Positions 1 to 64,000 of a stretch of 64,000 nucleotides of DNA are shown here, in pieces (position 1 is the stretch's first letter; each line of letters opens with the position of its first letter). This DNA is from Clostridia bacterium. GTDB taxonomy: Bacteria; Bacillota; Clostridia; Christensenellales; CAG-138. The translations under genes were made by a program, and so were the position numbers. The stretch covers positions 1 through 64,000 of the forward strand of contig QKAN01000031.1 in NCBI GenBank assembly GCA_003246365.1, in the 5' to 3' direction. Below the pieces are notes generated by a model. It saw only the letters and a list, made by a program, of their open reading frames with translations. It did no database searches and was not told the DNA's origin.

Positions 1-41
1 ATAAAGATAATAGCTGTGTCCCCTTCGAAAATGGGCTGTTA

Positions 42-70
42 TTGTATCACGCTGGTTTGTTTGATATAAT
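42..70 (+). promoter_or_regulatory. Putative sigma-70-type promoter of the PPK2 gene
   Basis: TTGTAT (42-47) and a consensus TATAAT (65-70) are separated by 17 bases, about 80 bases upstream of the PPK2 start. The -35 is weak (3 of 6), the -10 perfect. Confidence 0.55.
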
Positions 71-148
71 ATTTCAATCACAACCGCATGCAAAACCCTT
101 GTGGTAAGCGATTTCATACGTAGTATCCATTGGAAAGAAGTGTGTATT

Positions 149-967
149 ATGGTGAAAGATTTCATGATTCAATCATCCGATAAAAAGATCAGCACCGCAG
201 ATTTTAAACCGGATGACACCGCAGGCATCAACAAAAAAGACGCGAAAGCCGAAACAATTAAGCTGCAGGCGCGTTTCAGCGAACTGCAAGAAAAACTATA
301 TGCTTCCAAAAAATATGCCCTTCTTATCGTTTTGCAAGGAATGGATTGCAGCGGAAAAGACGGCGCTGTAAAAAGCATTCTTGCAGAAATCAACCCGAGC
401 GGATTCAATGTCACCGCGTTCAAACAGCCATCCACGGAAGAGTTAAGCCACGACTATCTATGGCGCATCCATCAAAAAACGCCGAACATGGGCGAGATTG
501 TCGTTTTTAACCGTTCTTATTATGAAGACGTGTTGGTTACCCGTGTGCACGGGCAGGTAGACGACAAACTTGCACGCGCCAGATTTGAGGAAATCCGCAG
601 CTTTGAAAAATATTTAAGAAGCAATGGCACCATTGTCTTCAAATTCTTCCTTCATATTTCAAAGGATTTCCAAAAAACGCAGCTTCTGGAACGTCTGGAA
701 GAAAAAGACAAAAATTGGAAATTTTCCGAATCGGACCTGAAAGAGCGCGAATTTTGGGATGAATATCAGGCATGTTATTCCGATGTGTTATCGCATTGCA
801 GCACGAAGCACGCGCCATGGTATGTCGTTCCTTCTAATCACAGATGGTTTCGCGATTATTTGACGCTTAAAGTAATTGTCGACACGCTGGAAAAACTGGA
901 TTTGGAATATCCGACCATTCAGGGGAATGTGCAAGAGCTTTTAGACCACGTCGCTTCGTTGCCATAA
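149..967 (+). CDS. ppk2: Polyphosphate kinase 2 family (polyphosphate:nucleotide phosphotransferase)
   Basis: Predicted cytoplasmic PPK2 enzyme that transfers phosphate between inorganic polyphosphate and nucleoside mono- or diphosphates. The 272-residue protein has the family P-loop GMDCSGKDGAVK (about residues 64-75) and the Walker-B-like FNRSYYEDVLV (about 120-130), followed by the usual lid segment; it is full length. I start at ATG 149 because GGAAAGAAG lies 8 bases upstream; an in-frame start at 101 has no such site. It appears monocistronic with its own promoter. Whether it prefers AMP, ADP or GDP cannot be told from the motifs. The family call is firm, the nucleotide preference open. 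Confidence 0.93.
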   Translation: MVKDFMIQSSDKKISTADFKPDDTAGINKKDAKAETIKLQARFSELQEKLYASKKYALLIVLQGMDCSGKDGAVKSILAEINPSGFNVTAFKQPSTEELSHDYLWRIHQKTPNMGEIVVFNRSYYEDVLVTRVHGQVDDKLARARFEEIRSFEKYLRSNGTIVFKFFLHISKDFQKTQLLERLEEKDKNWKFSESDLKEREFWDEYQACYSDVLSHCSTKHAPWYVVPSNHRWFRDYLTLKVIVDTLEKLDLEYPTIQGNVQELLDHVASLP

Positions 968-1414
968 ATTCCGATTTCGTTGGCCTTCAGTTTGCTTACA
1001 AAACGATTTTTGCGCAGCTGAGTGGTAGCAAATTGTCCGTGCGGAAAGACGCCTGTTAGCGCCGGAAATGATTCACAAATATTCGTTTTTTGCGCAGACA
1101 TACGTTCTGAAGTTATACGGATGATAGTCGATTAAAAATTCAAAATTTCTTCATAATGTTTTGCTGTAAAATCTGCTACTATACAGTTAGAATAAAGCTT
1201 GCATGGTATACACCAATACCTACCCTGGTTTGTCCCAATCCCTAAAAAGATTAATGCCATGCAAATTAGAAAGGCGCTTAATTCCCCGATTGAGCGCCTT
1301 TCGCGCGTCTTCATGCATTTTTTCAATCTGATTTGGAAAAACTTAAAATATACAAAAACAAAATTCAAGCGCTGCTGGATGAACAACATACTGTTCGTTC
1401 GTGCAGCGCTTCTT
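968..1414. other. Intergenic region with nested inverted repeats
   Basis: This gap between convergent genes has no convincing gene. It contains TTGCATGG (1199-1206) inverted as CCATGCAA (1257-1264) around a smaller GGTAT/ATACC pair, a 13-base near-perfect inverted repeat (1270-1301, AAAGGCGCT arms) and the pucR-side hairpin at 1367-1411. No clear T-rich terminator for the PPK2 gene is visible on the plus strand. Short frames here look like chance. Confidence 0.5.
1367..1411 (-). terminator. Probable terminator of the PucR gene
   Basis: AAGCGCTGC (1367-1375) pairs with GCAGCGCTT (1403-1411), with further pairing inside the loop. On the minus strand the hairpin directly follows the PucR stop codon and is followed by a T-rich tract (GAATTTTGTTTTTG). 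Confidence 0.6.
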
Positions 1415-3034
1415 TTATGACTCCAGCATCCGCTTGATTGCGCAAGCCAGATAAAGATCGTTCGCCTCGGGCATTTTGGTAACCGGATAGCAAAGCCGCT
1501 CATTGATGCAGCGAATTCGATATTTAATGGTGTTTTTATGGAGAAACATCAGCTCTGCCGTTTTTGCGATATTGCTGTTCGCTTCCAGCAGAAACACTTC
1601 TAACGTCGTCAGTAGCTCTGTTTGCCGGTTTTCCTCGTTGGTTGTCAGCAGTTCTATGTCCTTTAGTTTGCGTTTAATTGCATCCTCACCGGAAGCGATG
1701 AGCTCGCTGCATGCTTCCGCAAACAGAATTTCATGCAACGTCAGCTGCTTTTTATGGAAAAATATCTTCTTTGCGTTTTCAATATGTTTCGAAACCGACA
1801 GATACGCCTGCCGGACGTCTGTTGTTGTCTCCATGTTATAGCAGGCAACGAGCATCGCGTCTATTTCGCTCTGCGCAAGCGTGTCCTCCAGTTCGTTCGC
1901 CAGCGCGGAACTGTTTTCGATTGCAAGTTGTTTGTCCAAAAATACAATGATTGATCCGTCATACACATCTATGATCAGCGTTCGGCAACGGTTCTTTAAG
2001 ATGCTTTTTGCTATTTCAAGAATTTGATTTTGTATGAGCTTCTCGTTGTCGCCCTCGCTCATCCTTTTGCTTGGCTGAATGATCCACATCTTGTTGATTG
2101 ACGCGACATCAATCTTAAAATAGTTCGCAAGCCGCCGCATATTCATAGGCTCATCGTTTAATATTGCCTGCACCAATTCGCTCATCACGAATTCCGAATG
2201 TTTGCTGTTCCAGATGTTAACCGACAATTTGACCAGTTCGTTGGTATGCCGCAACAAATTCGTACTGAGTGGATAATTTTCCTTTATGATAAACAAATGC
2301 ATTTGCGTCTTTTCGTTCCAGATTAGCGGCATTTGGTGCAGCCATGCATCCGTTTCATGCAGTCTGATCTGCGTCGGTTCGCTCGGCAGCGCCGAATCCA
2401 GCTGCTCAATGATCTCGTCCAGATTTAAATCGAGCGTGCGCGGCCAGGCTACGAAATTCAGCACGTTAAAGGATAAATCTGTCAGAAACAACGATATATG
2501 CAGTCGGTCGCTCACCATTCTAAGTACGGTTTCAATGTTCCTTTGTCCCCTCGGCAGATGGGAAACGCGCTCCAATATCTCGTTCGCAAAATAGATATTC
2601 GTGTTCTGGTCCTTGAAGATTGCTTCCATCACTTCGGATATCGCTTCGCTGTAGCGAAGATTCATCCGGTTTTTCGGCATGCAAATCAGCACAAAATCAA
2701 GCTCGTTTGCCAGATCGATCAGTCTTTTGTCAACGGACGGCATAAAGATTCCAACATAATAAAGAATCAAGCCGACCTCGCCGACCTGTGCCATCCGCCT
2801 GATATTTGCTAGCTGCGCTTCAACGTTGTCTTTCACGTTAATCAAGCCGGAAATTACGATTTCTCCGCCGCTGAACTCGTTGTTGTTAAACAGATCATCT
2901 TGCAGCGAGTTTACATCCGCATATTCGAGCACAGAAATTGAAGCCACAATCTTATAAAGTCCGCCGTGTCCGGCGAGTACTTCCGATTCTCTCAAGCAAG
3001 GCAGCTCCAATAAATCCTTGACCGTTACGCTCAT
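1415..3034 (-). CDS. PucR-family transcriptional regulator
   Basis: A 539-residue regulator of the PucR/CdaR type: an N-terminal PucR ligand-sensing domain (about residues 1-125, opening MSVTVKDLLELPCLRESEVL), a central region, and a C-terminal helix-turn-helix of the PucR type near residues 485-530 (motif FLEAN.NIAKTAE, then HKNTIKYRI). PucR proteins control purine, hydantoin and related nitrogen-compound catabolism. It is divergent from the permease-DUF917-hydantoinase operon with a 269-base spacer, so it most likely controls that operon and perhaps itself. A 9-bp perfect inverted repeat in the spacer is a candidate operator. Family firm; effector unknown. Confidence 0.93.
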   Translation of the reverse strand: MSVTVKDLLELPCLRESEVLAGHGGLYKIVASISVLEYADVNSLQDDLFNNNEFSGGEIVISGLINVKDNVEAQLANIRRMAQVGEVGLILYYVGIFMPSVDKRLIDLANELDFVLICMPKNRMNLRYSEAISEVMEAIFKDQNTNIYFANEILERVSHLPRGQRNIETVLRMVSDRLHISLFLTDLSFNVLNFVAWPRTLDLNLDEIIEQLDSALPSEPTQIRLHETDAWLHQMPLIWNEKTQMHLFIIKENYPLSTNLLRHTNELVKLSVNIWNSKHSEFVMSELVQAILNDEPMNMRRLANYFKIDVASINKMWIIQPSKRMSEGDNEKLIQNQILEIAKSILKNRCRTLIIDVYDGSIIVFLDKQLAIENSSALANELEDTLAQSEIDAMLVACYNMETTTDVRQAYLSVSKHIENAKKIFFHKKQLTLHEILFAEACSELIASGEDAIKRKLKDIELLTTNEENRQTELLTTLEVFLLEANSNIAKTAELMFLHKNTIKYRIRCINERLCYPVTKMPEANDLYLACAIKRMLES

Positions 3035-3182
3035 ATGTTACCTCATTTATAACTCGTCTTTGCCATATGCTTCACTTCGAAAACACGAAATCAGCAGGCT
3101 TTGCCGCTTAAACATTCTGAATTTTCTTCATTTGTCACAGCCTTGGTTGATTATAGCACAGTTCGTTCTGTTTTTAGGAAAG

Positions 3183-3204
3183 CTTTTGTCCAAAAGGACA
3201 AAAG
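3183..3204. promoter_or_regulatory. Perfect inverted repeat in pucR/permease spacer (candidate operator)
   Basis: CTTTTGTCC (3183-3191) and GGACAAAAG (3196-3204) flank AAAA. It lies between divergent genes and upstream of an AT-rich TATATA/TATTATA stretch (about 3250-3267) that probably holds the permease -10. No T-run follows on either strand, so an operator is more likely than a terminator. Confidence 0.5.
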
Positions 3205-3303
3205 CAAGCGAAAATAATTTACCTTATGACCGATTACAACCTTGCCAAAAATATTATATATATTATACCAAAATAAAAAAGTTGCACGAAATGGGAGGTA
3301 ATT

Positions 3304-4602
3304 ATGTCTGATAAGGGAACAAGTACTTTTTCAGGATTTGAAATCAAGCCTGAACAGAGGCAAGGTTGGGTGAGCCTTGCTATGATCTGGATCGGCGCGA
3401 TGATCTGCGTGCCGTGCCTCATGGTTGGCGCATATCTTGGCATGGGATTCAAGCTTAGCGGCGTAATCACCTGCATCCTGATCGGTTACGGTATCGTCTG
3501 TACATACATGTGCTTCATGGGCATGCAGAGCTGCGATACAGGTCTGCCGACCGTATCCATGGCTTCCGGCCCGCTCGGCACAAAGGGCGCACAGTATATC
3601 ATCAGCGCGCTTCTTGCCATCGCATGCGTCGGTTGGTTCGGCGTTCAGTCCGCCGTTTGCGGCGCGTCGTTTTCAGCGATGATCGCTTCCATGACCGGTT
3701 TCGTTATTCCTGCGTGGGTTTCGAGTCTTGTCTGGGGCGCGCTCATGCTCCTGACAGCCATGTACGGCTATAAAGCGCTGAAATACTTAAACTTCATCGC
3801 TGTTCCCGCGTTGATTGCGGTTCTCATCTACGGATTGTATGCCGCTATCGCAAAGAACGACGGCATCGCGGCGGTTGCCGCCTATACCCCGTCCGTTCCG
3901 ATGACGCTTGTACAGGGTGTAAGCCTTGCGGTTGCAACCTTCGCGCTCGGCGGCGTTATCAGCGGCGACTATTCCAGATATGCTAAAAATCGCGGAGACG
4001 TGGTCAAATCCAGCGTCCTCGGCGTTGTTCCCGCCGGTCTTGCCATGATGGTGATCGGCGCCGTTTTGACCATTGTCACCGGACAGTATGACATCAGCGC
4101 CGTTCTGGCGGCTGTCGGCGTTCCGGCGTTCGGCCTCATCGCGCTCGTTCTGGCAACATGGACCACAAACGTCACCAACGCTTACAGCGGCGGTCTGGCA
4201 TTCTCCAGCCTGCTCGGCGTTGGCGCAAAGAAATTCAAACTGACAACCGGAATTGCAGGCGCAGCCGGAACCATCCTTGCGGCAGTCGGCATCATGAACC
4301 AGTTCCAGGGATTCCTGAGCATCCTGACCGCGTTCATTCCGCCGGTAGCGGGTGTCATCATTGCCGATTACTGGATCATCGGCAAAGGCAAAAAAGAGAA
4401 CTTCAAGATCACGGAAGGATTCAACTGGGTCGGCATCAGCGCATTTGCGATTGGCGCAGTGGTTGCTTACTGCACCGCCAACGTACCCGCTCTGGTCTTC
4501 TTTGTGGGTCCGATCAACGGCATCGTCGTTTCCATGGTTGTTTACACCGCAATCAAGCTGATCGCTCGTTCCTCGAAAGCGGCTCCGGCGGTTGCCGAGT
4601 AA
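3304..4602 (+). CDS. NCS1-family permease (CodB-like purine/cytosine/hydantoin transporter)
   Basis: A 432-residue polytopic membrane protein with about 12 hydrophobic segments, of the nucleobase-cation-symport-1 family and closest in character to cytosine permease CodB (opening with a polar stretch then GWVSLAMIWIGAMI, and a conserved GDYSRYAKN motif near residues 220-228). It would import a cyclic nitrogen compound (cytosine, hydantoin or allantoin type) with a cation. GGGAGGT lies just upstream of ATG 3304. It is the first gene of the operon with the DUF917 and hydantoinase-like genes, which argues for a cyclic amide other than cytosine, since no cytosine deaminase is nearby. Confidence 0.92.
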   Translation: MSDKGTSTFSGFEIKPEQRQGWVSLAMIWIGAMICVPCLMVGAYLGMGFKLSGVITCILIGYGIVCTYMCFMGMQSCDTGLPTVSMASGPLGTKGAQYIISALLAIACVGWFGVQSAVCGASFSAMIASMTGFVIPAWVSSLVWGALMLLTAMYGYKALKYLNFIAVPALIAVLIYGLYAAIAKNDGIAAVAAYTPSVPMTLVQGVSLAVATFALGGVISGDYSRYAKNRGDVVKSSVLGVVPAGLAMMVIGAVLTIVTGQYDISAVLAAVGVPAFGLIALVLATWTTNVTNAYSGGLAFSSLLGVGAKKFKLTTGIAGAAGTILAAVGIMNQFQGFLSILTAFIPPVAGVIIADYWIIGKGKKENFKITEGFNWVGISAFAIGAVVAYCTANVPALVFFVGPINGIVVSMVVYTAIKLIARSSKAAPAVAE

Positions 4603-4625
4603 AGAAAGAAACAAACTTCTTTCAG

Positions 4626-4645
4626 GGGGACGGTACGCCGTCCCC
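4626..4645 (+). terminator. Intercistronic hairpin after the permease gene
   Basis: GGGGACGG (4626-4633), loop TACG, CCGTCCCC (4638-4645), followed by TATTTATC. It may partly terminate or protect the permease message; the next gene follows 66 bases later on the same strand. Confidence 0.5.
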
Positions 4646-4711
4646 TATTTATCGGTCAAAGCATACCTCGTATGCAAAGCAAAACTTCATCCCTAAAAGG
4701 AGAGCTGAAAA

Positions 4712-5815
4712 GTGAGAAAAATTGGATTAAAAGAAATAGAAGACATCGCGCTGGGCGCGGCGCTGCTGGGCGCAGGCGGCGGCGGTGATCCGTATGTCGG
4801 CAAGCTCGTTGCCATCGGCGCGGTCAAGGAATGCGGCGAAGTTACGATGCTGAGCGTCGACGAAGTACCCGACGACGCACTCGTCGTGCCGATCGCCATG
4901 ATGGGCGCGCCGACGATTCTCAGCGAAAAAGCCGTTGGCGGAAACGAATACAAAACGCTGTTTGAAATGGTAACCCGTTTTTATAACAGAGAGATTTTTG
5001 CCTTTATGCCGATCGAAGCCGGCGGCGTAAACAGCATGCTTCCGATTGCCGCGGCTGCAAGGCTGAATCTGCCGTTGATCGACGCGGACGGCATGGGTCG
5101 CGCATTTCCGGAGCTTCAGATGGTCACCTTTACCATCGGCGGCGTAAGAGCCACCCCGATGGCGCTGGTCGACGAAAAAGGAAACAGCGTTATCTTCGAC
5201 ACCATCACAAATAAATGGACAGAAGAGCTCGCGCGTTCGGTGACCATGAGCTGCGGCGGCTCGGTTTCCGTTTCGCTGTATTGCATCGACGGCGCAACGC
5301 TCAAAAAATACGCGGTTCGGGATATCGTAACCAGAAGCGAAAAGCTCGGCGCGGCAATTCGAACCGTGAAACAGACAACCGGAAAAACACCCGAAGAGAG
5401 TTTCTTCGAGTTCACAGAAGGCTACAAGCTGTTTAAAGGAAAAATCGTCGACGTGTTGCGGGAAACACGCGGCGCGTTTAACTTCGGCAAAGTTGTTTTA
5501 GACGGCATCGGTGAGTTCAAAGGGCAGTCTGCGGATGTAGAATTTCAAAACGAAAATCTCGTGGCGCGCGTCAACGAAAAAATTCTAGCGACAACGCCGG
5601 ATTTGATCTGCATCGTTGATACCGAAACGTTCACCCCCGTCACAACGGATGCGCTGAAATACGGCAAGCGCGTTATGGTTGTCGGACTCAAATGCTTTGA
5701 TATGTGGCGAACGGAAAAAGGGCTGGAGCTCGTCGGCCCGCGCTATTTTGGTTGCGAAACGGATTATATTGCCATTGAGGAACGCTGCAAGCAAGGAGAA
5801 GAGAAACATGTATAA
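4712..5815 (+). CDS. DUF917 family protein (S-methyl-thiohydantoin-desulfurase-like)
   Basis: A 367-residue protein of the DUF917 family, recognisable by the Gly-rich opening ALGAALLGAGGGGDPYVGK and by the motifs EAGGVNSMLPI and DADGMGRAFPELQM. Some DUF917 members are linked to (thio)hydantoin desulfuration and others sit beside hydantoinase genes; most are uncharacterised. The start is GTG 4712, supported by AAAGGAGAG about 8 bases upstream. Its last 8 bases overlap the start of the hydantoinase-like gene, so the two are probably translationally coupled and act on the same compound. No signal peptide or membrane segment. Family call strong; reaction inferred only. Confidence 0.85.
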   Translation: MRKIGLKEIEDIALGAALLGAGGGGDPYVGKLVAIGAVKECGEVTMLSVDEVPDDALVVPIAMMGAPTILSEKAVGGNEYKTLFEMVTRFYNREIFAFMPIEAGGVNSMLPIAAAARLNLPLIDADGMGRAFPELQMVTFTIGGVRATPMALVDEKGNSVIFDTITNKWTEELARSVTMSCGGSVSVSLYCIDGATLKKYAVRDIVTRSEKLGAAIRTVKQTTGKTPEESFFEFTEGYKLFKGKIVDVLRETRGAFNFGKVVLDGIGEFKGQSADVEFQNENLVARVNEKILATTPDLICIVDTETFTPVTTDALKYGKRVMVVGLKCFDMWRTEKGLELVGPRYFGCETDYIAIEERCKQGEEKHV

Positions 5816-7355
5816 ATTGGGAATTGACGTAGGCGGCACGAATACGGACGCCGTTCTCATTGACGAACAGCTTAATGTCATCGCCGAGCTAAAGCAGCCG
5901 ACCAGCGAGGATATATACAGCGGCATTATCAGCGCAATTCGGAAAATTCTCGAGCAATCCGGCGTGAGTCCGAAGGAAATCAAACAGGCAATGCTCGGAA
6001 CGACGCAGTGCACAAACGCGATTGTTGAACGCAAAAAACTCGCGAAAATCGGTATTCTCCGTTTGGGTGCGCCGGCAACGGTTGGAATTCACCCAATGGT
6101 TGACTGGAGCGCGGATCTGAACTTTATCGCCGAGAAAACAGAGATCATCGGTGGCGGTTTCGAATATGACGGCAAAGCGATTGCGCCGTTTGACCGACAG
6201 GCCGCCACAGAGTTTTTCACCGCATTAAAAGGCAAGGTAAATGCCGTTGCCATCAGCTGCAGTTTTTCCACCGTTCGCAGCGATCAGGAAACCGAAGCAG
6301 CCGCGCTCTGCAAGGAAATTATGGGGCCGGATGTGCATGTATCCGTTTCCAATGAAATCGGCTCTATGGGATTGATCGAGCGCGAAAACGCGACCATTCT
6401 GAACGCCGCGCTGCACGTAGTTGCGGAAAGCTTTACCAACGGATTTGCGCGTAGCTTACAGGAGATGGGTATCACGGAAGCGGACGTCTATCTATCCCAG
6501 AACGACGGAACGCTCATGACCATGGAATACGCCAGAAAGTACCCGATTCTGACAATCGCTTGCGGGCCGACAAACTCCATCCGCGGCGCAAGCTATCTGA
6601 GCGAAATGAAAAACGCCATCGTCATCGACGTCGGCGGAACAACGACCGATCTCGGCGTCATTACAAACGGATTCCCGCGCGAAAGCTCCGTTGCCGTCAC
6701 CATCGGCGGTGTCCGCACAAATTTCCGTATGCCGGACGTGATCTCCATTGGTCTCGGCGGCGGTTCCATTGTTCGCGAAAAAGACGGCGTCATTACGGTT
6801 GGCCCCGATTCCGTCGGCTTCGAAATTACGAAAAAGGCACTGTGCTTTGGCGGAGACGTCATGACCGCGACCGACATCGCCGTAAAACTCGGCATGGCGG
6901 ATATCGGAGACAAATCGCTCGTTGCCGGAATCTCCGATGAAACGGCACAAAAAGCGCTGCAAGTCATTCGCGAGCTGGTGGAAAACAGCATCGACGCGAT
7001 GAAAATTTCGTCCGACGATGTGGACGTCATTCTCGTCGGCGGCGGTTCGGTTATTCTGCCGGAAACGCTCAAGGGCGCGAAAACCGTTCATATGCCGGAG
7101 CATTTCGGCACAGCGAATGCCATTGGTTCGGCCATCTCAAAGGTCTCCGGAACGTATGAGCAGCTGATCAATTATGACGAAATCCCGCGCGAGCAGGCGC
7201 TTGAGCAGGCAAAAAAAGACGCGATCGAATTGGCCGTCACGTCCGGCGCGCGCCGCGATACCGTCGAGATTATCGACATCGAAGACGTGCCGCTTGCCTA
7301 CTATCCCGGCAATACAAGCCGCGTCAAGGTAAAGGCCGCAGGCGATCTAAACTAA
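5808..7355 (+). CDS. Hydantoinase/oxoprolinase family protein (HyuA-like, short form)
   Basis: A 515-residue protein with the ASKHA-type ATPase fold of the hydantoinase A/oxoprolinase family: phosphate motif GIDVGGTNTDAVL at residues 5-17, second motif VIDVGGTTTDLGV in the middle, and a Gly-rich GLGGGSIV segment. ATP-dependent relatives open hydantoin or 5-oxoproline rings. ATG 5808 is preferred to an upstream in-frame start because AAGGAGAAG lies just before it and the family begins here. It is shorter than two-subunit N-methylhydantoinase A proteins (about 690 residues, from memory) and no HyuB partner is in the window; DUF917 takes the neighbouring place. Confidence 0.9.
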   Translation: MYKLGIDVGGTNTDAVLIDEQLNVIAELKQPTSEDIYSGIISAIRKILEQSGVSPKEIKQAMLGTTQCTNAIVERKKLAKIGILRLGAPATVGIHPMVDWSADLNFIAEKTEIIGGGFEYDGKAIAPFDRQAATEFFTALKGKVNAVAISCSFSTVRSDQETEAAALCKEIMGPDVHVSVSNEIGSMGLIERENATILNAALHVVAESFTNGFARSLQEMGITEADVYLSQNDGTLMTMEYARKYPILTIACGPTNSIRGASYLSEMKNAIVIDVGGTTTDLGVITNGFPRESSVAVTIGGVRTNFRMPDVISIGLGGGSIVREKDGVITVGPDSVGFEITKKALCFGGDVMTATDIAVKLGMADIGDKSLVAGISDETAQKALQVIRELVENSIDAMKISSDDVDVILVGGGSVILPETLKGAKTVHMPEHFGTANAIGSAISKVSGTYEQLINYDEIPREQALEQAKKDAIELAVTSGARRDTVEIIDIEDVPLAYYPGNTSRVKVKAAGDLN

Positions 7356-7380
7356 TCTCCTGGCTGTAAAACAAACCATT

Positions 7381-7451
7381 GCGTATCCTGAATCTCATCC
7401 CCTTTGATTCAAGCGATCAGGGTTTTCAGATTCAGGATACGCTTTTCTTTT
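7381..7451 (+). terminator. Strong terminator of the hydantoinase operon
   Basis: Perfect 15-bp arms GCGTATCCTGAATCT (7381-7395) and AGATTCAGGATACGC (7428-7442), followed by TTTTCTTTTT. The 32-base loop is unusually long. Confidence 0.88.
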
Positions 7452-7541
7452 TCCTATTCTTATCGTTCAACGCCCTTTCCCCAATACTGCAAAGCTATAT
7501 TTACAATTCAGGCATATCAAATCTGCCTTGTTCTGAAATTC

Positions 7542-7550
7542 TGCTATAAT
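7542..7550 (+). promoter_or_regulatory. Extended -10 promoter of the metallophosphoesterase gene
   Basis: TGC directly precedes TATAAT (7545-7550), an extended -10 element 36 bases before the start codon. No good -35 hexamer is present. Confidence 0.5.
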
Positions 7551-7586
7551 ACCTGTAAACACGAATAAAACTGTAAGGAGGCTCCC

Positions 7587-8708
7587 TTGCACGATAAACG
7601 ATTCCGATTGATCGCGGTCTTTATCCTGTTTGCCGTTTGTTTATCCATCGGGTACTGGCTCTATCTCTGGTCGGCAGACGTGTTTCTTTATTGGGGTGTA
7701 CCCTCAGCAACCGCCCGTTGGTTGGCTGTTCTGGTTTCTTGTGTCTCGCTGAGCACCATATTGATCCGCCCAATCCCTATAAAAGTACATACGATTGCAA
7801 TGATCAATCTTGTCGCTTTCAGTTTATTGTATACGGTTTTGTTTCTTCTTCTGAAGCAGATCTGGCCGATGGTAACGCATTACGGCTGGTTTTGGCAGGG
7901 CGGAATCGCCGCAATTGCGAGCTGTGCCGCTATGCTCGTTTATGGCTATCTGCACGGTAAAAAATTAAGGCTTACACGGTATATAATAAAGACCGATTTA
8001 CCGGTACAAGGCGGCGCGTTGCGCATCGGTCTGATTTCCGATGTGCATATGGGCCTAACATACAACGCAGAACGGCTAGAACAACAGTTGCATCGTCTCC
8101 AATTGGAACAACCGGATTTATTGATCATTGCGGGCGATCTTGTGGACGACAGAACGACGCCCGAACAAATGCGCGAAGCTTGCTCCATCGTTGGAAACAT
8201 CACAACCACTTATGGAACATTTTTTATGTACGGCAATCACGATCTGGCAAATCATGGTCCGAAACCGCCTTACGCCAAGCAAGAACTGGATGCGGCATTG
8301 TCCGGACAGAACATCCACATTTTAGACGATCAGGTCTTCGAAGTTGCCGGGTTGACGTTGGTCGGCCGTCATGACGCAGGATTTGCGCGGCACGCAGACC
8401 GCGCTTCGTTGACCGACCTTTTGCAGTCGGTTGACAAATATAAGCCCATCATTCTGATCGATCATCAACCACGCGAAATGAAAGAAGCGGCACAAACGGG
8501 TGTTACCCTGCAGGTCGGCGGGCACACACATGCCGGTCAGGTATGGCCCATGAGCTGGTTTGCCCAACTCTTTTCTTTTGCGTACGGGCATCGTTGCATC
8601 GGCGGTATGCATGCAATTATCTCCTCCGGCATGGGCAACCGCGGTTCTGTACTTCGCAGCGGGTGCACGGCGGAAATGGTGCTGATCCGTTTGGAAAACG
8701 CAATCTGA
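7587..8708 (+). CDS. Membrane-anchored metallophosphoesterase
   Basis: A 373-residue calcineurin-like phosphoesterase. Residues 1-125 hold about four hydrophobic segments; the catalytic domain follows with all metal motifs: SDVHMG (D152, H154), IAGDLVDD (about 182-188), GNHD (216-219) and GGHTHAGQ near residue 310. The active site should face the cytoplasm or membrane surface; some relatives of this layout act on phospholipids or UDP-diacylglucosamine, but the substrate here is unknown. The start is TTG 7587 with AAGGAGG 5 bases upstream. It appears monocistronic, between the operon terminator and a small membrane protein gene. Confidence 0.9.
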   Translation: MHDKRFRLIAVFILFAVCLSIGYWLYLWSADVFLYWGVPSATARWLAVLVSCVSLSTILIRPIPIKVHTIAMINLVAFSLLYTVLFLLLKQIWPMVTHYGWFWQGGIAAIASCAAMLVYGYLHGKKLRLTRYIIKTDLPVQGGALRIGLISDVHMGLTYNAERLEQQLHRLQLEQPDLLIIAGDLVDDRTTPEQMREACSIVGNITTTYGTFFMYGNHDLANHGPKPPYAKQELDAALSGQNIHILDDQVFEVAGLTLVGRHDAGFARHADRASLTDLLQSVDKYKPIILIDHQPREMKEAAQTGVTLQVGGHTHAGQVWPMSWFAQLFSFAYGHRCIGGMHAIISSGMGNRGSVLRSGCTAEMVLIRLENAI

Positions 8709-8837
8709 TCTTCTGATATCATATGCGCTGCATACGAAATGAAATTCGACTTACAGGTGTCATATTGATCGAATGTAAAATGTTGATCAGATTAGCTTTT
8801 TCTTGTAAAAATAGCCATATAGCAGTTCACGCTTTGA

Positions 8838-8843
8838 TATAAT
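8838..8843 (+). promoter_or_regulatory. -10 element upstream of small membrane protein gene
   Basis: Consensus TATAAT 34 bases before ATG 8872. It overlaps the in-frame ATG at 8842, which would therefore lie outside the transcript. No convincing -35. Confidence 0.45.
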
Positions 8844-8871
8844 GAGTGAAACAAACTTTAGGAGAATGAAT

Positions 8872-9054
8872 ATGCGGCATTTCTTGAGCTCCATCTGGTT
8901 TATTCACGGTCTGGTGTTGCTGGGATTATTTGCGATATTGGGCGTCATCGTCACCGGAAACCTATATATCTTGCTTGGCGTAGCGGCTTCTTTCTCCGGC
9001 GCAATCTGCGGTGCGTTTATCCGCGTTATCGATGCCATCAAGAGTAAATCTTGA
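8872..9054 (+). CDS. Small two-helix membrane protein, unknown function
   Basis: A 60-residue protein not recognised as a named family. It has two hydrophobic segments (about residues 5-26 and 30-50) and a basic tail (IKSKS), typical of small inner-membrane proteins. ATG 8872 is chosen because AGGAG (8860-8864) is 7 bases upstream; ATGs at 8842 and 8866 are in frame but badly placed relative to this site and the -10. It is followed by a strong hairpin terminator and so is probably a single-gene unit. Confidence 0.6.
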   Translation: MRHFLSSIWFIHGLVLLGLFAILGVIVTGNLYILLGVAASFSGAICGAFIRVIDAIKSKS

Positions 9055-9164
9055 CTCATTCCATTCTATTTTAATCACTGAAACCAAGTCGCTAGAAGGT
9101 ATTTCTGTTTTCTAAATGCGCACTTTGCGTAGTTTTGGCAGATATGCATTGCATATAATCATTC

Positions 9165-9200
9165 AAAAAAATGAGCCGACTAACTGTCGGCTCATTTTTC
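9165..9200. terminator. Bidirectional terminator
   Basis: ATGAGCCGAC (9171-9180), loop TAACT, GTCGGCTCAT (9186-9195), with an A-run before and a T-run after. It serves the small gene on the plus strand and the isomerase-like gene converging from the minus strand. Confidence 0.9.
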
Positions 9201-9212
9201 TTATTTTATTTT

Positions 9213-10421
9213 TTACGCTTCTCTGTTCAGTAACTTGAACAACTCGTCGATTTCGTCAACCCAGTCGCCTTTAACGATCATGTGGTGATTACTGATCGGC
9301 CCATGCGCGAAGTAGTCCACTCCATCAATCATGTTCAAACGCATCTGCGTCCGGCACAAATCCGCCCTATGTGGGGTCTCCAGCAGTTCTGCGCGCGCCG
9401 CATAATGCCGCGTCATCGAATCGTTGCACTTGAACACCGTTACCATACCCTGCTTTAGATCGCCGGCAACAGCAACGCCGATGCCCGACTCAAAATGCGT
9501 CGTCAGGTTATAACTGTCCGGCATATCGATCGGTAGCGTGCAGTGTGCAAAAATGATCTCGCTCGTTTCCGCATCCATACAACTGGGGTTTGCCATAAAG
9601 GAAGAAAGACCTGTCACCGAGTTTAGAATGACCATGCTCGCGAGACTCTTTGTGTCTCCTTCGCATGCGGCAGGAATTCCCTGTGCGTTGAGAATTGCCA
9701 ATGCAAGACATCCGGTCGTCTGAATCAGGCTCAGTAGTTCGAAACAGCGCACCGTAACCGCCTGCAGATTGTATTTTTCAATCATCCGGCAGGTCGCGCC
9801 GTAAACGTTCAGCGCTTTCTCAACCTCTTCCGGCGCATATCCGGTCGCTTTGAGTTCCTGTGTCAGTTCGTTTTCGGGATATCCGCCTTTGTGATATTCC
9901 TCTACAAGCTCAGTTAGCGAAAGGTCGATCAGTTCCATTCCTGTGGCGGCGCGCAGTTTCTCGGCATCTGCCTCGCTCGCAATCAAACCGGAAGGTTTTC
10001 CAATTGCGCCGAGCCGAAGCCCGTTGATCTTCCGTTTTGCGTTTGCCGCACGCAGTAATACGCCAAGGCGCTTTGCAACGGTCTCTATAGAACCATGCAA
10101 AATCTCACCCGGTTCGCCTTGCTCGTCCAAATACCCCATAATCTCCATCGCCGCGGCGAGTGAGTTATAGGCAGGTGTGGTCAGCAGGATATATGGCGGC
10201 TTTGCCGCCCGATAATTCGAGAGAAATCCCATTTCCGCACCGCCGGATGCGATAAAGAACACAGGAAGCTCCTGCGAAACAACTTCATCCAGCGATCCGT
10301 TGCTCACGCGAACGCCGAGCGCTTTGCTCAATTCGCCTAAGAATTCATCGCTGTATGCGGGTATGTTCGGATCGTTGCAATCGACAGGACCCATCAAAAA
10401 AAATACTTTCAGTTCATCCAT
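9213..10421 (-). CDS. L-fucose/L-arabinose isomerase-fold protein
   Basis: A 402-residue protein resembling the L-fucose isomerase-like family: an N-terminal Rossmann-like half (KVFFLMGPVDCNDPN, then ASGGAEMGFL), and a C-terminal half with the metal-site-like motif CEGDTKSLASMVILNSVTG and a late HGPISNHHMIVKGDW segment. Such proteins interconvert aldoses and ketoses, but family members next to nucleoside salvage genes have no assigned substrate. ATG 10421 is preferred (AGGAGAGAG about 7 bases upstream) over a start 6 codons earlier. It is the last gene of the ECF operon, so it may act on the sugar released from an imported nucleoside. That role is inference. Confidence 0.78.
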   Translation of the reverse strand: MDELKVFFLMGPVDCNDPNIPAYSDEFLGELSKALGVRVSNGSLDEVVSQELPVFFIASGGAEMGFLSNYRAAKPPYILLTTPAYNSLAAAMEIMGYLDEQGEPGEILHGSIETVAKRLGVLLRAANAKRKINGLRLGAIGKPSGLIASEADAEKLRAATGMELIDLSLTELVEEYHKGGYPENELTQELKATGYAPEEVEKALNVYGATCRMIEKYNLQAVTVRCFELLSLIQTTGCLALAILNAQGIPAACEGDTKSLASMVILNSVTGLSSFMANPSCMDAETSEIIFAHCTLPIDMPDSYNLTTHFESGIGVAVAGDLKQGMVTVFKCNDSMTRHYAARAELLETPHRADLCRTQMRLNMIDGVDYFAHGPISNHHMIVKGDWVDEIDELFKLLNREA

Positions 10422-10457
10422 CGTTTCTCTCTCCTGCATTTTTCGATATGCTATCTG

Positions 10458-11201
10458 TTATTTCGCCGCGTCTGCACGAATCAACGTGCGCAGCGCTTCA
10501 ACGGCGATTGTGATTGTCTGATCCATGCTCTGGAAAGACATAACCGCGCCGGCGCGGCATTTGCGAATTGCCGAAACAACAAACAGCGCTGCGGTTTCCA
10601 TTTCGGACGCCATGACGTTTCCGCCGCGCCATGCCTCCCAGCGTTCCTTGAGGCGCGGTCCGTTGGGCAATCCGTCCGGATCGATCTGCCCGTAAAAAGA
10701 ATCCTTGCACTGCACGATTCCTTCCGCATAATTAAACCCGTGCGCAACCGCCGCATCCGACAATGCAGCAACGATATGCCTGTTTGCAATCGCGGGATAC
10801 TCGATCGGAATATATTGCGGGGTTGTTCCCTCGTCCCGCACAGAACCGGTTACGATAACGCCCTGCAGCGCTTCATCCATCGATTCGTCGCATACGCGTC
10901 CGGCTGTGCCGATTCGAATGAATGTATTCGCGCCGCATTGAATCAGTTCTTCCAGCGCAATCGCCGCGGAAGGGCACCCCATGCCCGTCGAAGTCACCGA
11001 AACGGGCACGCCGTCCAATGTTCCGGTCCAGGTTTTGTGTTCGCGGTTATGCGCAACGAGCACCGGATTATCAAACCGCTGCGCGATAATGTCCGTACGA
11101 AACGGATCGCCCGGAAGCAGCACATAGCGGCCTACGTCGCCCTTTTTGCAGCAAATATGATAGTGAAGTTCTTTCTCGTTGAGGCATTCCATGCAATCCA
11201 T
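10458..11201 (-). CDS. Nucleoside phosphorylase (uridine/purine phosphorylase family, NP-I)
   Basis: A 247-residue NP-I phosphorylase: phosphate-binding LLPGDPFRTD (about 28-37), STGMGCPSAAIALEEL (about 71-86), the ribose/base motif IRIGTAGRV and the ribose-binding ASEMETAALFVV near residue 200. It cleaves a nucleoside with phosphate to base plus (deoxy)ribose-1-phosphate. The overall pattern is nearer uridine phosphorylase than purine nucleoside phosphorylase, but the base specificity is not certain. It lies between the ECF ATPase gene and the isomerase-like gene with gaps of about 20-35 bases, so it probably processes what the ECF transporter imports. Confidence 0.9.
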   Translation of the reverse strand: MDCMECLNEKELHYHICCKKGDVGRYVLLPGDPFRTDIIAQRFDNPVLVAHNREHKTWTGTLDGVPVSVTSTGMGCPSAAIALEELIQCGANTFIRIGTAGRVCDESMDEALQGVIVTGSVRDEGTTPQYIPIEYPAIANRHIVAALSDAAVAHGFNYAEGIVQCKDSFYGQIDPDGLPNGPRLKERWEAWRGGNVMASEMETAALFVVSAIRKCRAGAVMSFQSMDQTITIAVEALRTLIRADAAK

Positions 11202-11222
11202 AGTTCGCTCCTTAAATCTGTT

Positions 11223-12035
11223 TTATTGTTCGCAGGCGGCGCAAATTAAATCGACCGCCTCGTCCATTTGAGTTACGCTGTTCGACAAGCCCAGCGCACC
11301 GCAAATGCGGCTAACATACGGCTGCTTCAGCATCGCTTCGTCCAGCGCAGGCAGGTTCCAGAACACTTCCTTCGGTTTACCATCCAAAATTACTTTCTTA
11401 TTGGACATGACGATCACGCGGGAAAAGTTATCCGCAACAAAAACCATGTCGTGCGATATCGTAATCAGTGTTTTGCCCTTTTCTGCGAGGTCGCGCAAGA
11501 TGCGGGAAAGTCTCTTGTTCCCGTTAAAATCCTGCCCTGCGGTAGGCTCGTCAAAGATCAATACATCGCAGTCCATAGCAATGATTGCCGCGATGGTAAC
11601 AAACTTGCGCACCGAGAGCGGCAGATTGTATGGATTTTCCTCGCGGAAGCGCTTCATGCCCGTGATTTTGAGCGCGTAATCGACCAGTTCTTTTACCTTT
11701 TCTTCGGGAAGTTTCATCATGCGCGGACCAAATTCCACTTCCGCTAACACGGTGGAATGAAAAATCTGGTCGTCGGGGTTTTGAAATACATAGCCGACTG
11801 TGCGGGAAACCTGCGCGGTGGTTCTCCCCTTTGTGGTTTTTCCATCAATGATGACGTCTCCGTCTGTCGGGTAATGCAGCGCGTTGAGCAGTTTTACCGT
11901 TGTGGTTTTCCCCGCTCCGTTCTGCCCGACGATTGCGACATTTTCTCCCTTTTCAATGGAAAACGATACGCCGTCCACCGCAAGGTGACCGTCCGGATAA
12001 GCGAAACGAACGTCTTTTAATTCAATGTATGCCAT
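11223..12035 (-). CDS. ECF transporter ATPase with atypical signature motif
   Basis: A 270-residue CbiO/EcfA-type ABC ATPase energising the ECF module. Walker A GQNGAGKTT is at 37-45, the Q-loop FQNPDDQ at about 84-90, Walker B VLIFDEP at about 158-164 and the H-loop ISHDMVF follows. The ABC signature, normally LSGGQ, reads LSVRK (140-144), while the paired ATPase has an intact signature; one of the two composite ATP sites may therefore be degenerate. It follows the second ATPase gene after only 3 bases and precedes the phosphorylase gene. The subunit role is clear; the substrate is not shown by the ATPase. Confidence 0.92.
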   Translation of the reverse strand: MAYIELKDVRFAYPDGHLAVDGVSFSIEKGENVAIVGQNGAGKTTTVKLLNALHYPTDGDVIIDGKTTKGRTTAQVSRTVGYVFQNPDDQIFHSTVLAEVEFGPRMMKLPEEKVKELVDYALKITGMKRFREENPYNLPLSVRKFVTIAAIIAMDCDVLIFDEPTAGQDFNGNKRLSRILRDLAEKGKTLITISHDMVFVADNFSRVIVMSNKKVILDGKPKEVFWNLPALDEAMLKQPYVSRICGALGLSNSVTQMDEAVDLICAACEQ

Positions 12036-12038
12036 ACG

Positions 12039-12899
12039 TCATTTGCCTCCTTTTTGAACGGCCTTACCGATTACTTCAAGCGCCTGCGCTTCCGTAATCG
12101 GAATATAGTCCAGCGCAACGCCGCGTTGCATCAGCTGTCCGCCGAGCACCGCGTACTGCGGCAGCTGAACACCCTGTTCTTCCAGAGAAAGGTCGGAGAG
12201 AATCGATTGTTTGTCTCCAAAGCGAATCATTTCGCCGCCTTTGAACACCATGATTTCATCGGCAAATTCCGCCAGCAAATCCACTTTATGCTCGACCAGC
12301 ACGATGGTTTTCTTCTGTTTCTTGAGCATTTCGATAATTTCGAATACGCTCTCCGTACCTTCCGGGTCAAGCTGGGACGTTGGCTCGTCGATGACAAAAA
12401 TACTCGGGTTGAGCGCAAGTACGGAAGCGAGCGCAAGGCGCTGCTGCTGTCCGCCTGAAATTTCGAACGGGTTCTTCATCGCGAGAGATTCAATCTTTGT
12501 CTGCCGCATAACGTCAACAACGCGGTCTTCGATTTCATCGACAGGCGTGCCGAAGTTTTCCAGTCCGAATGCGATTTCCTCAAATACCGTATCCTTCACG
12601 CCGCTGATCTGGTTAAACGGATTTTGAAACGCAAACCCGATGCGAAGCGCCAGTTCTCCCGGCCCGTATAGAAGCGTTGATTTTCCGTCAACGAGTACTT
12701 CGCCTTTGAGTTCTCCCTGATAAAAACTCGGCGCAAATCCGCGCATCAGGGCGCAAAGCGTGGTTTTGCCGGAGCCATTGGCTCCGATTACGCCGTAAAA
12801 CTTGCCTTCTTCTATTTTTAAATTGAGGTTTTTAATCGCAGGCCGCGACGTCAGCGGGTAATTGTATGTTACATCCTTCAGTTCGATTACCGTACCCAT
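12039..12899 (-). CDS. ECF transporter ATPase (EcfA-type)
   Basis: A 286-residue ABC ATPase, partner of the preceding one: Walker A GANGSGKTT (39-47), Q-loop FQNPFNQ (about 91-97), intact signature ISGGQQQR (147-154) and Walker B IFVIDEP (167-173). ATG 12899 is used rather than an upstream in-frame TTG because GGAGGG lies 7 bases before it. The start overlaps the EcfT gene by 13 bases, indicating translational coupling within the S-T-A-A operon. Confidence 0.93.
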   Translation of the reverse strand: MGTVIELKDVTYNYPLTSRPAIKNLNLKIEEGKFYGVIGANGSGKTTLCALMRGFAPSFYQGELKGEVLVDGKSTLLYGPGELALRIGFAFQNPFNQISGVKDTVFEEIAFGLENFGTPVDEIEDRVVDVMRQTKIESLAMKNPFEISGGQQQRLALASVLALNPSIFVIDEPTSQLDPEGTESVFEIIEMLKKQKKTIVLVEHKVDLLAEFADEIMVFKGGEMIRFGDKQSILSDLSLEEQGVQLPQYAVLGGQLMQRGVALDYIPITEAQALEVIGKAVQKGGK

Positions 12900-13723
12900 T
12901 GCAAGACCCTCCAAACCAGAAATACAAGCGACAACGCACAGGTAATGATCAGCGCCAACGGTTCGTATCCGTTTTTCGTTACCTCAAACACTCTTGTCTT
13001 TTTGCAGGTTGTGTCAAATCCTTTCGACTCCAGCGTGAGCACGCGCTCCTCTGTGTTCGTAACGGCGCTGAGCACAAGCGGCACGATGGACGGAAAAAAC
13101 GCACGCATACGCACGAGTAAATTTCCCTCGGTTTCAACGCCGCGCGCGCGCTGCGCGTTCATAATCGTCTTGCTGTTTTTGCCGAGTACTTCAATCATCT
13201 GCAGGGAAGACATGAATACGTAAGTCGATTTGTAATGCATGCCGCTTTTTTCAAGCGCACGGGAAAGCTCTTTGTTCTCTGTCGTTTGAAACATCCAAAC
13301 GAAAATGCCTGCAACATTCATGATGTTCATGGAAAGTTCGATGCCGTTTTGCAAGCCGTATTGGTAGATCGTCGGCGCAATGACAAACGGTTTGTCCGTA
13401 ATATACCAGCGCACCAGCTCGACAATCGGTTTCCCTTCTCCCGCAGTTTGCACTAAAAACGCCTGCAGAAGAATAATCATAGATGCAACAAGCAAGACTT
13501 TTGAGATTGCTTTCCAAAATCTTGCGAGCGTTACTCCGCTCAAAAATGTCAGCGTTGGTACAATCAGAAACCACGCAAACAATAAATACGCATATCCGTC
13601 AAAACGAATGCTTGCAATGATTCCCGACATAACGGAATAGATCAATACAATCCAAAGTTTTGTCATCGGATACAACGATGCAATCGGGTTTTTCTTTGTT
13701 ACCTGTATCTGTTCAATGTACAT
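12887..13723 (-). CDS. ECF transporter transmembrane component EcfT
   Basis: A 278-residue EcfT/CbiQ-family protein with about five hydrophobic segments and the cytoplasmic coupling-helix region near residues 160-215 (including MNAQRARGVE, the Ala-Arg-Gly motif that docks on the ATPases). It links the S component to the two ATPases. It starts at ATG 13723, 108 bases after the S-component gene; that gap holds a strong GC-rich hairpin that may set different expression of S and T subunits. Confidence 0.93.
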   Translation of the reverse strand: MYIEQIQVTKKNPIASLYPMTKLWIVLIYSVMSGIIASIRFDGYAYLLFAWFLIVPTLTFLSGVTLARFWKAISKVLLVASMIILLQAFLVQTAGEGKPIVELVRWYITDKPFVIAPTIYQYGLQNGIELSMNIMNVAGIFVWMFQTTENKELSRALEKSGMHYKSTYVFMSSLQMIEVLGKNSKTIMNAQRARGVETEGNLLVRMRAFFPSIVPLVLSAVTNTEERVLTLESKGFDTTCKKTRVFEVTKNGYEPLALIITCALSLVFLVWRVLQWVR

Positions 13724-13750
13724 ACTGGTTCAGCTCCCATTTCATCACAT

Positions 13751-13786
13751 AAGGCGGGACGCGGACACGCCGCCCGCGTCCGCCTT
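13751..13786 (-). other. GC-rich hairpin between ECF S and T genes
   Basis: AAGGCGGGACGCGG pairs with CCGCGTCCGCCTT with one bulged base. No T-run follows on the minus strand, so it is more likely an mRNA processing or stability element, or a partial terminator, than a full terminator. Confidence 0.55.
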
Positions 13787-13831
13787 TGGGGAATAATCAG
13801 ACAGATCGAAATTCAGAAAAAGTGGTTTCTA

Positions 13832-14491
13832 TTATTCTTCTTCTTCGCTTTCCGCTTCTTCTCTGGCTGCTTCAGCCGCTGCGCGCGCTTTTTTCGAAAT
13901 ATAGAATTCGCCGCAGCTATACTTGACGAGCGTCCGCATCGGGATCACCTTAATGATGAGCCAGCAGATGAAGTAGGAAATGATACGGTCGAGTACCGTG
14001 AAGATGAGCTCAACGCTGATAACAGACTGCCAGATGCTCTTTCCGGAAGCCATCAACGTTGCGGTCAGAAGAGAAGTGCCGCCGCCGGTGATGCCGCCGA
14101 ATACAAGAACTACGATCGGAGCGGCGGAGATAATGGAAGCCAGCGCCATGAGCACCATGGAGATGATCCATTTCCACCAGTTGCTGAACATGTTGCCTCT
14201 GGAGAGGAAACCAGTGACGAGACCGACAATGATGTTAACCGGGATAAAATAGAAGTTAACCGGATTTGCAATGCCCGTGACAACGTTTGTCAGAGCGCCT
14301 GCGACCGCACCAACCCAGGGACCGGCGAGCATACCGGCAAGGATCGTACCGATCGTATCGAGATAGAACGGGAGTTTCAGCAAAGATGCCAACTGTCCGC
14401 CGACGAAATTGATCGCAACCGCAATCGGGATCAGCAGCAGAGCAACCATGCTGAAGTCATTTTTGAGGGTATACTTCTTCTTGAGTTCCAT
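13832..14491 (-). CDS. ECF transporter substrate-binding S component (CD3073-like)
   Basis: A 219-residue integral membrane S component with about six hydrophobic segments, fitting the group I know as the CD3073-type putative ECF S component, whose relatives lie beside CD3072-type desulfidase genes as here. It should bind the imported substrate; neighbouring phosphorylase and hydrolase genes suggest a nucleoside. ATG 14491 is preferred because GGAGG precedes it by 11 bases; an ATG six codons upstream has no site. The C-terminal 20 residues are an odd run of Ala, Glu, Arg and Lys ending in EEEE, a soluble charged tail. Substrate is inferred, not shown. Confidence 0.86.
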   Translation of the reverse strand: MELKKKYTLKNDFSMVALLLIPIAVAINFVGGQLASLLKLPFYLDTIGTILAGMLAGPWVGAVAGALTNVVTGIANPVNFYFIPVNIIVGLVTGFLSRGNMFSNWWKWIISMVLMALASIISAAPIVVLVFGGITGGGTSLLTATLMASGKSIWQSVISVELIFTVLDRIISYFICWLIIKVIPMRTLVKYSCGEFYISKKARAAAEAAREEAESEEEE

Positions 14492-14582
14492 GTGTTCTTG
14501 TACCTCCATCCTTTTTTATATCAACATGATTATCATGTTGGATACCCAAACGAAGAATGCGAGAATTGCGCGAAAATACTCT

Positions 14583-15731
14583 TTATGCGGCAACCGTACG
14601 GTCGGCGCGGCGCATATACGCCATGATCAACGCCGCAGCAAAGCTAAGCCCGGCAATGATAAAGTACAGGCTGCGCGGTTCACCGATTGTCAGATAATAG
14701 CTGATTGCCGGTTGAAAGATCATTCCGCCGATGCCGGAAGAAAACACGATGAGCGAAAACGACGCGGCGGCAGCGTCCGAGAAACGCTGCGCTGCCAGAA
14801 AAGCAACGCTGCCGTAGACCGGCGCAAACGCGAGGCCGACGAGCACCACGGCGATAATTTTAAATATCGCCCCGGGCAGCAGCGTCAGGAGCAGGCAGCC
14901 GAGCGCGGCAAGCGAAAAATAATACGGCATAATGAGCGAAGGCGAGCGGAAAAGACTGCCGATCAAACGCCCGAATATGCTGGCAAACCAATACGCCGAA
15001 AGCGCAAACGCGCCATAAGTACCGATCCCCTGTCCGGTAAAGTAACTGCCAATCCAATATGTCACGGCAGTTTCTGATCCGACAAAGATGATCATGACAA
15101 GCATATAAAGCAGCATATACGGACTGCGCAGCAGGCGAAGGATTACAGCGCCTTCTTCCCGCTGCTCGCGCGGCTGCGGTTCGCCAACGCCGCGTGAAAC
15201 CAGCCAGTAGATCGAAAATCCAATATAGCTGCAGGCAATGATAGCATAAGCCGGACGGAATTCGTCTTGCTTGAGCAGCAGCGAGAGCAAAATCGGCGTA
15301 ATCACAGCGCCGACGCTGAAAATCGCCTGTGTCAGGTTCAGCGAGCGGTTTGCGTTTTCCCCGTTATGTTCCGAAATCAGCGCCATTGCGCAGCTTTCAT
15401 ATCCCGCGCTGCCGATGCCATAAACCAGGAATCCGGCAGTTACAAAAAGAATGCTGGACGAAACGGTTATCATAACCGCCCCGATAGCAACGATAAACGC
15501 GGTGATAATCGCGGTAAACCGTTTTCCTTTTCGCTGCGCAAGTTCGCCAAAAAAAAGCACCGCGATCACGCACCCAAAGTATAGTGCACTAATCATGTTG
15601 CCCATTTGCGTTTGACTTGCGCCGAGCGCAGTCGATATATTGTTAACGAGATTCTGATTGGCCGCGAAAAAGCAGCCCATCAAAGCGAAAATTAGAATTG
15701 CGGCACGATTGAAGTGTTTCCTGTTTTGCAA
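14583..15731 (-). CDS. MFS transporter
   Basis: A 382-residue major facilitator with about 12 hydrophobic segments and the loop motif GELAQRKGKR between helices 2 and 3. It is upstream of the ECF S gene on the same strand with a 91-base gap, and divergent from the nucleoside hydrolase gene, so it may move the same family of compounds or export a product. The start is uncertain: TTG 15731 keeps the first helix intact, with GGAGAT some 14 bases upstream. Substrate not predictable from sequence alone. Confidence 0.85.
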   Translation of the reverse strand: MQNRKHFNRAAILIFALMGCFFAANQNLVNNISTALGASQTQMGNMISALYFGCVIAVLFFGELAQRKGKRFTAIITAFIVAIGAVMITVSSSILFVTAGFLVYGIGSAGYESCAMALISEHNGENANRSLNLTQAIFSVGAVITPILLSLLLKQDEFRPAYAIIACSYIGFSIYWLVSRGVGEPQPREQREEGAVILRLLRSPYMLLYMLVMIIFVGSETAVTYWIGSYFTGQGIGTYGAFALSAYWFASIFGRLIGSLFRSPSLIMPYYFSLAALGCLLLTLLPGAIFKIIAVVLVGLAFAPVYGSVAFLAAQRFSDAAAASFSLIVFSSGIGGMIFQPAISYYLTIGEPRSLYFIIAGLSFAAALIMAYMRRADRTVAA

Positions 15732-15802
15732 CGCACGTAGTATTATCTCCGAAATCAGATTTACGTAATCATATCACGGTGCTTTTAAAAATGCAACCAT
15801 GG

Positions 15803-15824
15803 GTTATCTGTTTTTAAGGATAAC
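15803..15824. promoter_or_regulatory. Inverted repeat between MFS and nucleoside hydrolase genes
   Basis: GTTATC (15803-15808) and GATAAC (15819-15824), 10 bases apart, in the 176-base divergent spacer. It may be a shared operator; the arms are short, so support is modest. Confidence 0.35.
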
Positions 15825-15907
15825 GTTTTTTGTATTTTTCGTTTGCATTGTTTTTTGCGAAATATTGTGCTAACCTCTGAATCATCAATTCTTCAGGAGT
15901 GCATGTT

Positions 15908-16846
15908 ATGAATCGACAAAAGATTATTATCGACACGGATTGCGGCTCTGACGACGCAATGGCAATCGCCATGGCGCTGCGGGATGAGCGGTACGAAGTG
16001 CTTTTTTTCTCCGCTTGCTCCGGCAATGTCTGCGCCGATCAGGCTGTAATCAACACCCTGACCACCATTGAGTATGCCGCAACTTACGAGCCTCCTGTCT
16101 ATCTCGGCTCATCGCTCCCGCTCGTAAAAACGCTTGCTTTCGCGCACGAAACGCACGGCAACGACGGCATGGGAGACATCGGTCTTGTTCCGTCGCGCTT
16201 GCAGCGCGCGGAAGGAAACGGCGTTTTAAAAACGCTCGAAGCGCTTGAGCAAAGCGAACCCGGGGAAATTGAAATCGTTGCACTCGGGCCGCTGACCAAC
16301 CTTGCGCTCGCGATTCGCCTGAATCCGGAAGCGATGCGGCGCGTGAAGCGCATCTCCATCATGGGCAGCGCAGGACTCGGCACGGGAAACGTGACTCCCG
16401 CTTCGGAGTTCAACATTTGGCAAGACCCGGAGGCCGCAAAAATTGTTCTTGAATCGGGGTTGCCGCTGATGCTTGTCGGTTGGGATGCCTGTCTTGATGA
16501 ATCGATGCTCAATCCCGATGAAATCGCGCGCATTCGCAGCAGCGGCGCACTCGGTCAGTTTGCTATCGACTGTAACCGCTGTCTGATGGAGATGAACGCG
16601 GGGCGATTTGGCTACAACTGTCTCGACATGGCGGACCCGGCTGCGATGGCCGCCGCGCTGCATCCCGAATGCATCGACGTGTGTGACGCGTACTATTGCG
16701 AGGTTGATACGAGCAGCGGAATCAGCAGCGGAGCGGTGCTGGTGGATGTCTATGGCTTCTCTGGAAAAGAACCAAACACGCTTGTGTGCTCCAAGCTGAA
16801 AAGCGACATATACAAAGATTATATTTTTAGGATGCTCGGCGCATAA
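15908..16846 (+). CDS. Nucleoside hydrolase (IUNH family)
   Basis: A 312-residue ribonucleoside hydrolase that splits a nucleoside into base and ribose using a bound calcium. The N-terminal metal motif reads DTDCGSDDA (residues 9-17), with Cys where most members have Pro. The late motif usually HDP reads MADP: the Asp is kept but the preceding His, which protonates purine leaving groups in some members, is Ala. GTG 15899 is in frame, but ATG 15908 fits AGGAG (15895-15899) better. It is divergent from the MFS/ECF operon and next to the desulfidase and TenA-like genes. Family firm, base specificity unknown. Confidence 0.92.
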   Translation: MNRQKIIIDTDCGSDDAMAIAMALRDERYEVLFFSACSGNVCADQAVINTLTTIEYAATYEPPVYLGSSLPLVKTLAFAHETHGNDGMGDIGLVPSRLQRAEGNGVLKTLEALEQSEPGEIEIVALGPLTNLALAIRLNPEAMRRVKRISIMGSAGLGTGNVTPASEFNIWQDPEAAKIVLESGLPLMLVGWDACLDESMLNPDEIARIRSSGALGQFAIDCNRCLMEMNAGRFGYNCLDMADPAAMAAALHPECIDVCDAYYCEVDTSSGISSGAVLVDVYGFSGKEPNTLVCSKLKSDIYKDYIFRMLGA

Positions 16847-16870
16847 GAGAGCGAATCTCTTGTAACTACA

Positions 16871-17422
16871 TTAATCCAGCAAAGAAAGAATCTTGTGCGG
16901 TTCATCGGCAAACAAACCTTTGAGCGGCAAATCGATTCCTTCCTCTTGCAGCATATCGCGCAGTTCCTGCATCATGATGCCCGACCCTTCGACAAGGCGC
17001 GCGCTCGCAATTACCTCCGGCAAATCGTTCCGGTCTCCCAGATTTCCGCCCCATTCGCCTTTGCAGGTATAATCGACGCCGCAGCTCGGGCTTCCGTCTA
17101 TTCCGACAATACCGATCACTTCGAACCGACCGGAATTTGCAAGATATTCCTTGAGCTGTAAGACGATTTCCGTCAGCATTCTGCGGCATTCTTTTCTGAA
17201 ATACGGGGTATCGAACTGATCGGAAACATGTCCCCAGCGTCGACTTCCATAAAGAACAAACTCCGGGCACGGCAACTGAATGATCTGTATGCCGTCCGCC
17301 AATGCTTTTTGCAGAAACTTCCCGCGGAGCGCTTCTTCCGCAGCCATCTCCGCTTCGTTATACATAACGACCTTCGCCGCCGTATTCAGCACGCAATGCG
17401 CTGCAAACAACACTTTTTGCAT
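16871..17422 (-). CDS. TudS/DUF523-related putative desulfidase (CD3072-like)
   Basis: A 183-residue protein related to thiouracil desulfidase TudS (DUF523), a [4Fe-4S] enzyme that removes sulfur from thiouracil. The three cluster cysteines are recognisable: C10 (AAHCVLN), C52 in PCPE and C114 in GSPSCG. It matches the group I recall as CD3072-family TudS-related desulfidase, which accompanies CD3073-type S components. ATG 17422 is chosen because GAGGAG lies 7 bases upstream; an 87-residue longer frame runs back through the promoter. It is divergent from tenA and converges with the nucleoside hydrolase gene. The exact thio-substrate is unknown. Confidence 0.85.
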   Translation of the reverse strand: MQKVLFAAHCVLNTAAKVVMYNEAEMAAEEALRGKFLQKALADGIQIIQLPCPEFVLYGSRRWGHVSDQFDTPYFRKECRRMLTEIVLQLKEYLANSGRFEVIGIVGIDGSPSCGVDYTCKGEWGGNLGDRNDLPEVIASARLVEGSGIMMQELRDMLQEEGIDLPLKGLFADEPHKILSLLD

Positions 17423-17467
17423 ATTCTTCTCCTCGTAGACCGATTCCGCTGCGCGGGTGTCGCCTCG

Positions 17468-17496
17468 ATTGTAGCAGAATCCTCCGATAGCGGCAA
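17468..17496 (-). promoter_or_regulatory. Promoter of the TudS-related gene
   Basis: On the minus strand TTGCCG (17496-17491) and TACAAT (17473-17468) are 17 bases apart, with TGC just before the -10. It lies in the divergent spacer with tenA and supports the start at 17422. Confidence 0.7.
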
Positions 17497-17523
17497 CTAT
17501 ACTTCCGCAGAAAGGAACCGAAC

Positions 17524-18219
17524 ATGAATATTTACGAAGAACACCTGCTTCCCATGATTCAAACAACCTGCGCCGCGCTTGAAAACACGCCGCAAATGCA
17601 GGAAATTCTCCATGGCGATATGCCGATGGAACGCTTCCGCTGGCAAATTCGTCAGAATTATCAGTATTTGCTTGAGTACACAAAAACTTGGGCGATCGGG
17701 TTTGTCAAGGCGCAGGGGTTTGACGAAATGCAATTCTGGTATTCCATTGTGAAATCCACATTTGAAGATACCGTCGCGATGAATCGCACGTTCTGGGCGG
17801 ATCAAATCGGAATCACGACAGAGGATCTGGAATCGACGATCATGGCTGAAACAAAGAGAAGCTATACGTCTCACGAATTGGCGCGCGCATTCGAAGGCGA
17901 TCTTGCCGTGTGTTTGATGGGCCTCTTTCCCTGCAACGTGCTATATATGCACTTGGGCAACGATCTGCTGCCGCAATGCACGCTTGAAAAAGATAATATG
18001 TTCTACAAATGGATTGAGTTTTATACGCTTCCCGCCTATCGCGCAAAATGTGCAAAAGAGATCGATATGATCAATTGTCTCTGCGAGAAAAAGAGCGAGC
18101 AAGAGTTGCGCAGACTGCTTGAAATCTTCGCTGTCGGTTGTAATTACGAGCTGCTCCAGTGGCGCGATATGTACTATAAAATGGAAACATGGCCCCTGGA
18201 AGAGATCTTTCCGAAATAA
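17524..18219 (+). CDS. tenA: TenA-family protein (aminopyrimidine aminohydrolase/thiaminase II-like)
   Basis: A 231-residue all-helical TenA-like protein. The catalytic cysteine of thiaminase II is retained at C137 (LFPCNVLYMHLG) and the C-terminal glutamate at E209 (NYELLQWRDMY), so an active hydrolase is likely. Known TenA enzymes hydrolyse aminopyrimidines derived from thiamin. No thiamin gene or THI-box riboswitch is seen here; instead the neighbours are a desulfidase, a nucleoside hydrolase and an ECF transporter, so it may act on a different aminopyrimidine or modified base. The start is ATG 17524 with AAAGGA upstream. Confidence 0.88.
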   Translation: MNIYEEHLLPMIQTTCAALENTPQMQEILHGDMPMERFRWQIRQNYQYLLEYTKTWAIGFVKAQGFDEMQFWYSIVKSTFEDTVAMNRTFWADQIGITTEDLESTIMAETKRSYTSHELARAFEGDLAVCLMGLFPCNVLYMHLGNDLLPQCTLEKDNMFYKWIEFYTLPAYRAKCAKEIDMINCLCEKKSEQELRRLLEIFAVGCNYELLQWRDMYYKMETWPLEEIFPK

Positions 18220-18296
18220 ACGCAACAGGCATGCAAATATGTAATATAAACCTCATGCGCTGCTGCGTTTCCCCAATATAAAACGAAATCTACGTA

Positions 18297-19568
18297 TCAG
18301 GTTCCCTGGCTGTCCGCAAGTTCACCGCGGCATTCTGGGGAACTTTTCATTTTTCTCGTCCGGAAGTAATAGTACAATATGCCTCCTAGAATCAACGGAA
18401 GAGCCATAAGCAGATACATTTTCGCATAGCCGAATACGCTCGCCAAAGTACCCGCAAACAGGTTCCCCAGACCGATCCCGAGATCAAATCCGGCAAAGAA
18501 TTTTGCGTTTGCCGCGCCGCGCCGCTGCGGCGAAATGTTTTTTAGACTAAGCGTTTGAAGGCCGTTTTGTACCATCCCGTAGGCAAGCCCCTGCAACAGC
18601 GCAACGCCGAGAAACGCCGCAAGGCTGTTCACGGCGGAAAGCAGTGCCATAGACAGAATATAGAGCGCAAAGCCGGGATAGATGACGCGATCAAACCCGA
18701 ATCGATCGATCGTTCGGCCCGCGATCGGCCTCGTAACAAACATCGCCACCGCAAAGCAGCTTAAATACAACGCGCCGTTACCAACGCCGAGTTCAATTCC
18801 GTACAGTGCGGAAAAGCTCAGCGCCGCGCCAAGCGGAATGCCGACAAACGTCATGACAAGCGCAGGTGGAACCGCTTTCTTTTCAAACGGCATAAACGGT
18901 TGTTTTACCGCCGGTTTCTGCACCGGCCGGTAATGGATCAGCGCGGCCGGAATACAGGCGGCGAGAAGCAGCGCAACTGCAAAAAACGTCATGTTGCGAT
19001 AGCCGAACGTGTTCATGATGCTTAACCCGATGGCGGGCGCAAGCGCCATAGAAACGCTCTGTGAAAGGCTGAAAAAGCCCATGCCTTCGCCAAGGCGTCG
19101 TTCGGGAATCGTATCCGTTGCAACGGTGTTGCTCGTCGTCGTCGCTGTACCCCATCCAAATCCGTTGACGCTTCGAATCAGGATGACCGCCCAAACCAGC
19201 GGAAACCAGCTATAGGAAAACAGCGCCGCCATCATCAGCACCAGCCCGATGAAAAGAATCGGCGCGCGTCCGAACCGGTCGGTCGCATATCCGGCCAGAG
19301 GCCGCGCAAGAAGCGCCGAAGCGGTGCCAAGCGCAATACACAGCCCGACCGTTGCATCCGAACCGCTCAACTGTCTTAGATAGACCGGGAGCGCGGCAAG
19401 CTGCGTCTGCATCCCCAGAAACAGCAGAACGTTGATTGCCGTTACAAAAATAAAATCCCTGGTCCAAAGTGCCGGTTGCCCGTCGTCGGATTGATTCAAC
19501 GGTTTAATTCGTTGTTTTTTCATCAAAATTTGAATGCTTTCTGCGTATGACATAAGCCGATCATTCAT
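18297..19568 (-). CDS. MFS transporter
   Basis: A 423-residue major facilitator with 12 predicted helices and the GYATDRFGRAPI loop motif after helix 2, repeated in the second half as GRTIDRFGFDRV. A 40-residue polar N-terminal stretch precedes the first helix; the exact start is uncertain because no good ribosome site precedes 19568 and later methionines are possible. It is the last gene of the molybdopterin oxidoreductase-mobA-dehydrogenase-isomerase operon (24-base gap), so it may import that pathway's substrate. Confidence 0.87.
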   Translation of the reverse strand: MNDRLMSYAESIQILMKKQRIKPLNQSDDGQPALWTRDFIFVTAINVLLFLGMQTQLAALPVYLRQLSGSDATVGLCIALGTASALLARPLAGYATDRFGRAPILFIGLVLMMAALFSYSWFPLVWAVILIRSVNGFGWGTATTTSNTVATDTIPERRLGEGMGFFSLSQSVSMALAPAIGLSIMNTFGYRNMTFFAVALLLAACIPAALIHYRPVQKPAVKQPFMPFEKKAVPPALVMTFVGIPLGAALSFSALYGIELGVGNGALYLSCFAVAMFVTRPIAGRTIDRFGFDRVIYPGFALYILSMALLSAVNSLAAFLGVALLQGLAYGMVQNGLQTLSLKNISPQRRGAANAKFFAGFDLGIGLGNLFAGTLASVFGYAKMYLLMALPLILGGILYYYFRTRKMKSSPECRGELADSQGT

Positions 19569-19592
19569 GCTTTTCGGCTTGCGTTGCGCGTT

Positions 19593-20069
19593 TTATTCCT
19601 GATAATCGTGTTCCATGATCGCCTGATACGCCGTTTTATGGAATTCGACAAACCGCTCCGTCTGCCCGTCCCCAAAGTTGCTGCCGAGGAATTCTTCCGC
19701 CATTTGGCAGCCCGTATACGGCGCAACATAAAACCCGCCCATCGCGAGGATGTTGCAATTGTTCGCAACAACGCAGCGTTTCGCCGCGGGCAGACTTTCG
19801 CAAACGGCGCATTGCACACCGGGAAACTTGGCGGCGGCAAGGTGAATACCCATACCCGAGCCGCAGAAGAGCAAGCCGCGCTCAAATTCGCCTTTGCTCA
19901 CCGCGCGACCCACGCGGAATCCTACTTCCTGAAACGGAATCTTGATCTCTTTGTCGATGATTCCAACGTCCGTAATTTCATAGCCCTTGTCTATTAAATG
20001 CGCTTTGACCGCTTCTTTTAAATCAAACCCAGCGATATCGGCGCCGATGATAACCTTGTTTGTCTGCAT
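19593..20069 (-). CDS. RpiB/LacAB-family sugar-phosphate isomerase with altered active site
   Basis: A 158-residue member of the ribose-5-phosphate isomerase B / galactose-6-phosphate isomerase family. The catalytic Cys is present in CGSGMG (69-74), but the usual DHAG motif reads DIAG (11-14) and the usual HN.AN motif reads ANNCN (102-106), so both histidines used by RpiB are missing. The enzyme probably acts on another sugar phosphate or has a different mechanism. ATG 20069 has AAGGAGC upstream; a longer frame to 20195 is not supported. It lies between the 2-hydroxyacid dehydrogenase and MFS genes. Confidence 0.85.
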   Translation of the reverse strand: MQTNKVIIGADIAGFDLKEAVKAHLIDKGYEITDVGIIDKEIKIPFQEVGFRVGRAVSKGEFERGLLFCGSGMGIHLAAAKFPGVQCAVCESLPAAKRCVVANNCNILAMGGFYVAPYTGCQMAEEFLGSNFGDGQTERFVEFHKTAYQAIMEHDYQE

Positions 20070-20136
20070 AATTTTGCTCCTTCCACTCTCACCTGAAAAA
20101 TATAATTCTATTTTAATGAACGAAATAAACGAAAAA

Positions 20137-21078
20137 TCAGTAACCGATTGCAGGGTTGTAAACCGGGCCTTTGTAATTCGCCGGATCGCGCTCATAAGCG
20201 CGAATGTTTCCGGCTATGATTTCCGCGCCCGCCTCCGCGCTGATGTAAGCCGCGCAATGGAAGGTAATCAGGATATCTTTTCTATCCCAAATCGGGTCGG
20301 TAGCAGGCGTTGGTTCTTTCGCCAGAACGTCCAGATACGCAAAGGACAACCATTGTTCATCCAATATCTTGAATAAATCCGTTTCGACCAGATGGCTGCC
20401 GCGCGCGGCATTGATCAAACACCCGCCCTTATTGAGGCATTTGAGCAAGCTATAGTCGATGATCCCTTCCGTCTCGTTTGTCAGCGGCAGCAGGCAGACG
20501 AGAATATCGCAGCCTTCCGCAAAGGAATGCAGCTGATCCGTTCCATAATAATACGGAAATGCAAGTCCTTCGCGTGGGGACTTTGACCAGATCTTCACGC
20601 GGAATCCAAGCGCATCCAAAGCGTTTGCAACCTTGCTGCCCATGCGCCCGTAGCCCATGATGCCAACCGTCCGTTCGGATGCCAAGGGTGAATCGAACAC
20701 AGGCCATGTGCGCTGCGCATTTGCCTCTATCATCGCCGGCAGTCGCCTGTGCCAGGAGAGAACGCACATTGAAACGAACTCCGTCATTTTTTGCGCCAGA
20801 TCCGGCGAAACAGTTCGCAGCACAGGAATTCCGCTGCGCAGTTGATCTAAGTTCGCGATATGATCTACACCTGACCCGATTGCCGCGAGTGCTTTCAGAT
20901 TGGGAAATGTATTCACCCAAAGCGCGTCCGGCTGCCAGCCGACGACATAAGAAACATCCTCCGGTCGAACCGACTCGGAACGATATCCCACCACTTCAAA
21001 CTCCGGCAGATGGGAAGACACGTTGTTTACCCATCTGTCAATTACGGACTTTCCGCACTTTACGACCACCTGTTTCAT
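20137..21078 (-). CDS. D-2-hydroxyacid dehydrogenase (GhrA/SerA superfamily)
   Basis: A 313-residue NAD(P)-dependent 2-hydroxyacid dehydrogenase. The nucleotide-binding motif GIMGYGRMGSKVANAL lies near residue 140-155, the substrate Arg in NAARGSHLVE, and the catalytic His in ITFHCAAY. It would interconvert a 2-keto acid and a D-2-hydroxy acid such as glyoxylate or hydroxypyruvate. It follows mobA by 17 bases and precedes the RpiB-like gene by 67 bases. A sugar-acid role is plausible from the neighbours, but the substrate cannot be read from the sequence. Confidence 0.9.
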   Translation of the reverse strand: MKQVVVKCGKSVIDRWVNNVSSHLPEFEVVGYRSESVRPEDVSYVVGWQPDALWVNTFPNLKALAAIGSGVDHIANLDQLRSGIPVLRTVSPDLAQKMTEFVSMCVLSWHRRLPAMIEANAQRTWPVFDSPLASERTVGIMGYGRMGSKVANALDALGFRVKIWSKSPREGLAFPYYYGTDQLHSFAEGCDILVCLLPLTNETEGIIDYSLLKCLNKGGCLINAARGSHLVETDLFKILDEQWLSFAYLDVLAKEPTPATDPIWDRKDILITFHCAAYISAEAGAEIIAGNIRAYERDPANYKGPVYNPAIGY

Positions 21079-21095
21079 CGGAAATCCTCCATTTG

Positions 21096-21788
21096 TTAAA
21101 TCATTTTCATCGTAGTCTGTATTCGATCGCCCGGTAGCAAACGCGCATTTTCTGCGTTCACCGGGCAGTTTATTTCAACTTTTGCTAAATAGTGCTGTAT
21201 TTCTAGCGGCGTATTCATGTTGAAAAACAGTCGCTCCGTTCCGCCGAATCGTGCCAGCTGTGCTTCGGTCAGGAAATGCGTACGGGTTGCCGTCAGCAAA
21301 TTGCCAAGTTTGCGGTTATTCTCTTCAAGCATCTGTGTGATGCAGGGCAGACACCGTCTGCTGTAAACAGCGTTCATTGGCTCAAACATGCCGTTGTCCA
21401 GCTTTAACGCGATCACATCGCACCTGTTTGCCTGTTTTTTTGCCATACGGCTTACCCAACGCACAAACGGCAGGTCGATGTTCGGCATATCGCAGGCGGT
21501 TACAAAAACGCGCTCCGCAGTCGCCGCAGAAAGACCCGCATGTATTCCGCCGAGCGGACCCGCTTCGTGAAAAACATCTTCTATCACACGATGCCGCGTA
21601 CTGGCATAAAACGCTGGATGATTGGTTACCAGTATAACCTCCCGAAAGACAGAAGCCAACTCATCGGCAATCCGCTCGGCAATCAGCGTTCCGTTGATGC
21701 GGATGGTTTGTTTGTCCATGCCCGCGCGGGTACTCTTGCCCCCGCAAAGCACAACGGCGGATACGCCGTTAATCTTTGCCGCGCGCAT
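21096..21788 (-). CDS. mobA: Molybdenum cofactor guanylyltransferase MobA
   Basis: A 230-residue MobA-type nucleotidyltransferase that attaches GMP to molybdopterin to form the guanine dinucleotide cofactor. The N-terminal motif VVLCGGKSTRAGMDK (about 11-25) and the metal motif ACDMP are present. About 25-30 residues beyond the usual end include a Cys-Pro and basic tail. ATG 21788 lies within the 3' end of the molybdopterin oxidoreductase gene (20-base overlap) with GGGAGAG upstream; this coupling suggests the cofactor is made for that enzyme. No other cofactor genes (moaA, moeA) are in the window. Confidence 0.9.
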   Translation of the reverse strand: MRAAKINGVSAVVLCGGKSTRAGMDKQTIRINGTLIAERIADELASVFREVILVTNHPAFYASTRHRVIEDVFHEAGPLGGIHAGLSAATAERVFVTACDMPNIDLPFVRWVSRMAKKQANRCDVIALKLDNGMFEPMNAVYSRRCLPCITQMLEENNRKLGNLLTATRTHFLTEAQLARFGGTERLFFNMNTPLEIQHYLAKVEINCPVNAENARLLPGDRIQTTMKMI

Positions 21789-23823
21789 ATCCCTCTCCCG
21801 TTCCGGCTTTTTCAACCTGTACCAGACAATTATAATAGCAGGTGCCGTGCCCGATGTCCGTTTCCCGGTCCTCGTTGAGCACATTGATCGCGCGTTGATT
21901 GCCGCCCCAATCGCCAAAGAATGTGCAGAGTACGCCGGGTTTCATCTTTTCTACGACATCCGCAAGGAAAAACATCTCGCCTCTGTCGTTATATATGCGC
22001 ACGCGGTCTCCGCTCTTAATTCCCCGCCCAGCGGCGTCTTCGGGGTGTATTTGCAGAATCGACTCGCTCTGCTCCGCCGTAAACCGTTGGGAGTTGATCT
22101 TGTCTTTCGCGTGCGGCGTCATCAGCTGCATCGGATAGCGTTCAAACAGTTCCGGCGCGGTATATTTGCTTTCCAGCGGTTCAACATACACCGGCAGCGG
22201 GTCGATTTCCCAGTCGCGCTGAATCGATTTCGAATAGAACTCGATCTTCCCGCTCTGCGTTGGAAACACTTCGTCCGAAAACGCAATCTCGCAATATTCT
22301 GGATACAGATAAGGCTGTTCGCCGAGCTTTTCTAGCGTGGTGTCAAGTCCGCTTTTCTCAATGACGCGGCGCAAAATTTCATCGTCGTCTGTCGGCAAAT
22401 ATGTGAGGTTCATGCCAAACCGCTCACCCAGCAGGCGATAAATCTGCCGGTCTGTTTTGCATTCTCCCGGCGCATCCACAACTTTTTGCTTTCTCTGTAT
22501 ATAGGAATGCCCATAGGAAAAAATCAGATCATCCTCTTCAAAAAAAGAAGCGACCGGTAGCACAAGATCCGCCATGCGCGCCGTATCGGTTAGAAACAAA
22601 TCCGCACAAACAATAAAATCGAGGTCCTCCATCGCATGGGCGAGTTTCCCTAAATTCGGATTACTTGTCATGGGATTGGCGCGCTCTACCCACATCGCCT
22701 TGATCGGCGGATTTGTCTTTTCGGATATATCACTGGCGATTTTGCCGATTGCGATGTCACGCCGCACATGCTCCGGCTGCGGCGGTAGATATGGCCAGAC
22801 AAACGCAGGTCTCTGCGCATCGCTGTAAAACAAACCTGATCCGCTTTTGCCAACGCCCCCGGTGAGAGCCGGCAGCAGGCAGATACCCCTCGTCGTCTGT
22901 CCGCCGTTGCTGTTGCGCTGAATTCCTTTGCCGAGAATAATCAGAAAACGCGGTGTTTCGGTGATCATTTGAAACAAACTATTCAGTTCATCACGTGAGA
23001 TTTCCGTCTTTTCGCAGATTTCTTCATAGCTGTAGTGATCCAGCATCTCCCGGTATTCGTCGAACCCGAGCGCGTTGCGCTCAAGAAATTCTTCGTCCAG
23101 CAATCCTACCGAAACGATGTGCTTCGCAATCGCAATTGCGAGTAAACCATCCGACCCGCAACGCGGATATAGATGCAGACTGCTTCCCGTTCCCGATTCA
23201 CCCAAGCGCGTATCGATGGTAACCAACTTTACGCCCTTCGCCATTGCCGCGCGAATATACCGCATGGTATGCAAATTGGTATGCGCCGGATTTTTACCCC
23301 AGATCAGGATCAGGCGGGCGTTTTCGATGTCTTGAATCGCGCTGTCCTTGACGATGCCATATGTGTACCGGACGGCTTCGTTCGCCGCGGCGGCGCAGAG
23401 GCTGCCGCGCGTTGCGGAATAGCCGCCGAGTTGGTTCCAGAATCCATATGCATACGCTTGCATGGCGCTGCCGTGGTTTCCGGACGCAACGTAATATAAA
23501 ATCGATTCCGGTCCATAGGTTGAAATTGCACGGGTAAACAGTTCATACACGATGTCCGCTGCGTGTTCCCAGCTGATGCGGCGAAATATCCCCTCGCCGC
23601 GCGCGCCCTCACGCAAGAGAGGATATTGCAGCCGCTCCTCCGACCCGAAACGCTCCGGAAACCGAAGCCCCTTCGCGCAGACAAGTCCATATGTCGCCGG
23701 ATTATTCGGATTGCCCGTAATTTTTATAACCCGGCCGTTTTGCACATGCGCCTGCAAACCGCATGCGTTATAGCAGTTTCTGGAACAAACGGTATTTATG
23801 ATCTTTGTTTCCGTTTTTTCCAT
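21769..23823 (-). CDS. Molybdopterin-dependent oxidoreductase (DMSO reductase family)
   Basis: A 684-residue catalytic subunit of the DMSO reductase superfamily. An N-terminal [4Fe-4S] site uses C13, C17, C21 and C49 (C-x3-C-x3-C-x27-C), followed by the molybdopterin domains and a C-terminal dinucleotide-binding domain (SGDRVRIYNDRGE). The likely molybdenum ligand is the Cys in RGSLCAAAANEA. There is no twin-arginine signal, so the enzyme is cytoplasmic, and no electron-transfer or membrane-anchor subunit is nearby. ATG 23823 has GGGGAG upstream. It heads the operon with mobA. The substrate is unknown. Confidence 0.93.
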   Translation of the reverse strand: MEKTETKIINTVCSRNCYNACGLQAHVQNGRVIKITGNPNNPATYGLVCAKGLRFPERFGSEERLQYPLLREGARGEGIFRRISWEHAADIVYELFTRAISTYGPESILYYVASGNHGSAMQAYAYGFWNQLGGYSATRGSLCAAAANEAVRYTYGIVKDSAIQDIENARLILIWGKNPAHTNLHTMRYIRAAMAKGVKLVTIDTRLGESGTGSSLHLYPRCGSDGLLAIAIAKHIVSVGLLDEEFLERNALGFDEYREMLDHYSYEEICEKTEISRDELNSLFQMITETPRFLIILGKGIQRNSNGGQTTRGICLLPALTGGVGKSGSGLFYSDAQRPAFVWPYLPPQPEHVRRDIAIGKIASDISEKTNPPIKAMWVERANPMTSNPNLGKLAHAMEDLDFIVCADLFLTDTARMADLVLPVASFFEEDDLIFSYGHSYIQRKQKVVDAPGECKTDRQIYRLLGERFGMNLTYLPTDDDEILRRVIEKSGLDTTLEKLGEQPYLYPEYCEIAFSDEVFPTQSGKIEFYSKSIQRDWEIDPLPVYVEPLESKYTAPELFERYPMQLMTPHAKDKINSQRFTAEQSESILQIHPEDAAGRGIKSGDRVRIYNDRGEMFFLADVVEKMKPGVLCTFFGDWGGNQRAINVLNEDRETDIGHGTCYYNCLVQVEKAGTGEGYARGKD

Positions 23824-23856
23824 GTAATCTCCCCTGTGGTTTCTGCCGGCAATAGA

Positions 23857-23905
23857 GTTTCTGCCACAGACGTCAGCAAATTTTGCTGACGTCTGCGGCA
23901 GAAAC
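23857..23905. terminator. Very long near-perfect hairpin between two minus-strand genes
   Basis: Arms of 24 bases (23857-23880 and about 23882-23905; outer part GTTTCTGCC / GGCAGAAAC) pair with one G-U-type mismatch and almost no loop. A third partial copy, GGTTTCTGCC, lies at 23838-23847. It separates the aldehyde dehydrogenase gene from the molybdopterin operon and probably ends the former transcript, although no T-run follows. Confidence 0.65.
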
Positions 23906-23925
23906 AGGTGCCGAAATTGGATCCC

Positions 23926-25299
23926 TTATTCTCCCCAGATTTCTTCCGGCGTCGGGTTGGGCGCGCCGGGAATGATACGCGAAACGCGTGTGTAGTTCAT
24001 CAGGTGCTTATAGGTCAGGTTTTCGCTGATGCTGTTTCCGCCCCAGAAACCGCAGCCGATCGAAATCGTCGGCGGCAGGCCGTTGTTGAACGCGCCGCCG
24101 CTGGCGTTCAGCGCGGTCTGGTTTACCATGATGCGGCAAACCGGAATTTCATTTGCGACGTATTCAATATGCGCATCGTTTGCGGAATAAACCGAGCAGG
24201 AATGGCCTTTGCCTTCCATCCAGTAGTTCTTCTTGGCGTCCTGCACCGCTTTTTCAAAGCTGTCATACGGGAAGATGCGGAGTACGGGCGACATGATCTC
24301 GCGGCAGAGGATTTCTTCGTCGATCGCCTTATAAACGGGCACAACAAGGATCGCCGCGTCTGCGGGGAACGTTACGCCGAGCATTTCCGCGATTTGCGGC
24401 ATCGTTGCGCCAACAAACTTGCGGTTGATTGCGCCTTCTTCTGTAAAGGCGGTTTTGCGCAGTTTTTCAATTACAGCGGGATCGTCCAGATAGACCGCTT
24501 TGTTCTCTACGAGCAGATCGAGCATTTCCTTCACGCGCGATTTCGGCACGAACATCGTCTGATCGCAGGTGCAGGGCAGACCGTTATCATAGCTGCGGGA
24601 AAATACCGCACTCTTTGCAATTGCGGCATAATCGGCATAATCTTCATCTACAAGAATCTGCACATTGCCCTGACCGACGCCATAGGAAGGTCTTCCGCTG
24701 GAATAGGCGGCTTTTACCATACCGGGGCCGCCTGTCGCAACAACGACATCCACCGCGCCCATGAGCAGCTGTGTCAGTTCGATGCTGGGTTCTTCGATGA
24801 CCTGAATCAAATCGGCGGGTGCGCCGAGTTTTTCGATTGCTTCACGCATGAGCTTTACGGTATATGCAGAGCTGCGCTTCGAGCTCGGATGCGGCGCGAA
24901 AATTGCGGCATTACGGCCTTTGAGCACATGCATGCCGTTGACCAGCGGGGTTGCTGTCGGGTTGGTCACGGGTGTGACGCATCCGATTACGCCGATGGGT
25001 TTCGCAATCGTTACGATTTGCTCGATCGGGTCTTCTTCGACAACGCCGACCGACTTCTTGTCCTTCAGGTAGTACCAGGCGACCATCGTGGATTTTCTGT
25101 TCTTTACGATTTTGCTGTCCACGCGGCCCATCTTGGTTTCTTCAACGGCCATGGTGGCGAGCGTTTCCACGTTGTCATATCCCGCTTTGCCGACGGCGCG
25201 CACCAGCGCGTCAATCTGCTCTTGCGTATAGTCGGCAATCTGGGCCTGTGCCTTGCGTGCCTTGGTCATTAGTTCTGCAATGTATTCCTTGGGTTCCAT
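23926..25299 (-). CDS. CoA-acylating aldehyde dehydrogenase
   Basis: A 457-residue aldehyde dehydrogenase of the CoA-acylating group (EutE/AdhE/sulfoacetaldehyde dehydrogenase type): nucleotide region near TPVTNPTATPLVNG (109-122) and the catalytic cysteine C243 in DNGLPCTCDQ. It would convert an aldehyde, NAD and CoA to acyl-CoA. The two upstream genes encode a phosphotransacylase and an acyl kinase, so the three form an aldehyde to acyl-CoA to acyl-phosphate to acid route that yields ATP. It is the last gene of that unit, ended by a long hairpin. The chain length or substituent of the aldehyde is not known. Confidence 0.92.
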   Translation of the reverse strand: MEPKEYIAELMTKARKAQAQIADYTQEQIDALVRAVGKAGYDNVETLATMAVEETKMGRVDSKIVKNRKSTMVAWYYLKDKKSVGVVEEDPIEQIVTIAKPIGVIGCVTPVTNPTATPLVNGMHVLKGRNAAIFAPHPSSKRSSAYTVKLMREAIEKLGAPADLIQVIEEPSIELTQLLMGAVDVVVATGGPGMVKAAYSSGRPSYGVGQGNVQILVDEDYADYAAIAKSAVFSRSYDNGLPCTCDQTMFVPKSRVKEMLDLLVENKAVYLDDPAVIEKLRKTAFTEEGAINRKFVGATMPQIAEMLGVTFPADAAILVVPVYKAIDEEILCREIMSPVLRIFPYDSFEKAVQDAKKNYWMEGKGHSCSVYSANDAHIEYVANEIPVCRIMVNQTALNASGGAFNNGLPPTISIGCGFWGGNSISENLTYKHLMNYTRVSRIIPGAPNPTPEEIWGE

Positions 25300-25365
25300 T
25301 TCATTTTCTCCTCATATTCAGAATAATTGAAAGGCGTAACGACGTACGCCTTTGTAACGTATTGA

Positions 25366-26259
25366 TCAAACCATCTCGGAAACGACGGCGAGAGACGTAT
25401 ACTTCGATTTTGTATTGGTACTGCGCGAAACAAGCACCATCGGCACCTTTGCGCCGACCATTACACCGACGTTGATTGAACCGGCGAACTGCCGCATCGC
25501 TTTGCAGAGGATGTTTCCGGCAGCCAGCGTCGGCATCAGCAGCAAATCGGGATCTCCGCACACGCTGCCTTGATAGCCTTTGATCTTTGCCGCAGCGGCG
25601 TCGAACGCGATATCCGCGGAAATCGGTCCCTCGAATTCGCACCCGGTAATTTCTCCCGCATCCACCATTTTGCTAAGGGCTTCTGCATCTACGGTTTCAA
25701 TCATGTCGGGATTCACTTTTTCGATTGCGCAGAGCGCGGCAACCTTCGGGCGTTCGTATCCGAGCTTCTGCAACACATCCACAGCGTTCTGCACGATGTC
25801 CTTTTTCTTTTCAAGCGTCGGCAACGCAACAATCGCGGGGTCTGTCACGCAGAGCAGCTTGTGATACGTGCTCACCGCGATCAGCGTAATCTGGCTGATC
25901 GTACGTCCGGTTCGAATTCCTGTCTCACGGTTGAGAATCGCTTTTAATACCGTAGACGTTTCGGCAAGCCCCTTCATCAGAAAGTCGATCTTACCTTCGC
26001 GGACAAGCCGTACGGCAGTCTCCGCGCTCTCCTGCGGCGAATCGGTGTGAATCACTGCTTCTTTGAGTTCCGGATCTTTCAGCAGCGAGAAAATCTTTTC
26101 GCTGTTGCCAATCAGTACCGGTTTGATGATACCATCGCGCCAGGCCTGCGTTGCCGCATCCAGCGTGTGTTCTTCGCCGGCTTCGATTACCGCGACGCGA
26201 ACGCCGCGTTTTTTCGCTTTTGCCTGCTCTATGACAGCATCAAAATCTTTGTAAATCAA
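25366..26259 (-). CDS. ptb: Phosphate acyltransferase (phosphate butyryltransferase family)
   Basis: A 297-residue protein of the phosphate acetyl/butyryltransferase family, length and pattern matching Ptb (FLMKGLAETSTVLKAIL, ITLIAVSTYHKLLCVTD, and the late NILCKAM.QFAGSINVGVMVGAKVP region with conserved Gly and Lys). It would exchange CoA on an acyl-CoA for phosphate. It follows the butyrate kinase gene by 17 bases and precedes the acylating aldehyde dehydrogenase gene by 66 bases. Butyryl specificity is not assured; the neighbouring aldehyde dehydrogenase suggests the acyl group comes from an aldehyde. Confidence 0.92.
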   Translation of the reverse strand: MIYKDFDAVIEQAKAKKRGVRVAVIEAGEEHTLDAATQAWRDGIIKPVLIGNSEKIFSLLKDPELKEAVIHTDSPQESAETAVRLVREGKIDFLMKGLAETSTVLKAILNRETGIRTGRTISQITLIAVSTYHKLLCVTDPAIVALPTLEKKKDIVQNAVDVLQKLGYERPKVAALCAIEKVNPDMIETVDAEALSKMVDAGEITGCEFEGPISADIAFDAAAAKIKGYQGSVCGDPDLLLMPTLAAGNILCKAMRQFAGSINVGVMVGAKVPMVLVSRSTNTKSKYTSLAVVSEMV

Positions 26260-26276
26260 TTTCTCTCACCTCTTGT

Positions 26277-27362
26277 TCAGTCCAACGTCAGCGGCTGTTC
26301 CTGCCCTGACACTACGCGATATGCGCCAAGTGCAAGCGCTTCGTTTTCGCATTCGCCGGGATAAACCAGAATCGGAGCAAATGCTGAAACGCGTTTCTTG
26401 ATATGGTTCATAATGAATTCCGAATATGCAATGCCGCCGGTGATGCCGATTGCATCTACGCGGCCTTCCAGCGCGGCAACGCATGCGCCGATGGATTTTG
26501 CGACCTGATACGCCATCGCTTCGAGCACAACGCCTGCATATTCGTCGCCTGCGGCGATGCGCTGCTCCACCTCGATGATGTTATCCGTGCCGAGAAGGCC
26601 GATCAGACCTGCGGCACCGCGAATGCGTTTGTGCGCTTCTTTCTTGGTTAAGCCTTTGTCATAGCACAAATCGAGCATGATATAGGTCGGCACCGTGCCC
26701 GCGCGCTGCGGCGTAAACGGGCCTTCACCCTCGCCAACGTCGTTCACGTCCACGACTTTACCATCGCGATGTGCGCCAACGCTGATGCCCGCGCCCATGT
26801 GCGCAACGACAAACCGGCAGTCCGTATAGTCTTTTCCGATGTCTTTTGCCATCTTGCGTCCAGTCGCCTTCTGGCTCAGCGCATGGAATGCGGATCTGCG
26901 TTCATATCCGCCGCCTACGCCGACGATGCGCGAAACCGCGTCAAATTCGTCAACTGACGGAGGATCGGCCACATATACGGGAATGTTCAAATCGCCGATC
27001 AGTTCAAGCGTGATGGGCGTGATGATCCGGTTTCCATGAATCGGCGGTTCGTCCGGCATATACGTTGCCAGCAGACCTTCTTTGTATTTTCCTTCCAGAA
27101 GATAGACGCCGCTCCGCTTCGCTTCTTTGATTGTTCCGCCCATCATGGCGACGCAGGCAAAGTCTTTCATCGGATACCCGTTTTCCGTCAGCCAATCAAG
27201 AATCAACCCTTTGCGGAATACAACCTGCTCGCGGGAAGTGCTGTGCGCTTTCATATCTTCCAGAGAATGCCGGAACACATGATCCACGACAAACTGGTCG
27301 TCCTCATACACCGCGATCTTCGTTGATGTTCCACCAAAGTTAATTACGAGAATCTTATACAA
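26277..27362 (-). CDS. buk: Butyrate kinase family acyl kinase
   Basis: A 361-residue acetate/butyrate kinase-fold protein, full length for Buk, with the N-terminal phosphate motif INFGGTSTKIAVYED (8-22), the GAGISVGAHRDGKVVDVND segment and the late GITGGIAYSE motif. It transfers phosphate from an acyl phosphate to ADP. The start is TTG 27362, with GGGGG 10 bases upstream. It is the first gene of the kinase-transacylase-aldehyde dehydrogenase unit, 270 bases downstream of the LivF gene with a hairpin between. Confidence 0.93.
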   Translation of the reverse strand: MYKILVINFGGTSTKIAVYEDDQFVVDHVFRHSLEDMKAHSTSREQVVFRKGLILDWLTENGYPMKDFACVAMMGGTIKEAKRSGVYLLEGKYKEGLLATYMPDEPPIHGNRIITPITLELIGDLNIPVYVADPPSVDEFDAVSRIVGVGGGYERRSAFHALSQKATGRKMAKDIGKDYTDCRFVVAHMGAGISVGAHRDGKVVDVNDVGEGEGPFTPQRAGTVPTYIMLDLCYDKGLTKKEAHKRIRGAAGLIGLLGTDNIIEVEQRIAAGDEYAGVVLEAMAYQVAKSIGACVAALEGRVDAIGITGGIAYSEFIMNHIKKRVSAFAPILVYPGECENEALALGAYRVVSGQEQPLTLD

Positions 27363-27542
27363 CTATCTCAATCCCCCTTCTTTGTTTGGCGCGGTCGGTC
27401 GTTTGCCTCCGGCTGTGCCTTCGTAAAATGGTATTTCTTCGGCGTTTATCTCGCCGTTGTTTCTCTGCCCCGTTTCCTGAACCAATCGTTTTCCCGGTCA
27501 TATATTCCCGCATTTATAAGAATTGAAACTGCAAGAAGCTAA

Positions 27543-27563
27543 GGGGTGAGGTTTTTTCACCCC
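27543..27563 (-). terminator. Hairpin downstream of livF
   Basis: GGGGTGA (27543-27549) and TCACCCC (27557-27563) with a 7-base A/T-rich loop, about 70 bases after the LivF stop on the minus strand; only a short T-rich tract follows. Probably a partial terminator before the butyrate kinase gene. Confidence 0.45.
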
Positions 27564-27632
27564 AAACCGTTCCATCGACCGATATTCAATTGTTCGACTA
27601 TCATGACGCACAAACGCGCACGATTTTAGTCG

Positions 27633-28343
27633 TTACAGGCCCAGATACGCTTTCTTAACCGATTCGTTCTGCGCAAGATCGGTGCTCTTGCCGCTGATGA
27701 TGTTTTGCCCGGTCTCGATAACATAGGCACGGTCGGCAATCTCCAGCGAAGAATGCACATTTTGCTCAACAAGCAAAATCGTTACGCCCTGTTCGTTGAT
27801 CTTTTGAATCGTTTCGAACACGCTTTCAACGATAACCGGCGCGAGACCAAGAGAAGGTTCGTCCAGCATCAGCAGTTCCGGCGCCTGCATCATGCCGCGG
27901 GCAATCGCGCACATCTGCTGTTCGCCGCCGGACATACAACCGGCAAGCTGATTTTTCCGTTCAAAGAGCTTCGGAAACAGTTCGAAGCAGCGCTCCAGGT
28001 TTTCATGCCGCTTTACGCGGCTCTTGGGCAAATAGGAGCCAATGAGCAGATTGTCCAGAACCGTCATATCCGGGAAAAGTCTTCTGCCTTCCGGAACCTG
28101 CGTGATGCCAAGAGCGGGACGTTTGTAGGTTTCCATCTTGGAGATGTCCTGTCCTTTAAACTCGATGGTACCGCTCACCTGACGTACGCCGCCGGAGATG
28201 GTGTTGATCGTGGTCGTTTTGCCCGCGCCGTTGCCGCCGAGCAGAGCAACGATTTCTCCCTGTTCCACTTCAAGGCTGATGCCGTGCAGCACCTCGAACG
28301 CGCCGTATCTCACATATAGATTTTCAACCTTTAGCATTGCCAT
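27633..28343 (-). CDS. livF: ABC transporter ATPase LivF-type
   Basis: A 236-residue ATPase of the branched-chain amino acid/amide family: Walker A GGNGAGKTT (about 35-43), signature MSGGEQQM and Walker B LLMLDEPSLGLAP. It couples ATP hydrolysis to uptake through LivHM. It overlaps livG by 20 bases and is last in the livHMGF order. Liv-type systems carry amino acids, amides, urea, aromatic acids and other small acids; the linked catabolic genes argue against plain branched-chain amino acids. Confidence 0.95.
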   Translation of the reverse strand: MAMLKVENLYVRYGAFEVLHGISLEVEQGEIVALLGGNGAGKTTTINTISGGVRQVSGTIEFKGQDISKMETYKRPALGITQVPEGRRLFPDMTVLDNLLIGSYLPKSRVKRHENLERCFELFPKLFERKNQLAGCMSGGEQQMCAIARGMMQAPELLMLDEPSLGLAPVIVESVFETIQKINEQGVTILLVEQNVHSSLEIADRAYVIETGQNIISGKSTDLAQNESVKKAYLGL

Positions 28344-29067
28344 GTTTGCCTCCCAGGTAAGATTCGATGACCTCGGGGTTACTTGACACCTCGGCCGGCG
28401 TGCCTTCTGCCAGCATCTTGCCCTGGCTCAACACATAGATTCTCTCGCAAAGTCCCATTACCGCACGCATGACGTGTTCGATAATGATGATGGAGATGCC
28501 TGTCTGCTTGATCTGGCGGATCATGTCCATCACCTGAAGTCCGTCGGACGGATTCAAACCCGCCATGACTTCGTCCAGCAAAAGGATGGTCGGCTCGGTC
28601 GCAAGCGCGCGGGCAACCTCCATTCGCTTCAGGTCAATCAGCGCGAGATCTTTGCCGGGAACATCCGCTTTGTGCGCCAGCCCGAGAAGTTCAAGCACCT
28701 TCATGCTCTTTTCGCGTGCAACTTTGGCATCGTTCGTGTGCAAAAACGCGCCCACCATCGTGTTTTCAATAACAGTCAGGTTGGAAAACGGCTGCACCAC
28801 CTGATAGGTTCTGCCGATACCGAGCGCCGTCATTTTGTGCGCAACCGGTTTGTTGATGAGTTTTCCGTTGATGTAGATCTTGCCGGATGTCAGCGGCAGC
28901 GTGCCGGAGATCATGTTAAACATGGTCGTCTTTCCCGCGCCGTTCGGGCCGATCAAACCGAGGATTTCATTATCTTTCAGATACAGGCTCGCGTCGTCAA
29001 TTGCCCGCAAGCCGCCGAACTCTTTTGTAATATGTTCGGCTCTTAATACAACTTTTTTCTCTTCCAT
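28324..29067 (-). CDS. livG: ABC transporter ATPase LivG-type
   Basis: A 247-residue ATPase with Walker A GPNGAGKTT (about 38-46), the family-specific RTYQVVQPFSNLTV Q-loop region and Walker B ILLLDEVMAGLNP. The ABC signature region reads DLALIDLKRMEVARAL, which departs from LSGGQ as in many LivG proteins. It partners LivF. Nine bases separate it from livM. Confidence 0.95.
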   Translation of the reverse strand: MEEKKVVLRAEHITKEFGGLRAIDDASLYLKDNEILGLIGPNGAGKTTMFNMISGTLPLTSGKIYINGKLINKPVAHKMTALGIGRTYQVVQPFSNLTVIENTMVGAFLHTNDAKVAREKSMKVLELLGLAHKADVPGKDLALIDLKRMEVARALATEPTILLLDEVMAGLNPSDGLQVMDMIRQIKQTGISIIIIEHVMRAVMGLCERIYVLSQGKMLAEGTPAEVSSNPEVIESYLGGKHGNAKG

Positions 29068-29076
29068 ATCGCTCTC

Positions 29077-30090
29077 CTACTTCGCCTGCGCGGTGTCCGC
29101 CTGTCCCATCAAGCGCGTCTTGCGAAGATGGAGCTTTTCCTGCACAAACGGGACGAGCCCTTCCGGCATGAACTGCGTGACAAGCATGAGGATTAAACCA
29201 AAGATAGCGGTGGGCAGGCCCGGAAGCTTCGACGAGAACCAGAGCCGCAGCAGCGCGTAAAGCGGCATCAGGATGATCGCGCCGATTGTCGGGCCGTAAA
29301 CCGTCGCGCGGCCGCCAACAAGCGCCATAAGCATGATGTTAAAGACGATTTCATAACTGAACATGCTGATCGGCTCGATCGACGAAATATACATGACATA
29401 GACGCCGCCGATGAGACCCATGATGAACGCCGTAAGCACCTGCGCATATTGTTTGTATTTCATGACGTTTACGCCAAGAGAACTGGCCGCCATGGGGTTC
29501 GTGTTGATCGCCTTGAAATAGAATCCCATTTTCGAACGAACGAGAACATTGGTCAGGATCAACGTTAATACAAGAATCGCAAGCGCGATATAGTAGTAAC
29601 CGCGGTTATTCATGAACTGCATGTTTGCCAGCCCGCCAATCCAGGGCAAACGCAAACCGGCCGTTCCTTTGAAGTCGATGCCGAGGATCACCTTGTTTTG
29701 CACGAAGATGAGCTGCGAAATGTTGAGCAGCGCCAGCGTCGCAAGCGTGAAATAGGTTTTCTTCAGCGAGAAAGTCAGGTAGCCCATGCCCAGCGCGATC
29801 ACGGAAACGACGGCGGCGGCAATGAACATGCCGATCCAAGGCGTAATCTTGCAGGTGTCGAACATACCGGCGGTGATATAAGCGCCAAGCGCGAAAAACA
29901 CGCCGCTGAAGCCGAACTGTCCCGCAAAGCCGGAGATGAAGTTCCAAGCAGATGCCAGTACGCAATAGATCGTGGTGAGCACCAGCAGGTTGATGATGTA
30001 GGTGTTACTGATAAACAGCGGCACGACCGCGGCGATCAGCGCGAGTGGATACACGATCCATTGGCTTAGTTTTACGTTTTTGAGTTTCAC
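29077..30090 (-). CDS. livM: ABC transporter permease LivM-type
   Basis: A 337-residue permease with about 10 hydrophobic segments and the family motif GFAGQFGFSGVFFALGAY near residues 54-71, plus VGGRATVYGPTIGA before the last helices. Its start overlaps the livH stop by four bases (ATGA). It forms the membrane channel with LivH. Confidence 0.95.
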   Translation of the reverse strand: MKLKNVKLSQWIVYPLALIAAVVPLFISNTYIINLLVLTTIYCVLASAWNFISGFAGQFGFSGVFFALGAYITAGMFDTCKITPWIGMFIAAAVVSVIALGMGYLTFSLKKTYFTLATLALLNISQLIFVQNKVILGIDFKGTAGLRLPWIGGLANMQFMNNRGYYYIALAILVLTLILTNVLVRSKMGFYFKAINTNPMAASSLGVNVMKYKQYAQVLTAFIMGLIGGVYVMYISSIEPISMFSYEIVFNIMLMALVGGRATVYGPTIGAIILMPLYALLRLWFSSKLPGLPTAIFGLILMLVTQFMPEGLVPFVQEKLHLRKTRLMGQADTAQAK

Positions 30091-30971
30091 GCGGCTTTCC
30101 TCCTCTTGATGCTGAAGATGCCGTCCGGCATGACCAGCAGGATCAGAATGAACAGGGCGTAAACAAGCAGCAGCGCATAGGATTCGTTCCAGATGATTGC
30201 GCCAAGCCGTTCAATGATACCGATCGTCAGTCCGCCGACCAGCGCGCCGGGCACGTTGCCCTTGCCGCCGAGCAGGACGATGACGAACGCTTTGAGACCG
30301 AACGAACCGCCGACCTTCGGATAAACCGTGTAGTTCGGCACGAGCAGCGCCGCAGCGATGCCGACGAGCGCAAGGCTTATGCCGAATGCGATGTTATAAG
30401 CGCGGTCGGTGTTGATGCCCATGAGTTTCGCAACTTCGCGGTTTTGCGCCGTTGCGCGCAGCGAGCGGCCAAGTTCCGTCTTTTGCAGCAGCAGATAGAG
30501 TGCAATTGTTGTCAGAATCGCGATGCCAAATGAAATCGAACGCGGGATCGAAAACATGATGTCGCCAAACCAGATTGTTTTTCCGGAATACTGCGTTTGC
30601 GCAGACATCGCGTTTGAACCGAAAATCATTGTCGCGACGCTCACAAGGATCATGCCAAGACCCGAAGTCGCAATCAGAACGCTCATCGGTTCCTTGTCCT
30701 TATCCTTCTTCAAAATGGTCGAAAACACATTTTTCTGGAGGATATAACCAACGCCGAACATCACGATGACGTTGACAAACAGCGTCAGATAGGGGTCAAT
30801 CTTCAGATACGTGATCAAAAGATAGGAGATGAACATGCTAACCATGAGCAGTTCGCCATGTGCCCAGTTGAGAATGTTCATGACGCCAAACGCCAGGCTC
30901 AAACCAACCGCAACCGTTGCGTATACGCCGCCGAGCATAATGCCGTCCAGCAGCGCCTGTAAATAAATCAT
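30087..30971 (-). CDS. livH: ABC transporter permease LivH-type
   Basis: A 294-residue permease with about eight hydrophobic segments, the opening LDGIMLGGVYATVAVGLSLAFGVMNILNWAHGE typical of LivH (shown by its LNWAHGE motif near residue 35-41) and the ATPase-contact loop RSLRATAQNREVAKLMG. It heads livHMGF, 114 bases downstream of the alcohol dehydrogenase gene on the same strand, so co-transcription with that gene is possible. The matching binding protein is probably the one encoded at 34939-36282. Confidence 0.95.
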   Translation of the reverse strand: MIYLQALLDGIMLGGVYATVAVGLSLAFGVMNILNWAHGELLMVSMFISYLLITYLKIDPYLTLFVNVIVMFGVGYILQKNVFSTILKKDKDKEPMSVLIATSGLGMILVSVATMIFGSNAMSAQTQYSGKTIWFGDIMFSIPRSISFGIAILTTIALYLLLQKTELGRSLRATAQNREVAKLMGINTDRAYNIAFGISLALVGIAAALLVPNYTVYPKVGGSFGLKAFVIVLLGGKGNVPGALVGGLTIGIIERLGAIIWNESYALLLVYALFILILLVMPDGIFSIKRRKAA

Positions 30972-31085
30972 TCAAATACCTCCCGATGATAAATTAGTGT
31001 TGGACTGACCGTTCATTCTTCGTATGTTTGTATTCTTCTTATTGATGCTGTATTCGTGGAAATCCGCAGATTTCTTATTTCTTGA

Positions 31086-32150
31086 TTAATCGTTGCACTT
31101 CAAAATAACCTTGATATACTGGCCGCTGCCCATATCCGCGAACGCCTTGTCAAAATCTTCTAGCGGATGTACGCGCTGAATGATGTTTGTAAAGTCCATG
31201 CGCGGAAGCATGCGTACCGCCCGCTCTACGCAGCGATCTGAGAACAATACGCCGCGCATGATCAGGCCCTTCTGATAAAACGTCTGGAACAGATTGACCG
31301 ACATATCGAACGCCGGATTATACATGGCAAAGTAGATTATTTTTCCGCCAACAACCGCGATGTCCGGTGCCGCTTTTGCCGCGGACGCCGCGCCGGAACT
31401 CTCGAGAATGATGTCGAACCCCATGCCGCCCGTGATTTCCTTCGCTCTTGCAACCAAATCTTCGGAAATCGGATCGATGGTATAATCTGCGCCAATCGTC
31501 AATGCAATTTCGCGCTTGCCTGCGACTGGTTCGATTACCGTTACCGTAGCCGCCCCCGCCATCTTTGCCAGTTGCGCAATCATCAGGCCAATTCCGCCGC
31601 CGCCAAACACAGCAACGTGGGAACCGATTTCGATTTCCGCCTTTTCCACAGCCTGGAGCGCAACGCTCATCGGTTCGGTCAGGCAGGCATCCCGCAGATC
31701 CGCTTCTTCCGGCAGTTTATAAATCTGGGACATATGCCAGCAGACATATTGACTCATCGCGTCGTGATGGGACTTTCTGCTTGGGCAGAATATTTTTTTA
31801 TCGTCGCTGGTATCGCGGCAATAATAGCAAGAGTGGCAAAATTCGTTGTAAAACGCGGTGATCTTGTCTCCGGGTTTCAAGCCAATCGCCATCGCCTTCG
31901 CGCCGGCTTTTTCGATGGTGCCCGAAATTTCGTGCCCAATCTGACGCGGCAGTTCGCTCTTGATCCGATCGTACAGATTACCGATTTCGCCTTTCAGAAA
32001 GTGAATGTCCGATCCGCATATGGACGCATACGCAACTTTGATCAGAACATCTTCCGGTCCGGGCTCCGGCATCGGGAATTCGCGGAGTTCAAGCTCTCCA
32101 ATGGTCTTTTCTTTCGGGTCGCCAATTTTCGTCATTACGAGTGATTTCAT
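31086..32150 (-). CDS. Zinc-dependent alcohol/polyol dehydrogenase (MDR family)
   Basis: A 354-residue medium-chain dehydrogenase. Catalytic zinc motif is ICGSDIHFLKGE (about 42-54) with GHEISGTIEKAG; the structural zinc cysteines are in CHSCYYCRDTSDDKKIFC; the NAD motif is AVFGGGGIGLMIA (about 180-192). It resembles sorbitol/threonine dehydrogenase-type enzymes and would oxidise a secondary or primary hydroxyl. It is divergent from the enolase-superfamily gene across a 512-base control region and lies upstream of livHMGF. Substrate unknown. Confidence 0.92.
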   Translation of the reverse strand: MKSLVMTKIGDPKEKTIGELELREFPMPEPGPEDVLIKVAYASICGSDIHFLKGEIGNLYDRIKSELPRQIGHEISGTIEKAGAKAMAIGLKPGDKITAFYNEFCHSCYYCRDTSDDKKIFCPSRKSHHDAMSQYVCWHMSQIYKLPEEADLRDACLTEPMSVALQAVEKAEIEIGSHVAVFGGGGIGLMIAQLAKMAGAATVTVIEPVAGKREIALTIGADYTIDPISEDLVARAKEITGGMGFDIILESSGAASAAKAAPDIAVVGGKIIYFAMYNPAFDMSVNLFQTFYQKGLIMRGVLFSDRCVERAVRMLPRMDFTNIIQRVHPLEDFDKAFADMGSGQYIKVILKCND

Positions 32151-32363
32151 TGTATTGCTCCTTCATTTCTGCTTTCCAAGAATGAAACGCGATTGCTTCG
32201 ATGTTTATATTATAAATGAGCGAATATACTTTTTATGTTTATGGATGTTTGTATTTTCCCGTAAATAGACGGAGGTTGATCTTACGAGTTGCTTTTTGGA
32301 GTGAATTTGCCCGAATTGCCAGAAATTCAGGCTTTAAAATGCGTAAATGTGTTTACTTTTTTG

Positions 32364-32379
32364 TACATACACGTATGTA
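32364..32379. promoter_or_regulatory. Palindromic operator candidate
   Basis: TACATAC and GTATGTA separated by two bases, overlapping a TGTACA at 32362-32367. It is the best palindrome in the divergent spacer and fits a TetR or GntR dimer. Confidence 0.5.
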
Positions 32380-32517
32380 ATAATAATACTGACCAAATAG
32401 AGTGTTGTCAAGCCGTAAAAAGAAGAAAATAGCCCGATTTTTGGACTATTTTTTTTGTGCACATATGTTGCTTTTCCTATTTGTATATGTTACCCTATAG
32501 AAAAATCCAATCTTTCT

Positions 32518-32533
32518 TGTACATTTGTGTACA
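32518..32533. promoter_or_regulatory. Tandem TGTACA operator candidate
   Basis: TGTACATTTGTGTACA contains two copies of the self-complementary hexamer TGTACA with centres 10 bases apart, one helical turn, about 130 bases upstream of the enolase-superfamily start. Confidence 0.5.
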
Positions 32534-32662
32534 TAATTTCTTCCAAAGCCGTAAATACGGCCTATCTTTGCGGAATCAGCTGTTTACAAGCGTTTTCACA
32601 ACAAAAAGATAATGAGAACGCCTGCATATCAAGGATCAACACAGGAGAAAGGAATCAAGGAA

Positions 32663-33874
32663 ATGAAAATTACAAGCGTAGATGTTTTCGAAATCAAACC
32701 GATGAGCACCGGAGCGCCAATCGTAATGCGTGTCAACACGGATGAGGGTATATCCGGTTTCGGCGAAGTCGGTCTTGCTTACGGAAAAGCCCATCATGCA
32801 GGAGTCGGCATTGCGCGCGACTTTGCGCAGTTACTGGTCGGACGCGATCCGATGAAGATTGAAGAAATCTATGAAAACATCTTCCGGACAACGTTCTGGG
32901 GGATGGGCGGCGGCACCGTCATCAGCGCCGGCATGAGCGCCGTGGACATCGCTCTCTGGGACATCAAGGGCAAAGCGGTTGGAAAACCGGTTTACGAACT
33001 CCTCGGCGGAAAAACGAACGAGAAGCTCCGCGCATACGCCAGCCAGCTTCAATTCGACTGGGGCGACACGCACAAAAATCTTGCGAAGCCCATTGAATAT
33101 GCGCACGCAACGGAAAAAGCGCTCAAAGAAGGCTATACCGCAATCAAGGTCGATCCTCTTGCGATGACGAACGACTATGTATGGGCGCGCGATCTTCCCG
33201 TCGCCGAATGGCCGATGCGCGGCGTTCTCCCCGTTTCCACCCTGCAGTTAACTTACGATCGTGTAAAAGCAATGCGCGACGTAGGTGGCAAGGATCTGGA
33301 CATCATCTTGGAGCTGCATGCGTATTCGGACACGAACACCGCAATTCAGATCGGACAGAAGCTGGAAGATCTCAACATCTACTACATGGAAGAAGCGGTT
33401 CACCCGCTGAACGTGGAATCTTTCGTGGAAATTCGCAAAAAGGTAAATATTCCTCTGGCGGGCGGCGAACGCATCTATTCTCGCTGGGGTTTCCGTCCTT
33501 TCCTCGAAAAGCGCGCGTTGCAGGTTTTACAGCCGGATATCTGCCTTGCAGGCGGTATCACGGAAACAAAGAAAATTTGCGACATGGGTAATATCTACGA
33601 TGCAGCCGTACAGATTCACGTTTGTGGCGGCCCGATTTCAACCGCGGCGTCGCTGCATGTTGAAGCAGTCATCCCGAACTTCATCATCCACGAGATGCAC
33701 GAAGGCGGCATGAAGGCGGATATGCGCGCAACATGCAAATATGACTACGTGCCGAAAAACGGATACTTCGAAATTCCGGATCGTCCCGGCATCGGTCAGG
33801 AACTCTCTGAACAGGCAATGCGCGAAGCGACCGTGTACACGATTGACAAACCGCGCACGTCCGGCATGGTTTAA
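32663..33874 (+). CDS. Enolase-superfamily sugar-acid dehydratase (mandelate racemase/mannonate dehydratase type)
   Basis: A 403-residue mandelate racemase/muconate lactonizing family protein. Metal ligands are E218 (LELHA), E244 (MEEAV) and E269 (GGER); the base dyad is D292 (QPDI) with H319 (QIHVCGG). H219 next to the first ligand recalls sugar-acid dehydratases that act on mannonate or galactonate-like substrates, giving 2-keto-3-deoxy acids. ATG 32663 has AAAGGAA 8 bases upstream and the family begins MKI; an upstream in-frame ATG adds 17 unlikely residues. A perfect terminator follows, so it is probably monocistronic. Confidence 0.9.
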   Translation: MKITSVDVFEIKPMSTGAPIVMRVNTDEGISGFGEVGLAYGKAHHAGVGIARDFAQLLVGRDPMKIEEIYENIFRTTFWGMGGGTVISAGMSAVDIALWDIKGKAVGKPVYELLGGKTNEKLRAYASQLQFDWGDTHKNLAKPIEYAHATEKALKEGYTAIKVDPLAMTNDYVWARDLPVAEWPMRGVLPVSTLQLTYDRVKAMRDVGGKDLDIILELHAYSDTNTAIQIGQKLEDLNIYYMEEAVHPLNVESFVEIRKKVNIPLAGGERIYSRWGFRPFLEKRALQVLQPDICLAGGITETKKICDMGNIYDAAVQIHVCGGPISTAASLHVEAVIPNFIIHEMHEGGMKADMRATCKYDYVPKNGYFEIPDRPGIGQELSEQAMREATVYTIDKPRTSGMV

Positions 33875-34195
33875 GCGTTCCGCGTATTTTATCAGTAACG
33901 AATTCCAGTCCGCATTGTAATGCGGCGATGTACAATGATCATGGCCGAACCGGATCCCCGTCGTGGTTCGGCCATGATTCCGTTTTTATTGGATATCTTG
34001 TCCGTTTTCTTTTCATTCAAAAACATATCTGTCGAAATAGATATCGCGAAATCGATAGAAAGATTGCGATTTTTGATTGCAAATTATACTCGCATGTATT
34101 ATAATAATAAAAATTACTGTTATTTTCAAAACAGACCATCCCAGTGTACAAAAATGTGATTATTTTTCGTATTTGGGTCAATATTAGGAGTAACG
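33875..34195. other. Gap with tandem hairpins and tetR promoter
   Basis: No gene. It holds a small hairpin (CCGCAT/ATGCGG, 33910-33925), the terminator at 33938-33990, an AT-rich promoter (TTGATT 34073-34078 and TATTAT 34097-34102, 18 bases apart) and a TGTACA hexamer at 34145-34150 between that promoter and the TetR start, where a repressor could act. Confidence 0.5.
33938..33990 (+). terminator. Terminator of the enolase-superfamily gene
   Basis: Perfect 14-bp arms ATCATGGCCGAACC (33938-33951) and GGTTCGGCCATGAT (33965-33978), then TCCGTTTTTATT. Confidence 0.88.
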
Positions 34196-34798
34196 ATGAG
34201 AAAAGCATCCGCTAAGAGTGAGAATTTAAAAGACGAGATTTGTAATGTTGCATTGCGCTTATTCTCGGAAAAAGGTTATGACGCGACAAATATGTCCGAA
34301 ATAGCCGATATCCTCAATATTACTCGTACACCGTTGTATTACTATTACAGCGATAAAAAGTGCCTTTATGTAGAGGCAATTAAAAAACATCTTGAAACCA
34401 AGCGTAATATATATACAAATATGGCTGCAGAAACCAGCAACATCTTCGCCTGGCTTCGCAGACACGTGGAATTTGCCTGTAGTAATAAGTCCGACATCGT
34501 GTTGTTCAACGTGTTTGATCGTCCGGAGTTCGAGTTTTTGTCCGATCTAAACGACGAAACCAACCGTTACGTATACGCACTCAAGCGCCGCCGTGTTCAG
34601 CGCGCTGTTGAAACCGGCGAACTGGTCGCGGATATGGATATCGATCTGTTTCTTTATAACATTTACGTGATGAGTTACGGTTTTATTTACGTGATTAACG
34701 AATCCATTCTCAGTCACGATCTCAAAACCAATCCGCATAAGGTTGACGCGATGATCGATCTGTTCATCGAAGAAGTCAAATGCATTTACGCCAAGTAA
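34196..34798 (+). CDS. TetR/AcrR-family transcriptional regulator
   Basis: A 200-residue TetR-type repressor with the N-terminal helix-turn-helix (ALRLFSEKGYDATNMSEIAD, then ILNITRTPLYYYYSDKKCLY, about residues 19-61) and a C-terminal ligand domain that I cannot place further. ATTAGGAG precedes ATG 34196. It stands between the enolase-superfamily gene and the Liv-type binding protein, and TGTACA-type sites occur at its own and nearby promoters, so it is the best candidate regulator of this catabolic region. The link is inferred. Confidence 0.9.
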   Translation: MRKASAKSENLKDEICNVALRLFSEKGYDATNMSEIADILNITRTPLYYYYSDKKCLYVEAIKKHLETKRNIYTNMAAETSNIFAWLRRHVEFACSNKSDIVLFNVFDRPEFEFLSDLNDETNRYVYALKRRRVQRAVETGELVADMDIDLFLYNIYVMSYGFIYVINESILSHDLKTNPHKVDAMIDLFIEEVKCIYAK

Positions 34799-34821
34799 CC
34801 ACAATTTAGCATATGTTTTAT

Positions 34822-34844
34822 CCGCCGATCACGGCGGTTTTTTT
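34822..34844 (+). terminator. Terminator of the TetR gene
   Basis: CCGCCG (34822-34827), loop ATCA, CGGCGG (34832-34837), then seven T residues. Confidence 0.9.
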
Positions 34845-34882
34845 GTTACGTAAAAATCCTGTTGGACATGCGAATACAACTA

Positions 34883-34912
34883 GAACCCCCTGCGGTATTC
34901 CGCAGGGGGTTC
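34883..34912 (-). terminator. Terminator of the Liv-type binding protein gene
   Basis: Perfect 13-bp arms GAACCCCCTGCGG and CCGCAGGGGGTTC around a 4-base loop, 26 bases beyond the stop of the converging minus-strand gene. It could also act on plus-strand transcripts. Confidence 0.8.
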
Positions 34913-34938
34913 TTTGATTTGAACTTGCTTTGGTTCGA

Positions 34939-36282
34939 TTAGTCTACTACGTACGGCCAGATCAGCGGGTTCGTCGCGCTGCCGATATCGCCAGCGAGGG
35001 TGAACGGATAAACCAGTTTGTACACGCCATCCTGGAGCTGACCAAACTGCAGTTGAGCATTCCAGTTCTGGTTGTAGATCGGGGTGCCGTCACGTTTTGC
35101 GCCATCTTCGAACTTGATCAGCGGATGACGGAAGAACAGGTTGGCCCAATGATCCGGACCCATTTCGAGCTGGTCGATCGTGGCTGCGAGGGTCTCGCTG
35201 TCAAGTGCCATGCCCGTATCCATGCAATCCAGTACGATGCCGAGAGCGAGCCAGCCATTGCAAGCACACTCGTTAGCAGGCATACCGGAAATCTCTTCCA
35301 TGCGGTTCGCCCAAACAGTTGCTTCTTCCGGGAGGAAGTTCAAGCTGTCCGGCAGCCACTGTGCGCTGGAGAGAACGCCATCGGCCGCATCGCCGACAGA
35401 GGGGATGAACGTTGCGTCGAGGTAACCGCCGCCCTTTGCGAAGACGGGAACGGAAACGCCGTATTCTTTGAGCTGTTTCTGGAACAGCAGCGCTTCGTTG
35501 ACCTGCAACGTTGCAACGACGAGATCGACATCTGCGGCTTTAATCTTCTGAACCGCACCGGACATGTCGGCTACGCCGGACTGCACCTGTTCGCTGACAA
35601 CCATTTCGGCGCCGATTTCGCTGGCAACCCAGGTGTACATTTCGAGGCAGCTATTGCCGTAGTCGTCGGCAGAACCGACAAACGCCATCTTCGTGATCGG
35701 GGAAACTGCGCTGAGCGCCTTCATCATTTCAAGATGCTGATACTGTTCTGCAGAGTCACCAAGGTGCGGTCTGAACACGTAGTTCGCATCCTGCGAAAGA
35801 ACGGTGTCCGCAACTGCGTTGATGGTTACGTAGGGAACGTGATACTTGTTAGCAAGTGTCGCGCAGGGGCTGGTGACGGAGCTCTGGTAGCTGCCGAGCA
35901 CTGCAATGACCTTATCGACGGTGACGAGCTTTTCAAACTCGGAAACGCCGACGTCAGGGGAGCTTTCGGAGTCTGCGAATACTACTTCAACCTCAACGTT
36001 TTCGAGGTTTTTGAATCCAACGTTCTCATTGAAGTATTCGAGAGCCGCTGTAACACCGGCCTTCATCTCCGCACCCTGTGAAGCAACTGAGCCAGAAAGC
36101 GGTGCAAGTACGCCGATTTTTACGATTGTCTTTTCAGCGGCGGGAGCCTCCGTTGCTGTCGCGGCAGCATCTGTTGTTGTCGTTTCTGTAGCGGTGGTTT
36201 CCTGCGTTGTGGCGGTTTGTGCACATCCAAATACCGACACGGCCAGGATCAGTGTCAAAATGATCGCCAAGAGCTTTTTCAT
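34939..36282 (-). CDS. Liv-type ABC transporter substrate-binding lipoprotein
   Basis: A 447-residue periplasmic-binding-protein fold lipoprotein (type 1, LivK/amide family). The signal peptide ends at the lipobox VFGC with C20, followed by a Thr/Ala/Glu-rich linker to about residue 50; the binding domain starts IVKIGVLAPLSGSVASQGAEM. It lacks its own permease here and most likely serves LivHMGF at 27633-30971. It has a strong promoter 250 bases upstream and its own terminator, fitting the high copy number needed by a binding protein. The ligand is unknown. Confidence 0.93.
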   Translation of the reverse strand: MKKLLAIILTLILAVSVFGCAQTATTQETTATETTTTDAAATATEAPAAEKTIVKIGVLAPLSGSVASQGAEMKAGVTAALEYFNENVGFKNLENVEVEVVFADSESSPDVGVSEFEKLVTVDKVIAVLGSYQSSVTSPCATLANKYHVPYVTINAVADTVLSQDANYVFRPHLGDSAEQYQHLEMMKALSAVSPITKMAFVGSADDYGNSCLEMYTWVASEIGAEMVVSEQVQSGVADMSGAVQKIKAADVDLVVATLQVNEALLFQKQLKEYGVSVPVFAKGGGYLDATFIPSVGDAADGVLSSAQWLPDSLNFLPEEATVWANRMEEISGMPANECACNGWLALGIVLDCMDTGMALDSETLAATIDQLEMGPDHWANLFFRHPLIKFEDGAKRDGTPIYNQNWNAQLQFGQLQDGVYKLVYPFTLAGDIGSATNPLIWPYVVD

Positions 36283-36698
36283 TCCTAATAATCTCTCCCT
36301 TCTTTAATTCCGGCGGCTGTTCCGCCAGTAAAATTTATAAACATTTATGTTTTATTATTTCGTTTGTCTAGCTGTTTTTTAAAGCATTTAAACTTGCGTG
36401 CGGAAATCGTATTTGTTTTAAAGCGAAAATTTGGGTAGTATTTACTAGATTTTTTAAGTTTTTGCAAAGAGTATTGCCAATTGAAGCGATTTATGAGATT
36501 CTATACATGCGTGTTTTTAAACATCAGTGTCACAATAACATATAACAAACACCTTGTCAACTGTATGTTTAACAAATTTCTGAAATCTCAATCGCTGCCT
36601 TCCATACTCGCCAAACCGAACGCACATTGGTCCATTTATTGTTCGTATCACAGCCAGAATTTCCACGCTGATGCGCATATAACAGGAGGAATCCGAAC
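36283..36698. other. Divergent spacer with long 5' leader of the binding protein gene
   Basis: AT-rich spacer between the binding protein and VOC genes, no gene seen. It contains the promoter at 36532-36560, flanked by an inverted pair TTAAACAT (36518-36525) and ATGTTTAA (36565-36572). The implied leader of about 240 bases for the binding protein message is long; I see no known riboswitch in it. Confidence 0.45.
36532..36560 (-). promoter_or_regulatory. Strong promoter of the Liv-type binding protein gene
   Basis: On the minus strand a consensus TTGACA (36560-36555) and TATTGT (36537-36532) are 17 bases apart, flanked on both sides by inverted TTAAACAT copies that could bind a regulator. Confidence 0.65.
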
Positions 36699-37616
36699 AT
36701 GAAACAAGATTTTTCTCACATCATTCAAATCGGCGTTGTTGTGCCGGACGTTGACGCAGCGGCGGAACAGTTAAACCGTCTTCTTGGTTGGGTCCCTGCG
36801 CAAGAATTGGAAACAATGCACATACCGGGACGATTCTATCGCGGCAAACCGGAAGATTTCGCATGCCGCATGTTGTTTTATCGTTTCTCAAACATCGAGC
36901 TGGAAATGATCCAGCCTTTGCAGGGTAACTCCTGTTGGAGTGATTTTTTAACCAGCGCCGGTCGCGGCATTCACCATCTGCTCTTCGACCTCGTCTCCTC
37001 CGACGAATCGATTGCCGAACTCTCGCAACGCGGAATCGAGATTGAGCAGCGGGGCCGCGCGCTTCCATATGGAGAAAATGTTTTCTGGGCATATGTGTGC
37101 TCCGCAGACCCGCTTGGCTTCACAATGGAGCTAACCAATCGCCGGGAATATCCGAAAGATCAACCGTCGCAATCCACAATTTACGGCCCATTTGCGCGGT
37201 TATCCGGCGTAGAAGTCATTACAAAAAATCTGGAACGTACAATTCAAGTGTGGAAAAAGGTGCTTGACTGGTCGCCGGATAACGCGCCCTATCGGATCTT
37301 TGGAGACATCTATCAGGGAAACGAGTCCGGCTCGCTGAGCGGTGCTGTCACCTATCGCCTGCCTAATCTAGAAATAGAGCTCGTTCGCCCCGTGTTCGGC
37401 GCATCCTGCGCGCAAAAGCAATTGTCATCTTTCGACGGTGGTATCTGTTGCATGAACATCGAAATCGAAAGCATCGACCTTTTACAGCAGTTAACGCTTC
37501 AAGGCGTATCCATTCTGGAACGCGGTCATACACTGCAAGATAAGCGGTTGACGCGTTGGGTCATTCTGGATTCCCTGGCCCTCTTCGGTTTCTATTTGAA
37601 ATTGATCTTTCATTAA
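36699..37616 (+). CDS. Two-domain VOC (glyoxalase-like) protein
   Basis: A 305-residue protein built of two vicinal-oxygen-chelate domains (about 1-140 and 160-300). The first begins with the methylmalonyl-CoA-epimerase-like IIQIGVVVPDVDAAAEQLNRLLGW and has GRGIHHLLFDL and ELEMIQPLQG metal-site segments; the second repeats the plan (VEVITKNLERTIQVWKKVLDW, ELVRPVFG) but its metal histidine is not evident. VOC enzymes include epimerases, dioxygenases and lyases; no reaction can be assigned. AGGAGG precedes ATG 36699. It converges with the sugar isomerase gene. Confidence 0.85.
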   Translation: MKQDFSHIIQIGVVVPDVDAAAEQLNRLLGWVPAQELETMHIPGRFYRGKPEDFACRMLFYRFSNIELEMIQPLQGNSCWSDFLTSAGRGIHHLLFDLVSSDESIAELSQRGIEIEQRGRALPYGENVFWAYVCSADPLGFTMELTNRREYPKDQPSQSTIYGPFARLSGVEVITKNLERTIQVWKKVLDWSPDNAPYRIFGDIYQGNESGSLSGAVTYRLPNLEIELVRPVFGASCAQKQLSSFDGGICCMNIEIESIDLLQQLTLQGVSILERGHTLQDKRLTRWVILDSLALFGFYLKLIFH

Positions 37617-37668
37617 TAGGTATAGCTTGCCGGTGTTTTGCAGATATTCGCGTTGTCTTTCGCTGTTT

Positions 37669-38562
37669 TTATTTCAAGAAAGACCGAACGAACTGTGCGC
37701 CGTTTCGCGCGTCCTCAACCATTTTGTCCAAGTCGGCGCCGCAGCTCAGATCGCGCCATACGCAAACATTCATCGCGGTACGGCACCCCATCAGCACAAA
37801 GGACTCCATTGTAATATATTCCTGGTAATCCACTTCTTTGAGTGTTTGAAACACTTCCGCCCACGGCATATGACCAATCCCGTTGCCCGGAATCCGCCTG
37901 TTCGATTCGCCAACATGAAAGTGTCCGAGTCTACCGCTCTTTGCGGTCAACCGTATCGCGTCAAAAATGCTGTCTTCTTCAATGTTCATATGATACACAT
38001 CGATGAGCAGTTTTGCGTTCGGGCTGTCGACTGCCTCGCAGAACGCTATGCCTTCCGCAGCCGTATTGAAAAGGAACTGTTCATAACGATTGACCACCTC
38101 GAAGCAATAAGTAACGCCGAGGTTTTCCGCAACCGGCATAATCTGTTTTAGCGATCCGACGCTTAAATCACGCACACGCATTTTTTCCGCAGTATCACAA
38201 AGATTCGGCGGGCGTTTCAGCCATGCTGAAAAGTTCACGCCAGACCAACGGTCGGATCCCGCCTCCGCGGCGGCTTCCAGCACGCGTTTGCTATGCTCTA
38301 CGCCAATCTCGCGGATGGCGGGATCGTCCGATGAGATGTCGTTCGTTTCGTTCAGCCCGCCGTTGATGCTGAGCGCCATGCCATAATCGGCGATCGTATC
38401 CTTTAATCTGAGTCGGTCTTCTTTGGAAAGATTCAGCACAAGACCGGGCAAAACCTCAAACACATCAACTCCGGCTTTATGCGTATGCTCCAGCATGCTG
38501 AAGATATCCGTATCTCCACCGGAACCCATCCAATATCCGACATGCAAACCAATTTGATTCAT
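37669..38562 (-). CDS. Sugar phosphate isomerase/epimerase family TIM-barrel protein
   Basis: A 297-residue xylose isomerase-like TIM barrel (AP endonuclease family 2), related to tagatose 3-epimerase and hydroxypyruvate isomerase-type enzymes. Metal-site segments include CFEVVNRYEQ (Glu), LLIDVYHMNIEEDS (Asp, His) and a late EYITMESFV (Glu). It would shift a keto or hydroxyl group in a sugar. AAAGGAGAG precedes ATG 38562. It is divergent from the split transketolase genes, with which it may share a sugar pathway. Confidence 0.9.
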   Translation of the reverse strand: MNQIGLHVGYWMGSGGDTDIFSMLEHTHKAGVDVFEVLPGLVLNLSKEDRLRLKDTIADYGMALSINGGLNETNDISSDDPAIREIGVEHSKRVLEAAAEAGSDRWSGVNFSAWLKRPPNLCDTAEKMRVRDLSVGSLKQIMPVAENLGVTYCFEVVNRYEQFLFNTAAEGIAFCEAVDSPNAKLLIDVYHMNIEEDSIFDAIRLTAKSGRLGHFHVGESNRRIPGNGIGHMPWAEVFQTLKEVDYQEYITMESFVLMGCRTAMNVCVWRDLSCGADLDKMVEDARNGAQFVRSFLK

Positions 38563-38928
38563 GTAAGCTCTCTCCTTTTGTCTTTTGAAGCGTTGTCAAC
38601 ACCGCATCAATGAACTGTAATCAGTAAGATTTCTCGATTTATCATTGAATGTTTAACAGTTTTATAAACACATTCGTTTATTTTATTTTACTACTGTCTG
38701 TCTGATTTCTTATAGTTGAATTTACTATTTAATGTTGATGTTTTTTCGCCCGATAAATTATTTGCGAAGTTTCTTTTGAAATAAATGAATTTGATACTGA
38801 AAGTTTGCCATACATATGTGTTTTTGTCAACTGTTGAAATAATTCCGAATTTTCCGCTTAATTTCGGCATATTTTTGTGAGTTAACCGTTTAATTTCCTA
38901 GTTAACCGCCAAATTTTGTGTTTTTTAT

Positions 38929-38942
38929 AGACACATGTGTCT
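38929..38942. promoter_or_regulatory. Palindrome AGACACATGTGTCT (candidate operator)
   Basis: Perfect 14-base palindrome in the transketolase/isomerase spacer, resembling the ACAT-RTGT core of the palindromes near 32370. Confidence 0.45.
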
Positions 38943-39079
38943 GGTTTTGTTCGCAAAAAGTAAAGACCGCAATTTTTTCAAATAATTTTTTCCGGCCGGC
39001 GTTTCCCGAAGAATTCCCAACATACGCGGAATATGAAAAAGAACTTTCAGGAAAATTGAGCGTTTTTTATTGTACATCC

Positions 39080-39108
39080 TTGTTTTACAAAAAACGCCAT
39101 GCTATACT
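39080..39108 (+). promoter_or_regulatory. Promoter of the transketolase operon
   Basis: TTGTTT (39080-39085) and TATACT (39103-39108) are 17 bases apart, with TGC just before the -10. A TGTACA hexamer abuts the -35. It places transcription just upstream of GGAGG (39119-39123) and supports the GTG start at 39134. Confidence 0.65.
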
Positions 39109-39133
39109 GTGCGTAATCGGAGGTGAGTGTTGC

Positions 39134-39979
39134 GTGCAACCTGAATTAAAAAAATCACTCAAGGATCTTGCGTTGCAGATCCGTATTGGAATCGTAACCC
39201 AGATTGGTGCTCTTGGTGTCGGCCATCTTGGCGGCTCGCTGAGCGTTGCGGACCTTCTTGCCGTACTCTACGGTGAAGTGATGCGCATTGACCCGAAAAA
39301 CCCCAGCTGGCCGGAACGCGACAAGCTTGTCTGCTCCAAGGGTCATGCTGGACCGGCAGTTTATGCCGCACTCGCAGTCAAGGGATATTTCCCTTATGAA
39401 CTGCTCAACACGCTGAACCAACCCCATACGACGTTACCCAGCCACTGCGACAGGCTGAAAACCCCCGGCGTTGACATGACCACGGGTTCTCTCGGTCAAG
39501 GCACGTCTCAGGCTGTAGGCCTCGCGATCGGCGACCAGCTAAAAGGACGCGGCAACCGCGTTTTCCTCATCACCGGAGACGGAGAGATGAACGAAGGTCA
39601 GGTTTGGGAAGCCGCTATGCTCGCGGCGGGTCGCGGTGTTGACAACCTTTTCTGGTTTGTGGACAACAACAAAAAGCAGCTTGACGGAACCATAGACGCA
39701 ATTTTGCCGCAAGGCGATTTCCTCGCTAAAGCACTTGCGTTCGGATTTGACGCACACCGTGTTAACGGCAATTGCGTTGTCGAAATATCCGACGCGATTC
39801 ACCGCGCGGAAGCCGTGCCCGGCAAGGCGCATATGATCATTCTGGACAGCGTTAAGGGCGCAGGCATAGCGGAAGTCGAGCAGACTGTGTTCAACCACAG
39901 CATGCAGGTTTCCCGCGAGCAAGCGGACCGCTGGATTGCCCAGCTGCAGAGCGAGCGCGACGCGCTTGCCGCGCAATGA
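39134..39979 (+). CDS. Transketolase N-terminal (TPP-binding) subunit
   Basis: A 281-residue N-terminal half of a split transketolase. It carries the thiamin diphosphate motif GDGEMNEGQVWEAAM ending in VDNNKKQLDG, plus SKGHAGPAVYAAL and DMTTGSLGQG. With the next gene it transfers a two-carbon ketol unit between sugars. GTG 39134 is taken as the start (GGAGG 10 bases upstream, promoter just before). Only 13 bases separate it from the C-terminal subunit gene. Split transketolases often belong to specialised pathways; the sugar here is unknown. Confidence 0.92.
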   Translation: MQPELKKSLKDLALQIRIGIVTQIGALGVGHLGGSLSVADLLAVLYGEVMRIDPKNPSWPERDKLVCSKGHAGPAVYAALAVKGYFPYELLNTLNQPHTTLPSHCDRLKTPGVDMTTGSLGQGTSQAVGLAIGDQLKGRGNRVFLITGDGEMNEGQVWEAAMLAAGRGVDNLFWFVDNNKKQLDGTIDAILPQGDFLAKALAFGFDAHRVNGNCVVEISDAIHRAEAVPGKAHMIILDSVKGAGIAEVEQTVFNHSMQVSREQADRWIAQLQSERDALAAQ

Positions 39980-39992
39980 GGAGGGAACCGAC

Positions 39993-40952
39993 ATGAAAAT
40001 TGTGTATAACGGAAGCATGAACCCCGTCACCTATAAGGATGCGTTCAGCATGCTTGTGCCCGCCATGATCAAGGATGATCCGGATGTGTATTATCTGGAT
40101 GCAGATTTGATGAGCTGCATGGGTACGACAAAATGGTCCGCGGAAAACCCGGTTCATTCAATGAACTGCGGTATCGCCGAATCCAACATGGTCGGCGTCG
40201 CCTGCGGCCTTGCAGCCGCCGGATTCAAGCCGATTCTGCATACCTTTGGTCCCTTTGCCTCGCGCCGCGTCTATGACCAGGCGTTCCTTTCCGGTGGTTA
40301 TGCGCACAACGACATCACCATCGTCGGCAGCGACCCGGGTGTTACCGCCGCGCTCAACGGCGGTACGCATATGCCGTTTGAAGATATGGCGCTCTATCGC
40401 GCGCTTCCCGGCAGTACCGTCATCGATATTTCCGACGTGGAGCAGTTTAAGAGCGTACTGATGCAGGCAAAAGACCGTCCGGGCGTAAAATACATTCGCA
40501 CAACGCGCAAATCCACCGCCAAGCTCTACGAAGAAGGCACCCAGACGCCCATCGGCAAGGGTATCGTTCTGCGCGACGGTACGGACGCGGTCATCGTCTC
40601 CAGCGGAATCATGGTACACGAAGCGCTGCAGGCCGCCGAAACCCTCGCGGGCGAAGGAATCCAGGCTGCGGTCATCGATATGTTCACCGTGAAACCGCTT
40701 GACGAGGAACTGCTGCTTTCCTATGCAAAGAAAACTGGCGCCGTCGTCACCGCAGAAAACCACAACCGCATCGGCGGACTGCGCAGCGCCGTCGCGGAAG
40801 CGCTCGTCGCTTCCTGCCTCGTACCGCTCGAATATGTTGCCGTTGAGGACGAGTTCGGCGAAGTCGGCCCGCAGAGCTATCTGCAGCAGCGCTTCGGCCT
40901 TACGGCGGAGCACGTTGCGCAGAAGGTGCGCGCGGCAATCGCCCGCAAATAA
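39993..40952 (+). CDS. Transketolase C-terminal (pyrimidine-binding) subunit
   Basis: A 319-residue partner of the preceding subunit, with the pyrimidine-binding domain (NCGIAESNMVGVACGLAAAG, where the Glu activates the cofactor) and the C-terminal transketolase domain (VIDMFTVKPLDEELL, ENHNRIGGLRSAVAEAL). GAGGAGGG lies 6 bases before ATG 39993. A hairpin terminator follows. Both subunits are full length, so the split is natural and not a frameshift. Confidence 0.93.
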   Translation: MKIVYNGSMNPVTYKDAFSMLVPAMIKDDPDVYYLDADLMSCMGTTKWSAENPVHSMNCGIAESNMVGVACGLAAAGFKPILHTFGPFASRRVYDQAFLSGGYAHNDITIVGSDPGVTAALNGGTHMPFEDMALYRALPGSTVIDISDVEQFKSVLMQAKDRPGVKYIRTTRKSTAKLYEEGTQTPIGKGIVLRDGTDAVIVSSGIMVHEALQAAETLAGEGIQAAVIDMFTVKPLDEELLLSYAKKTGAVVTAENHNRIGGLRSAVAEALVASCLVPLEYVAVEDEFGEVGPQSYLQQRFGLTAEHVAQKVRAAIARK

Positions 40953-41055
40953 AGAAACGCTTTATCGGCGTTCTGCGCCGGTAACCCTTTGATTCGAATT
41001 ACCCAAAGTAAGCTACCAGGTCATTGAAATACCTCCTTTTTTCTAACGCAGGCAG

Positions 41056-41090
41056 AAGGTTTCCCTTTTCGGTGGGGAAACCTTTTGTCT
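41056..41090 (+). terminator. Terminator of the transketolase operon
   Basis: AAGGTTTCCC (41056-41065) pairs with GGGAAACCTT (41075-41084), followed by a T-rich tract. Confidence 0.85.
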
Positions 41091-41120
41091 TTCTTACGTG
41101 CGTTTTATCGTTTGTACAGC

Positions 41121-41148
41121 AAAAGACTCCCCGTCAGGGGAGTCTTTT
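41121..41148 (-). terminator. Terminator of the UxaA-type operon
   Basis: AAAAGACTCCCC, loop of four, GGGGAGTCTTTT: a perfect 12-bp stem located 38 bases beyond the converging dehydratase gene; its ends supply A and T runs for either direction. Confidence 0.8.
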
Positions 41149-41185
41149 GCCTCTCTCGCGATATCAGGAAGCGTTATGCCGTCAA

Positions 41186-42349
41186 TTAAATGACCGGGCC
41201 TAACGTGTGAATGTCGATGCTGTTAAAGTACCCTATGGTTTCGTTCTTTGTGTAGGCGCCGTTTAGAACGTTGAGCAGTAAATCGAACGCCTCGTCCGCA
41301 ACCTGCTCAATGCTCCGCTCGCCGGTGATGATGCGACCCGCGTTGAGGTCCATGTCGTGTTCCATGTTTTTGTATGTGTTGACATTGCCGCAAATTTTGA
41401 TGACGGGCATGCTGGGAAATCCCTGCGGTGCGCCGCGTCCGGTAGAAAACATCATCGCCTGCGCCCCTGTCGCCGCCATGCCGGTTAAAATCTCCGGTTC
41501 GCGGCCCGGTGTGTCTTTAATCCAGAGCCCTTTCTGGTCGATAATCCGCTCTGGATATTCCAGAACGCCCTGAATCGGGCGCGTACCGCTCTTTACGATT
41601 GCGCCAAGAGACTTTTCTTCAATCGTGGTCAACCCGCCCAGAATGTTGCCAGGCGTTGGCTGCCCTTTGCGCATATCGCAGCCGAGGGACATGGCGCGTT
41701 TCTCCATTGCCGCAACAATGCCGTAGATGCGCTCCGCCACTTCCGGCGTTGCAGCGCGCCGCGCAAGAATGTGTTCCGCGCCCAAAAATTCCGTTGTTTC
41801 GCCGAAGATAACCGTTGCACCGAGATCCACCAGACGATCCGCAACCTGCCCGATAACGCAGTTGGACGCCATGCCGCTGGTCGCGTCCGATCCGCCGCAC
41901 TTAATCGCCATCACCACTTCTGAAATATCCGCCGGTGTGCGCTGTTGAGACGACGTTTGAATAACGAGCTTCTGCGCCAAATCGGTGCCCGCCTGAATGG
42001 CGCGTGAAGCACCGCCCAGCGCCTGAATACCGATCATTTCAACCGGCTTTCCGGTCTTGGCGATCGTGTCGTAAACACGCTGAAAATCTGTGCCTTCGCA
42101 GCCGAGGCTCACGATGAGTACCGCGGCGACATTCGGGCTGGTTCCGAGGCTGATGAGCGTTTCCGTCACGCGGTCGAGGTCCGGCGGCAGCTGGCAGCAG
42201 CCTTGATGATGGAAAAAACCGACTGTACCGCGCACTTGGTGGACAATCGCCTGCGCAACGTCGTTGGAGCAAATGACGCTCGGAATAACTGCAACATGAT
42301 TGCGCGCGCCGATCTTTCCGTCCGGTCTTCTATATCCGTAAAATTCCAT
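41186..42349 (-). CDS. UxaA-family dehydratase, large subunit
   Basis: A 387-residue protein matching the C-terminal catalytic domain of altronate/galactarate dehydratases and sulfolactate sulfo-lyase beta subunits (opening YGYRRPDGKIGARNHVAVIP; cysteines in HHQGCCQLP, SLGCEGT and IKCGGSDATSG are likely iron-sulfur ligands). It works with the SAF-domain small subunit encoded 15 bases upstream. Two separate genes resemble both the split UxaA and the SuyAB arrangement. Its operon neighbour, a LarA homologue, favours a 2-hydroxy acid or sugar acid substrate. Confidence 0.9.
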   Translation of the reverse strand: MEFYGYRRPDGKIGARNHVAVIPSVICSNDVAQAIVHQVRGTVGFFHHQGCCQLPPDLDRVTETLISLGTSPNVAAVLIVSLGCEGTDFQRVYDTIAKTGKPVEMIGIQALGGASRAIQAGTDLAQKLVIQTSSQQRTPADISEVVMAIKCGGSDATSGMASNCVIGQVADRLVDLGATVIFGETTEFLGAEHILARRAATPEVAERIYGIVAAMEKRAMSLGCDMRKGQPTPGNILGGLTTIEEKSLGAIVKSGTRPIQGVLEYPERIIDQKGLWIKDTPGREPEILTGMAATGAQAMMFSTGRGAPQGFPSMPVIKICGNVNTYKNMEHDMDLNAGRIITGERSIEQVADEAFDLLLNVLNGAYTKNETIGYFNSIDIHTLGPVI

Positions 42350-42364
42350 GATTTTTACTCTCCT

Positions 42365-42661
42365 TTATAAGTCCCCGCGGCCGCGCGCGCTGTCAAGATT
42401 CTGCACATGCACATGCTCACCGCGCGTAATATCCACGCTCGCAATACCGAGCTTTTCGCCGTACTTCATAATCGGCTCGCCTTTTTTGATGTCCCGCAGC
42501 GCAATTTTATGTCCATACGGAATTGCGTTAAGCGCTACGAAGCTTTCTTCAACCCCTTTTTTATCGCGAACAACAACCGTGTCCCCCGCTTCCGTTCCAT
42601 TCGCGAACACCGTCGCGACGTTATCGTCAGCGTTTACCTTTAACCCATAACCTGGCTCCAT
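42365..42661 (-). CDS. UxaA-family dehydratase, small SAF-domain subunit
   Basis: A 98-residue SAF-domain protein equal to the N-terminal domain of altronate dehydratase or the sulfolactate lyase alpha subunit (NAIPYGHKIALRDIKKGEPIMKYGE). ATG 42661 is preferred because GGAAG lies 6 bases upstream; an ATG six codons earlier and a longer frame overlapping larA are alternatives. It sits between larA and the large subunit gene, so the two subunits are made together. Confidence 0.87.
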   Translation of the reverse strand: MEPGYGLKVNADDNVATVFANGTEAGDTVVVRDKKGVEESFVALNAIPYGHKIALRDIKKGEPIMKYGEKLGIASVDITRGEHVHVQNLDSARGRGDL

Positions 42662-42705
42662 GTGTCTCTTCCTTTCCATATCGTCCGCCTGATCGCGGGG
42701 CTTGT

Positions 42706-43977
42706 TCAGCGGTTGCAAAAAACCGCTATTCCGTTTGGAATTACAACTACGCTTGCTTGCGCGCCCCTCATCTGATAGGCAAGCGCGAGCGCCTCGTCCG
42801 GTGAATCCGCCGGAATCATGTTTGCTTCTCGCACGGTTTCATGATCCAGCCCGCTGACAAGAATCAGCGGATGTTTTTTCATGATGCGCGCATAGATCTG
42901 CGGAACCCATTGTTCCGGAATCGTCTCTTTCGGGGGGATCTTCGCAAGGGTTTGTTCAATTTCCTCAGGTGTTCCCGAAGTGATCAATCGTGTAAAGTGT
43001 TCTCCGCCCATGCCGTCGCAGCATCCGGCGCAAACAATGATTACGCCGTCTTCCCCCGCGCACGCCTCGGCGGTATCTGCGGATTTGGAAGCCTGATACA
43101 GGTTCTGGTCCATCGGATAGCCCGAATTACCCGTTATAACGATGTCGCCGGTCACCGGCTCAATGCTGGATAGTCTGCGAATTACCGCTACACCCGCTTC
43201 GTGCGCCTGTTCCATATCTCCCGCAAACGCGGCGATCACGTGCTTTGTTTCATCCATTGCAACGTTGAGGATGAATGCAAGGTTGACCGCGCGTGCGGCA
43301 AAAATCATATCCTCATGAATCGGGTTGTGCGAGAGTACACCGGTTCGCGCATATGCGCTGCCGATTGCCTGAAACGAATGGTTCTCGTTTACCGTTTCTT
43401 CCGAGCAAACACCGGGCAGAATGCTTTTCCTACCGCCGGAGAACCCCGCAAAAAAGTGCGGCTCGATAAACCCTTCCGCAATTAAAAGATCGCACTCCGT
43501 CACCAACCGGTTTACGCAAAAACTAGCGCCGGACGGCAACCCGCAGACGCGGACAAAATTATCCGGCTGAAAGGCATCATTCACGAAAATTGTTTCATGA
43601 TCTACGATTTCGTCGCCAAACATGGCGCGTTGTTCGTCTTCGGTCGTTGCGCGGTGCAGTCCGGTCGCAATTAAAATCGTAATCTCCGCATCCGGATTTC
43701 CGCGCCGTATTTCCGAAAGCAGCAGCGGCAGCGTCAGCTTGCTCGGCATAGCGCGCGTATGGTCGCTTGTTACGACGACAACGCGCCGTTTATTACGCGA
43801 TAAATCGCTCAGAGACAGCGTTCCAACGGGATTGCGCAGCGCATTGAGCACAAGCTCCGTCTCAGACAGACTCGTCGTTTCTTTCCACTCGCGTTGCAGC
43901 AAAACCGCCTTCAGGTTCTCCTCGGCAACATGCAAGTCTAAATGATCTCGATTGTAGGGAATTTGAATTGTTTGCAT
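42706..43977 (-). CDS. LarA-like nickel-pincer hydroxyacid racemase/epimerase
   Basis: A 423-residue LarA superfamily protein. The four catalytic and cofactor residues of lactate racemase fall at the same numbers as I recall for the Lactiplantibacillus enzyme: H108 (TGLHRAT), H174 (EPHFFAG), K184 (GGRKS) and H200 (NENHSF). It should bind the nickel-pincer nucleotide and invert a 2-hydroxy acid. Its operon partners are a UxaA-type dehydratase and a transporter, which suggests C2 epimerisation of a sugar acid before dehydration, more than lactate. The cofactor genes larB, larC and larE are not in the window. AGGAAGGG precedes ATG 43977. Confidence 0.92.
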   Translation of the reverse strand: MQTIQIPYNRDHLDLHVAEENLKAVLLQREWKETTSLSETELVLNALRNPVGTLSLSDLSRNKRRVVVVTSDHTRAMPSKLTLPLLLSEIRRGNPDAEITILIATGLHRATTEDEQRAMFGDEIVDHETIFVNDAFQPDNFVRVCGLPSGASFCVNRLVTECDLLIAEGFIEPHFFAGFSGGRKSILPGVCSEETVNENHSFQAIGSAYARTGVLSHNPIHEDMIFAARAVNLAFILNVAMDETKHVIAAFAGDMEQAHEAGVAVIRRLSSIEPVTGDIVITGNSGYPMDQNLYQASKSADTAEACAGEDGVIIVCAGCCDGMGGEHFTRLITSGTPEEIEQTLAKIPPKETIPEQWVPQIYARIMKKHPLILVSGLDHETVREANMIPADSPDEALALAYQMRGAQASVVVIPNGIAVFCNR

Positions 43978-43992
43978 ATGCCCTTCCTGTAA

Positions 43993-45147
43993 TTATTCCT
44001 TCGACCCGGATGCGGCAAGCTCTTTTGCCTTTTTCCGGTTTTTATAGACACCGACCGTCAAGAACGGAATGATGATAAATACAATGCCGATATATCCGCA
44101 GTATCCGTAACCGTATTTGATGATGTTGGTCAGTCCCGCAAGAGACACACCCATCGAAATGATCATCACAATTGCGGAAAGAATCGCGCTGCGCGACTTC
44201 TCGTTTTTCATTCCGGAAAATGCTTTTGTGTTTACAAAACGTCCGACCACACCGAAAATCGCCGCGACAGCCGTTGAGACAAAGCAGAGGAACAAGCAGA
44301 TATAATATGCCCAGGTTAAAAACGGCGATCCCAGTTGTTTTGTAATCGTCAAAGTGGGAATCGTGCTTCCGCCCTCAATCGCAACGTAAACATCGCTCCA
44401 GCCAAGCAGCATGAGCACCGACAGGCAGAGCACAGCGCTGCTGAGCACAAACGCGATCCACATGGATTTTTTGCTGTCTTTCGGCGTTACAAGCACCGTA
44501 CCGACCGCGATCATGGTCGGAATCGCCGCGCTCTGGAATCCCGCATATTGGAACGACTTGAGAAGCGCCAGCGGCAGCTGCGACCAGGTTGGTCCGTTTA
44601 CAAAAACCTGCGCAATCACATCGCTTTTCTGCACAATTGCGATGGCGAAAATACAAAGCGCCGCAACCAGAATCAGCACTGTCATAACCGTGCTGGCTTT
44701 GCGCACCAGATCCGCGCCAAACATGGTCAACGCCAACAGAACGATGCCGACGATGCCGACGGAAACCGGGTAAGAGATGTTTGCAATATCCTGAAACATT
44801 TTTCCCGTGCCGGCGATGCTCGCGCTGATCGCCATGAGAATCATAATGTAAAAATAAACTTCAAACACCAGCTCAACTTTATCGAGCGGATGATACAGCG
44901 TTTCAAACAGTTGTTTATAGCTGGTCAGATGGTTTTGGTTGTACATGATCATCGCTTCGCGCACCACAAGCGAAAGCAGCAACAACGCCAGCACCGCCGA
45001 AAACGGGCCGAACCATCCGGTGATTACGTAAAACTGATTCGCCTGATTGCCCGTTGCAAAGCCGCCGCCGGCATGCCAACCAAAAAGCACGCTCGCAACG
45101 GTTAATGTCGCAGGCCAAACAAATCTCGCTTTATTCCTTTGTTCCAT
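43993..45147 (-). CDS. YkvI-like membrane transporter
   Basis: A 384-residue membrane protein with about 10 hydrophobic segments, resembling the poorly known YkvI family of the APC superfamily (GWHAGGGFATGNQANQF near the N-terminus, matching the helix 1 break of such transporters). It is the first gene of the operon with larA and the UxaA-type dehydratase, so it probably imports the hydroxy acid they process. A basic tail ends the protein. Substrate inferred only from context. Confidence 0.82.
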   Translation of the reverse strand: MEQRNKARFVWPATLTVASVLFGWHAGGGFATGNQANQFYVITGWFGPFSAVLALLLLSLVVREAMIMYNQNHLTSYKQLFETLYHPLDKVELVFEVYFYIMILMAISASIAGTGKMFQDIANISYPVSVGIVGIVLLALTMFGADLVRKASTVMTVLILVAALCIFAIAIVQKSDVIAQVFVNGPTWSQLPLALLKSFQYAGFQSAAIPTMIAVGTVLVTPKDSKKSMWIAFVLSSAVLCLSVLMLLGWSDVYVAIEGGSTIPTLTITKQLGSPFLTWAYYICLFLCFVSTAVAAIFGVVGRFVNTKAFSGMKNEKSRSAILSAIVMIISMGVSLAGLTNIIKYGYGYCGYIGIVFIIIPFLTVGVYKNRKKAKELAASGSKE

Positions 45148-45210
45148 CTGGATATTCCCCCAATGTTTTCTATTTAGAGCTGAACTGTGAAAAGACTATT
45201 AATTAAACAC

Positions 45211-45222
45211 AATTGTACAATT
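45211..45222. promoter_or_regulatory. Palindrome AATTGTACAATT (candidate operator)
   Basis: Perfect 12-base palindrome 64 bases upstream of the transporter start. Its core TGTACA is shared with sites near the enolase-superfamily, TetR and transketolase genes. Confidence 0.5.
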
Positions 45223-45445
45223 AATATCATGAGATTTCAACTGGTAATTCGTAATTTTGACGATTGATTCATAGCTTTTAGACGATTTTTTATTGATTTT
45301 TGTTAAATATTCCGGTTTGATGGCAAAAATATGGTCGAATTTCATCTGCGCTCTTTCCCATTCATTCCGCATATTTCGATCATTCGTGTTTATTTTGTTT
45401 TATCCTGCGCATCCTGAATTTCATTTTTTGTTTTATTTGAAGAAT

Positions 45446-45477
45446 AAAAAAATCCTGCCATTCCAAAAACGGCAGGA
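45446..45477 (-). terminator. Terminator of the phosphohexomutase gene
   Basis: TCCTGCC (45453-45459) and GGCAGGA (45471-45477); on the minus strand seven T residues follow the stem. Confidence 0.88.
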
Positions 45478-45518
45478 GAGTTTTTATAGCTACAGTTAAT
45501 ACTTTGTTTTATCTTACT

Positions 45519-46928
45519 TTACAGGTGCAGCAGCATTTGCCAGGCGCGGATATAAGAAAGCGCCTGCTCCTCGCTGTGTCCTTCCGCAAAGATGCGAAGC
45601 AACGGCTCCGTGCCGCTGAAACGGCATATCACGAATGAGTCATCCGCAAAATACACCTTTGCCCCATCCTCGTAACTGACCTTGACAGGCGGTTCCTCGA
45701 ATTCCGGCAACATACAATCCGTAAAGACAATCTTTTCCAGTTCCGCTTTCTGCGGTGCTGAAAAGCGGACGTTACTTTCCTTCATGATATATTTGCCGAA
45801 TTTTTGTTCCAGTTCATCAAGCATTTCGCTCGGGTTCTTTCCGGTTTTGCAGATCATTTCCACAAACAGTGCGGAGGAATAAACCGAATCCTTGCCGTGA
45901 ATATGCCCGCGAACCGTTAGGCCGCCGGAAGATTCTCCGCCGAGCACCGCGTCCACTTCGTCTATCTTCGAAGAAATATATTTAAACCCGACCGGAACTT
46001 CATAGCATTGTTCTCCAAACGACTCCGCAAGGCGATCCAGCAGATGTGTGGTTGAAAGATTTCGAACCACCGGCCCTTTCCAACCTTTCACTTCATGCAA
46101 ATACTGATACAGCAACACAAGAATTTCATTTGCGCTGATATAGCGACCCGTCGCATCGATGATGCCGAGGCGGTCACCGTCTCCGTCTACCGCGATACCG
46201 AGGTCGTATTTCCCGTAGACGACAAGATTTTTCAGCTCCGTCATGGTGTCTTCCGTCGGCGCCGGCATCATTCCGCCGAAATATGCGTCCTTGTCCGCGT
46301 GTATCTGATCCACGGTGCAGCGCGCGGTGTTGAAAATTACCGTCAGCGGATAGGTCGAAGACCCGTGCATGGAGTCGAACAAGATTCGCGGCCCGCGTTC
46401 GCGAATTGCCGCAACGTCGATTACGCCGAGAACCGAGTCGATAAAGTCATTAAACGGATTCTCGAGGTAACGAATCAGGCCCTTCCCCTCTGCGTCTGAA
46501 AACGGCATTGTTTTCGCGCCGGACAGCGCGTTGATCTCTTCTTCGAGCCGCTGGGTTACCTCCAGCGACGCGTCGCGCCCTTCTTCGATGATGATCTTGA
46601 TTCCGTTATAGTTGCTCGGGTTGTGCGATGCGGTAATTTCGATGCCGCGGTGCAGTCCGTGCGATTTTACGATATACATAACCAGCGGGGTCGGTACGCT
46701 GCGCCGCATGAACCAAACTTGAATTCCGTTTGCCGCGAGCACTTCCGCCATCCAAACCGCCGCTTCTTCCGAAAGAAACCTTCTGTCATATCCGATGACG
46801 ACGGGTAAATCCGTTTTTCCATCCGTAAGCAACGTTTTTGCGAGCCCCTGTGCAACCAGTTGAATATTCGCCATGTAAAAGTCCTTGCCAATTTCGGCGC
46901 GCCAACCGCCGGTTCCAAAGCAAATCAT
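45519..46928 (-). CDS. Phosphoglucomutase/phosphomannomutase family
   Basis: A 469-residue alpha-D-phosphohexomutase, full length. The catalytic serine is S101 in TASHNPSNYNG, the magnesium loop is DGDGDRLG, the sugar-specificity loop is GGESSGG and the phosphate-binding loop is RFSGTEPLLR. It would convert a sugar-1-phosphate to the 6-phosphate. Placed after the response regulator of the GH94/ABC locus, it fits the next step after phosphorolysis of an imported disaccharide. Glucose versus N-acetylglucosamine preference is not settled. AAAGGAG precedes ATG 46928. Confidence 0.93.
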   Translation of the reverse strand: MICFGTGGWRAEIGKDFYMANIQLVAQGLAKTLLTDGKTDLPVVIGYDRRFLSEEAAVWMAEVLAANGIQVWFMRRSVPTPLVMYIVKSHGLHRGIEITASHNPSNYNGIKIIIEEGRDASLEVTQRLEEEINALSGAKTMPFSDAEGKGLIRYLENPFNDFIDSVLGVIDVAAIRERGPRILFDSMHGSSTYPLTVIFNTARCTVDQIHADKDAYFGGMMPAPTEDTMTELKNLVVYGKYDLGIAVDGDGDRLGIIDATGRYISANEILVLLYQYLHEVKGWKGPVVRNLSTTHLLDRLAESFGEQCYEVPVGFKYISSKIDEVDAVLGGESSGGLTVRGHIHGKDSVYSSALFVEMICKTGKNPSEMLDELEQKFGKYIMKESNVRFSAPQKAELEKIVFTDCMLPEFEEPPVKVSYEDGAKVYFADDSFVICRFSGTEPLLRIFAEGHSEEQALSYIRAWQMLLHL

Positions 46929-46949
46929 AACTGCTCCTTTTCATAAAAC

Positions 46950-46976
46950 GAGAATGACCAGTCAATGATCATTCTC
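46950..46976 (-). terminator. Hairpin downstream of the response regulator gene
   Basis: GAGAATGA (46950-46957) and TCATTCTC (46969-46976) with an 11-base loop; GTTTTATG follows on the minus strand. It lies just upstream of the mutase ribosome site, so termination may be partial. Confidence 0.5.
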
Positions 46977-47008
46977 AAGTGAGTTTTCAAAATTCTAATG
47001 AGCAGCGT

Positions 47009-47749
47009 TCAACGTATCCCGTTTCGATACTCGCACGCGCTCATGCCCGTAATCTTCTTAAACGTTCGGGCAAAATGCCCCGGGTCGCAATAGCCGACGC
47101 GTTCGCCGATGTCCCCTACCTTCAACTTCGGATCGCTCAAAAGCTGCTGCGCTTTTTTGATGCGGATTTCATTGAGCACATCATAAAAGCTCTTTTCCAT
47201 ATGGCGGTTGAGCAGCTTGCTCAGGTGCCACTGGGACACATAGCAATGATCCGCAACATCCTGCAACGTGATTTTATCGGCATACCGGCTCTCCATAAAC
47301 TGCACCGCTTCGCGCACCAGAAAACTGCCTGCCGGTTTGTCTTCCTCTTCTGTTTCCGAACATTGCACGCCGGACGCGCGGAGGTTCTCCGTCATCGCGT
47401 GCATCGCCTCGTTGATTTCGTCCATTTTCGAAGGCTTCAGCAACAGACGCGTAACCCCCAGGCGGATCGCTTCCTGCGCATAGTCAAAGTCCCGATATCC
47501 GGTTAAAACCGTAATTTCCATCGAGGGAAATTCGCTTTTGACACCCGCGAGCATAGTCAGACCATCCTGATCCGGCATTTTGATGTCCGTAAACACGATT
47601 TGCGGCTGATGTGCCCGAATCGCGGCGGTTCCGTCCGCAGCGTTTTGTGCAACCGCGACCACCTCGCAGCCAAAGCCTGCCCAATCGACGACCTTTTTCA
47701 AGCCCTCGAGTATAATCGCTTCATCATCAATCAGCAAAACTTTGATCAT
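47009..47749 (-). CDS. YesN-like response regulator, AraC-type DNA-binding
   Basis: A 246-residue response regulator: receiver domain with the acidic pocket DDE (8-10), phospho-acceptor D55 (FTDIKMP) and K107 (LLKPSK), then an AraC-type double helix-turn-helix (about 140-246; VADHCYVSQWHLSKLLNRH and VGYCDPGHFARTFKKITGMSA). The partner is the YesM-like kinase at 51282-53015. Together they should sense an extracellular sugar signal and switch on the ABC/GH94 genes. It has its own extended -10 promoter. Confidence 0.95.
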   Translation of the reverse strand: MIKVLLIDDEAIILEGLKKVVDWAGFGCEVVAVAQNAADGTAAIRAHQPQIVFTDIKMPDQDGLTMLAGVKSEFPSMEITVLTGYRDFDYAQEAIRLGVTRLLLKPSKMDEINEAMHAMTENLRASGVQCSETEEEDKPAGSFLVREAVQFMESRYADKITLQDVADHCYVSQWHLSKLLNRHMEKSFYDVLNEIRIKKAQQLLSDPKLKVGDIGERVGYCDPGHFARTFKKITGMSACEYRNGIR

Positions 47750-47769
47750 CGGGATTCTCCTTCCCGACT

Positions 47770-47778
47770 ATTATAGCA
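47770..47778 (-). promoter_or_regulatory. Extended -10 promoter of the response regulator gene
   Basis: On the minus strand TGC directly precedes TATAAT (47775-47770), about 20 bases before the ribosome-site/start region at 47749. No clear -35. Confidence 0.5.
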
Positions 47779-47799
47779 CAGGATTTTGTCGTATTTTTG

Positions 47800-48681
47800 T
47801 CATCCTTTCACCGCGCCAACGGTCAATCCTTTGATGATATTCTTCTGCAGAATGACATACACCAGAAGCACGGGAACCACAACCAACACGACGGAAGCCG
47901 CCATCAGTCCATAGTTCACGCCTGCCTGCGAACTGATTTCGTTGATCAACAGCGTGATGGTTTTCTCTTTCGGGTAGCGCAGGAAAAACGTCTGCGTAAA
48001 CAGGTCGTTATACGACCAGAGGAACGAGAAAATAGCGACGGTTGCAAAGGACGGTTTTGCAACGGGAATGATGATCTTAAAATAGATCTGAAACACATTG
48101 CACCCGTCCAGATAGGCTGCCTCTTCCAAATCGATCGGAACGCTTCGAATAAAGCCCATCAGCACCACGATTGCAAACGCAAGGTTTCCCGCAATCTGCG
48201 GCAGCGCGGTAGAAAGAAGCGAGAGCCAACGGTTTTGCGTGCTGGCGATGCCCCAGAGCACCTCCATGCGAAACACCGGAATAATCGTGGAAAACACCGG
48301 AAACATCATCGCTGCGATGATCATGCCATGCAGAAATTTTTGGCCCCGAAAGCGATAGCGCACCATACCGTAGGCAAACAGACCGGCAAGCAGAACCACA
48401 ACAACGGTAACGACCACGGAGATAAGAATGCTGTTGGTATATCCCGCGAAAAAATCGCTGCGGTCATTCGCCGTCACATAATTTTCCAGTGTAAAGCTGC
48501 TTGTCCAGGGCCAGGGAATCGAAAACGAGTCCGAGCGGATTTCTCCGCGCTGACGAAACGAGTTAATGATGACCCACAAAAACGGATATGCCGTTGTAAT
48601 CGCCCAGAAGATCAGCACCGCGTAGGAGGCCGTCTGCGCCAACGAGAATTGCCGTCCCGTATTGGATTTCTTTCGCTGCAT
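47800..48681 (-). CDS. Carbohydrate ABC transporter permease (MalG type)
   Basis: A 293-residue permease with six hydrophobic segments and the EAA loop EEAAYLDGCNVFQIYFKIIIPVAKP (its EAAYLDG motif contacts the ATPase). It forms a heterodimer with the MalF-type subunit encoded 18 bases upstream. No ATPase gene is in the locus, so a shared MsmX-type ATPase elsewhere is expected. Confidence 0.95.
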   Translation of the reverse strand: MQRKKSNTGRQFSLAQTASYAVLIFWAITTAYPFLWVIINSFRQRGEIRSDSFSIPWPWTSSFTLENYVTANDRSDFFAGYTNSILISVVVTVVVVLLAGLFAYGMVRYRFRGQKFLHGMIIAAMMFPVFSTIIPVFRMEVLWGIASTQNRWLSLLSTALPQIAGNLAFAIVVLMGFIRSVPIDLEEAAYLDGCNVFQIYFKIIIPVAKPSFATVAIFSFLWSYNDLFTQTFFLRYPKEKTITLLINEISSQAGVNYGLMAASVVLVVVPVLLVYVILQKNIIKGLTVGAVKG

Positions 48682-48699
48682 ACGTCAATCCTCCCTTTC

Positions 48700-49590
48700 T
48701 CAGTACTCTTTTTCTTTGAACACACGGTTTGCAACCTGCGCCAGCAGCACGCCGAGCACAACGATTACCACAGCGATTGCGGAACCATAGTCCACATTGC
48801 CGCGTGTGAAGGTCTGGTTATACATGTATGTTCCCGTCAACCAGGACTGATCCAGCGGAATGCCCGCGCCCATCATGACCCACGGCAAATCGAACACCTT
48901 TAACGCGCCGGTCACCGCAAGCACAAGGCAGGTGCAGATGACGTTTCTCAGCAGCGGCAGCGTGATATACCGCACGCGCTTCCATCCGACCGCGCCGTCA
49001 AGCTCCGCCGCTTCATATACATCCGTAGAAATATTGTTCAGTCCGGTCACGAGAATGACGAAATAGAAGCCGACATATTGCCAAAGCACCGGAAGCAGCA
49101 TGGTGAATAAGTAATACTTTTCACCCTTCCAGTCGATGTTCGCGCTTGTCCAACCGATGTTTTGCAACAGTTGATTAAGCATGCCACCGTTATAGAGAAA
49201 AATGAGATTAAACAGCAAACCAAGTGCCGTTGCGCTGATAACGATCGGGAAAAAATACAGCGTTCGAAAGAACTTCGCGCCAACTTTGATACGGTCTACA
49301 ATGAGCGCAAGCACGAGCGCGGTACCCACCTGAAACACCAGCGTGCAGACCACGAGCAGCAGCGTGTTTTTCACCGCAGTGCGCATGCTCGGATCGTTCC
49401 AGAGTTCAACATAGTTTGTATACCAAGGTTGATTTACCCCGGATGCCTTTGTGCCGAGTCCGGAAATTGCGAGAAAGCTATTGATGATGTTTTGTACAAA
49501 CGGATAGTATAGATAAACAACCAGAAACACGAGCGCCGGCAGCAGAAAGAAAAACAGCGGCGATTTCTTTTTGTAAATCATGGAATTCAT
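48700..49590 (-). CDS. Carbohydrate ABC transporter permease (MalF type)
   Basis: A 296-residue permease with six hydrophobic segments and the EAA motif YEAAELDGAVGWKRVRYITLPLL in its cytoplasmic loop (EAAELDG core). ATG 49590 is chosen because GGAGG lies 8 bases upstream; a frame start 13 codons earlier lacks a site. It follows the binding protein gene after a 153-base gap that contains a GC-rich hairpin. Confidence 0.95.
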   Translation of the reverse strand: MNSMIYKKKSPLFFFLLPALVFLVVYLYYPFVQNIINSFLAISGLGTKASGVNQPWYTNYVELWNDPSMRTAVKNTLLLVVCTLVFQVGTALVLALIVDRIKVGAKFFRTLYFFPIVISATALGLLFNLIFLYNGGMLNQLLQNIGWTSANIDWKGEKYYLFTMLLPVLWQYVGFYFVILVTGLNNISTDVYEAAELDGAVGWKRVRYITLPLLRNVICTCLVLAVTGALKVFDLPWVMMGAGIPLDQSWLTGTYMYNQTFTRGNVDYGSAIAVVIVVLGVLLAQVANRVFKEKEY

Positions 49591-49689
49591 TCGTTCTGCC
49601 TCCGGTAATGCGCCGTATTCAAATTGCAACGGCGCGTGTTGCGACAGGTTCGCCTGTCCGGTTTTTGAAAACTCTCGAAATAAATGTCA

Positions 49690-49717
49690 GGGGCCGGCCG
49701 ATCACTCGGTCGACCCC
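49690..49717 (-). other. Hairpin between binding protein and permease genes
   Basis: GGGGCCGGCCGA and TCGGTCGACCCC pair with G-U contacts around a 4-base loop. Without a T-run it probably protects the binding protein message or reduces read-through into the permease genes. A smaller GACAGG/CCTGTC tetraloop hairpin lies at 49643-49658. Confidence 0.6.
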
Positions 49718-49743
49718 TGTTTGGTTACTTAAGGTTTCTTTGG

Positions 49744-51078
49744 TTATTTCGCCAGAGCGGAATCGATTGCTTCCGCAGCGGTGATCTTGGAGGTAACGAT
49801 GTTCTTCACGTTTGCGAAGAGATCGCCGCGCTGCTCGCTCGTGAGCTTATCCTGCACGGCGCCGACAACGCTCGTTGCACCTGCGCACATTGCAATTGCG
49901 GAATTCTGGAGGCTGTCCAGACTATCCGACGCGGTTACGCCGTTCTTCAGAGCTGTCACGGCGGTGACGGAGAAGATGGAAACCTGCTCGTCGCTCGTCA
50001 TGTATTCAACAAACTTGACAGCTGCGTCGCGCTTGGCCGGATCTTCCCAGGCCTTTTCGGTGATGTAGTAACCCATCGAGATGCCGCCGATCAGATCGGT
50101 TGCCGCGCGGTCACCTTTCGCCGGAACATAACAGAGCGCGAAGTCTTCGAGATGGTCTGCACAGTTGGTCTGGAAGAAGCCGATCTTCCAGCTGCCGTCG
50201 ATCAGGAACGCTGCCTCGCCGTCTGCAACAAGCTGCACGGTTTCAGCGTCGGTCGCGGTCAGCGTGTTCTCGGGCAGGAAGCCTGCATCGTAGAGCGCTT
50301 TGATGTCTTCGAGACCCGCGGCCCATTTCAGGCCGGTTTCATCGCTGGAGGAAGCGGGCACGTTGAGGTGATCCGCGGTGGAACCGTTGTTATAAACGGT
50401 GAACTCAAACCAGTAATGCGGAACTTCCTGCAGGGAGACCGCAACGGGTGTAAATCCGGCGTCCTTGATCAACTGGCAGTCCGCAAGGAACTGATCCCAG
50501 GTATAGTCCGCGCCCGGAACGGAAACGCCAGCCGCTTCCAGAACCTTGGTGTTAACAAACATGCTCTCCCAGTAACCGTTGACCGGTACGCTGTAGATCT
50601 TGCCGTCCACGGACGAAGCAACGAGCATATCTTCTTTCATGTTGGAGGCATAGTCCGGATAGACCGCACGGATGTCGTCCAGAGAAACAACTTTGCCAGC
50701 GGAGATGATCGCATCCGAGTCGCTGCCGTTGAAATAGAACAGAACATCGGGTTCGGTTCCGGTTTCAAAGTCGGTCATGACTTTGGCTTTCCATTCTTCG
50801 TTGGACGTAGCGGATGCGTCGAGCACGGTGTTGCCCGTTGCCGCTTCGTAGCCGGCAAGCGCAGCTTCGTAGTTGGCGCGGTTGCCGTCGTCGCCGCCGT
50901 AAGAGGTTACGACCGTCAGGGAAACAGGTTCCGCTGCCGCTTCCGGCGCGTCAGTTGCTTCTGCAACAGCTTCGGTGGCAGTTGTTTCTTCCGTCGTCGC
51001 GGTTGTCGCCGGTTGGCACGCCGTGAAGGCAGTCAGGCACATAGCCAACACAAGAATCAACGCAAGGGTTTTCTTCAT
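49744..51078 (-). CDS. Carbohydrate ABC transporter substrate-binding lipoprotein
   Basis: A 444-residue type-1 solute-binding protein (MalE/UgpB group). The signal peptide ends at C21 (AFTAC), followed by a Thr/Glu/Ala-rich linker to about residue 50. The mature domain has the typical YEAATGNTVLDASATSNEEW and late GISMGYYITEKAW and FVEYMTSDEQ segments. It delivers an oligosaccharide to the two permeases downstream. It has a recognisable promoter upstream. The GH94 phosphorylase nearby suggests a beta-linked disaccharide such as chitobiose or cellobiose. Confidence 0.94.
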   Translation of the reverse strand: MKKTLALILVLAMCLTAFTACQPATTATTEETTATEAVAEATDAPEAAAEPVSLTVVTSYGGDDGNRANYEAALAGYEAATGNTVLDASATSNEEWKAKVMTDFETGTEPDVLFYFNGSDSDAIISAGKVVSLDDIRAVYPDYASNMKEDMLVASSVDGKIYSVPVNGYWESMFVNTKVLEAAGVSVPGADYTWDQFLADCQLIKDAGFTPVAVSLQEVPHYWFEFTVYNNGSTADHLNVPASSSDETGLKWAAGLEDIKALYDAGFLPENTLTATDAETVQLVADGEAAFLIDGSWKIGFFQTNCADHLEDFALCYVPAKGDRAATDLIGGISMGYYITEKAWEDPAKRDAAVKFVEYMTSDEQVSIFSVTAVTALKNGVTASDSLDSLQNSAIAMCAGATSVVGAVQDKLTSEQRGDLFANVKNIVTSKITAAEAIDSALAK

Positions 51079-51143
51079 GGTCTCTTTCCTCCGTATCGAT
51101 TTTTAAATAGAAATGCAAACAACGATTTGCTTTCAGTAGTTTT

Positions 51144-51170
51144 ATTATAGGACGGCAGCCCCTTTGCCAA
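51144..51170 (-). promoter_or_regulatory. Promoter upstream of the sugar-binding protein gene
   Basis: On the minus strand TTGGCA (51170-51165) and TATAAT (51149-51144) are 15 bases apart, about 65 bases before the start. The short spacing suggests an activator, perhaps the YesN-like regulator. Confidence 0.5.
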
Positions 51171-51281
51171 TAAGGTTCGGAGTTGCCGTTTTTTGCCCGT
51201 GGTTGCGGAGTTAGGCAAGCGTTTCATAAAAACGCAGCAAGACTATGCCGCGATTTGCGGTTTAAGAGCTGTATATACGCG

Positions 51282-53015
51282 TTACTGTTGAATTTCGCCA
51301 AGCGGCAGGATGATTCTCGCGCAAATACTGCCCGGCGCGACTTCTTCTATCGTGAGTCCATATTCTTCTCCATAGAGAATTTTGATGCGCCTGTTCACAT
51401 TTCGAATGCCGATTCTGCCAAGTTTGTTTTCGGGATCTTCGCTTGTGCCGTCCCAGTTTAAGAGCCGCTTGATATTCTCCCGATCCTGATCGGTCATGTT
51501 TCCGTCGTTTTCTACCTCAAGGCAGAGATATTCTTTCGCATAGATCCGGAGTGTGATTACACCGGAGGAGCGCTGTTCAACGCCGTGTTCCACCGCATTT
51601 TCAACGATCGGCTGCAAAATCAAACGCGGAACCGACTGGCATAGCAACGCTTCGTCAATCTGTTTGTCAACTTGCAACCGCTCGCCGTATCGCTCCGACA
51701 GGATATACAGATACGCTTCCACATACCTGAGTTCTTCCCGAATCGGCACAACCGGACTGCCGCCTCTGGCCATCGCCGCATCCAGCATAGTAGAAAGCGA
51801 CTCAATCATGTGCTCCGCCTTGTCGTTGTTTGCCATGCGCACTTCCCAGTTGACAATCTCCAGCGTATTGTTCAGAAAATGCGGGCTGATCTGGCTCTGC
51901 AGCGCTTTTACGCGCGCGTCCTGCAAGGCGAGCTGTTCCTCATAGCTCCGGTCAAACTGCGATTTAAGTTCAGCGGACATGCTGTTAAAATGCTCCGCCA
52001 ACGAGCGAAATTCACGGCTCTGCGGCAGCGGGTCAATCGCATATCCGCGTTCGCCGCGCTTGACATGCCGCGCCGCGTCGATCAGGCGTGTGAGCGGCTC
52101 CGTTACATAACGATAAAACGCCCAGACGACAAACGTTAAAAGCGGCACAGCGAGCAGCACGACGATGACCAGAAAGCGCATGGAACTCGGCAGTTCATTC
52201 GTAATCTCAGTACCGTCCGAACGGGCAAGCAGATTGATTGAATAGTCGGAAGTGCGAAGCGTACGGTCAATCGGATACTTCGAGTCGACCGCAGCAACGA
52301 TGTTTTGTCCGCCCTCCCGTTCAACCCCGTCTCCCGCGATCACAAGCGATATGTCGTTTAAAACCACGCTCGCGTCCGTCAGCCATACGATGTTTTGCAG
52401 CGGTGCAAGCAACGATTCGGTATCGCACTCCATAATGATGACGGCATACGGGTTGAACGCGTTGTCCACGATGTTGCGAAGCATATACAGAGCGCCGTCC
52501 GCCTGGAAAAAGCAAACTTGCGTGCTTGACTCGCCTGAAAGGTCCAGCGCAATTTCATGCGCATATGCACGGTAATTTCGAATTGAATCCGTCTTTGCCG
52601 GGTTCGAGCGGTTGGTTGCATAGTAGATTGTTGTTGGATCGGTGACGAAGTATAGCATTACGCCGCGAAAGTTCTCATCATATGAGTATTGCTGCGAAAG
52701 ATATTCAGTCACGCTTGCATAGAGCGCAATGCTATCCTGATCTTCCAAAAACTGGGTATAGGCACGCTGGATAACGTTGTCGTAACTCGCCGCGCGGGAC
52801 GCGGCAAGCGCGGAATCCAGATTTGCCTTCGTCAGGTTCAGCGCGTTCGTTACGCTGGTGTCTATGGTGTCGTCAATTCGGCTTTGCAGGTTGTTGCGGA
52901 TAAAATAACCGCTCATCGCCAGAATCAGCAGCACGGGCAGCACCCAGCACACGCCGATGAGAGCAATTAGGCCGTGTTTCAGAGATACGCCGTTCCCTTT
53001 TCGCTCTTTTCCCAT
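51282..53015 (-). CDS. YesM-like sensor histidine kinase
   Basis: A 577-residue membrane kinase: transmembrane helix at about 15-38, a large extracellular Cache-like sensor domain (about 40-275), a second helix (about 280-303), a HAMP domain, then the His_kinase domain with the phosphorylated His in QISPHFLNNTLE and ATP-site motifs IVENAVEHGVE and GRIGIRNVNRRI. This is the LytS/YesM plan for sugar-sensing kinases. ATG 53015 has GGAGG 8 bases upstream; an upstream extension is unlikely. It lies between GH94 and the binding protein gene; its regulator is encoded at 47009-47749. Confidence 0.95.
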   Translation of the reverse strand: MGKERKGNGVSLKHGLIALIGVCWVLPVLLILAMSGYFIRNNLQSRIDDTIDTSVTNALNLTKANLDSALAASRAASYDNVIQRAYTQFLEDQDSIALYASVTEYLSQQYSYDENFRGVMLYFVTDPTTIYYATNRSNPAKTDSIRNYRAYAHEIALDLSGESSTQVCFFQADGALYMLRNIVDNAFNPYAVIIMECDTESLLAPLQNIVWLTDASVVLNDISLVIAGDGVEREGGQNIVAAVDSKYPIDRTLRTSDYSINLLARSDGTEITNELPSSMRFLVIVVLLAVPLLTFVVWAFYRYVTEPLTRLIDAARHVKRGERGYAIDPLPQSREFRSLAEHFNSMSAELKSQFDRSYEEQLALQDARVKALQSQISPHFLNNTLEIVNWEVRMANNDKAEHMIESLSTMLDAAMARGGSPVVPIREELRYVEAYLYILSERYGERLQVDKQIDEALLCQSVPRLILQPIVENAVEHGVEQRSSGVITLRIYAKEYLCLEVENDGNMTDQDRENIKRLLNWDGTSEDPENKLGRIGIRNVNRRIKILYGEEYGLTIEEVAPGSICARIILPLGEIQQ

Positions 53016-53046
53016 TTTTTGCTCCTCCGTCGCCGTATGATAGCAC

Positions 53047-53070
53047 AGGCTTCGGAATATACCGAAGCCT
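53047..53070 (-). terminator. Hairpin between GH94 and kinase genes
   Basis: Perfect 9-bp arms AGGCTTCGG and CCGAAGCCT with a 6-base loop, directly after the GH94 stop and before the kinase ribosome site. No T-run on the minus strand, so read-through is possible. Confidence 0.55.
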
Positions 53071-53080
53071 GCTTTGCTTT

Positions 53081-55471
53081 TCATCCAAGTTCCACTTCTA
53101 CGCGGCAAGATGCGCCGTTTGGCAACGCCGGTATGCGATCAACGGTAATTCCGTCGACCTGAATCGACTTTACCCCGCCAGAAACGCCGCCGGGATTGAT
53201 CACATGGATTTCATATGTTGCCCCGCGCCAGATACGCGTCAGGGAAAATTCCTTCCAGTCCGGCGGAATGCAGGGGTCAACGATCAACGCATCGTAATCG
53301 GGTCGAATGCCGAGAATATACTCCGTTGCCGCGAAATACGACCATCCGGCCGACCCCGTCATGAACGGATGCCGCGCGCGGCCAAACGCCGTATGCGCCT
53401 TTCCAACCACGAACTGACAATAGGAATACGGCTCGGCCTGCCTGACTTCTATTCTATCATTTTGGTGGTACGGGCACAATGCGTCGTAAAACCGCATCGC
53501 CGCTTCTCCGTCTCCAAGCGCGCAAGCCGCGCCCCAAGCCCAAGGGTTGGGATGCGAGAAAATTGCGCCGTTTTCCTTTAGTCCGGGGTATACGCGCGTC
53601 ACAAAACCAATTCCGTCGTCCGGTTTGGTATAAGGCGGTGCGTTAAGCAAAATACCATATTGCGTAAACAAATAGGTCTGAATTGACGCAAGCGCTTTTT
53701 CACCGTGTTCCTTGGAAGCAACGCCGGAAAGCACCGCCCAAGCGTTGCTCTCGAGGTGCACTTTCCCTTCCGTATCCGTATGGGTACCGATTTTGCGGTT
53801 GTCCGCCGTAATGCCGCGGATATACCACTCCCCGTCCCAAAGCACGTGTTCGCAGGTTTCGCGCACACGCTCTGCCATTAAGGTATACTGCGCTGCATCC
53901 TTTGCAAAACCAAGCTTTTGCGCCATCGGGATAAATTGCTGCAACGCCCAATAGTGCAAGAAACTCACCATTGCGCTTTCGCCGCCGCCGAGATTGAGAC
54001 AATCGTTCCAGTCCGCACGCAGACCTTTGCATATTCCGTTCTGCCCGACTTGCTCCGCTGAAAAATCGAGGATTCGTTTCAGATGCTCGTAAACGCTCTC
54101 TTCTGCTCCGTCGGCATAGGAAATCTGCTCTCCGGCAAAGGAAAGATCGCCTGTTTCCTTGATGTATTGTGTCACCGATGCAACCAGCCAGAGTGCGTCG
54201 TCCGAACAGGCGTCTTTTAAGCCGTGTACGATGCTGGCGCGATCCGGCGTCGGAATCACCGTTGGCGAACGGAAACTCTGCGTCTTTTGCTCGGGCTCAA
54301 ACCAGCGCGGTTCAAACAGATGCAACCCATACCCCGCCTTTGTTTCGGCTCGCAGCAACTCCACGATGCGCTGTCTGCATTTTTCGGGGTTGCTGTGCGG
54401 AATGCACATAGCGTCCTGCGCGGTATCGCGATAACCAAGACCCGTTCTTCCGCCGACTTCGATAAACGATGAAAATCGCGAAAAGATGACATTGATTTCA
54501 CTTTGATACAGCGTCCAAGTATTGATGAGCGCGTTCATGCCCGCGTTAGGCGTTTGAATCTGCAACCGTTTTAGCTTATCGTCCCAGAAACGGCGCAGGT
54601 TCTCAAACTGCTCATCCACAGCCGTCGCGTTTGCATACCGCGCGCGCATTTCGCGGCCTTCGTTGATGCCGCCTTCTCCCAAAAGAAAGATAACGCGGAC
54701 GCTTTCGCCCGGCGCAAGCGTCATTCGTTTTTGGAGCGTACCGCAGTGATTTCCGCCAAGTTCCGCACTGCCGGAGCACGCGCCGCATTCTACCGCCAGC
54801 GGGTTGCGTTCCGTGCGATACGGTCCGATGAAAGAATCTCGCAGGCAATCATAGCCGTCCGGTTCAAAGCTGGATGTGAAGAACTGATATCCGTCTTCCT
54901 CGTAATACAGATCGTGTTCGATGACGCCATCTTGATAGCGTGATCCCGCCGCATACAAACTCATTTGAAAATTGCGGTTGTCCATGTCAATTTGGTGAAA
55001 CGAAAATTCGCAATAGGAAAATAGCGACAGTTTGCGCGTTCTTTTGCTGTCGTTTCGCACGGTAACATCCCAAATTTCTACCGGATCGTCCTCGGCAACA
55101 AACAACGTTTCCTCCGCATGGATGCCGCGGTAATCGCAGAGATATTTACTGTAGGACAAGCCGTGACGACAGGTGTACTTTGCCTGGTCAAACGGTTTCC
55201 CGACCGGCTGCCAGCTGATGCTCCAATAGTCGCCGTCCGCCTCTTCGCGCAGATATACATAATGCCCGGGAAAATCCATCGGCACGCCATTCGGCCGAAA
55301 CCGCGTAATTCTATGATATTCGCTCGATCCGTTAAACAGATAGCCGCCCGCCGTCTGGTTAAACACCCCGCACATATTTTTGGTGCCGATATAATTCGTC
55401 CATGAAACAGGCGTATCTACCCGTTCAACGACGTATTCGCGCTGATCCTGATCAAAATAGCCATACTGCAT
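53081..55471 (-). CDS. GH94 glycoside phosphorylase (cellobiose/N,N'-diacetylchitobiose phosphorylase-like)
   Basis: A 796-residue GH94 enzyme that splits a beta-linked disaccharide with phosphate into a sugar-1-phosphate and free sugar. Domains: N-terminal beta-sandwich (about 1-290), linker helices, (alpha/alpha)6 catalytic barrel and small C-terminal domain. The catalytic acid is D490 in RADWNDCLNLGGGE; the substrate region GGRTGLGYRDTAQD is at 340-353. RADWND and CLNLGGGE are closer to chitobiose phosphorylase than to cellobiose phosphorylase, as I remember them. There is no signal peptide, so it is cytoplasmic. ATG 55471 has AGGAGG 9 bases upstream; a 47-codon extension runs through the promoter and is rejected. 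Confidence 0.92.
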   Translation of the reverse strand: MQYGYFDQDQREYVVERVDTPVSWTNYIGTKNMCGVFNQTAGGYLFNGSSEYHRITRFRPNGVPMDFPGHYVYLREEADGDYWSISWQPVGKPFDQAKYTCRHGLSYSKYLCDYRGIHAEETLFVAEDDPVEIWDVTVRNDSKRTRKLSLFSYCEFSFHQIDMDNRNFQMSLYAAGSRYQDGVIEHDLYYEEDGYQFFTSSFEPDGYDCLRDSFIGPYRTERNPLAVECGACSGSAELGGNHCGTLQKRMTLAPGESVRVIFLLGEGGINEGREMRARYANATAVDEQFENLRRFWDDKLKRLQIQTPNAGMNALINTWTLYQSEINVIFSRFSSFIEVGGRTGLGYRDTAQDAMCIPHSNPEKCRQRIVELLRAETKAGYGLHLFEPRWFEPEQKTQSFRSPTVIPTPDRASIVHGLKDACSDDALWLVASVTQYIKETGDLSFAGEQISYADGAEESVYEHLKRILDFSAEQVGQNGICKGLRADWNDCLNLGGGESAMVSFLHYWALQQFIPMAQKLGFAKDAAQYTLMAERVRETCEHVLWDGEWYIRGITADNRKIGTHTDTEGKVHLESNAWAVLSGVASKEHGEKALASIQTYLFTQYGILLNAPPYTKPDDGIGFVTRVYPGLKENGAIFSHPNPWAWGAACALGDGEAAMRFYDALCPYHQNDRIEVRQAEPYSYCQFVVGKAHTAFGRARHPFMTGSAGWSYFAATEYILGIRPDYDALIVDPCIPPDWKEFSLTRIWRGATYEIHVINPGGVSGGVKSIQVDGITVDRIPALPNGASCRVEVELG

Positions 55472-55492
55472 CGATCTTATCCTCCTGATAAC

Positions 55493-55498
55493 ATTATA
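55493..55498 (-). promoter_or_regulatory. -10 element of the GH94 promoter
   Basis: Consensus TATAAT on the minus strand, 22 bases before ATG 55471 and overlapping one base of the palindromic operator. The -35 (TTTTGG-like, 17 bases away) is weak. Confidence 0.6.
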
Positions 55499-55513
55499 CG
55501 AAACGCGTTTCGT
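55498..55513. promoter_or_regulatory. Perfect 16-bp palindrome at the GH94 promoter (LacI-type operator)
   Basis: ACGAAACGCGTTTCGT fills the space between the -10 and -35 of the GH94 promoter. Its central CG and A/T-rich flanks match LacI-family operators, and its place would block RNA polymerase. No LacI gene is in the window. Confidence 0.7.
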
Positions 55514-55659
55514 TCCCAAAATGGTAGCAGATGCGTTCTTTTGCCTTTGGTTGTCGATCCGCGCAACTTGTTTCCGCGCTGAGGCATGATGCTCGAACTT
55601 CATTTTGATCATCGCCGGTCTAAAATCCCGCTAAAGCAAACGGCAAACAAAAACAACGC

Positions 55660-55684
55660 GGCGCGGAAGCTTATTCTCCGCGCC
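55660..55684 (-). terminator. Terminator of the lipoprotein gene
   Basis: GGCGCGGA (55660-55667) and TCCGCGCC (55677-55684), 38 bases after the lipoprotein stop; GTTGTTTTTGTTTG follows on the minus strand. Confidence 0.8.
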
Positions 55685-55721
55685 GTTTCTTGTGATTGTT
55701 CGGTTCAGATTTTAACGAACG

Positions 55722-56297
55722 TTAATTACCCTGTGCCGCATCTGCAGGAGCATCGCCGGTGGATTGAATCAAGATCGTTTCCGCAACATTGTCGCTCGAA
55801 AGCGTAATCGCGAGAATATCGCCCACCGCAATGTCGGTCAACGCCGCATCCGCCGTTTCATTCATGCTTTGCTTGGTGATAACTGTGCTGTCACCAACCG
55901 TAAACACAAGCGTCTCCGTGCCCGCTGTAAAGCCCATCATGCCGCCGCCCTGACCGTCCGGCTTCTGACCGTCCGGCTGCGTTCCGGCATCTGTAGACGG
56001 CTGTTCCGGTGTTCCCTGCGGCGCGGCGCTGCTGTCTCCCTGTCCCTGCGGCGCGTTGCCGACCGTTTGGCCGGATGGCTGCGACATGGTGCCGATGATT
56101 GCCGTTATGGTGTTTCCGTCAATGCTCTGCACCTGAACATAGGTTGCATCTGCGGCAATGCCCGGCATTGCAGCGTTTGACGACGAAGTCATTGTCGCTT
56201 CTTCTGTCGTTTCGGAAGAACATCCATACAGTGCGAACGAAGCAACAAGTAGTACGCAAAAGATATAAATGGCTGAGTGCTTAGCTAACTTTTTCAA
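55722..56297 (-). CDS. Putative lipoprotein with Gly/Pro/Gln-rich linker
   Basis: A 191-residue exported lipoprotein of no family I recognise. The signal peptide ends at a lipobox (ALYGC, C26), then an acidic Thr/Ser stretch, a short domain (YVQVQSIDGNTITAIIG), a low-complexity Pro/Gln/Gly/Asp region (about 72-122) and a second beta-rich segment (GTETLVFTVGDSTVITKQS to the end). The two beta segments look like halves of one small domain split by the linker. The start is TTG 56297 with AAGGAGAG upstream. It lies between GH94 and MBL genes but seems to be its own unit. Confidence 0.75.
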   Translation of the reverse strand: MKKLAKHSAIYIFCVLLVASFALYGCSSETTEEATMTSSSNAAMPGIAADATYVQVQSIDGNTITAIIGTMSQPSGQTVGNAPQGQGDSSAAPQGTPEQPSTDAGTQPDGQKPDGQGGGMMGFTAGTETLVFTVGDSTVITKQSMNETADAALTDIAVGDILAITLSSDNVAETILIQSTGDAPADAAQGN

Positions 56298-56409
56298 GGT
56301 TGATATCTCTCCTTACATACGATTTGTTCATCCGGTCTATCGTAACTTCACAGTAAGGCGGGATTGTAGCAACCGTTTGATTTATTTTGACTACAGTCGA
56401 AATAAATAA

Positions 56410-56432
56410 CTCCAGTATAATTAACTGGAGTC
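56410..56432. promoter_or_regulatory. Inverted repeat upstream of the lipoprotein gene
   Basis: ACTCCAGT (56410-56417) and ACTGGAGT (56425-56432) flank an AT-rich 7-base centre holding a TATACT on the minus strand. It could be the lipoprotein operator or a terminator of the MBL gene. Confidence 0.45.
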
Positions 56433-56495
56433 ATTATTTTAAAAAATAATACTCAAATCGTATTTCTTGTTTGCAGAAAACATAAATTGAATTAG

Positions 56496-57320
56496 TTATT
56501 CTCTTATCTTTCTTTTAGTGACCCACATTCCCGCAGTTCCGTATGCGTATTGCCAAACGGTCATCAACGCCTGTTTTTGTTTTGTCTTTGGCTCAATCGA
56601 GCCAGACAGCATCTTTTCGCAGAGCGTGTACATATCTTTCACCGTCTTCAAACTTAGCGGAACAAAATCCGGCATGTCTTCCGGAACAAAATCAATCATA
56701 CTATGCCCGCCGAGAAAGCGGTAGGAAGCAAACGGTTCCAGCTTTTCCTGCAACTGTTTTAAATGATCGCGGTAAGCGCCGATGTGTAAGCTGCCCGGCA
56801 GCCAGAGCCAGGCCGTCGGACCGCCGCTGCCGACCGCATCCCCCATAAACACCGTTTGAAGCGCATCACACACATATACGCACGATCCCGGCGTATGCCC
56901 AGGCGCATCGACGACGCGAACCTGCACACCGCCCAAATCGATCTTCGTCTCTTCCGAAACAGGAATATATCCCGATACTTGAAAACGCTTTGCAGGCACA
57001 TGAAACATGGCAAATCCTGCCAGCATCAAAATCTGTAAAACGCCTTTCTTCCAGGCGGCGATGTCGTTTTTGTGCAGATATACGGTGTTGAATTCTCCGG
57101 CGTGGTACATATGGTCGATATGCGCGTGCGTCAGCGCAAGTTCAATGGGCTTATCCGTCAGCGTCCGCAGCATCGGCATAATATCCGGTTTCATCGTGCC
57201 TGTATCGATAAGAAGCGCTTTTTGTTCACCCACAATCAGATACATCGCGTCCGTTTTCTCGTCGCAAATAGCGAATAATCCTGCTTGCAGTTCTTCAATT
57301 TTATAGCCTTTGAATTCCAT
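56496..57320 (-). CDS. Metallo-beta-lactamase-fold hydrolase
   Basis: A 274-residue MBL-fold protein with the zinc motif THAHIDHMYH (about 79-88), the second-site DAPGHTPGS with its His and the FMGDAVGSGG Asp. MBL-fold enzymes include glyoxalase II, lactonases and phosphodiesterases; the specific reaction is unknown. It follows the GPH transporter gene by 13 bases and is probably cotranscribed, so it may act on the imported glycoside or a lactone from it. Confidence 0.9.
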   Translation of the reverse strand: MEFKGYKIEELQAGLFAICDEKTDAMYLIVGEQKALLIDTGTMKPDIMPMLRTLTDKPIELALTHAHIDHMYHAGEFNTVYLHKNDIAAWKKGVLQILMLAGFAMFHVPAKRFQVSGYIPVSEETKIDLGGVQVRVVDAPGHTPGSCVYVCDALQTVFMGDAVGSGGPTAWLWLPGSLHIGAYRDHLKQLQEKLEPFASYRFLGGHSMIDFVPEDMPDFVPLSLKTVKDMYTLCEKMLSGSIEPKTKQKQALMTVWQYAYGTAGMWVTKRKIRE

Positions 57321-57333
57321 CGTTATATGCCTC

Positions 57334-58746
57334 TCATTCTTGCGGATAGGATGATTCTGTCGTGTTTGCCGCGCTGTGTCTTGCTTCCAGTTCTTTCATG
57401 ATGACCGGATATTCTTTATCAAGTCGATACAATAACGTAACGACGATCAGCAGCACATAGATCACCGCAGGCAACACGGTAAATAAAAAGCGAATACAGG
57501 AAATTGCACTTTCCGGCTGAGTGTTTGCGAGGCCATCGTAACCGGCGGCGGACAAAGCCAAGCCAAACAACGCCGTTCCAAGCCCGCTGCCGAGTTTCTG
57601 CCCAAATGTACCCGCGCAGGTCGTAACCGCCGGATTTCGAACGCCGTTTTTCCACTCGCCGTAATCCACCGTGTCCGCCAGCATGCCAAGATATGTGCTG
57701 CTCGCTATGCCAAATCCGCATCCGCGCAGCGCAAGCGAGATGATCAGAAACGCCCCTTCGCAGCGAATCATGGAAACAATCGATCCGGCAAGCAACAGAA
57801 ATCCGCCCGCGAGCGTCGCGTTCCGCTTCGAAACCCCTTTTTGCAGCAGAAACGGCATAATCAGCATACCAACAGCTCCGCCCATATGATGATACAAAAC
57901 GAGACTTCCCGCAAGTGTTTCATCATGCAAAATGTACTTTGCGTAATACACGCCGACTGTTAGCGTGGAAATCTGATGAAGAACGAGAAGGAGAATGATG
58001 CCGAGTACCATGAACCAATACTTATTATGCACGGTCGATTTGATCGATTCCAGCAGTTTAATATCTCCACTCGATGATTCTTGCGCCACAATGCTTTCTT
58101 TGGTTCCAAAGAAGACAATTACGCACGCAACAAAAGAAATTGTCCCGAGGATTGCGGCAAACTTGATCCATGCAGATTGATCTGCGCCCATGGCGTCGAT
58201 CACATTCATAAACACATACGATAAAATCGCCTGAATAAGACCGGCAACGATCAGCCGGATGGCATAGGACGAAGAACGGCTTTTCGTGTCGTCCGTCATG
58301 TAGATCGGCAGCGCATTGATGCTGGAGTTAAATAGCGTGAAAACCAGCGTCATGGCAAAGTTATATGAAACAAAGATATAAATAACCTTACCGACTTCAC
58401 TCCAATTTGGCACGGTAAACAACGCCACATAGGAAAGCGCAAGCGGAAATGCTGTCCAGAGCAGCCACGGACGCGCAGAACCGGATTTTGTATGCGTATG
58501 GTCAATGATATTTCCCGCCCAGATGTCGCTAAACCCGTCAAAAATCCGGCTGATCAGGATCACGATTCCGACGATTCCTGCGTTAATTCCCATTACGTCA
58601 GTATAGAAAAACGTAAGGAACGATAACGTGATCGTATAGATCGGATTGGAGCCGATTTCACTCAACGAGTAGATCAGTTGTTTTCGGACAGGGATCGGTT
58701 TGCTGTTTACCGCACCAGATTCCATAATCGATGGTTCCTCCTTCAA
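57334..58746 (-). CDS. GPH-family sugar symporter (glycoside-pentoside-hexuronide:cation)
   Basis: A 470-residue MFS-type transporter of the GPH family with about 12 helices, the family motif SRIFDGFSDIWAGNIIDHTHTKSGSARPW between helices 2 and 3 (core DGFSD, then RPWLLW) and a second-half GYGEWK-like motif DYGEWKNGVRNPA. It would import a glycoside or sugar with sodium or protons. It shares an operon with the MBL-fold gene and may start from a TACAAT element at 58776-58771. Confidence 0.92.
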   Translation of the reverse strand: MKEEPSIMESGAVNSKPIPVRKQLIYSLSEIGSNPIYTITLSFLTFFYTDVMGINAGIVGIVILISRIFDGFSDIWAGNIIDHTHTKSGSARPWLLWTAFPLALSYVALFTVPNWSEVGKVIYIFVSYNFAMTLVFTLFNSSINALPIYMTDDTKSRSSSYAIRLIVAGLIQAILSYVFMNVIDAMGADQSAWIKFAAILGTISFVACVIVFFGTKESIVAQESSSGDIKLLESIKSTVHNKYWFMVLGIILLLVLHQISTLTVGVYYAKYILHDETLAGSLVLYHHMGGAVGMLIMPFLLQKGVSKRNATLAGGFLLLAGSIVSMIRCEGAFLIISLALRGCGFGIASSTYLGMLADTVDYGEWKNGVRNPAVTTCAGTFGQKLGSGLGTALFGLALSAAGYDGLANTQPESAISCIRFLFTVLPAVIYVLLIVVTLLYRLDKEYPVIMKELEARHSAANTTESSYPQE

Positions 58747-58784
58747 TATGTTCTCTGCTGGACGTTTATTATTGTATCTAACAC

Positions 58785-59669
58785 CTAGGAGATCTTTGTA
58801 AGTTTTCCGGCTAACACATACCGCGCGCCTGTGAATTCATATGAACAAGTGCAAAGCATGATCATTTGATCTTTCGCTGTCATCTCAACGTCGCTTTCAA
58901 ACGTAGAGTTCTGTCTCAATTGCGCAACGTAATCCAGAAAGTCCTCATCCGTATCGAAATTGAATTGCAGAAATTGCGAATTCACCGACACAACATCTCC
59001 GGCGAACAGTTCGATGAGATACGTTCCGTCCGGCGTATATAGCGTCATCGTCGGCCTTGTCAAATAAACATCCGGGTCTTTATAGTCTGTAATGCTGTGA
59101 AACATAGACCCGTTTTTCATGTTATGTCCGTATAAAACGGTGTTTTTGTCGCTAAAATCAGCACTGTTTCTGAAATCCATAAAGATACAACCGAGCTTGT
59201 TTTTTTCGCCTGTATACAGATGATGCAGATAGTACTCGTTATCGGATCCATGCGCAACCGGATAATCAATTGAAGACCCTTCCTGCAAAATCCATGCGCA
59301 AACGTCCTCGTTGACCGTTTTTAACAGATCGAACTTTGCCGACATGTTACTATCCGCTGTCGCTTCGGCACTTGCCGTATCGTCTGTATCGTCTGTTTTC
59401 GTGCCGTTTTCCGTTGCCTCGGTGTCCGCTTGCGCTTGTTCCATGCTGATTTCATAGTCCAGCGTTTGCAGTGTTCCGCGAAGCGTATCGTAGGAATTGT
59501 CCGCTTGCTGATAAACAATTTGGTTCATTACAAGGATGACAATTCCGATAACCACGACCATGCCCGAAAAGCACATTCCGATCATGCCAATCAGTTTTTG
59601 CTTGGTGATGCGCTTGTTCTTACCGTTCTTTTTTTTCGCTATTTTTCTGCTCATAAACTTCTCTTTCAT
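58785..59669 (-). CDS. srtB: Class B sortase
   Basis: A 294-residue membrane-anchored transpeptidase. A basic N-terminus precedes one transmembrane helix (about 30-52), then a Thr/Glu/Asp-rich stalk (about 75-110) and the SrtB catalytic domain with the His in LYGHNM, the Cys in MLCTCSYEF and the Arg in GARYVLAG. It anchors sorting-signal proteins to the cell wall. Its ATG overlaps the stop of the large surface protein by four bases (ATGA), so the two are translationally coupled and the surface protein is the probable substrate. Confidence 0.93.
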   Translation of the reverse strand: MKEKFMSRKIAKKKNGKNKRITKQKLIGMIGMCFSGMVVVIGIVILVMNQIVYQQADNSYDTLRGTLQTLDYEISMEQAQADTEATENGTKTDDTDDTASAEATADSNMSAKFDLLKTVNEDVCAWILQEGSSIDYPVAHGSDNEYYLHHLYTGEKNKLGCIFMDFRNSADFSDKNTVLYGHNMKNGSMFHSITDYKDPDVYLTRPTMTLYTPDGTYLIELFAGDVVSVNSQFLQFNFDTDEDFLDYVAQLRQNSTFESDVEMTAKDQMIMLCTCSYEFTGARYVLAGKLTKIS

Positions 59670-62600
59670 TTTGAGCGCGTACGGGTATGTTTCTTATGAA
59701 ACCCGAACAGGAAAAACAAACCAAAGCTAATCGATCCAAGCAAGATCAGCACCCAGCCTTTGAGCGCGGTGTTGTCGTCTCCGGTTTGGGGAACAGAGCT
59801 GAGCGTATTGATGAACGAAGCCGTGCTAGTGGAGTTAGCGGCAATTGTGCCGCTTGACCCGGTCGATGTCCTTGCATAACTTCCATAATTGCTCTCCGTT
59901 ACGCTGTATGTCGTTCCGGCAGGCAATCCCGTAATGAGGATATATTGGCCATGCGTCAGCTGTATCGTATCTCCGCTGGAAATCGTTCCGCTGTAAGATC
60001 CGCTATAGGAATAGGTTCCGTTTGTGCTGAGCGTCACGGTAAATGTAAATGCTCTGGTTTCGCTGGCCAGATCCCCGGCTACCGTTTTTTGAATCAATAA
60101 ATTGCCGGTATAGAGTATGTCTGTTATAACGTTCGGAGAGGCCACAACCGTTACGTCGTCGGTCGTTAGCGTCGCCGTTGCAACGACAGAACTTAGCGTG
60201 TATCCTGTCGGTGCGCTCGTTTCTATGATGTCATAGCTGCCCATCGCGAGGTTTTCGAATAGCACGATACCCGATGCATCCGATGTTGCCGTAGCAAGCA
60301 CGGTCGAATGCGATGTATCGCTAGTCGCATAGAGCGAGAACACTGCGCCGGAAAGCGCCGCGCCTGTGTCTGTCACTTTCGTGAGCGTGATGCTGCCCGT
60401 ATAAGGTGAATTGCTGATCGTCGCGGGAGACGCGGTTACCGTCTCGCCATCGGTCGTCAACGTCGCCGTTGCAACGACAGAACTTAGCGTGTATCCTGTC
60501 GGGGCGCTCGTTTCTACGATGTCATAACTGCCCATCGCGAGGTTTTCGAACAATACGATACCCGATGCATCCGATGTTGCCGTCGCAAGCACGGTCGAAT
60601 GCGATGTGTCGCTAGTTGCATACAGCGAGAACACCGCTCCGGAGAGCGCCGCGCCTGTGTCTGTCACTTTCGTGAGCGTGATGCTGCCACTAGCCGCTGG
60701 AATCAGCGAATTGCTGATCGTTGCGGGAGACGCGGTTACCGTCTCGCCATCGGTCGTCAACGTCGCTGTTGCAACAACGGTGCTCAGCGTATAGCCAGCC
60801 GGAGCAGTTGTTTCCACGATGTCATAGCTGCCCATTGCGAGATTTTCAAACAATACAATACCCGATGCATCCGAAGTTGCCGTCGCAAGCACGGTCGAAT
60901 GCGATGTGTCGCTAGTTGCATACAGCGAGAACACCGCGCCGGAGAGCGCTGCACCTGTGTCTGTCACCTTTGTGAGCGTGATGCTGCCTGTGTAAGGTGA
61001 ATTGCTGATCGTTGCGGGAGACGCGGTTACCGTCTCGCCGTCGGTTGTTAGCGTCGCCGTTGCAACAACGGTGCTCAGCGTATAGCCAGCCGGAGCAGTT
61101 GTTTCCACGATGTCATAGCTGCCCATTGCGAGATTTTCGAACAATACGATACCCGATGCGTTCGATGTTGCCGTCGCAAGCACGGTCGAATGCGATGTGT
61201 CGCTGGTTGCATACAGCGAGAACACCGCGCCGGAGAGCGCCGCGCCTGTGTCTGTCACTTTCGTGAGCGTGATGCTGCCACTAGCCGCTGGAATCAGCGA
61301 ATTGCTGATCGTTGCGGGAGACGCGGTTACTGTCTCGCCATCAGTCGTCAACGTCGCTGTTGCAACGGTGGTGCTCAGCGTGTAGCCAGCCGGCGCAGTT
61401 GTTTCCATGATGTCATAACTGCCCATCGCGAGGTTTTCGAACAATACGATACCCGATGCATCCGATGTTGCCGTCGCAAGCACGTTCGAATGCGATGTGT
61501 CGCTGGTCGCATACAGCGAGAACACTGCGCCGGAGAGCGCCGCGCCTGTGTCTGTCACTTTCGTGAGCGTGATGCTGCCTGTGTAGGGTGAATTGCTGAT
61601 CGTTGCGGGAGACGCGGTTACCGTCTCGCCGTCGGTTGTTAGCGTCGCCGTTGCAACAACGGTGCTCAGCGTATAGCCAGCCGGAGCAGTCGTTTCCACA
61701 ATGTCGTAACTACCTATTGCGAGGTTTTCGAACAATACGATACCCGAAGCATCCGATGTCGCCGTTGCAAGCACAGTCGAATGCGATGTGTCGCTGGTCG
61801 CATACAGCGAGAACACCGCACCGGAGAGCGCCGCGCCTGTGTCTGTCACTTTCGTGAGTGTGATGCTGCCCGTATAAGGTGAATTGCTGATCGATGCGGG
61901 AGACGCGGTTACTGTCTCGCCGTCAGTTGTCAGCGTCGCAGTCGCAACGACAGAACTTAGCGTGTACCCTGTCGGGGCAGTTGTTTCCACGATGTCATAA
62001 CTACCCATCGCGAGGTTTTCAAACAATACAATACCCAATGCATCCGACGTTGCCGTTGCAAGCACGGTCGAATGCGATGTATCGCTGGTCGCATACAGCG
62101 AGAACACCGCGCCGGAGAGCGCCGCGCCTGTGTCTGTCACTTTCGTGAGCGTGATGCTGCCGCTGGCCGCCGGAATCGGCGCGTTGCTGATCGATGCGGG
62201 AGACGCGGTTACCGTCTCGCCGTCGGTTGTCAACGTCGCCGTTGCAACGACAGAACTCAGCGTGTACCCTGTCGGAGCAGTCGTTTCCACGATGTCATAA
62301 CTACCCATCACGAGGTTTTCGAACAATACAATACCCGATGCATCCGATGTCGCCGTCGCAAGAACGTTCAAGTGCGATGTGTCGCTAGTTGCATACAGCG
62401 AGAACACCGCACCGGAGAGCGCCGCACCTGTGTCCGTCACTTTCGTGAGCGTGATACTGCCCGTTGCAGAAGCAGATTCACTCGCGTTCTCGAACGTTAT
62501 GGTTTTCGTATAGCCGGTTGCATCAGACGATGAAATTGTAAACGTGTACCCAGACGTTCCGAGCGAGCCAATCACATATCCGGTTGGCGCTGTAATTTCA

Positions 62601-64000
62601 TAAATCGTATATTGCGTATCCAACTGAATCAGATCAAAAAACGCTTCCCCGTTTGCATCTGTTGTTTGCTGATCGATGACAATTCCATATTGATCTACAA
62701 GGTTAAACACGGCGCCTTGTAGCAAAACGGTATTATCGTTCTGATCCACCTTGTAAACAGTCATACTGCCGACAGACCCGGTAGCTGAGCCGCCGGAACC
62801 GGTATATGAAACATTAACCTGTTCCGATATTACATATCCCACTGCAGTAATGGAATCAGCGTCAAATATAACTTCGTTTCCAAACGGAGACTGATATTTA
62901 TCCGTTACATATGTTCTGAATTTTAACTGGTACGCCTCGCTCATCGGAGACGGAAGGTATACCGTCAGCACTCTTGTCAAATAATTATAGGTTACATTGC
63001 TGCCGGAAATCGTAACATCCGCGTTTTTTGTTACGCTACCGTCCGCATTCACGATCACGCTGTAAAGCTGAATGGACGATGTATCGAGCGCAAGCCCTTC
63101 TTCAAGGTTGTCCGTGATGACAGCATCCGTATAAGATTGCTGTTCGCGATTAACCGTAATCGTCCAGTCGATATAGTCATTGCCGGAGGTGTAATCCGCA
63201 CTCTTCGTAACAACCTGCGACGTAATGGTTTTTGAATCGCTTACCTGAATCGGCGTCGTGATTTCATCATGAATCAGCGTGGCGTTATTGCTCAGCGTAT
63301 AGGTGCCGTTTGTTTCGAACAACGTTGCGTCTGAAACTAATGTTCTATAGGTGATTGTATAGGTATCGTTAATCGTACCCGGGAACGAATACGAAAACGA
63401 ATCGTCATCACTCGTCAGCGTTCCAGCCGTATATTCTGTTCCCGAGCTGTCAGTTACCGTAAACGAGGCCGGTAAAAACGTTTGGCCTGACGATACGGTG
63501 TCTGTTACAACAACGCCGGTCAATGCAACCTTATCCGCATTAACGGTAATCGTATATGACATTTCATGCGTGTCATAGTCGAAATCATTTGCCGTTTTAC
63601 TCAGCACCTCGGAAGTCACGCTTTGCGCGTAAGACGAAGACCCACCCGTCCCGTTGCTCAAAGACACGTCGATCGAGTTGTAAAATATCCCGGAATAGTT
63701 CGACTTATACTGTTCGGGATCAACTAGTCTGGTATAAAACGTTAAAATGTATGTTCCGGAAACAGGCGACGGAAAAGAATAAACAAATCCGTCAACGCTC
63801 TGACTCGTCAGCGTTCCGCTGGTATAAACGGTTCCTGCCGTATCTTTCACGACAAGCGAATCCAGAACATAATCCTGGTTGGCATCCGTTATTGTTTCTG
63901 TAATCACGAGATCATAGAGCAACACATCCAAAGCCATGCCGCCATGACCGTTTACGTACACCTGCCATGTGATATAGCCGGTTGATTCATCGTATCCCAA
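59666..64000 (-). CDS. Large cell-wall-anchored adhesin with eight SpaA/Cna-B-type repeats (partial)
   Basis: The visible 1444 residues lack the N-terminus, which lies beyond the window. In order: three adhesin-like beta domains of isopeptide type (about 1-405), one SpaA-like domain (about 410-510), eight nearly identical 97- or 100-residue repeats (514-1298) each beginning GSITLTK with an ETTAPTGYTL motif typical of SpaA prealbumin-like domains, a further Cna-B-like domain (about 1299-1395), and a C-terminal sorting signal VPQTG, hydrophobic helix and basic tail. The Lys near each repeat start and the Glu of ETTAP could form isopeptide bonds. The overlapping class B sortase gene is its likely anchor enzyme. 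Confidence 0.93.
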   Translation of the reverse strand: MGYDESTGYITWQVYVNGHGGMALDVLLYDLVITETITDANQDYVLDSLVVKDTAGTVYTSGTLTSQSVDGFVYSFPSPVSGTYILTFYTRLVDPEQYKSNYSGIFYNSIDVSLSNGTGGSSSYAQSVTSEVLSKTANDFDYDTHEMSYTITVNADKVALTGVVVTDTVSSGQTFLPASFTVTDSSGTEYTAGTLTSDDDSFSYSFPGTINDTYTITYRTLVSDATLFETNGTYTLSNNATLIHDEITTPIQVSDSKTITSQVVTKSADYTSGNDYIDWTITVNREQQSYTDAVITDNLEEGLALDTSSIQLYSVIVNADGSVTKNADVTISGSNVTYNYLTRVLTVYLPSPMSEAYQLKFRTYVTDKYQSPFGNEVIFDADSITAVGYVISEQVNVSYTGSGGSATGSVGSMTVYKVDQNDNTVLLQGAVFNLVDQYGIVIDQQTTDANGEAFFDLIQLDTQYTIYEITAPTGYVIGSLGTSGYTFTISSSDATGYTKTITFENASESASATGSITLTKVTDTGAALSGAVFSLYATSDTSHLNVLATATSDASGIVLFENLVMGSYDIVETTAPTGYTLSSVVATATLTTDGETVTASPASISNAPIPAASGSITLTKVTDTGAALSGAVFSLYATSDTSHSTVLATATSDALGIVLFENLAMGSYDIVETTAPTGYTLSSVVATATLTTDGETVTASPASISNSPYTGSITLTKVTDTGAALSGAVFSLYATSDTSHSTVLATATSDASGIVLFENLAIGSYDIVETTAPAGYTLSTVVATATLTTDGETVTASPATISNSPYTGSITLTKVTDTGAALSGAVFSLYATSDTSHSNVLATATSDASGIVLFENLAMGSYDIMETTAPAGYTLSTTVATATLTTDGETVTASPATISNSLIPAASGSITLTKVTDTGAALSGAVFSLYATSDTSHSTVLATATSNASGIVLFENLAMGSYDIVETTAPAGYTLSTVVATATLTTDGETVTASPATISNSPYTGSITLTKVTDTGAALSGAVFSLYATSDTSHSTVLATATSDASGIVLFENLAMGSYDIVETTAPAGYTLSTVVATATLTTDGETVTASPATISNSLIPAASGSITLTKVTDTGAALSGAVFSLYATSDTSHSTVLATATSDASGIVLFENLAMGSYDIVETSAPTGYTLSSVVATATLTTDGETVTASPATISNSPYTGSITLTKVTDTGAALSGAVFSLYATSDTSHSTVLATATSDASGIVLFENLAMGSYDIIETSAPTGYTLSSVVATATLTTDDVTVVASPNVITDILYTGNLLIQKTVAGDLASETRAFTFTVTLSTNGTYSYSGSYSGTISSGDTIQLTHGQYILITGLPAGTTYSVTESNYGSYARTSTGSSGTIAANSTSTASFINTLSSVPQTGDDNTALKGWVLILLGSISFGLFFLFGFHKKHTRTRSK
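60107..62461 (-). repeat. Eight tandem 291/300-base coding repeats
   Basis: Boundaries, in coding order: 62461-62162 (300), 62161-61871 (291), 61870-61580 (291), 61579-61280 (300), 61279-60989 (291), 60988-60689 (300), 60688-60398 (291), 60397-60107 (291). The 300-base units end in a linker encoding IPAAS, the 291-base units in PYT. Units are nearly identical, so copy number may vary by recombination. Confidence 0.93.

Follow-up and report, generated by a model that had tools for sequence, protein, structure and literature searches.

A cluster of ten genes in a Clostridia bacterium is best explained, on the sequences we compared, as a system that would import thiouridine, cleave it and desulfurize it to a uracil-type base, and we regard this reading as somewhat probable. 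The cluster occupies positions 9213–18219 of the window, the whole 64,000-nucleotide stretch of DNA that was analysed. All ten frames are open at the positions given by an earlier, sequence-only reading, and the set it listed is present: the S, T and two ATPase components of an ECF transporter, a nucleoside phosphorylase, a FucI-like protein, an MFS carrier, a nucleoside hydrolase, a TudS-related protein and a TenA-like protein.

Locus and conserved neighbourhood

The minus strand carries, in a run with intergenic gaps of −13 to 36 bp, the genes for the AraA/FucI-like protein (9213..10421), the NP-I phosphorylase (10458..11201), the ECF ATPases A2 (11223..12035) and A1 (12039..12899) and the CbiQ-family T component (12887..13723). 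The S component gene (13832..14491) lies 108 bp from that of the T component and 91 bp from that of the MFS carrier (14583..15731), both on the same strand. A palindromic, terminator-like hairpin of 14 pairs (9167..9199, no strand assigned), recognized by consensus match, bounds the 3′ end of this minus-strand operon. The hydrolase (15899..16846) and the TenA-like protein (17524..18219) are encoded on the plus strand, and the candidate desulfidase (16871..17428) on the minus strand. An Rfam search of the window, and of the cluster surroundings in seven relatives, returned no riboswitch, and consensus promoters were no more frequent than in shuffled sequence.

The TudS-related protein is a member of the CD3072 family (see below) and falls within a supported clade (100/91). 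The 23 members of this clade come from anaerobic bacteria in four phyla: Bacillota, Spirochaetota, Actinomycetota and Chloroflexota. Near the CD3072 gene, nucleoside phosphorylase and nucleoside hydrolase genes are each found in 13 of the 23 clade loci, as opposed to 1 of 58 outside; the corresponding counts are 9/23 and 0/58 for the AraA/FucI-like gene, 8/23 and 1/58 for ribokinase (RbsK), and 5/23 and 0/58 for the TenA-like gene, with the reservation that clade counts are not independent because relatives share ancestry. One clade locus (L068) encodes a ribokinase over the NCBIfam cut-off together with a phosphopentomutase-superfamily (metalloenzyme) protein. The gene set is more than a chance neighbourhood. 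The sequence-only reading had staked itself in advance on these genes being conserved together, and clade loci across the four phyla do carry the set; the neighbourhood survey that it proposed also showed the whole set to be limited to this one CD3072 clade. Outside the clade, most CD3072 proteins are accompanied by other importers, of the MalFG, Ssu/NMT1 and polar-amino-acid ABC types, and by no nucleoside enzymes. The notion that CD3072 always signals nucleosides was therefore dropped. Since most CD3072 genes sit beside unrelated importers, what the clade establishes is a link to nucleosides, and the link to a thio compound rests on homology. A literature search returned no paper on the combined gene set.

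The importer and the putative nucleoside-cleaving enzymes

The ECF module is complete, with S, T and two ATPases together. The A1 signature, SGGQQQR, is canonical; A2 has a degenerate signature, LPLSVRKFVTIA, where LSGGQ is expected, and this degeneracy is common to the window and its nucleoside-type relatives. The S component scores 120.5 bits against CD3073 (NF045596), below the cut-off of 180, and in a tree of S components it falls, at a support of 88 (not starred), into a group whose other members come from genomes that lack CD3072. Its identification as CD3073 itself, as first read, was accordingly given up, and we place it in a nucleoside-type sister group. Among those members of the importer subfamily that have no CD3072, a uridine-phosphorylase-like gene adjoins the S component in 12 of 20 loci, and some loci also have a hydrolase, RbsK and RbsR/CytR/UriR-like regulators. 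Counting these CD3072-free relatives as independent evidence, we predict that the window importer is a nucleoside ECF importer. The earlier claim of modified-nucleoside import is supported as regards the nucleoside, since genes for uridine phosphorylase, hydrolase and ribokinase accompany this type of importer also in the absence of a desulfidase; that the substrate carries sulfur, we infer. Among the S components of CD3073 proper, each of the 12 that exceed the cut-off adjoins a CD3072 gene, and nucleoside enzymes are missing around nearly all of these pairs. Literature searches found no paper on a nucleoside ECF importer and, in the library consulted, none on CD3073. The MFS carrier, for which the best NCBIfam match is a distant one to TsgA, is possibly an exporter of the product or a second importer.

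The nearest solved relative of the window phosphorylase is the uridine phosphorylase of Streptococcus pyogenes (3qpb; 223 bits), and the uridine-type base pocket of that enzyme, KDxFYGQ, is kept in 13 of 13 cluster phosphorylases, the window's included. Against the uridine phosphorylase equivalog TIGR01718 the window protein scores 242.1 bits, under the cut-off of 280.3. The hydrolase is RihC-like and retains DTDxGxDDA; the IUNH calcium site DxDxxxDD reads DTDCGSDDA in all cluster hydrolases, and the active-site histidine of the IUNH motif HDP is replaced, giving ADP, in 11 of 11 aligned cluster hydrolases.

The candidate desulfidase and the accessory proteins

With 162.7 bits against a cut-off of 130, the window protein belongs to CD3072 (NF045597); against TudS proper (Pfam PF04463) it reaches 16.4 bits, below the gathering score of 34.7. 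The key residues of TudS are three [4Fe-4S] cysteines, the catalytic Glu45, Ser101 and Ser103 (PMC10611767), and the Cys, Glu and Ser residues named there are preserved in the CD3072 protein. C11, C53 (in PCPE) and C115 (in SPSCG), as well as E55 and S112, are invariant in an alignment with 22 relatives; S114 is present in the window protein and most relatives, with Thr or Asn in the others. The three cluster cysteines of the sequence-only reading are hence real, and its C10, C52 and C114 become C11, C53 and C115 with the frame start that we use. In a structural comparison of the CD3072 model, the top four entries were all TudS (6z92, 6z96, 6zw9 and 6z93), with Z scores of 8.2–8.5 (6.5 in the next row) and 136–139 residues aligned at 3.8 Å; this second aligner ranked TudS first, and Foldseek gave no match under E 0.001 for the model in the PDB. 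A profile comparison matched CD3072 to TudS at 96%, and the CD3072 profile found nothing real among PDB sequences. The distant-relative search was seeded with seven CD3072 proteins; the 22-protein set contained no usable conserved stretch. With the TudS fold and its catalytic Cys, Glu and Ser residues retained, the earlier assignment as a candidate desulfidase is supported. Two substrate-contacting positions differ: Arg17 of TudS (phosphate) is Lys18 in the window protein and Lys or Val in relatives, and Tyr18 (base stacking) is Val19. Because both residues are lost, and TudS prefers 4-thio-UMP through Arg17, the substrate specificity of TudS is not transferable to CD3072.

The TenA-like protein retains the catalytic Cys135 and Glu205 of TenA, as Cys137 and Glu209. 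In TenA, Asp44 binds the 4-amino group of the aminopyrimidine (PMC5623701). The equivalent position is Asn in 6 of 6 cluster-type TenAs (Asn45 in the window), and in the 28 others it is always Asp and never Asn. This replacement suggests a uracil-type base as ligand. For deamination of the base, put forward earlier as a possibility, there was no evidence, and the TenA-like protein has Asn where an Asp would hold a 4-amino group.

The AraA/FucI-like protein (402 aa) belongs to the ‘FMANP’ subfamily, and its model takes the fold of 2ajt (Z 27.6 over 397 residues, 3.5 Å). A profile built solely from the AraA-like proteins of the cluster identified no relative among solved structures, and one with ten additional, more diverse members found AraA. 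The metal ligands of AraA, which we take to be Glu306, Glu333, His350 and His450, are retained at three positions (Glu254, His293 and His380 for Glu306, His350 and His450), and the Glu333 position is Ala or Asn across the whole subfamily. Because one metal-binding residue of arabinose isomerase is replaced, the proposed use of the sugar by this protein is doubtful.

Proposed pathway, rival readings and known systems

The pathway that we favour would begin with an ECF-type nucleoside importer taking up a sulfur-modified uridine from RNA turnover, either 4-thiouridine or a 2-thiouridine of the tRNA wobble position. Base and sugar would be split by the uridine-phosphorylase-like enzyme, yielding ribose 1-phosphate, or by the nucleoside hydrolase, yielding ribose. 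The CD3072-type [4Fe-4S] desulfidase would take off the thiocarbonyl sulfur as sulfide and leave a uracil-type base, which uracil phosphoribosyltransferase could convert to UMP; the sugar would reach ribose 5-phosphate via ribokinase or phosphopentomutase, and in some members the TenA-like hydrolase may trim a side chain of the base. The host genome (87% complete) has upp, encoding uracil phosphoribosyltransferase, over the cut-off, and canonical TudS is also encoded elsewhere in it; neither a ribokinase over the cut-off nor deoB was found in it. What the sequences contribute to this scheme is the conservation of the genes, their families, the catalytic residues of the putative desulfidase, the nucleoside context of the importer and the presence of upp; we infer that the substrate is a thio compound, in which order the steps run, that sulfide is released and what the TenA-like and AraA-like proteins do. 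It is conceivable, if rather unlikely, that the cluster completely dismantles hypermodified wobble nucleosides of tRNA, of the mnm5s2U/cmnm5s2U kind: a nucleoside ECF importer would take them up, the glycosidic bond would be cleaved, CD3072 would strip off the 2-thio group, and the TenA variant would hydrolyse the 5-aminomethyl side chain, its change of Asp44 to Asn allowing a 4-oxo ring to bind in place of a 4-amino one. A 5-aminomethyl bond of this kind is also what normal TenA cleaves, there in an aminopyrimidine.

A different thio- or selenocarbonyl could be the target of CD3072 within a nucleoside salvage system, as in relatives with other importers; candidates would include thiopurines, selenouridine and thioamides that are not nucleosides. 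We consider this unlikely. The variety of importers paired with CD3072 relatives, which means that the family's substrates may be diverse, and the absence of the substrate residues Arg17 and Tyr18 of TudS both speak for it, but the uridine-type phosphorylase with KDxFYGQ argues for a pyrimidine base in the clade. It is improbable, too, that ordinary genes for uridine import and breakdown merely adjoin a desulfidase with which they share no substrate. The window desulfidase is indeed on its own strand and in its own transcription unit, and 10 of the 23 clade loci have no phosphorylase nearby (some contigs being short); against this stand the strong clade-specific association over four phyla (1/58 outside) and a locus (L079, from Sporanaerobium hydrogeniformans) where the hydrolase, desulfidase, S, T, A1, A2, MFS and NP genes are consecutive on one strand.

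Salvage of thiamine or its fragments would account for a TenA-like gene, an ECF importer and sulfur, yet we hold it to be very improbable: no TPP riboswitch was found in the window or seven relatives, the TenA-like protein is without the aminopyrimidine-binding Asp (PMC5623701), TenA is missing from 18 of the 23 clade loci, and thiamine requires no nucleoside phosphorylase, hydrolase or ribokinase. Queuosine-type salvage, which is known to employ QueT/QrtT ECF importers and the hydrolase QueK (PMC11130926), is hardly credible, given an S component that matches CD3073-like rather than QueT models, a uridine-type phosphorylase and a desulfidase with no place in the queuosine pathway.

If thiouridine salvage is the right reading, ECF importers would gain a first family predicted to carry nucleosides, marked in sequence by the degenerate signature of the second ATPase, and sulfur-modified nucleosides a first uptake route of their own, present in bacteria of the gut and of anaerobic digesters. 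This reading would also supply a candidate ligand class for NCBI families listed only as putative, one of them in C. difficile, and would connect the turnover of tRNA in anaerobic communities with the release of sulfide.

The dedicated import of sulfur-carrying RNA building blocks appears to be undescribed so far, and the cluster has partial counterparts in several known systems. With the thiouracil and 4-thio-UMP desulfidase TudS (DUF523; PMC10611767), the window protein shares the fold, three cluster cysteines and catalytic Glu and Ser, but it is under the Pfam cut-off, has neither Arg17 nor Tyr18 and is linked to dedicated importers. RudS, a fusion of TudS to DUF1722 (PMC11417400), is likewise a TudS-type desulfidase domain acting on thiouridine; its substrate is tRNA, whereas the window protein is without DUF1722 and adjoins an importer. 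The CD3072/CD3073 pair, ‘putative’ and with no substrate in NCBIfam, includes the window desulfidase as a CD3072 member, but the window S component is under the CD3073 cut-off and groups elsewhere, and the pairs are nearly all without nucleoside enzymes. The window phosphorylase shares KDxFYGQ with the S. pyogenes enzyme while remaining under the equivalog cut-off (242 of 280). Finally, queuosine salvage through QueT/QrtT and QueK (PMC11130926) also combines an ECF importer with a nucleoside hydrolase and targets a tRNA-derived nucleoside; in place of its queuosine enzymes, the present cluster has a pyrimidine-type phosphorylase, a desulfidase and ribose enzymes.

Conservation of the gene set around the desulfidase candidate

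The ten genes that the sequence-only reading had placed at 9213–18219 are all present, as judged from open reading frames and Pfam and NCBIfam scans. Six of them form a minus-strand run in the order S-T-A1-A2-phosphorylase-AraA/FucI-like (S and T, ECF components; A1 and A2, ECF ATPases), with intergenic gaps of −13 to 108 bp and a terminator-like palindromic hairpin (9167–9199) 3′ of the last gene. The MFS gene lies immediately upstream of S, and the nucleoside hydrolase (+), the TudS-related desulfidase candidate (16871–17428, −) and the TenA-like gene (+) come next in that order, each as a unit of its own. The window corresponds to contig 189 in a draft assembly of 3.4 Mb and 87% completeness.

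Directly left of the cluster stands a hydantoin-type operon (1415–7355) with a PucR-type regulator, an NCS1 nucleobase permease, a DUF917/S-Me-THD protein and a hydantoinase-A-like protein. Since the Pfam name of DUF917 refers to S-methyl-thiohydantoin desulfurase, this may be a second sulfur/nitrogen heterocycle system. A LacAB/RpiB-type ribose/galactose isomerase, also encoded near the cluster (19593–20081), could handle the released pentose phosphate.

A search for relatives of the desulfidase candidate, a member of the CD3072 family, yielded 80 loci from named organisms. In a tree of 82 proteins the candidate belongs to a supported group whose 23 members come from Bacillota, Spirochaetota, Actinomycetota and Chloroflexota. 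Genes lying up to 9.5 kb from the desulfidase were counted: phosphorylase and hydrolase genes were each found at 13 of the 23 group loci, as opposed to 1 of 58 other loci, and ribokinase at 8 versus 1; AraA/FucI-like and TsgA-type MFS genes (9 each) and TenA-like genes (5) had no counterpart among the 58. Fisher values for these associations, 4e-8 to 1e-3, make them look stronger than they are, owing to the shared ancestry of the relatives. Gene order varies: FucI-hydrolase-phosphorylase-MFS-A2-A1-T-S, then CRP, desulfidase and ribokinase at L068, which also encodes a phosphopentomutase-superfamily protein, and, consecutively, hydrolase-desulfidase-S-T-A1-A2-MFS-phosphorylase at L079. Given the group-specific counts and the shuffled order, the set withstands the genome comparison that the sequence-only reading had named as a possible refutation.

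In a Treponema genome, a YjjI-type glycyl radical enzyme and a radical SAM activator (L059, 898–3296) lie between desulfidase and phosphorylase. A URO-D/MtaA-like methyltransferase adjoins the cluster in four members (L069, 2422–3483; L074; L079, 7115–8194; L084), all without a TenA-like gene; it is possibly an alternative way of trimming a methylated base.

The ECF importer

In a set of 398 genomes from the phylum, 12 S components exceed the CD3073 cut-off, and each of them has a CD3072 gene no more than ~3 kb away. The window's S component scores below this cut-off (120.5 vs 180 bits), and others in this range come mostly from genomes without a CD3072 match. At 12 of 20 such loci a uridine-phosphorylase-like gene adjoins the ECF genes; some also carry genes for a hydrolase, a ribokinase, an AraA/FucI-like protein or regulators resembling RbsR/CytR/UriR. 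The window's S component belongs to a group of 13 (support 98) that, in a tree of 66 such components, joins these nucleoside-linked proteins, not CD3073 proper (support 88, not starred). A second marker agrees with this tree: A2 carries LxLSxRKxxxIA at the usual LSGGQ site in the window and the nucleoside-linked loci, whereas the normal motif is found in the readable CD3073-proper operons. The degenerate LxLSxRK (window 11223–12035; L240–L257) is conserved in nucleoside-linked ECF operons and suggests an asymmetric ATPase pair.

From gene context, S-component tree and A2 signature, we conclude that the window's ECF subfamily comprises predicted nucleoside importers, the substrate most likely being a uridine-type nucleoside. 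Our literature search found no paper assigning nucleoside import to this subfamily.

Catalytic components

The desulfidase candidate passes the CD3072 cut-off and fails that of Pfam TudS. Its predicted structure (mean pLDDT 87.8) retrieved four TudS entries on top (Z 8.2–8.5; next row 6.5), and profile comparison with DUF523 proteins gave 96%. The three cluster cysteines, the Glu and the first Ser, among the residues named for TudS (PMC10611767), are invariant across 22 CD3072 relatives. Compared with TudS proper, the protein keeps fold, cluster cysteines, Glu and Ser, but loses Arg17 (phosphate binding) and Tyr18 (base stacking) (PMC10611767), replaced by Lys18 and Val19. TudS proper prefers 4-thio-UMP and does not specifically bind 2-thio compounds. 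The substrate may have changed, for instance to a nucleoside or base that carries no phosphate, which would accord with dedicated import.

The family is a partner of uptake systems in general, since its other clades accompany importers of the MalFG, Ssu/NMT1 and polar-amino-acid types. Its pairing with MalFG/SBP-type ABC importers, in many cases joined by a HAD phosphatase (L067, L076, L077, L080, L082, L085, L086, L108, L113 and others), represents an unrelated uptake route for a different presumed thio compound. The window's own genome has a second CD3072-family gene (L053, contig 132, 1027–1575), which has a MiaB-like methylthiotransferase gene, mutS and mutL downstream of it.

The phosphorylase has its closest counterpart in S. 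pyogenes uridine phosphorylase; KDxFYGQ is retained in all 13 cluster phosphorylases. The cluster hydrolases retain the calcium site, with ADP replacing HDP in every member; their base contact would therefore be unlike that of standard enzymes. The AraA/FucI-like protein has an arabinose isomerase fold (Z 27.6), yet its metal site is without a Glu333 equivalent, so that isomerase activity cannot be taken for granted. Such genes also occur in other nucleoside operons, as at L200, with pyrimidine-nucleoside phosphorylase, cytidine deaminase and phosphopentomutase. The window's genome has a second one, in another nucleoside uptake operon (L196, contig 173, 50–7432) that also encodes a nucleoside hydrolase and an ABC importer of the BMP type.

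The TenA-like protein retains the catalytic Cys and Glu. In ordinary TenA an Asp touches the substrate's 4-amino group (PMC5623701); Asn takes its place in 6/6 cluster-kind TenAs, versus 0/28 others. We read this as a probable shift toward a 4-oxo pyrimidine, which disfavours the deamination step that the sequence-only reading had considered and opens hydrolysis of a side chain, such as the 5-aminomethyl group of an mnm5s2U/cmnm5s2U-type base; this latter role is itself unlikely. The sole Asn-type TenA outside CD3072 clusters shares its region (L186, 9686–16618) with a nucleobase permease and two amidohydrolases.

The cluster in relation to known systems

Nucleoside import and cleavage by the cluster is highly probable, and desulfidase chemistry on a thiocarbonyl is likely. 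Thiouridine salvage, which joins the two, is the reading we favour with some reserve. Each part is of a known kind; what is new is their combination with dedicated ECF import.
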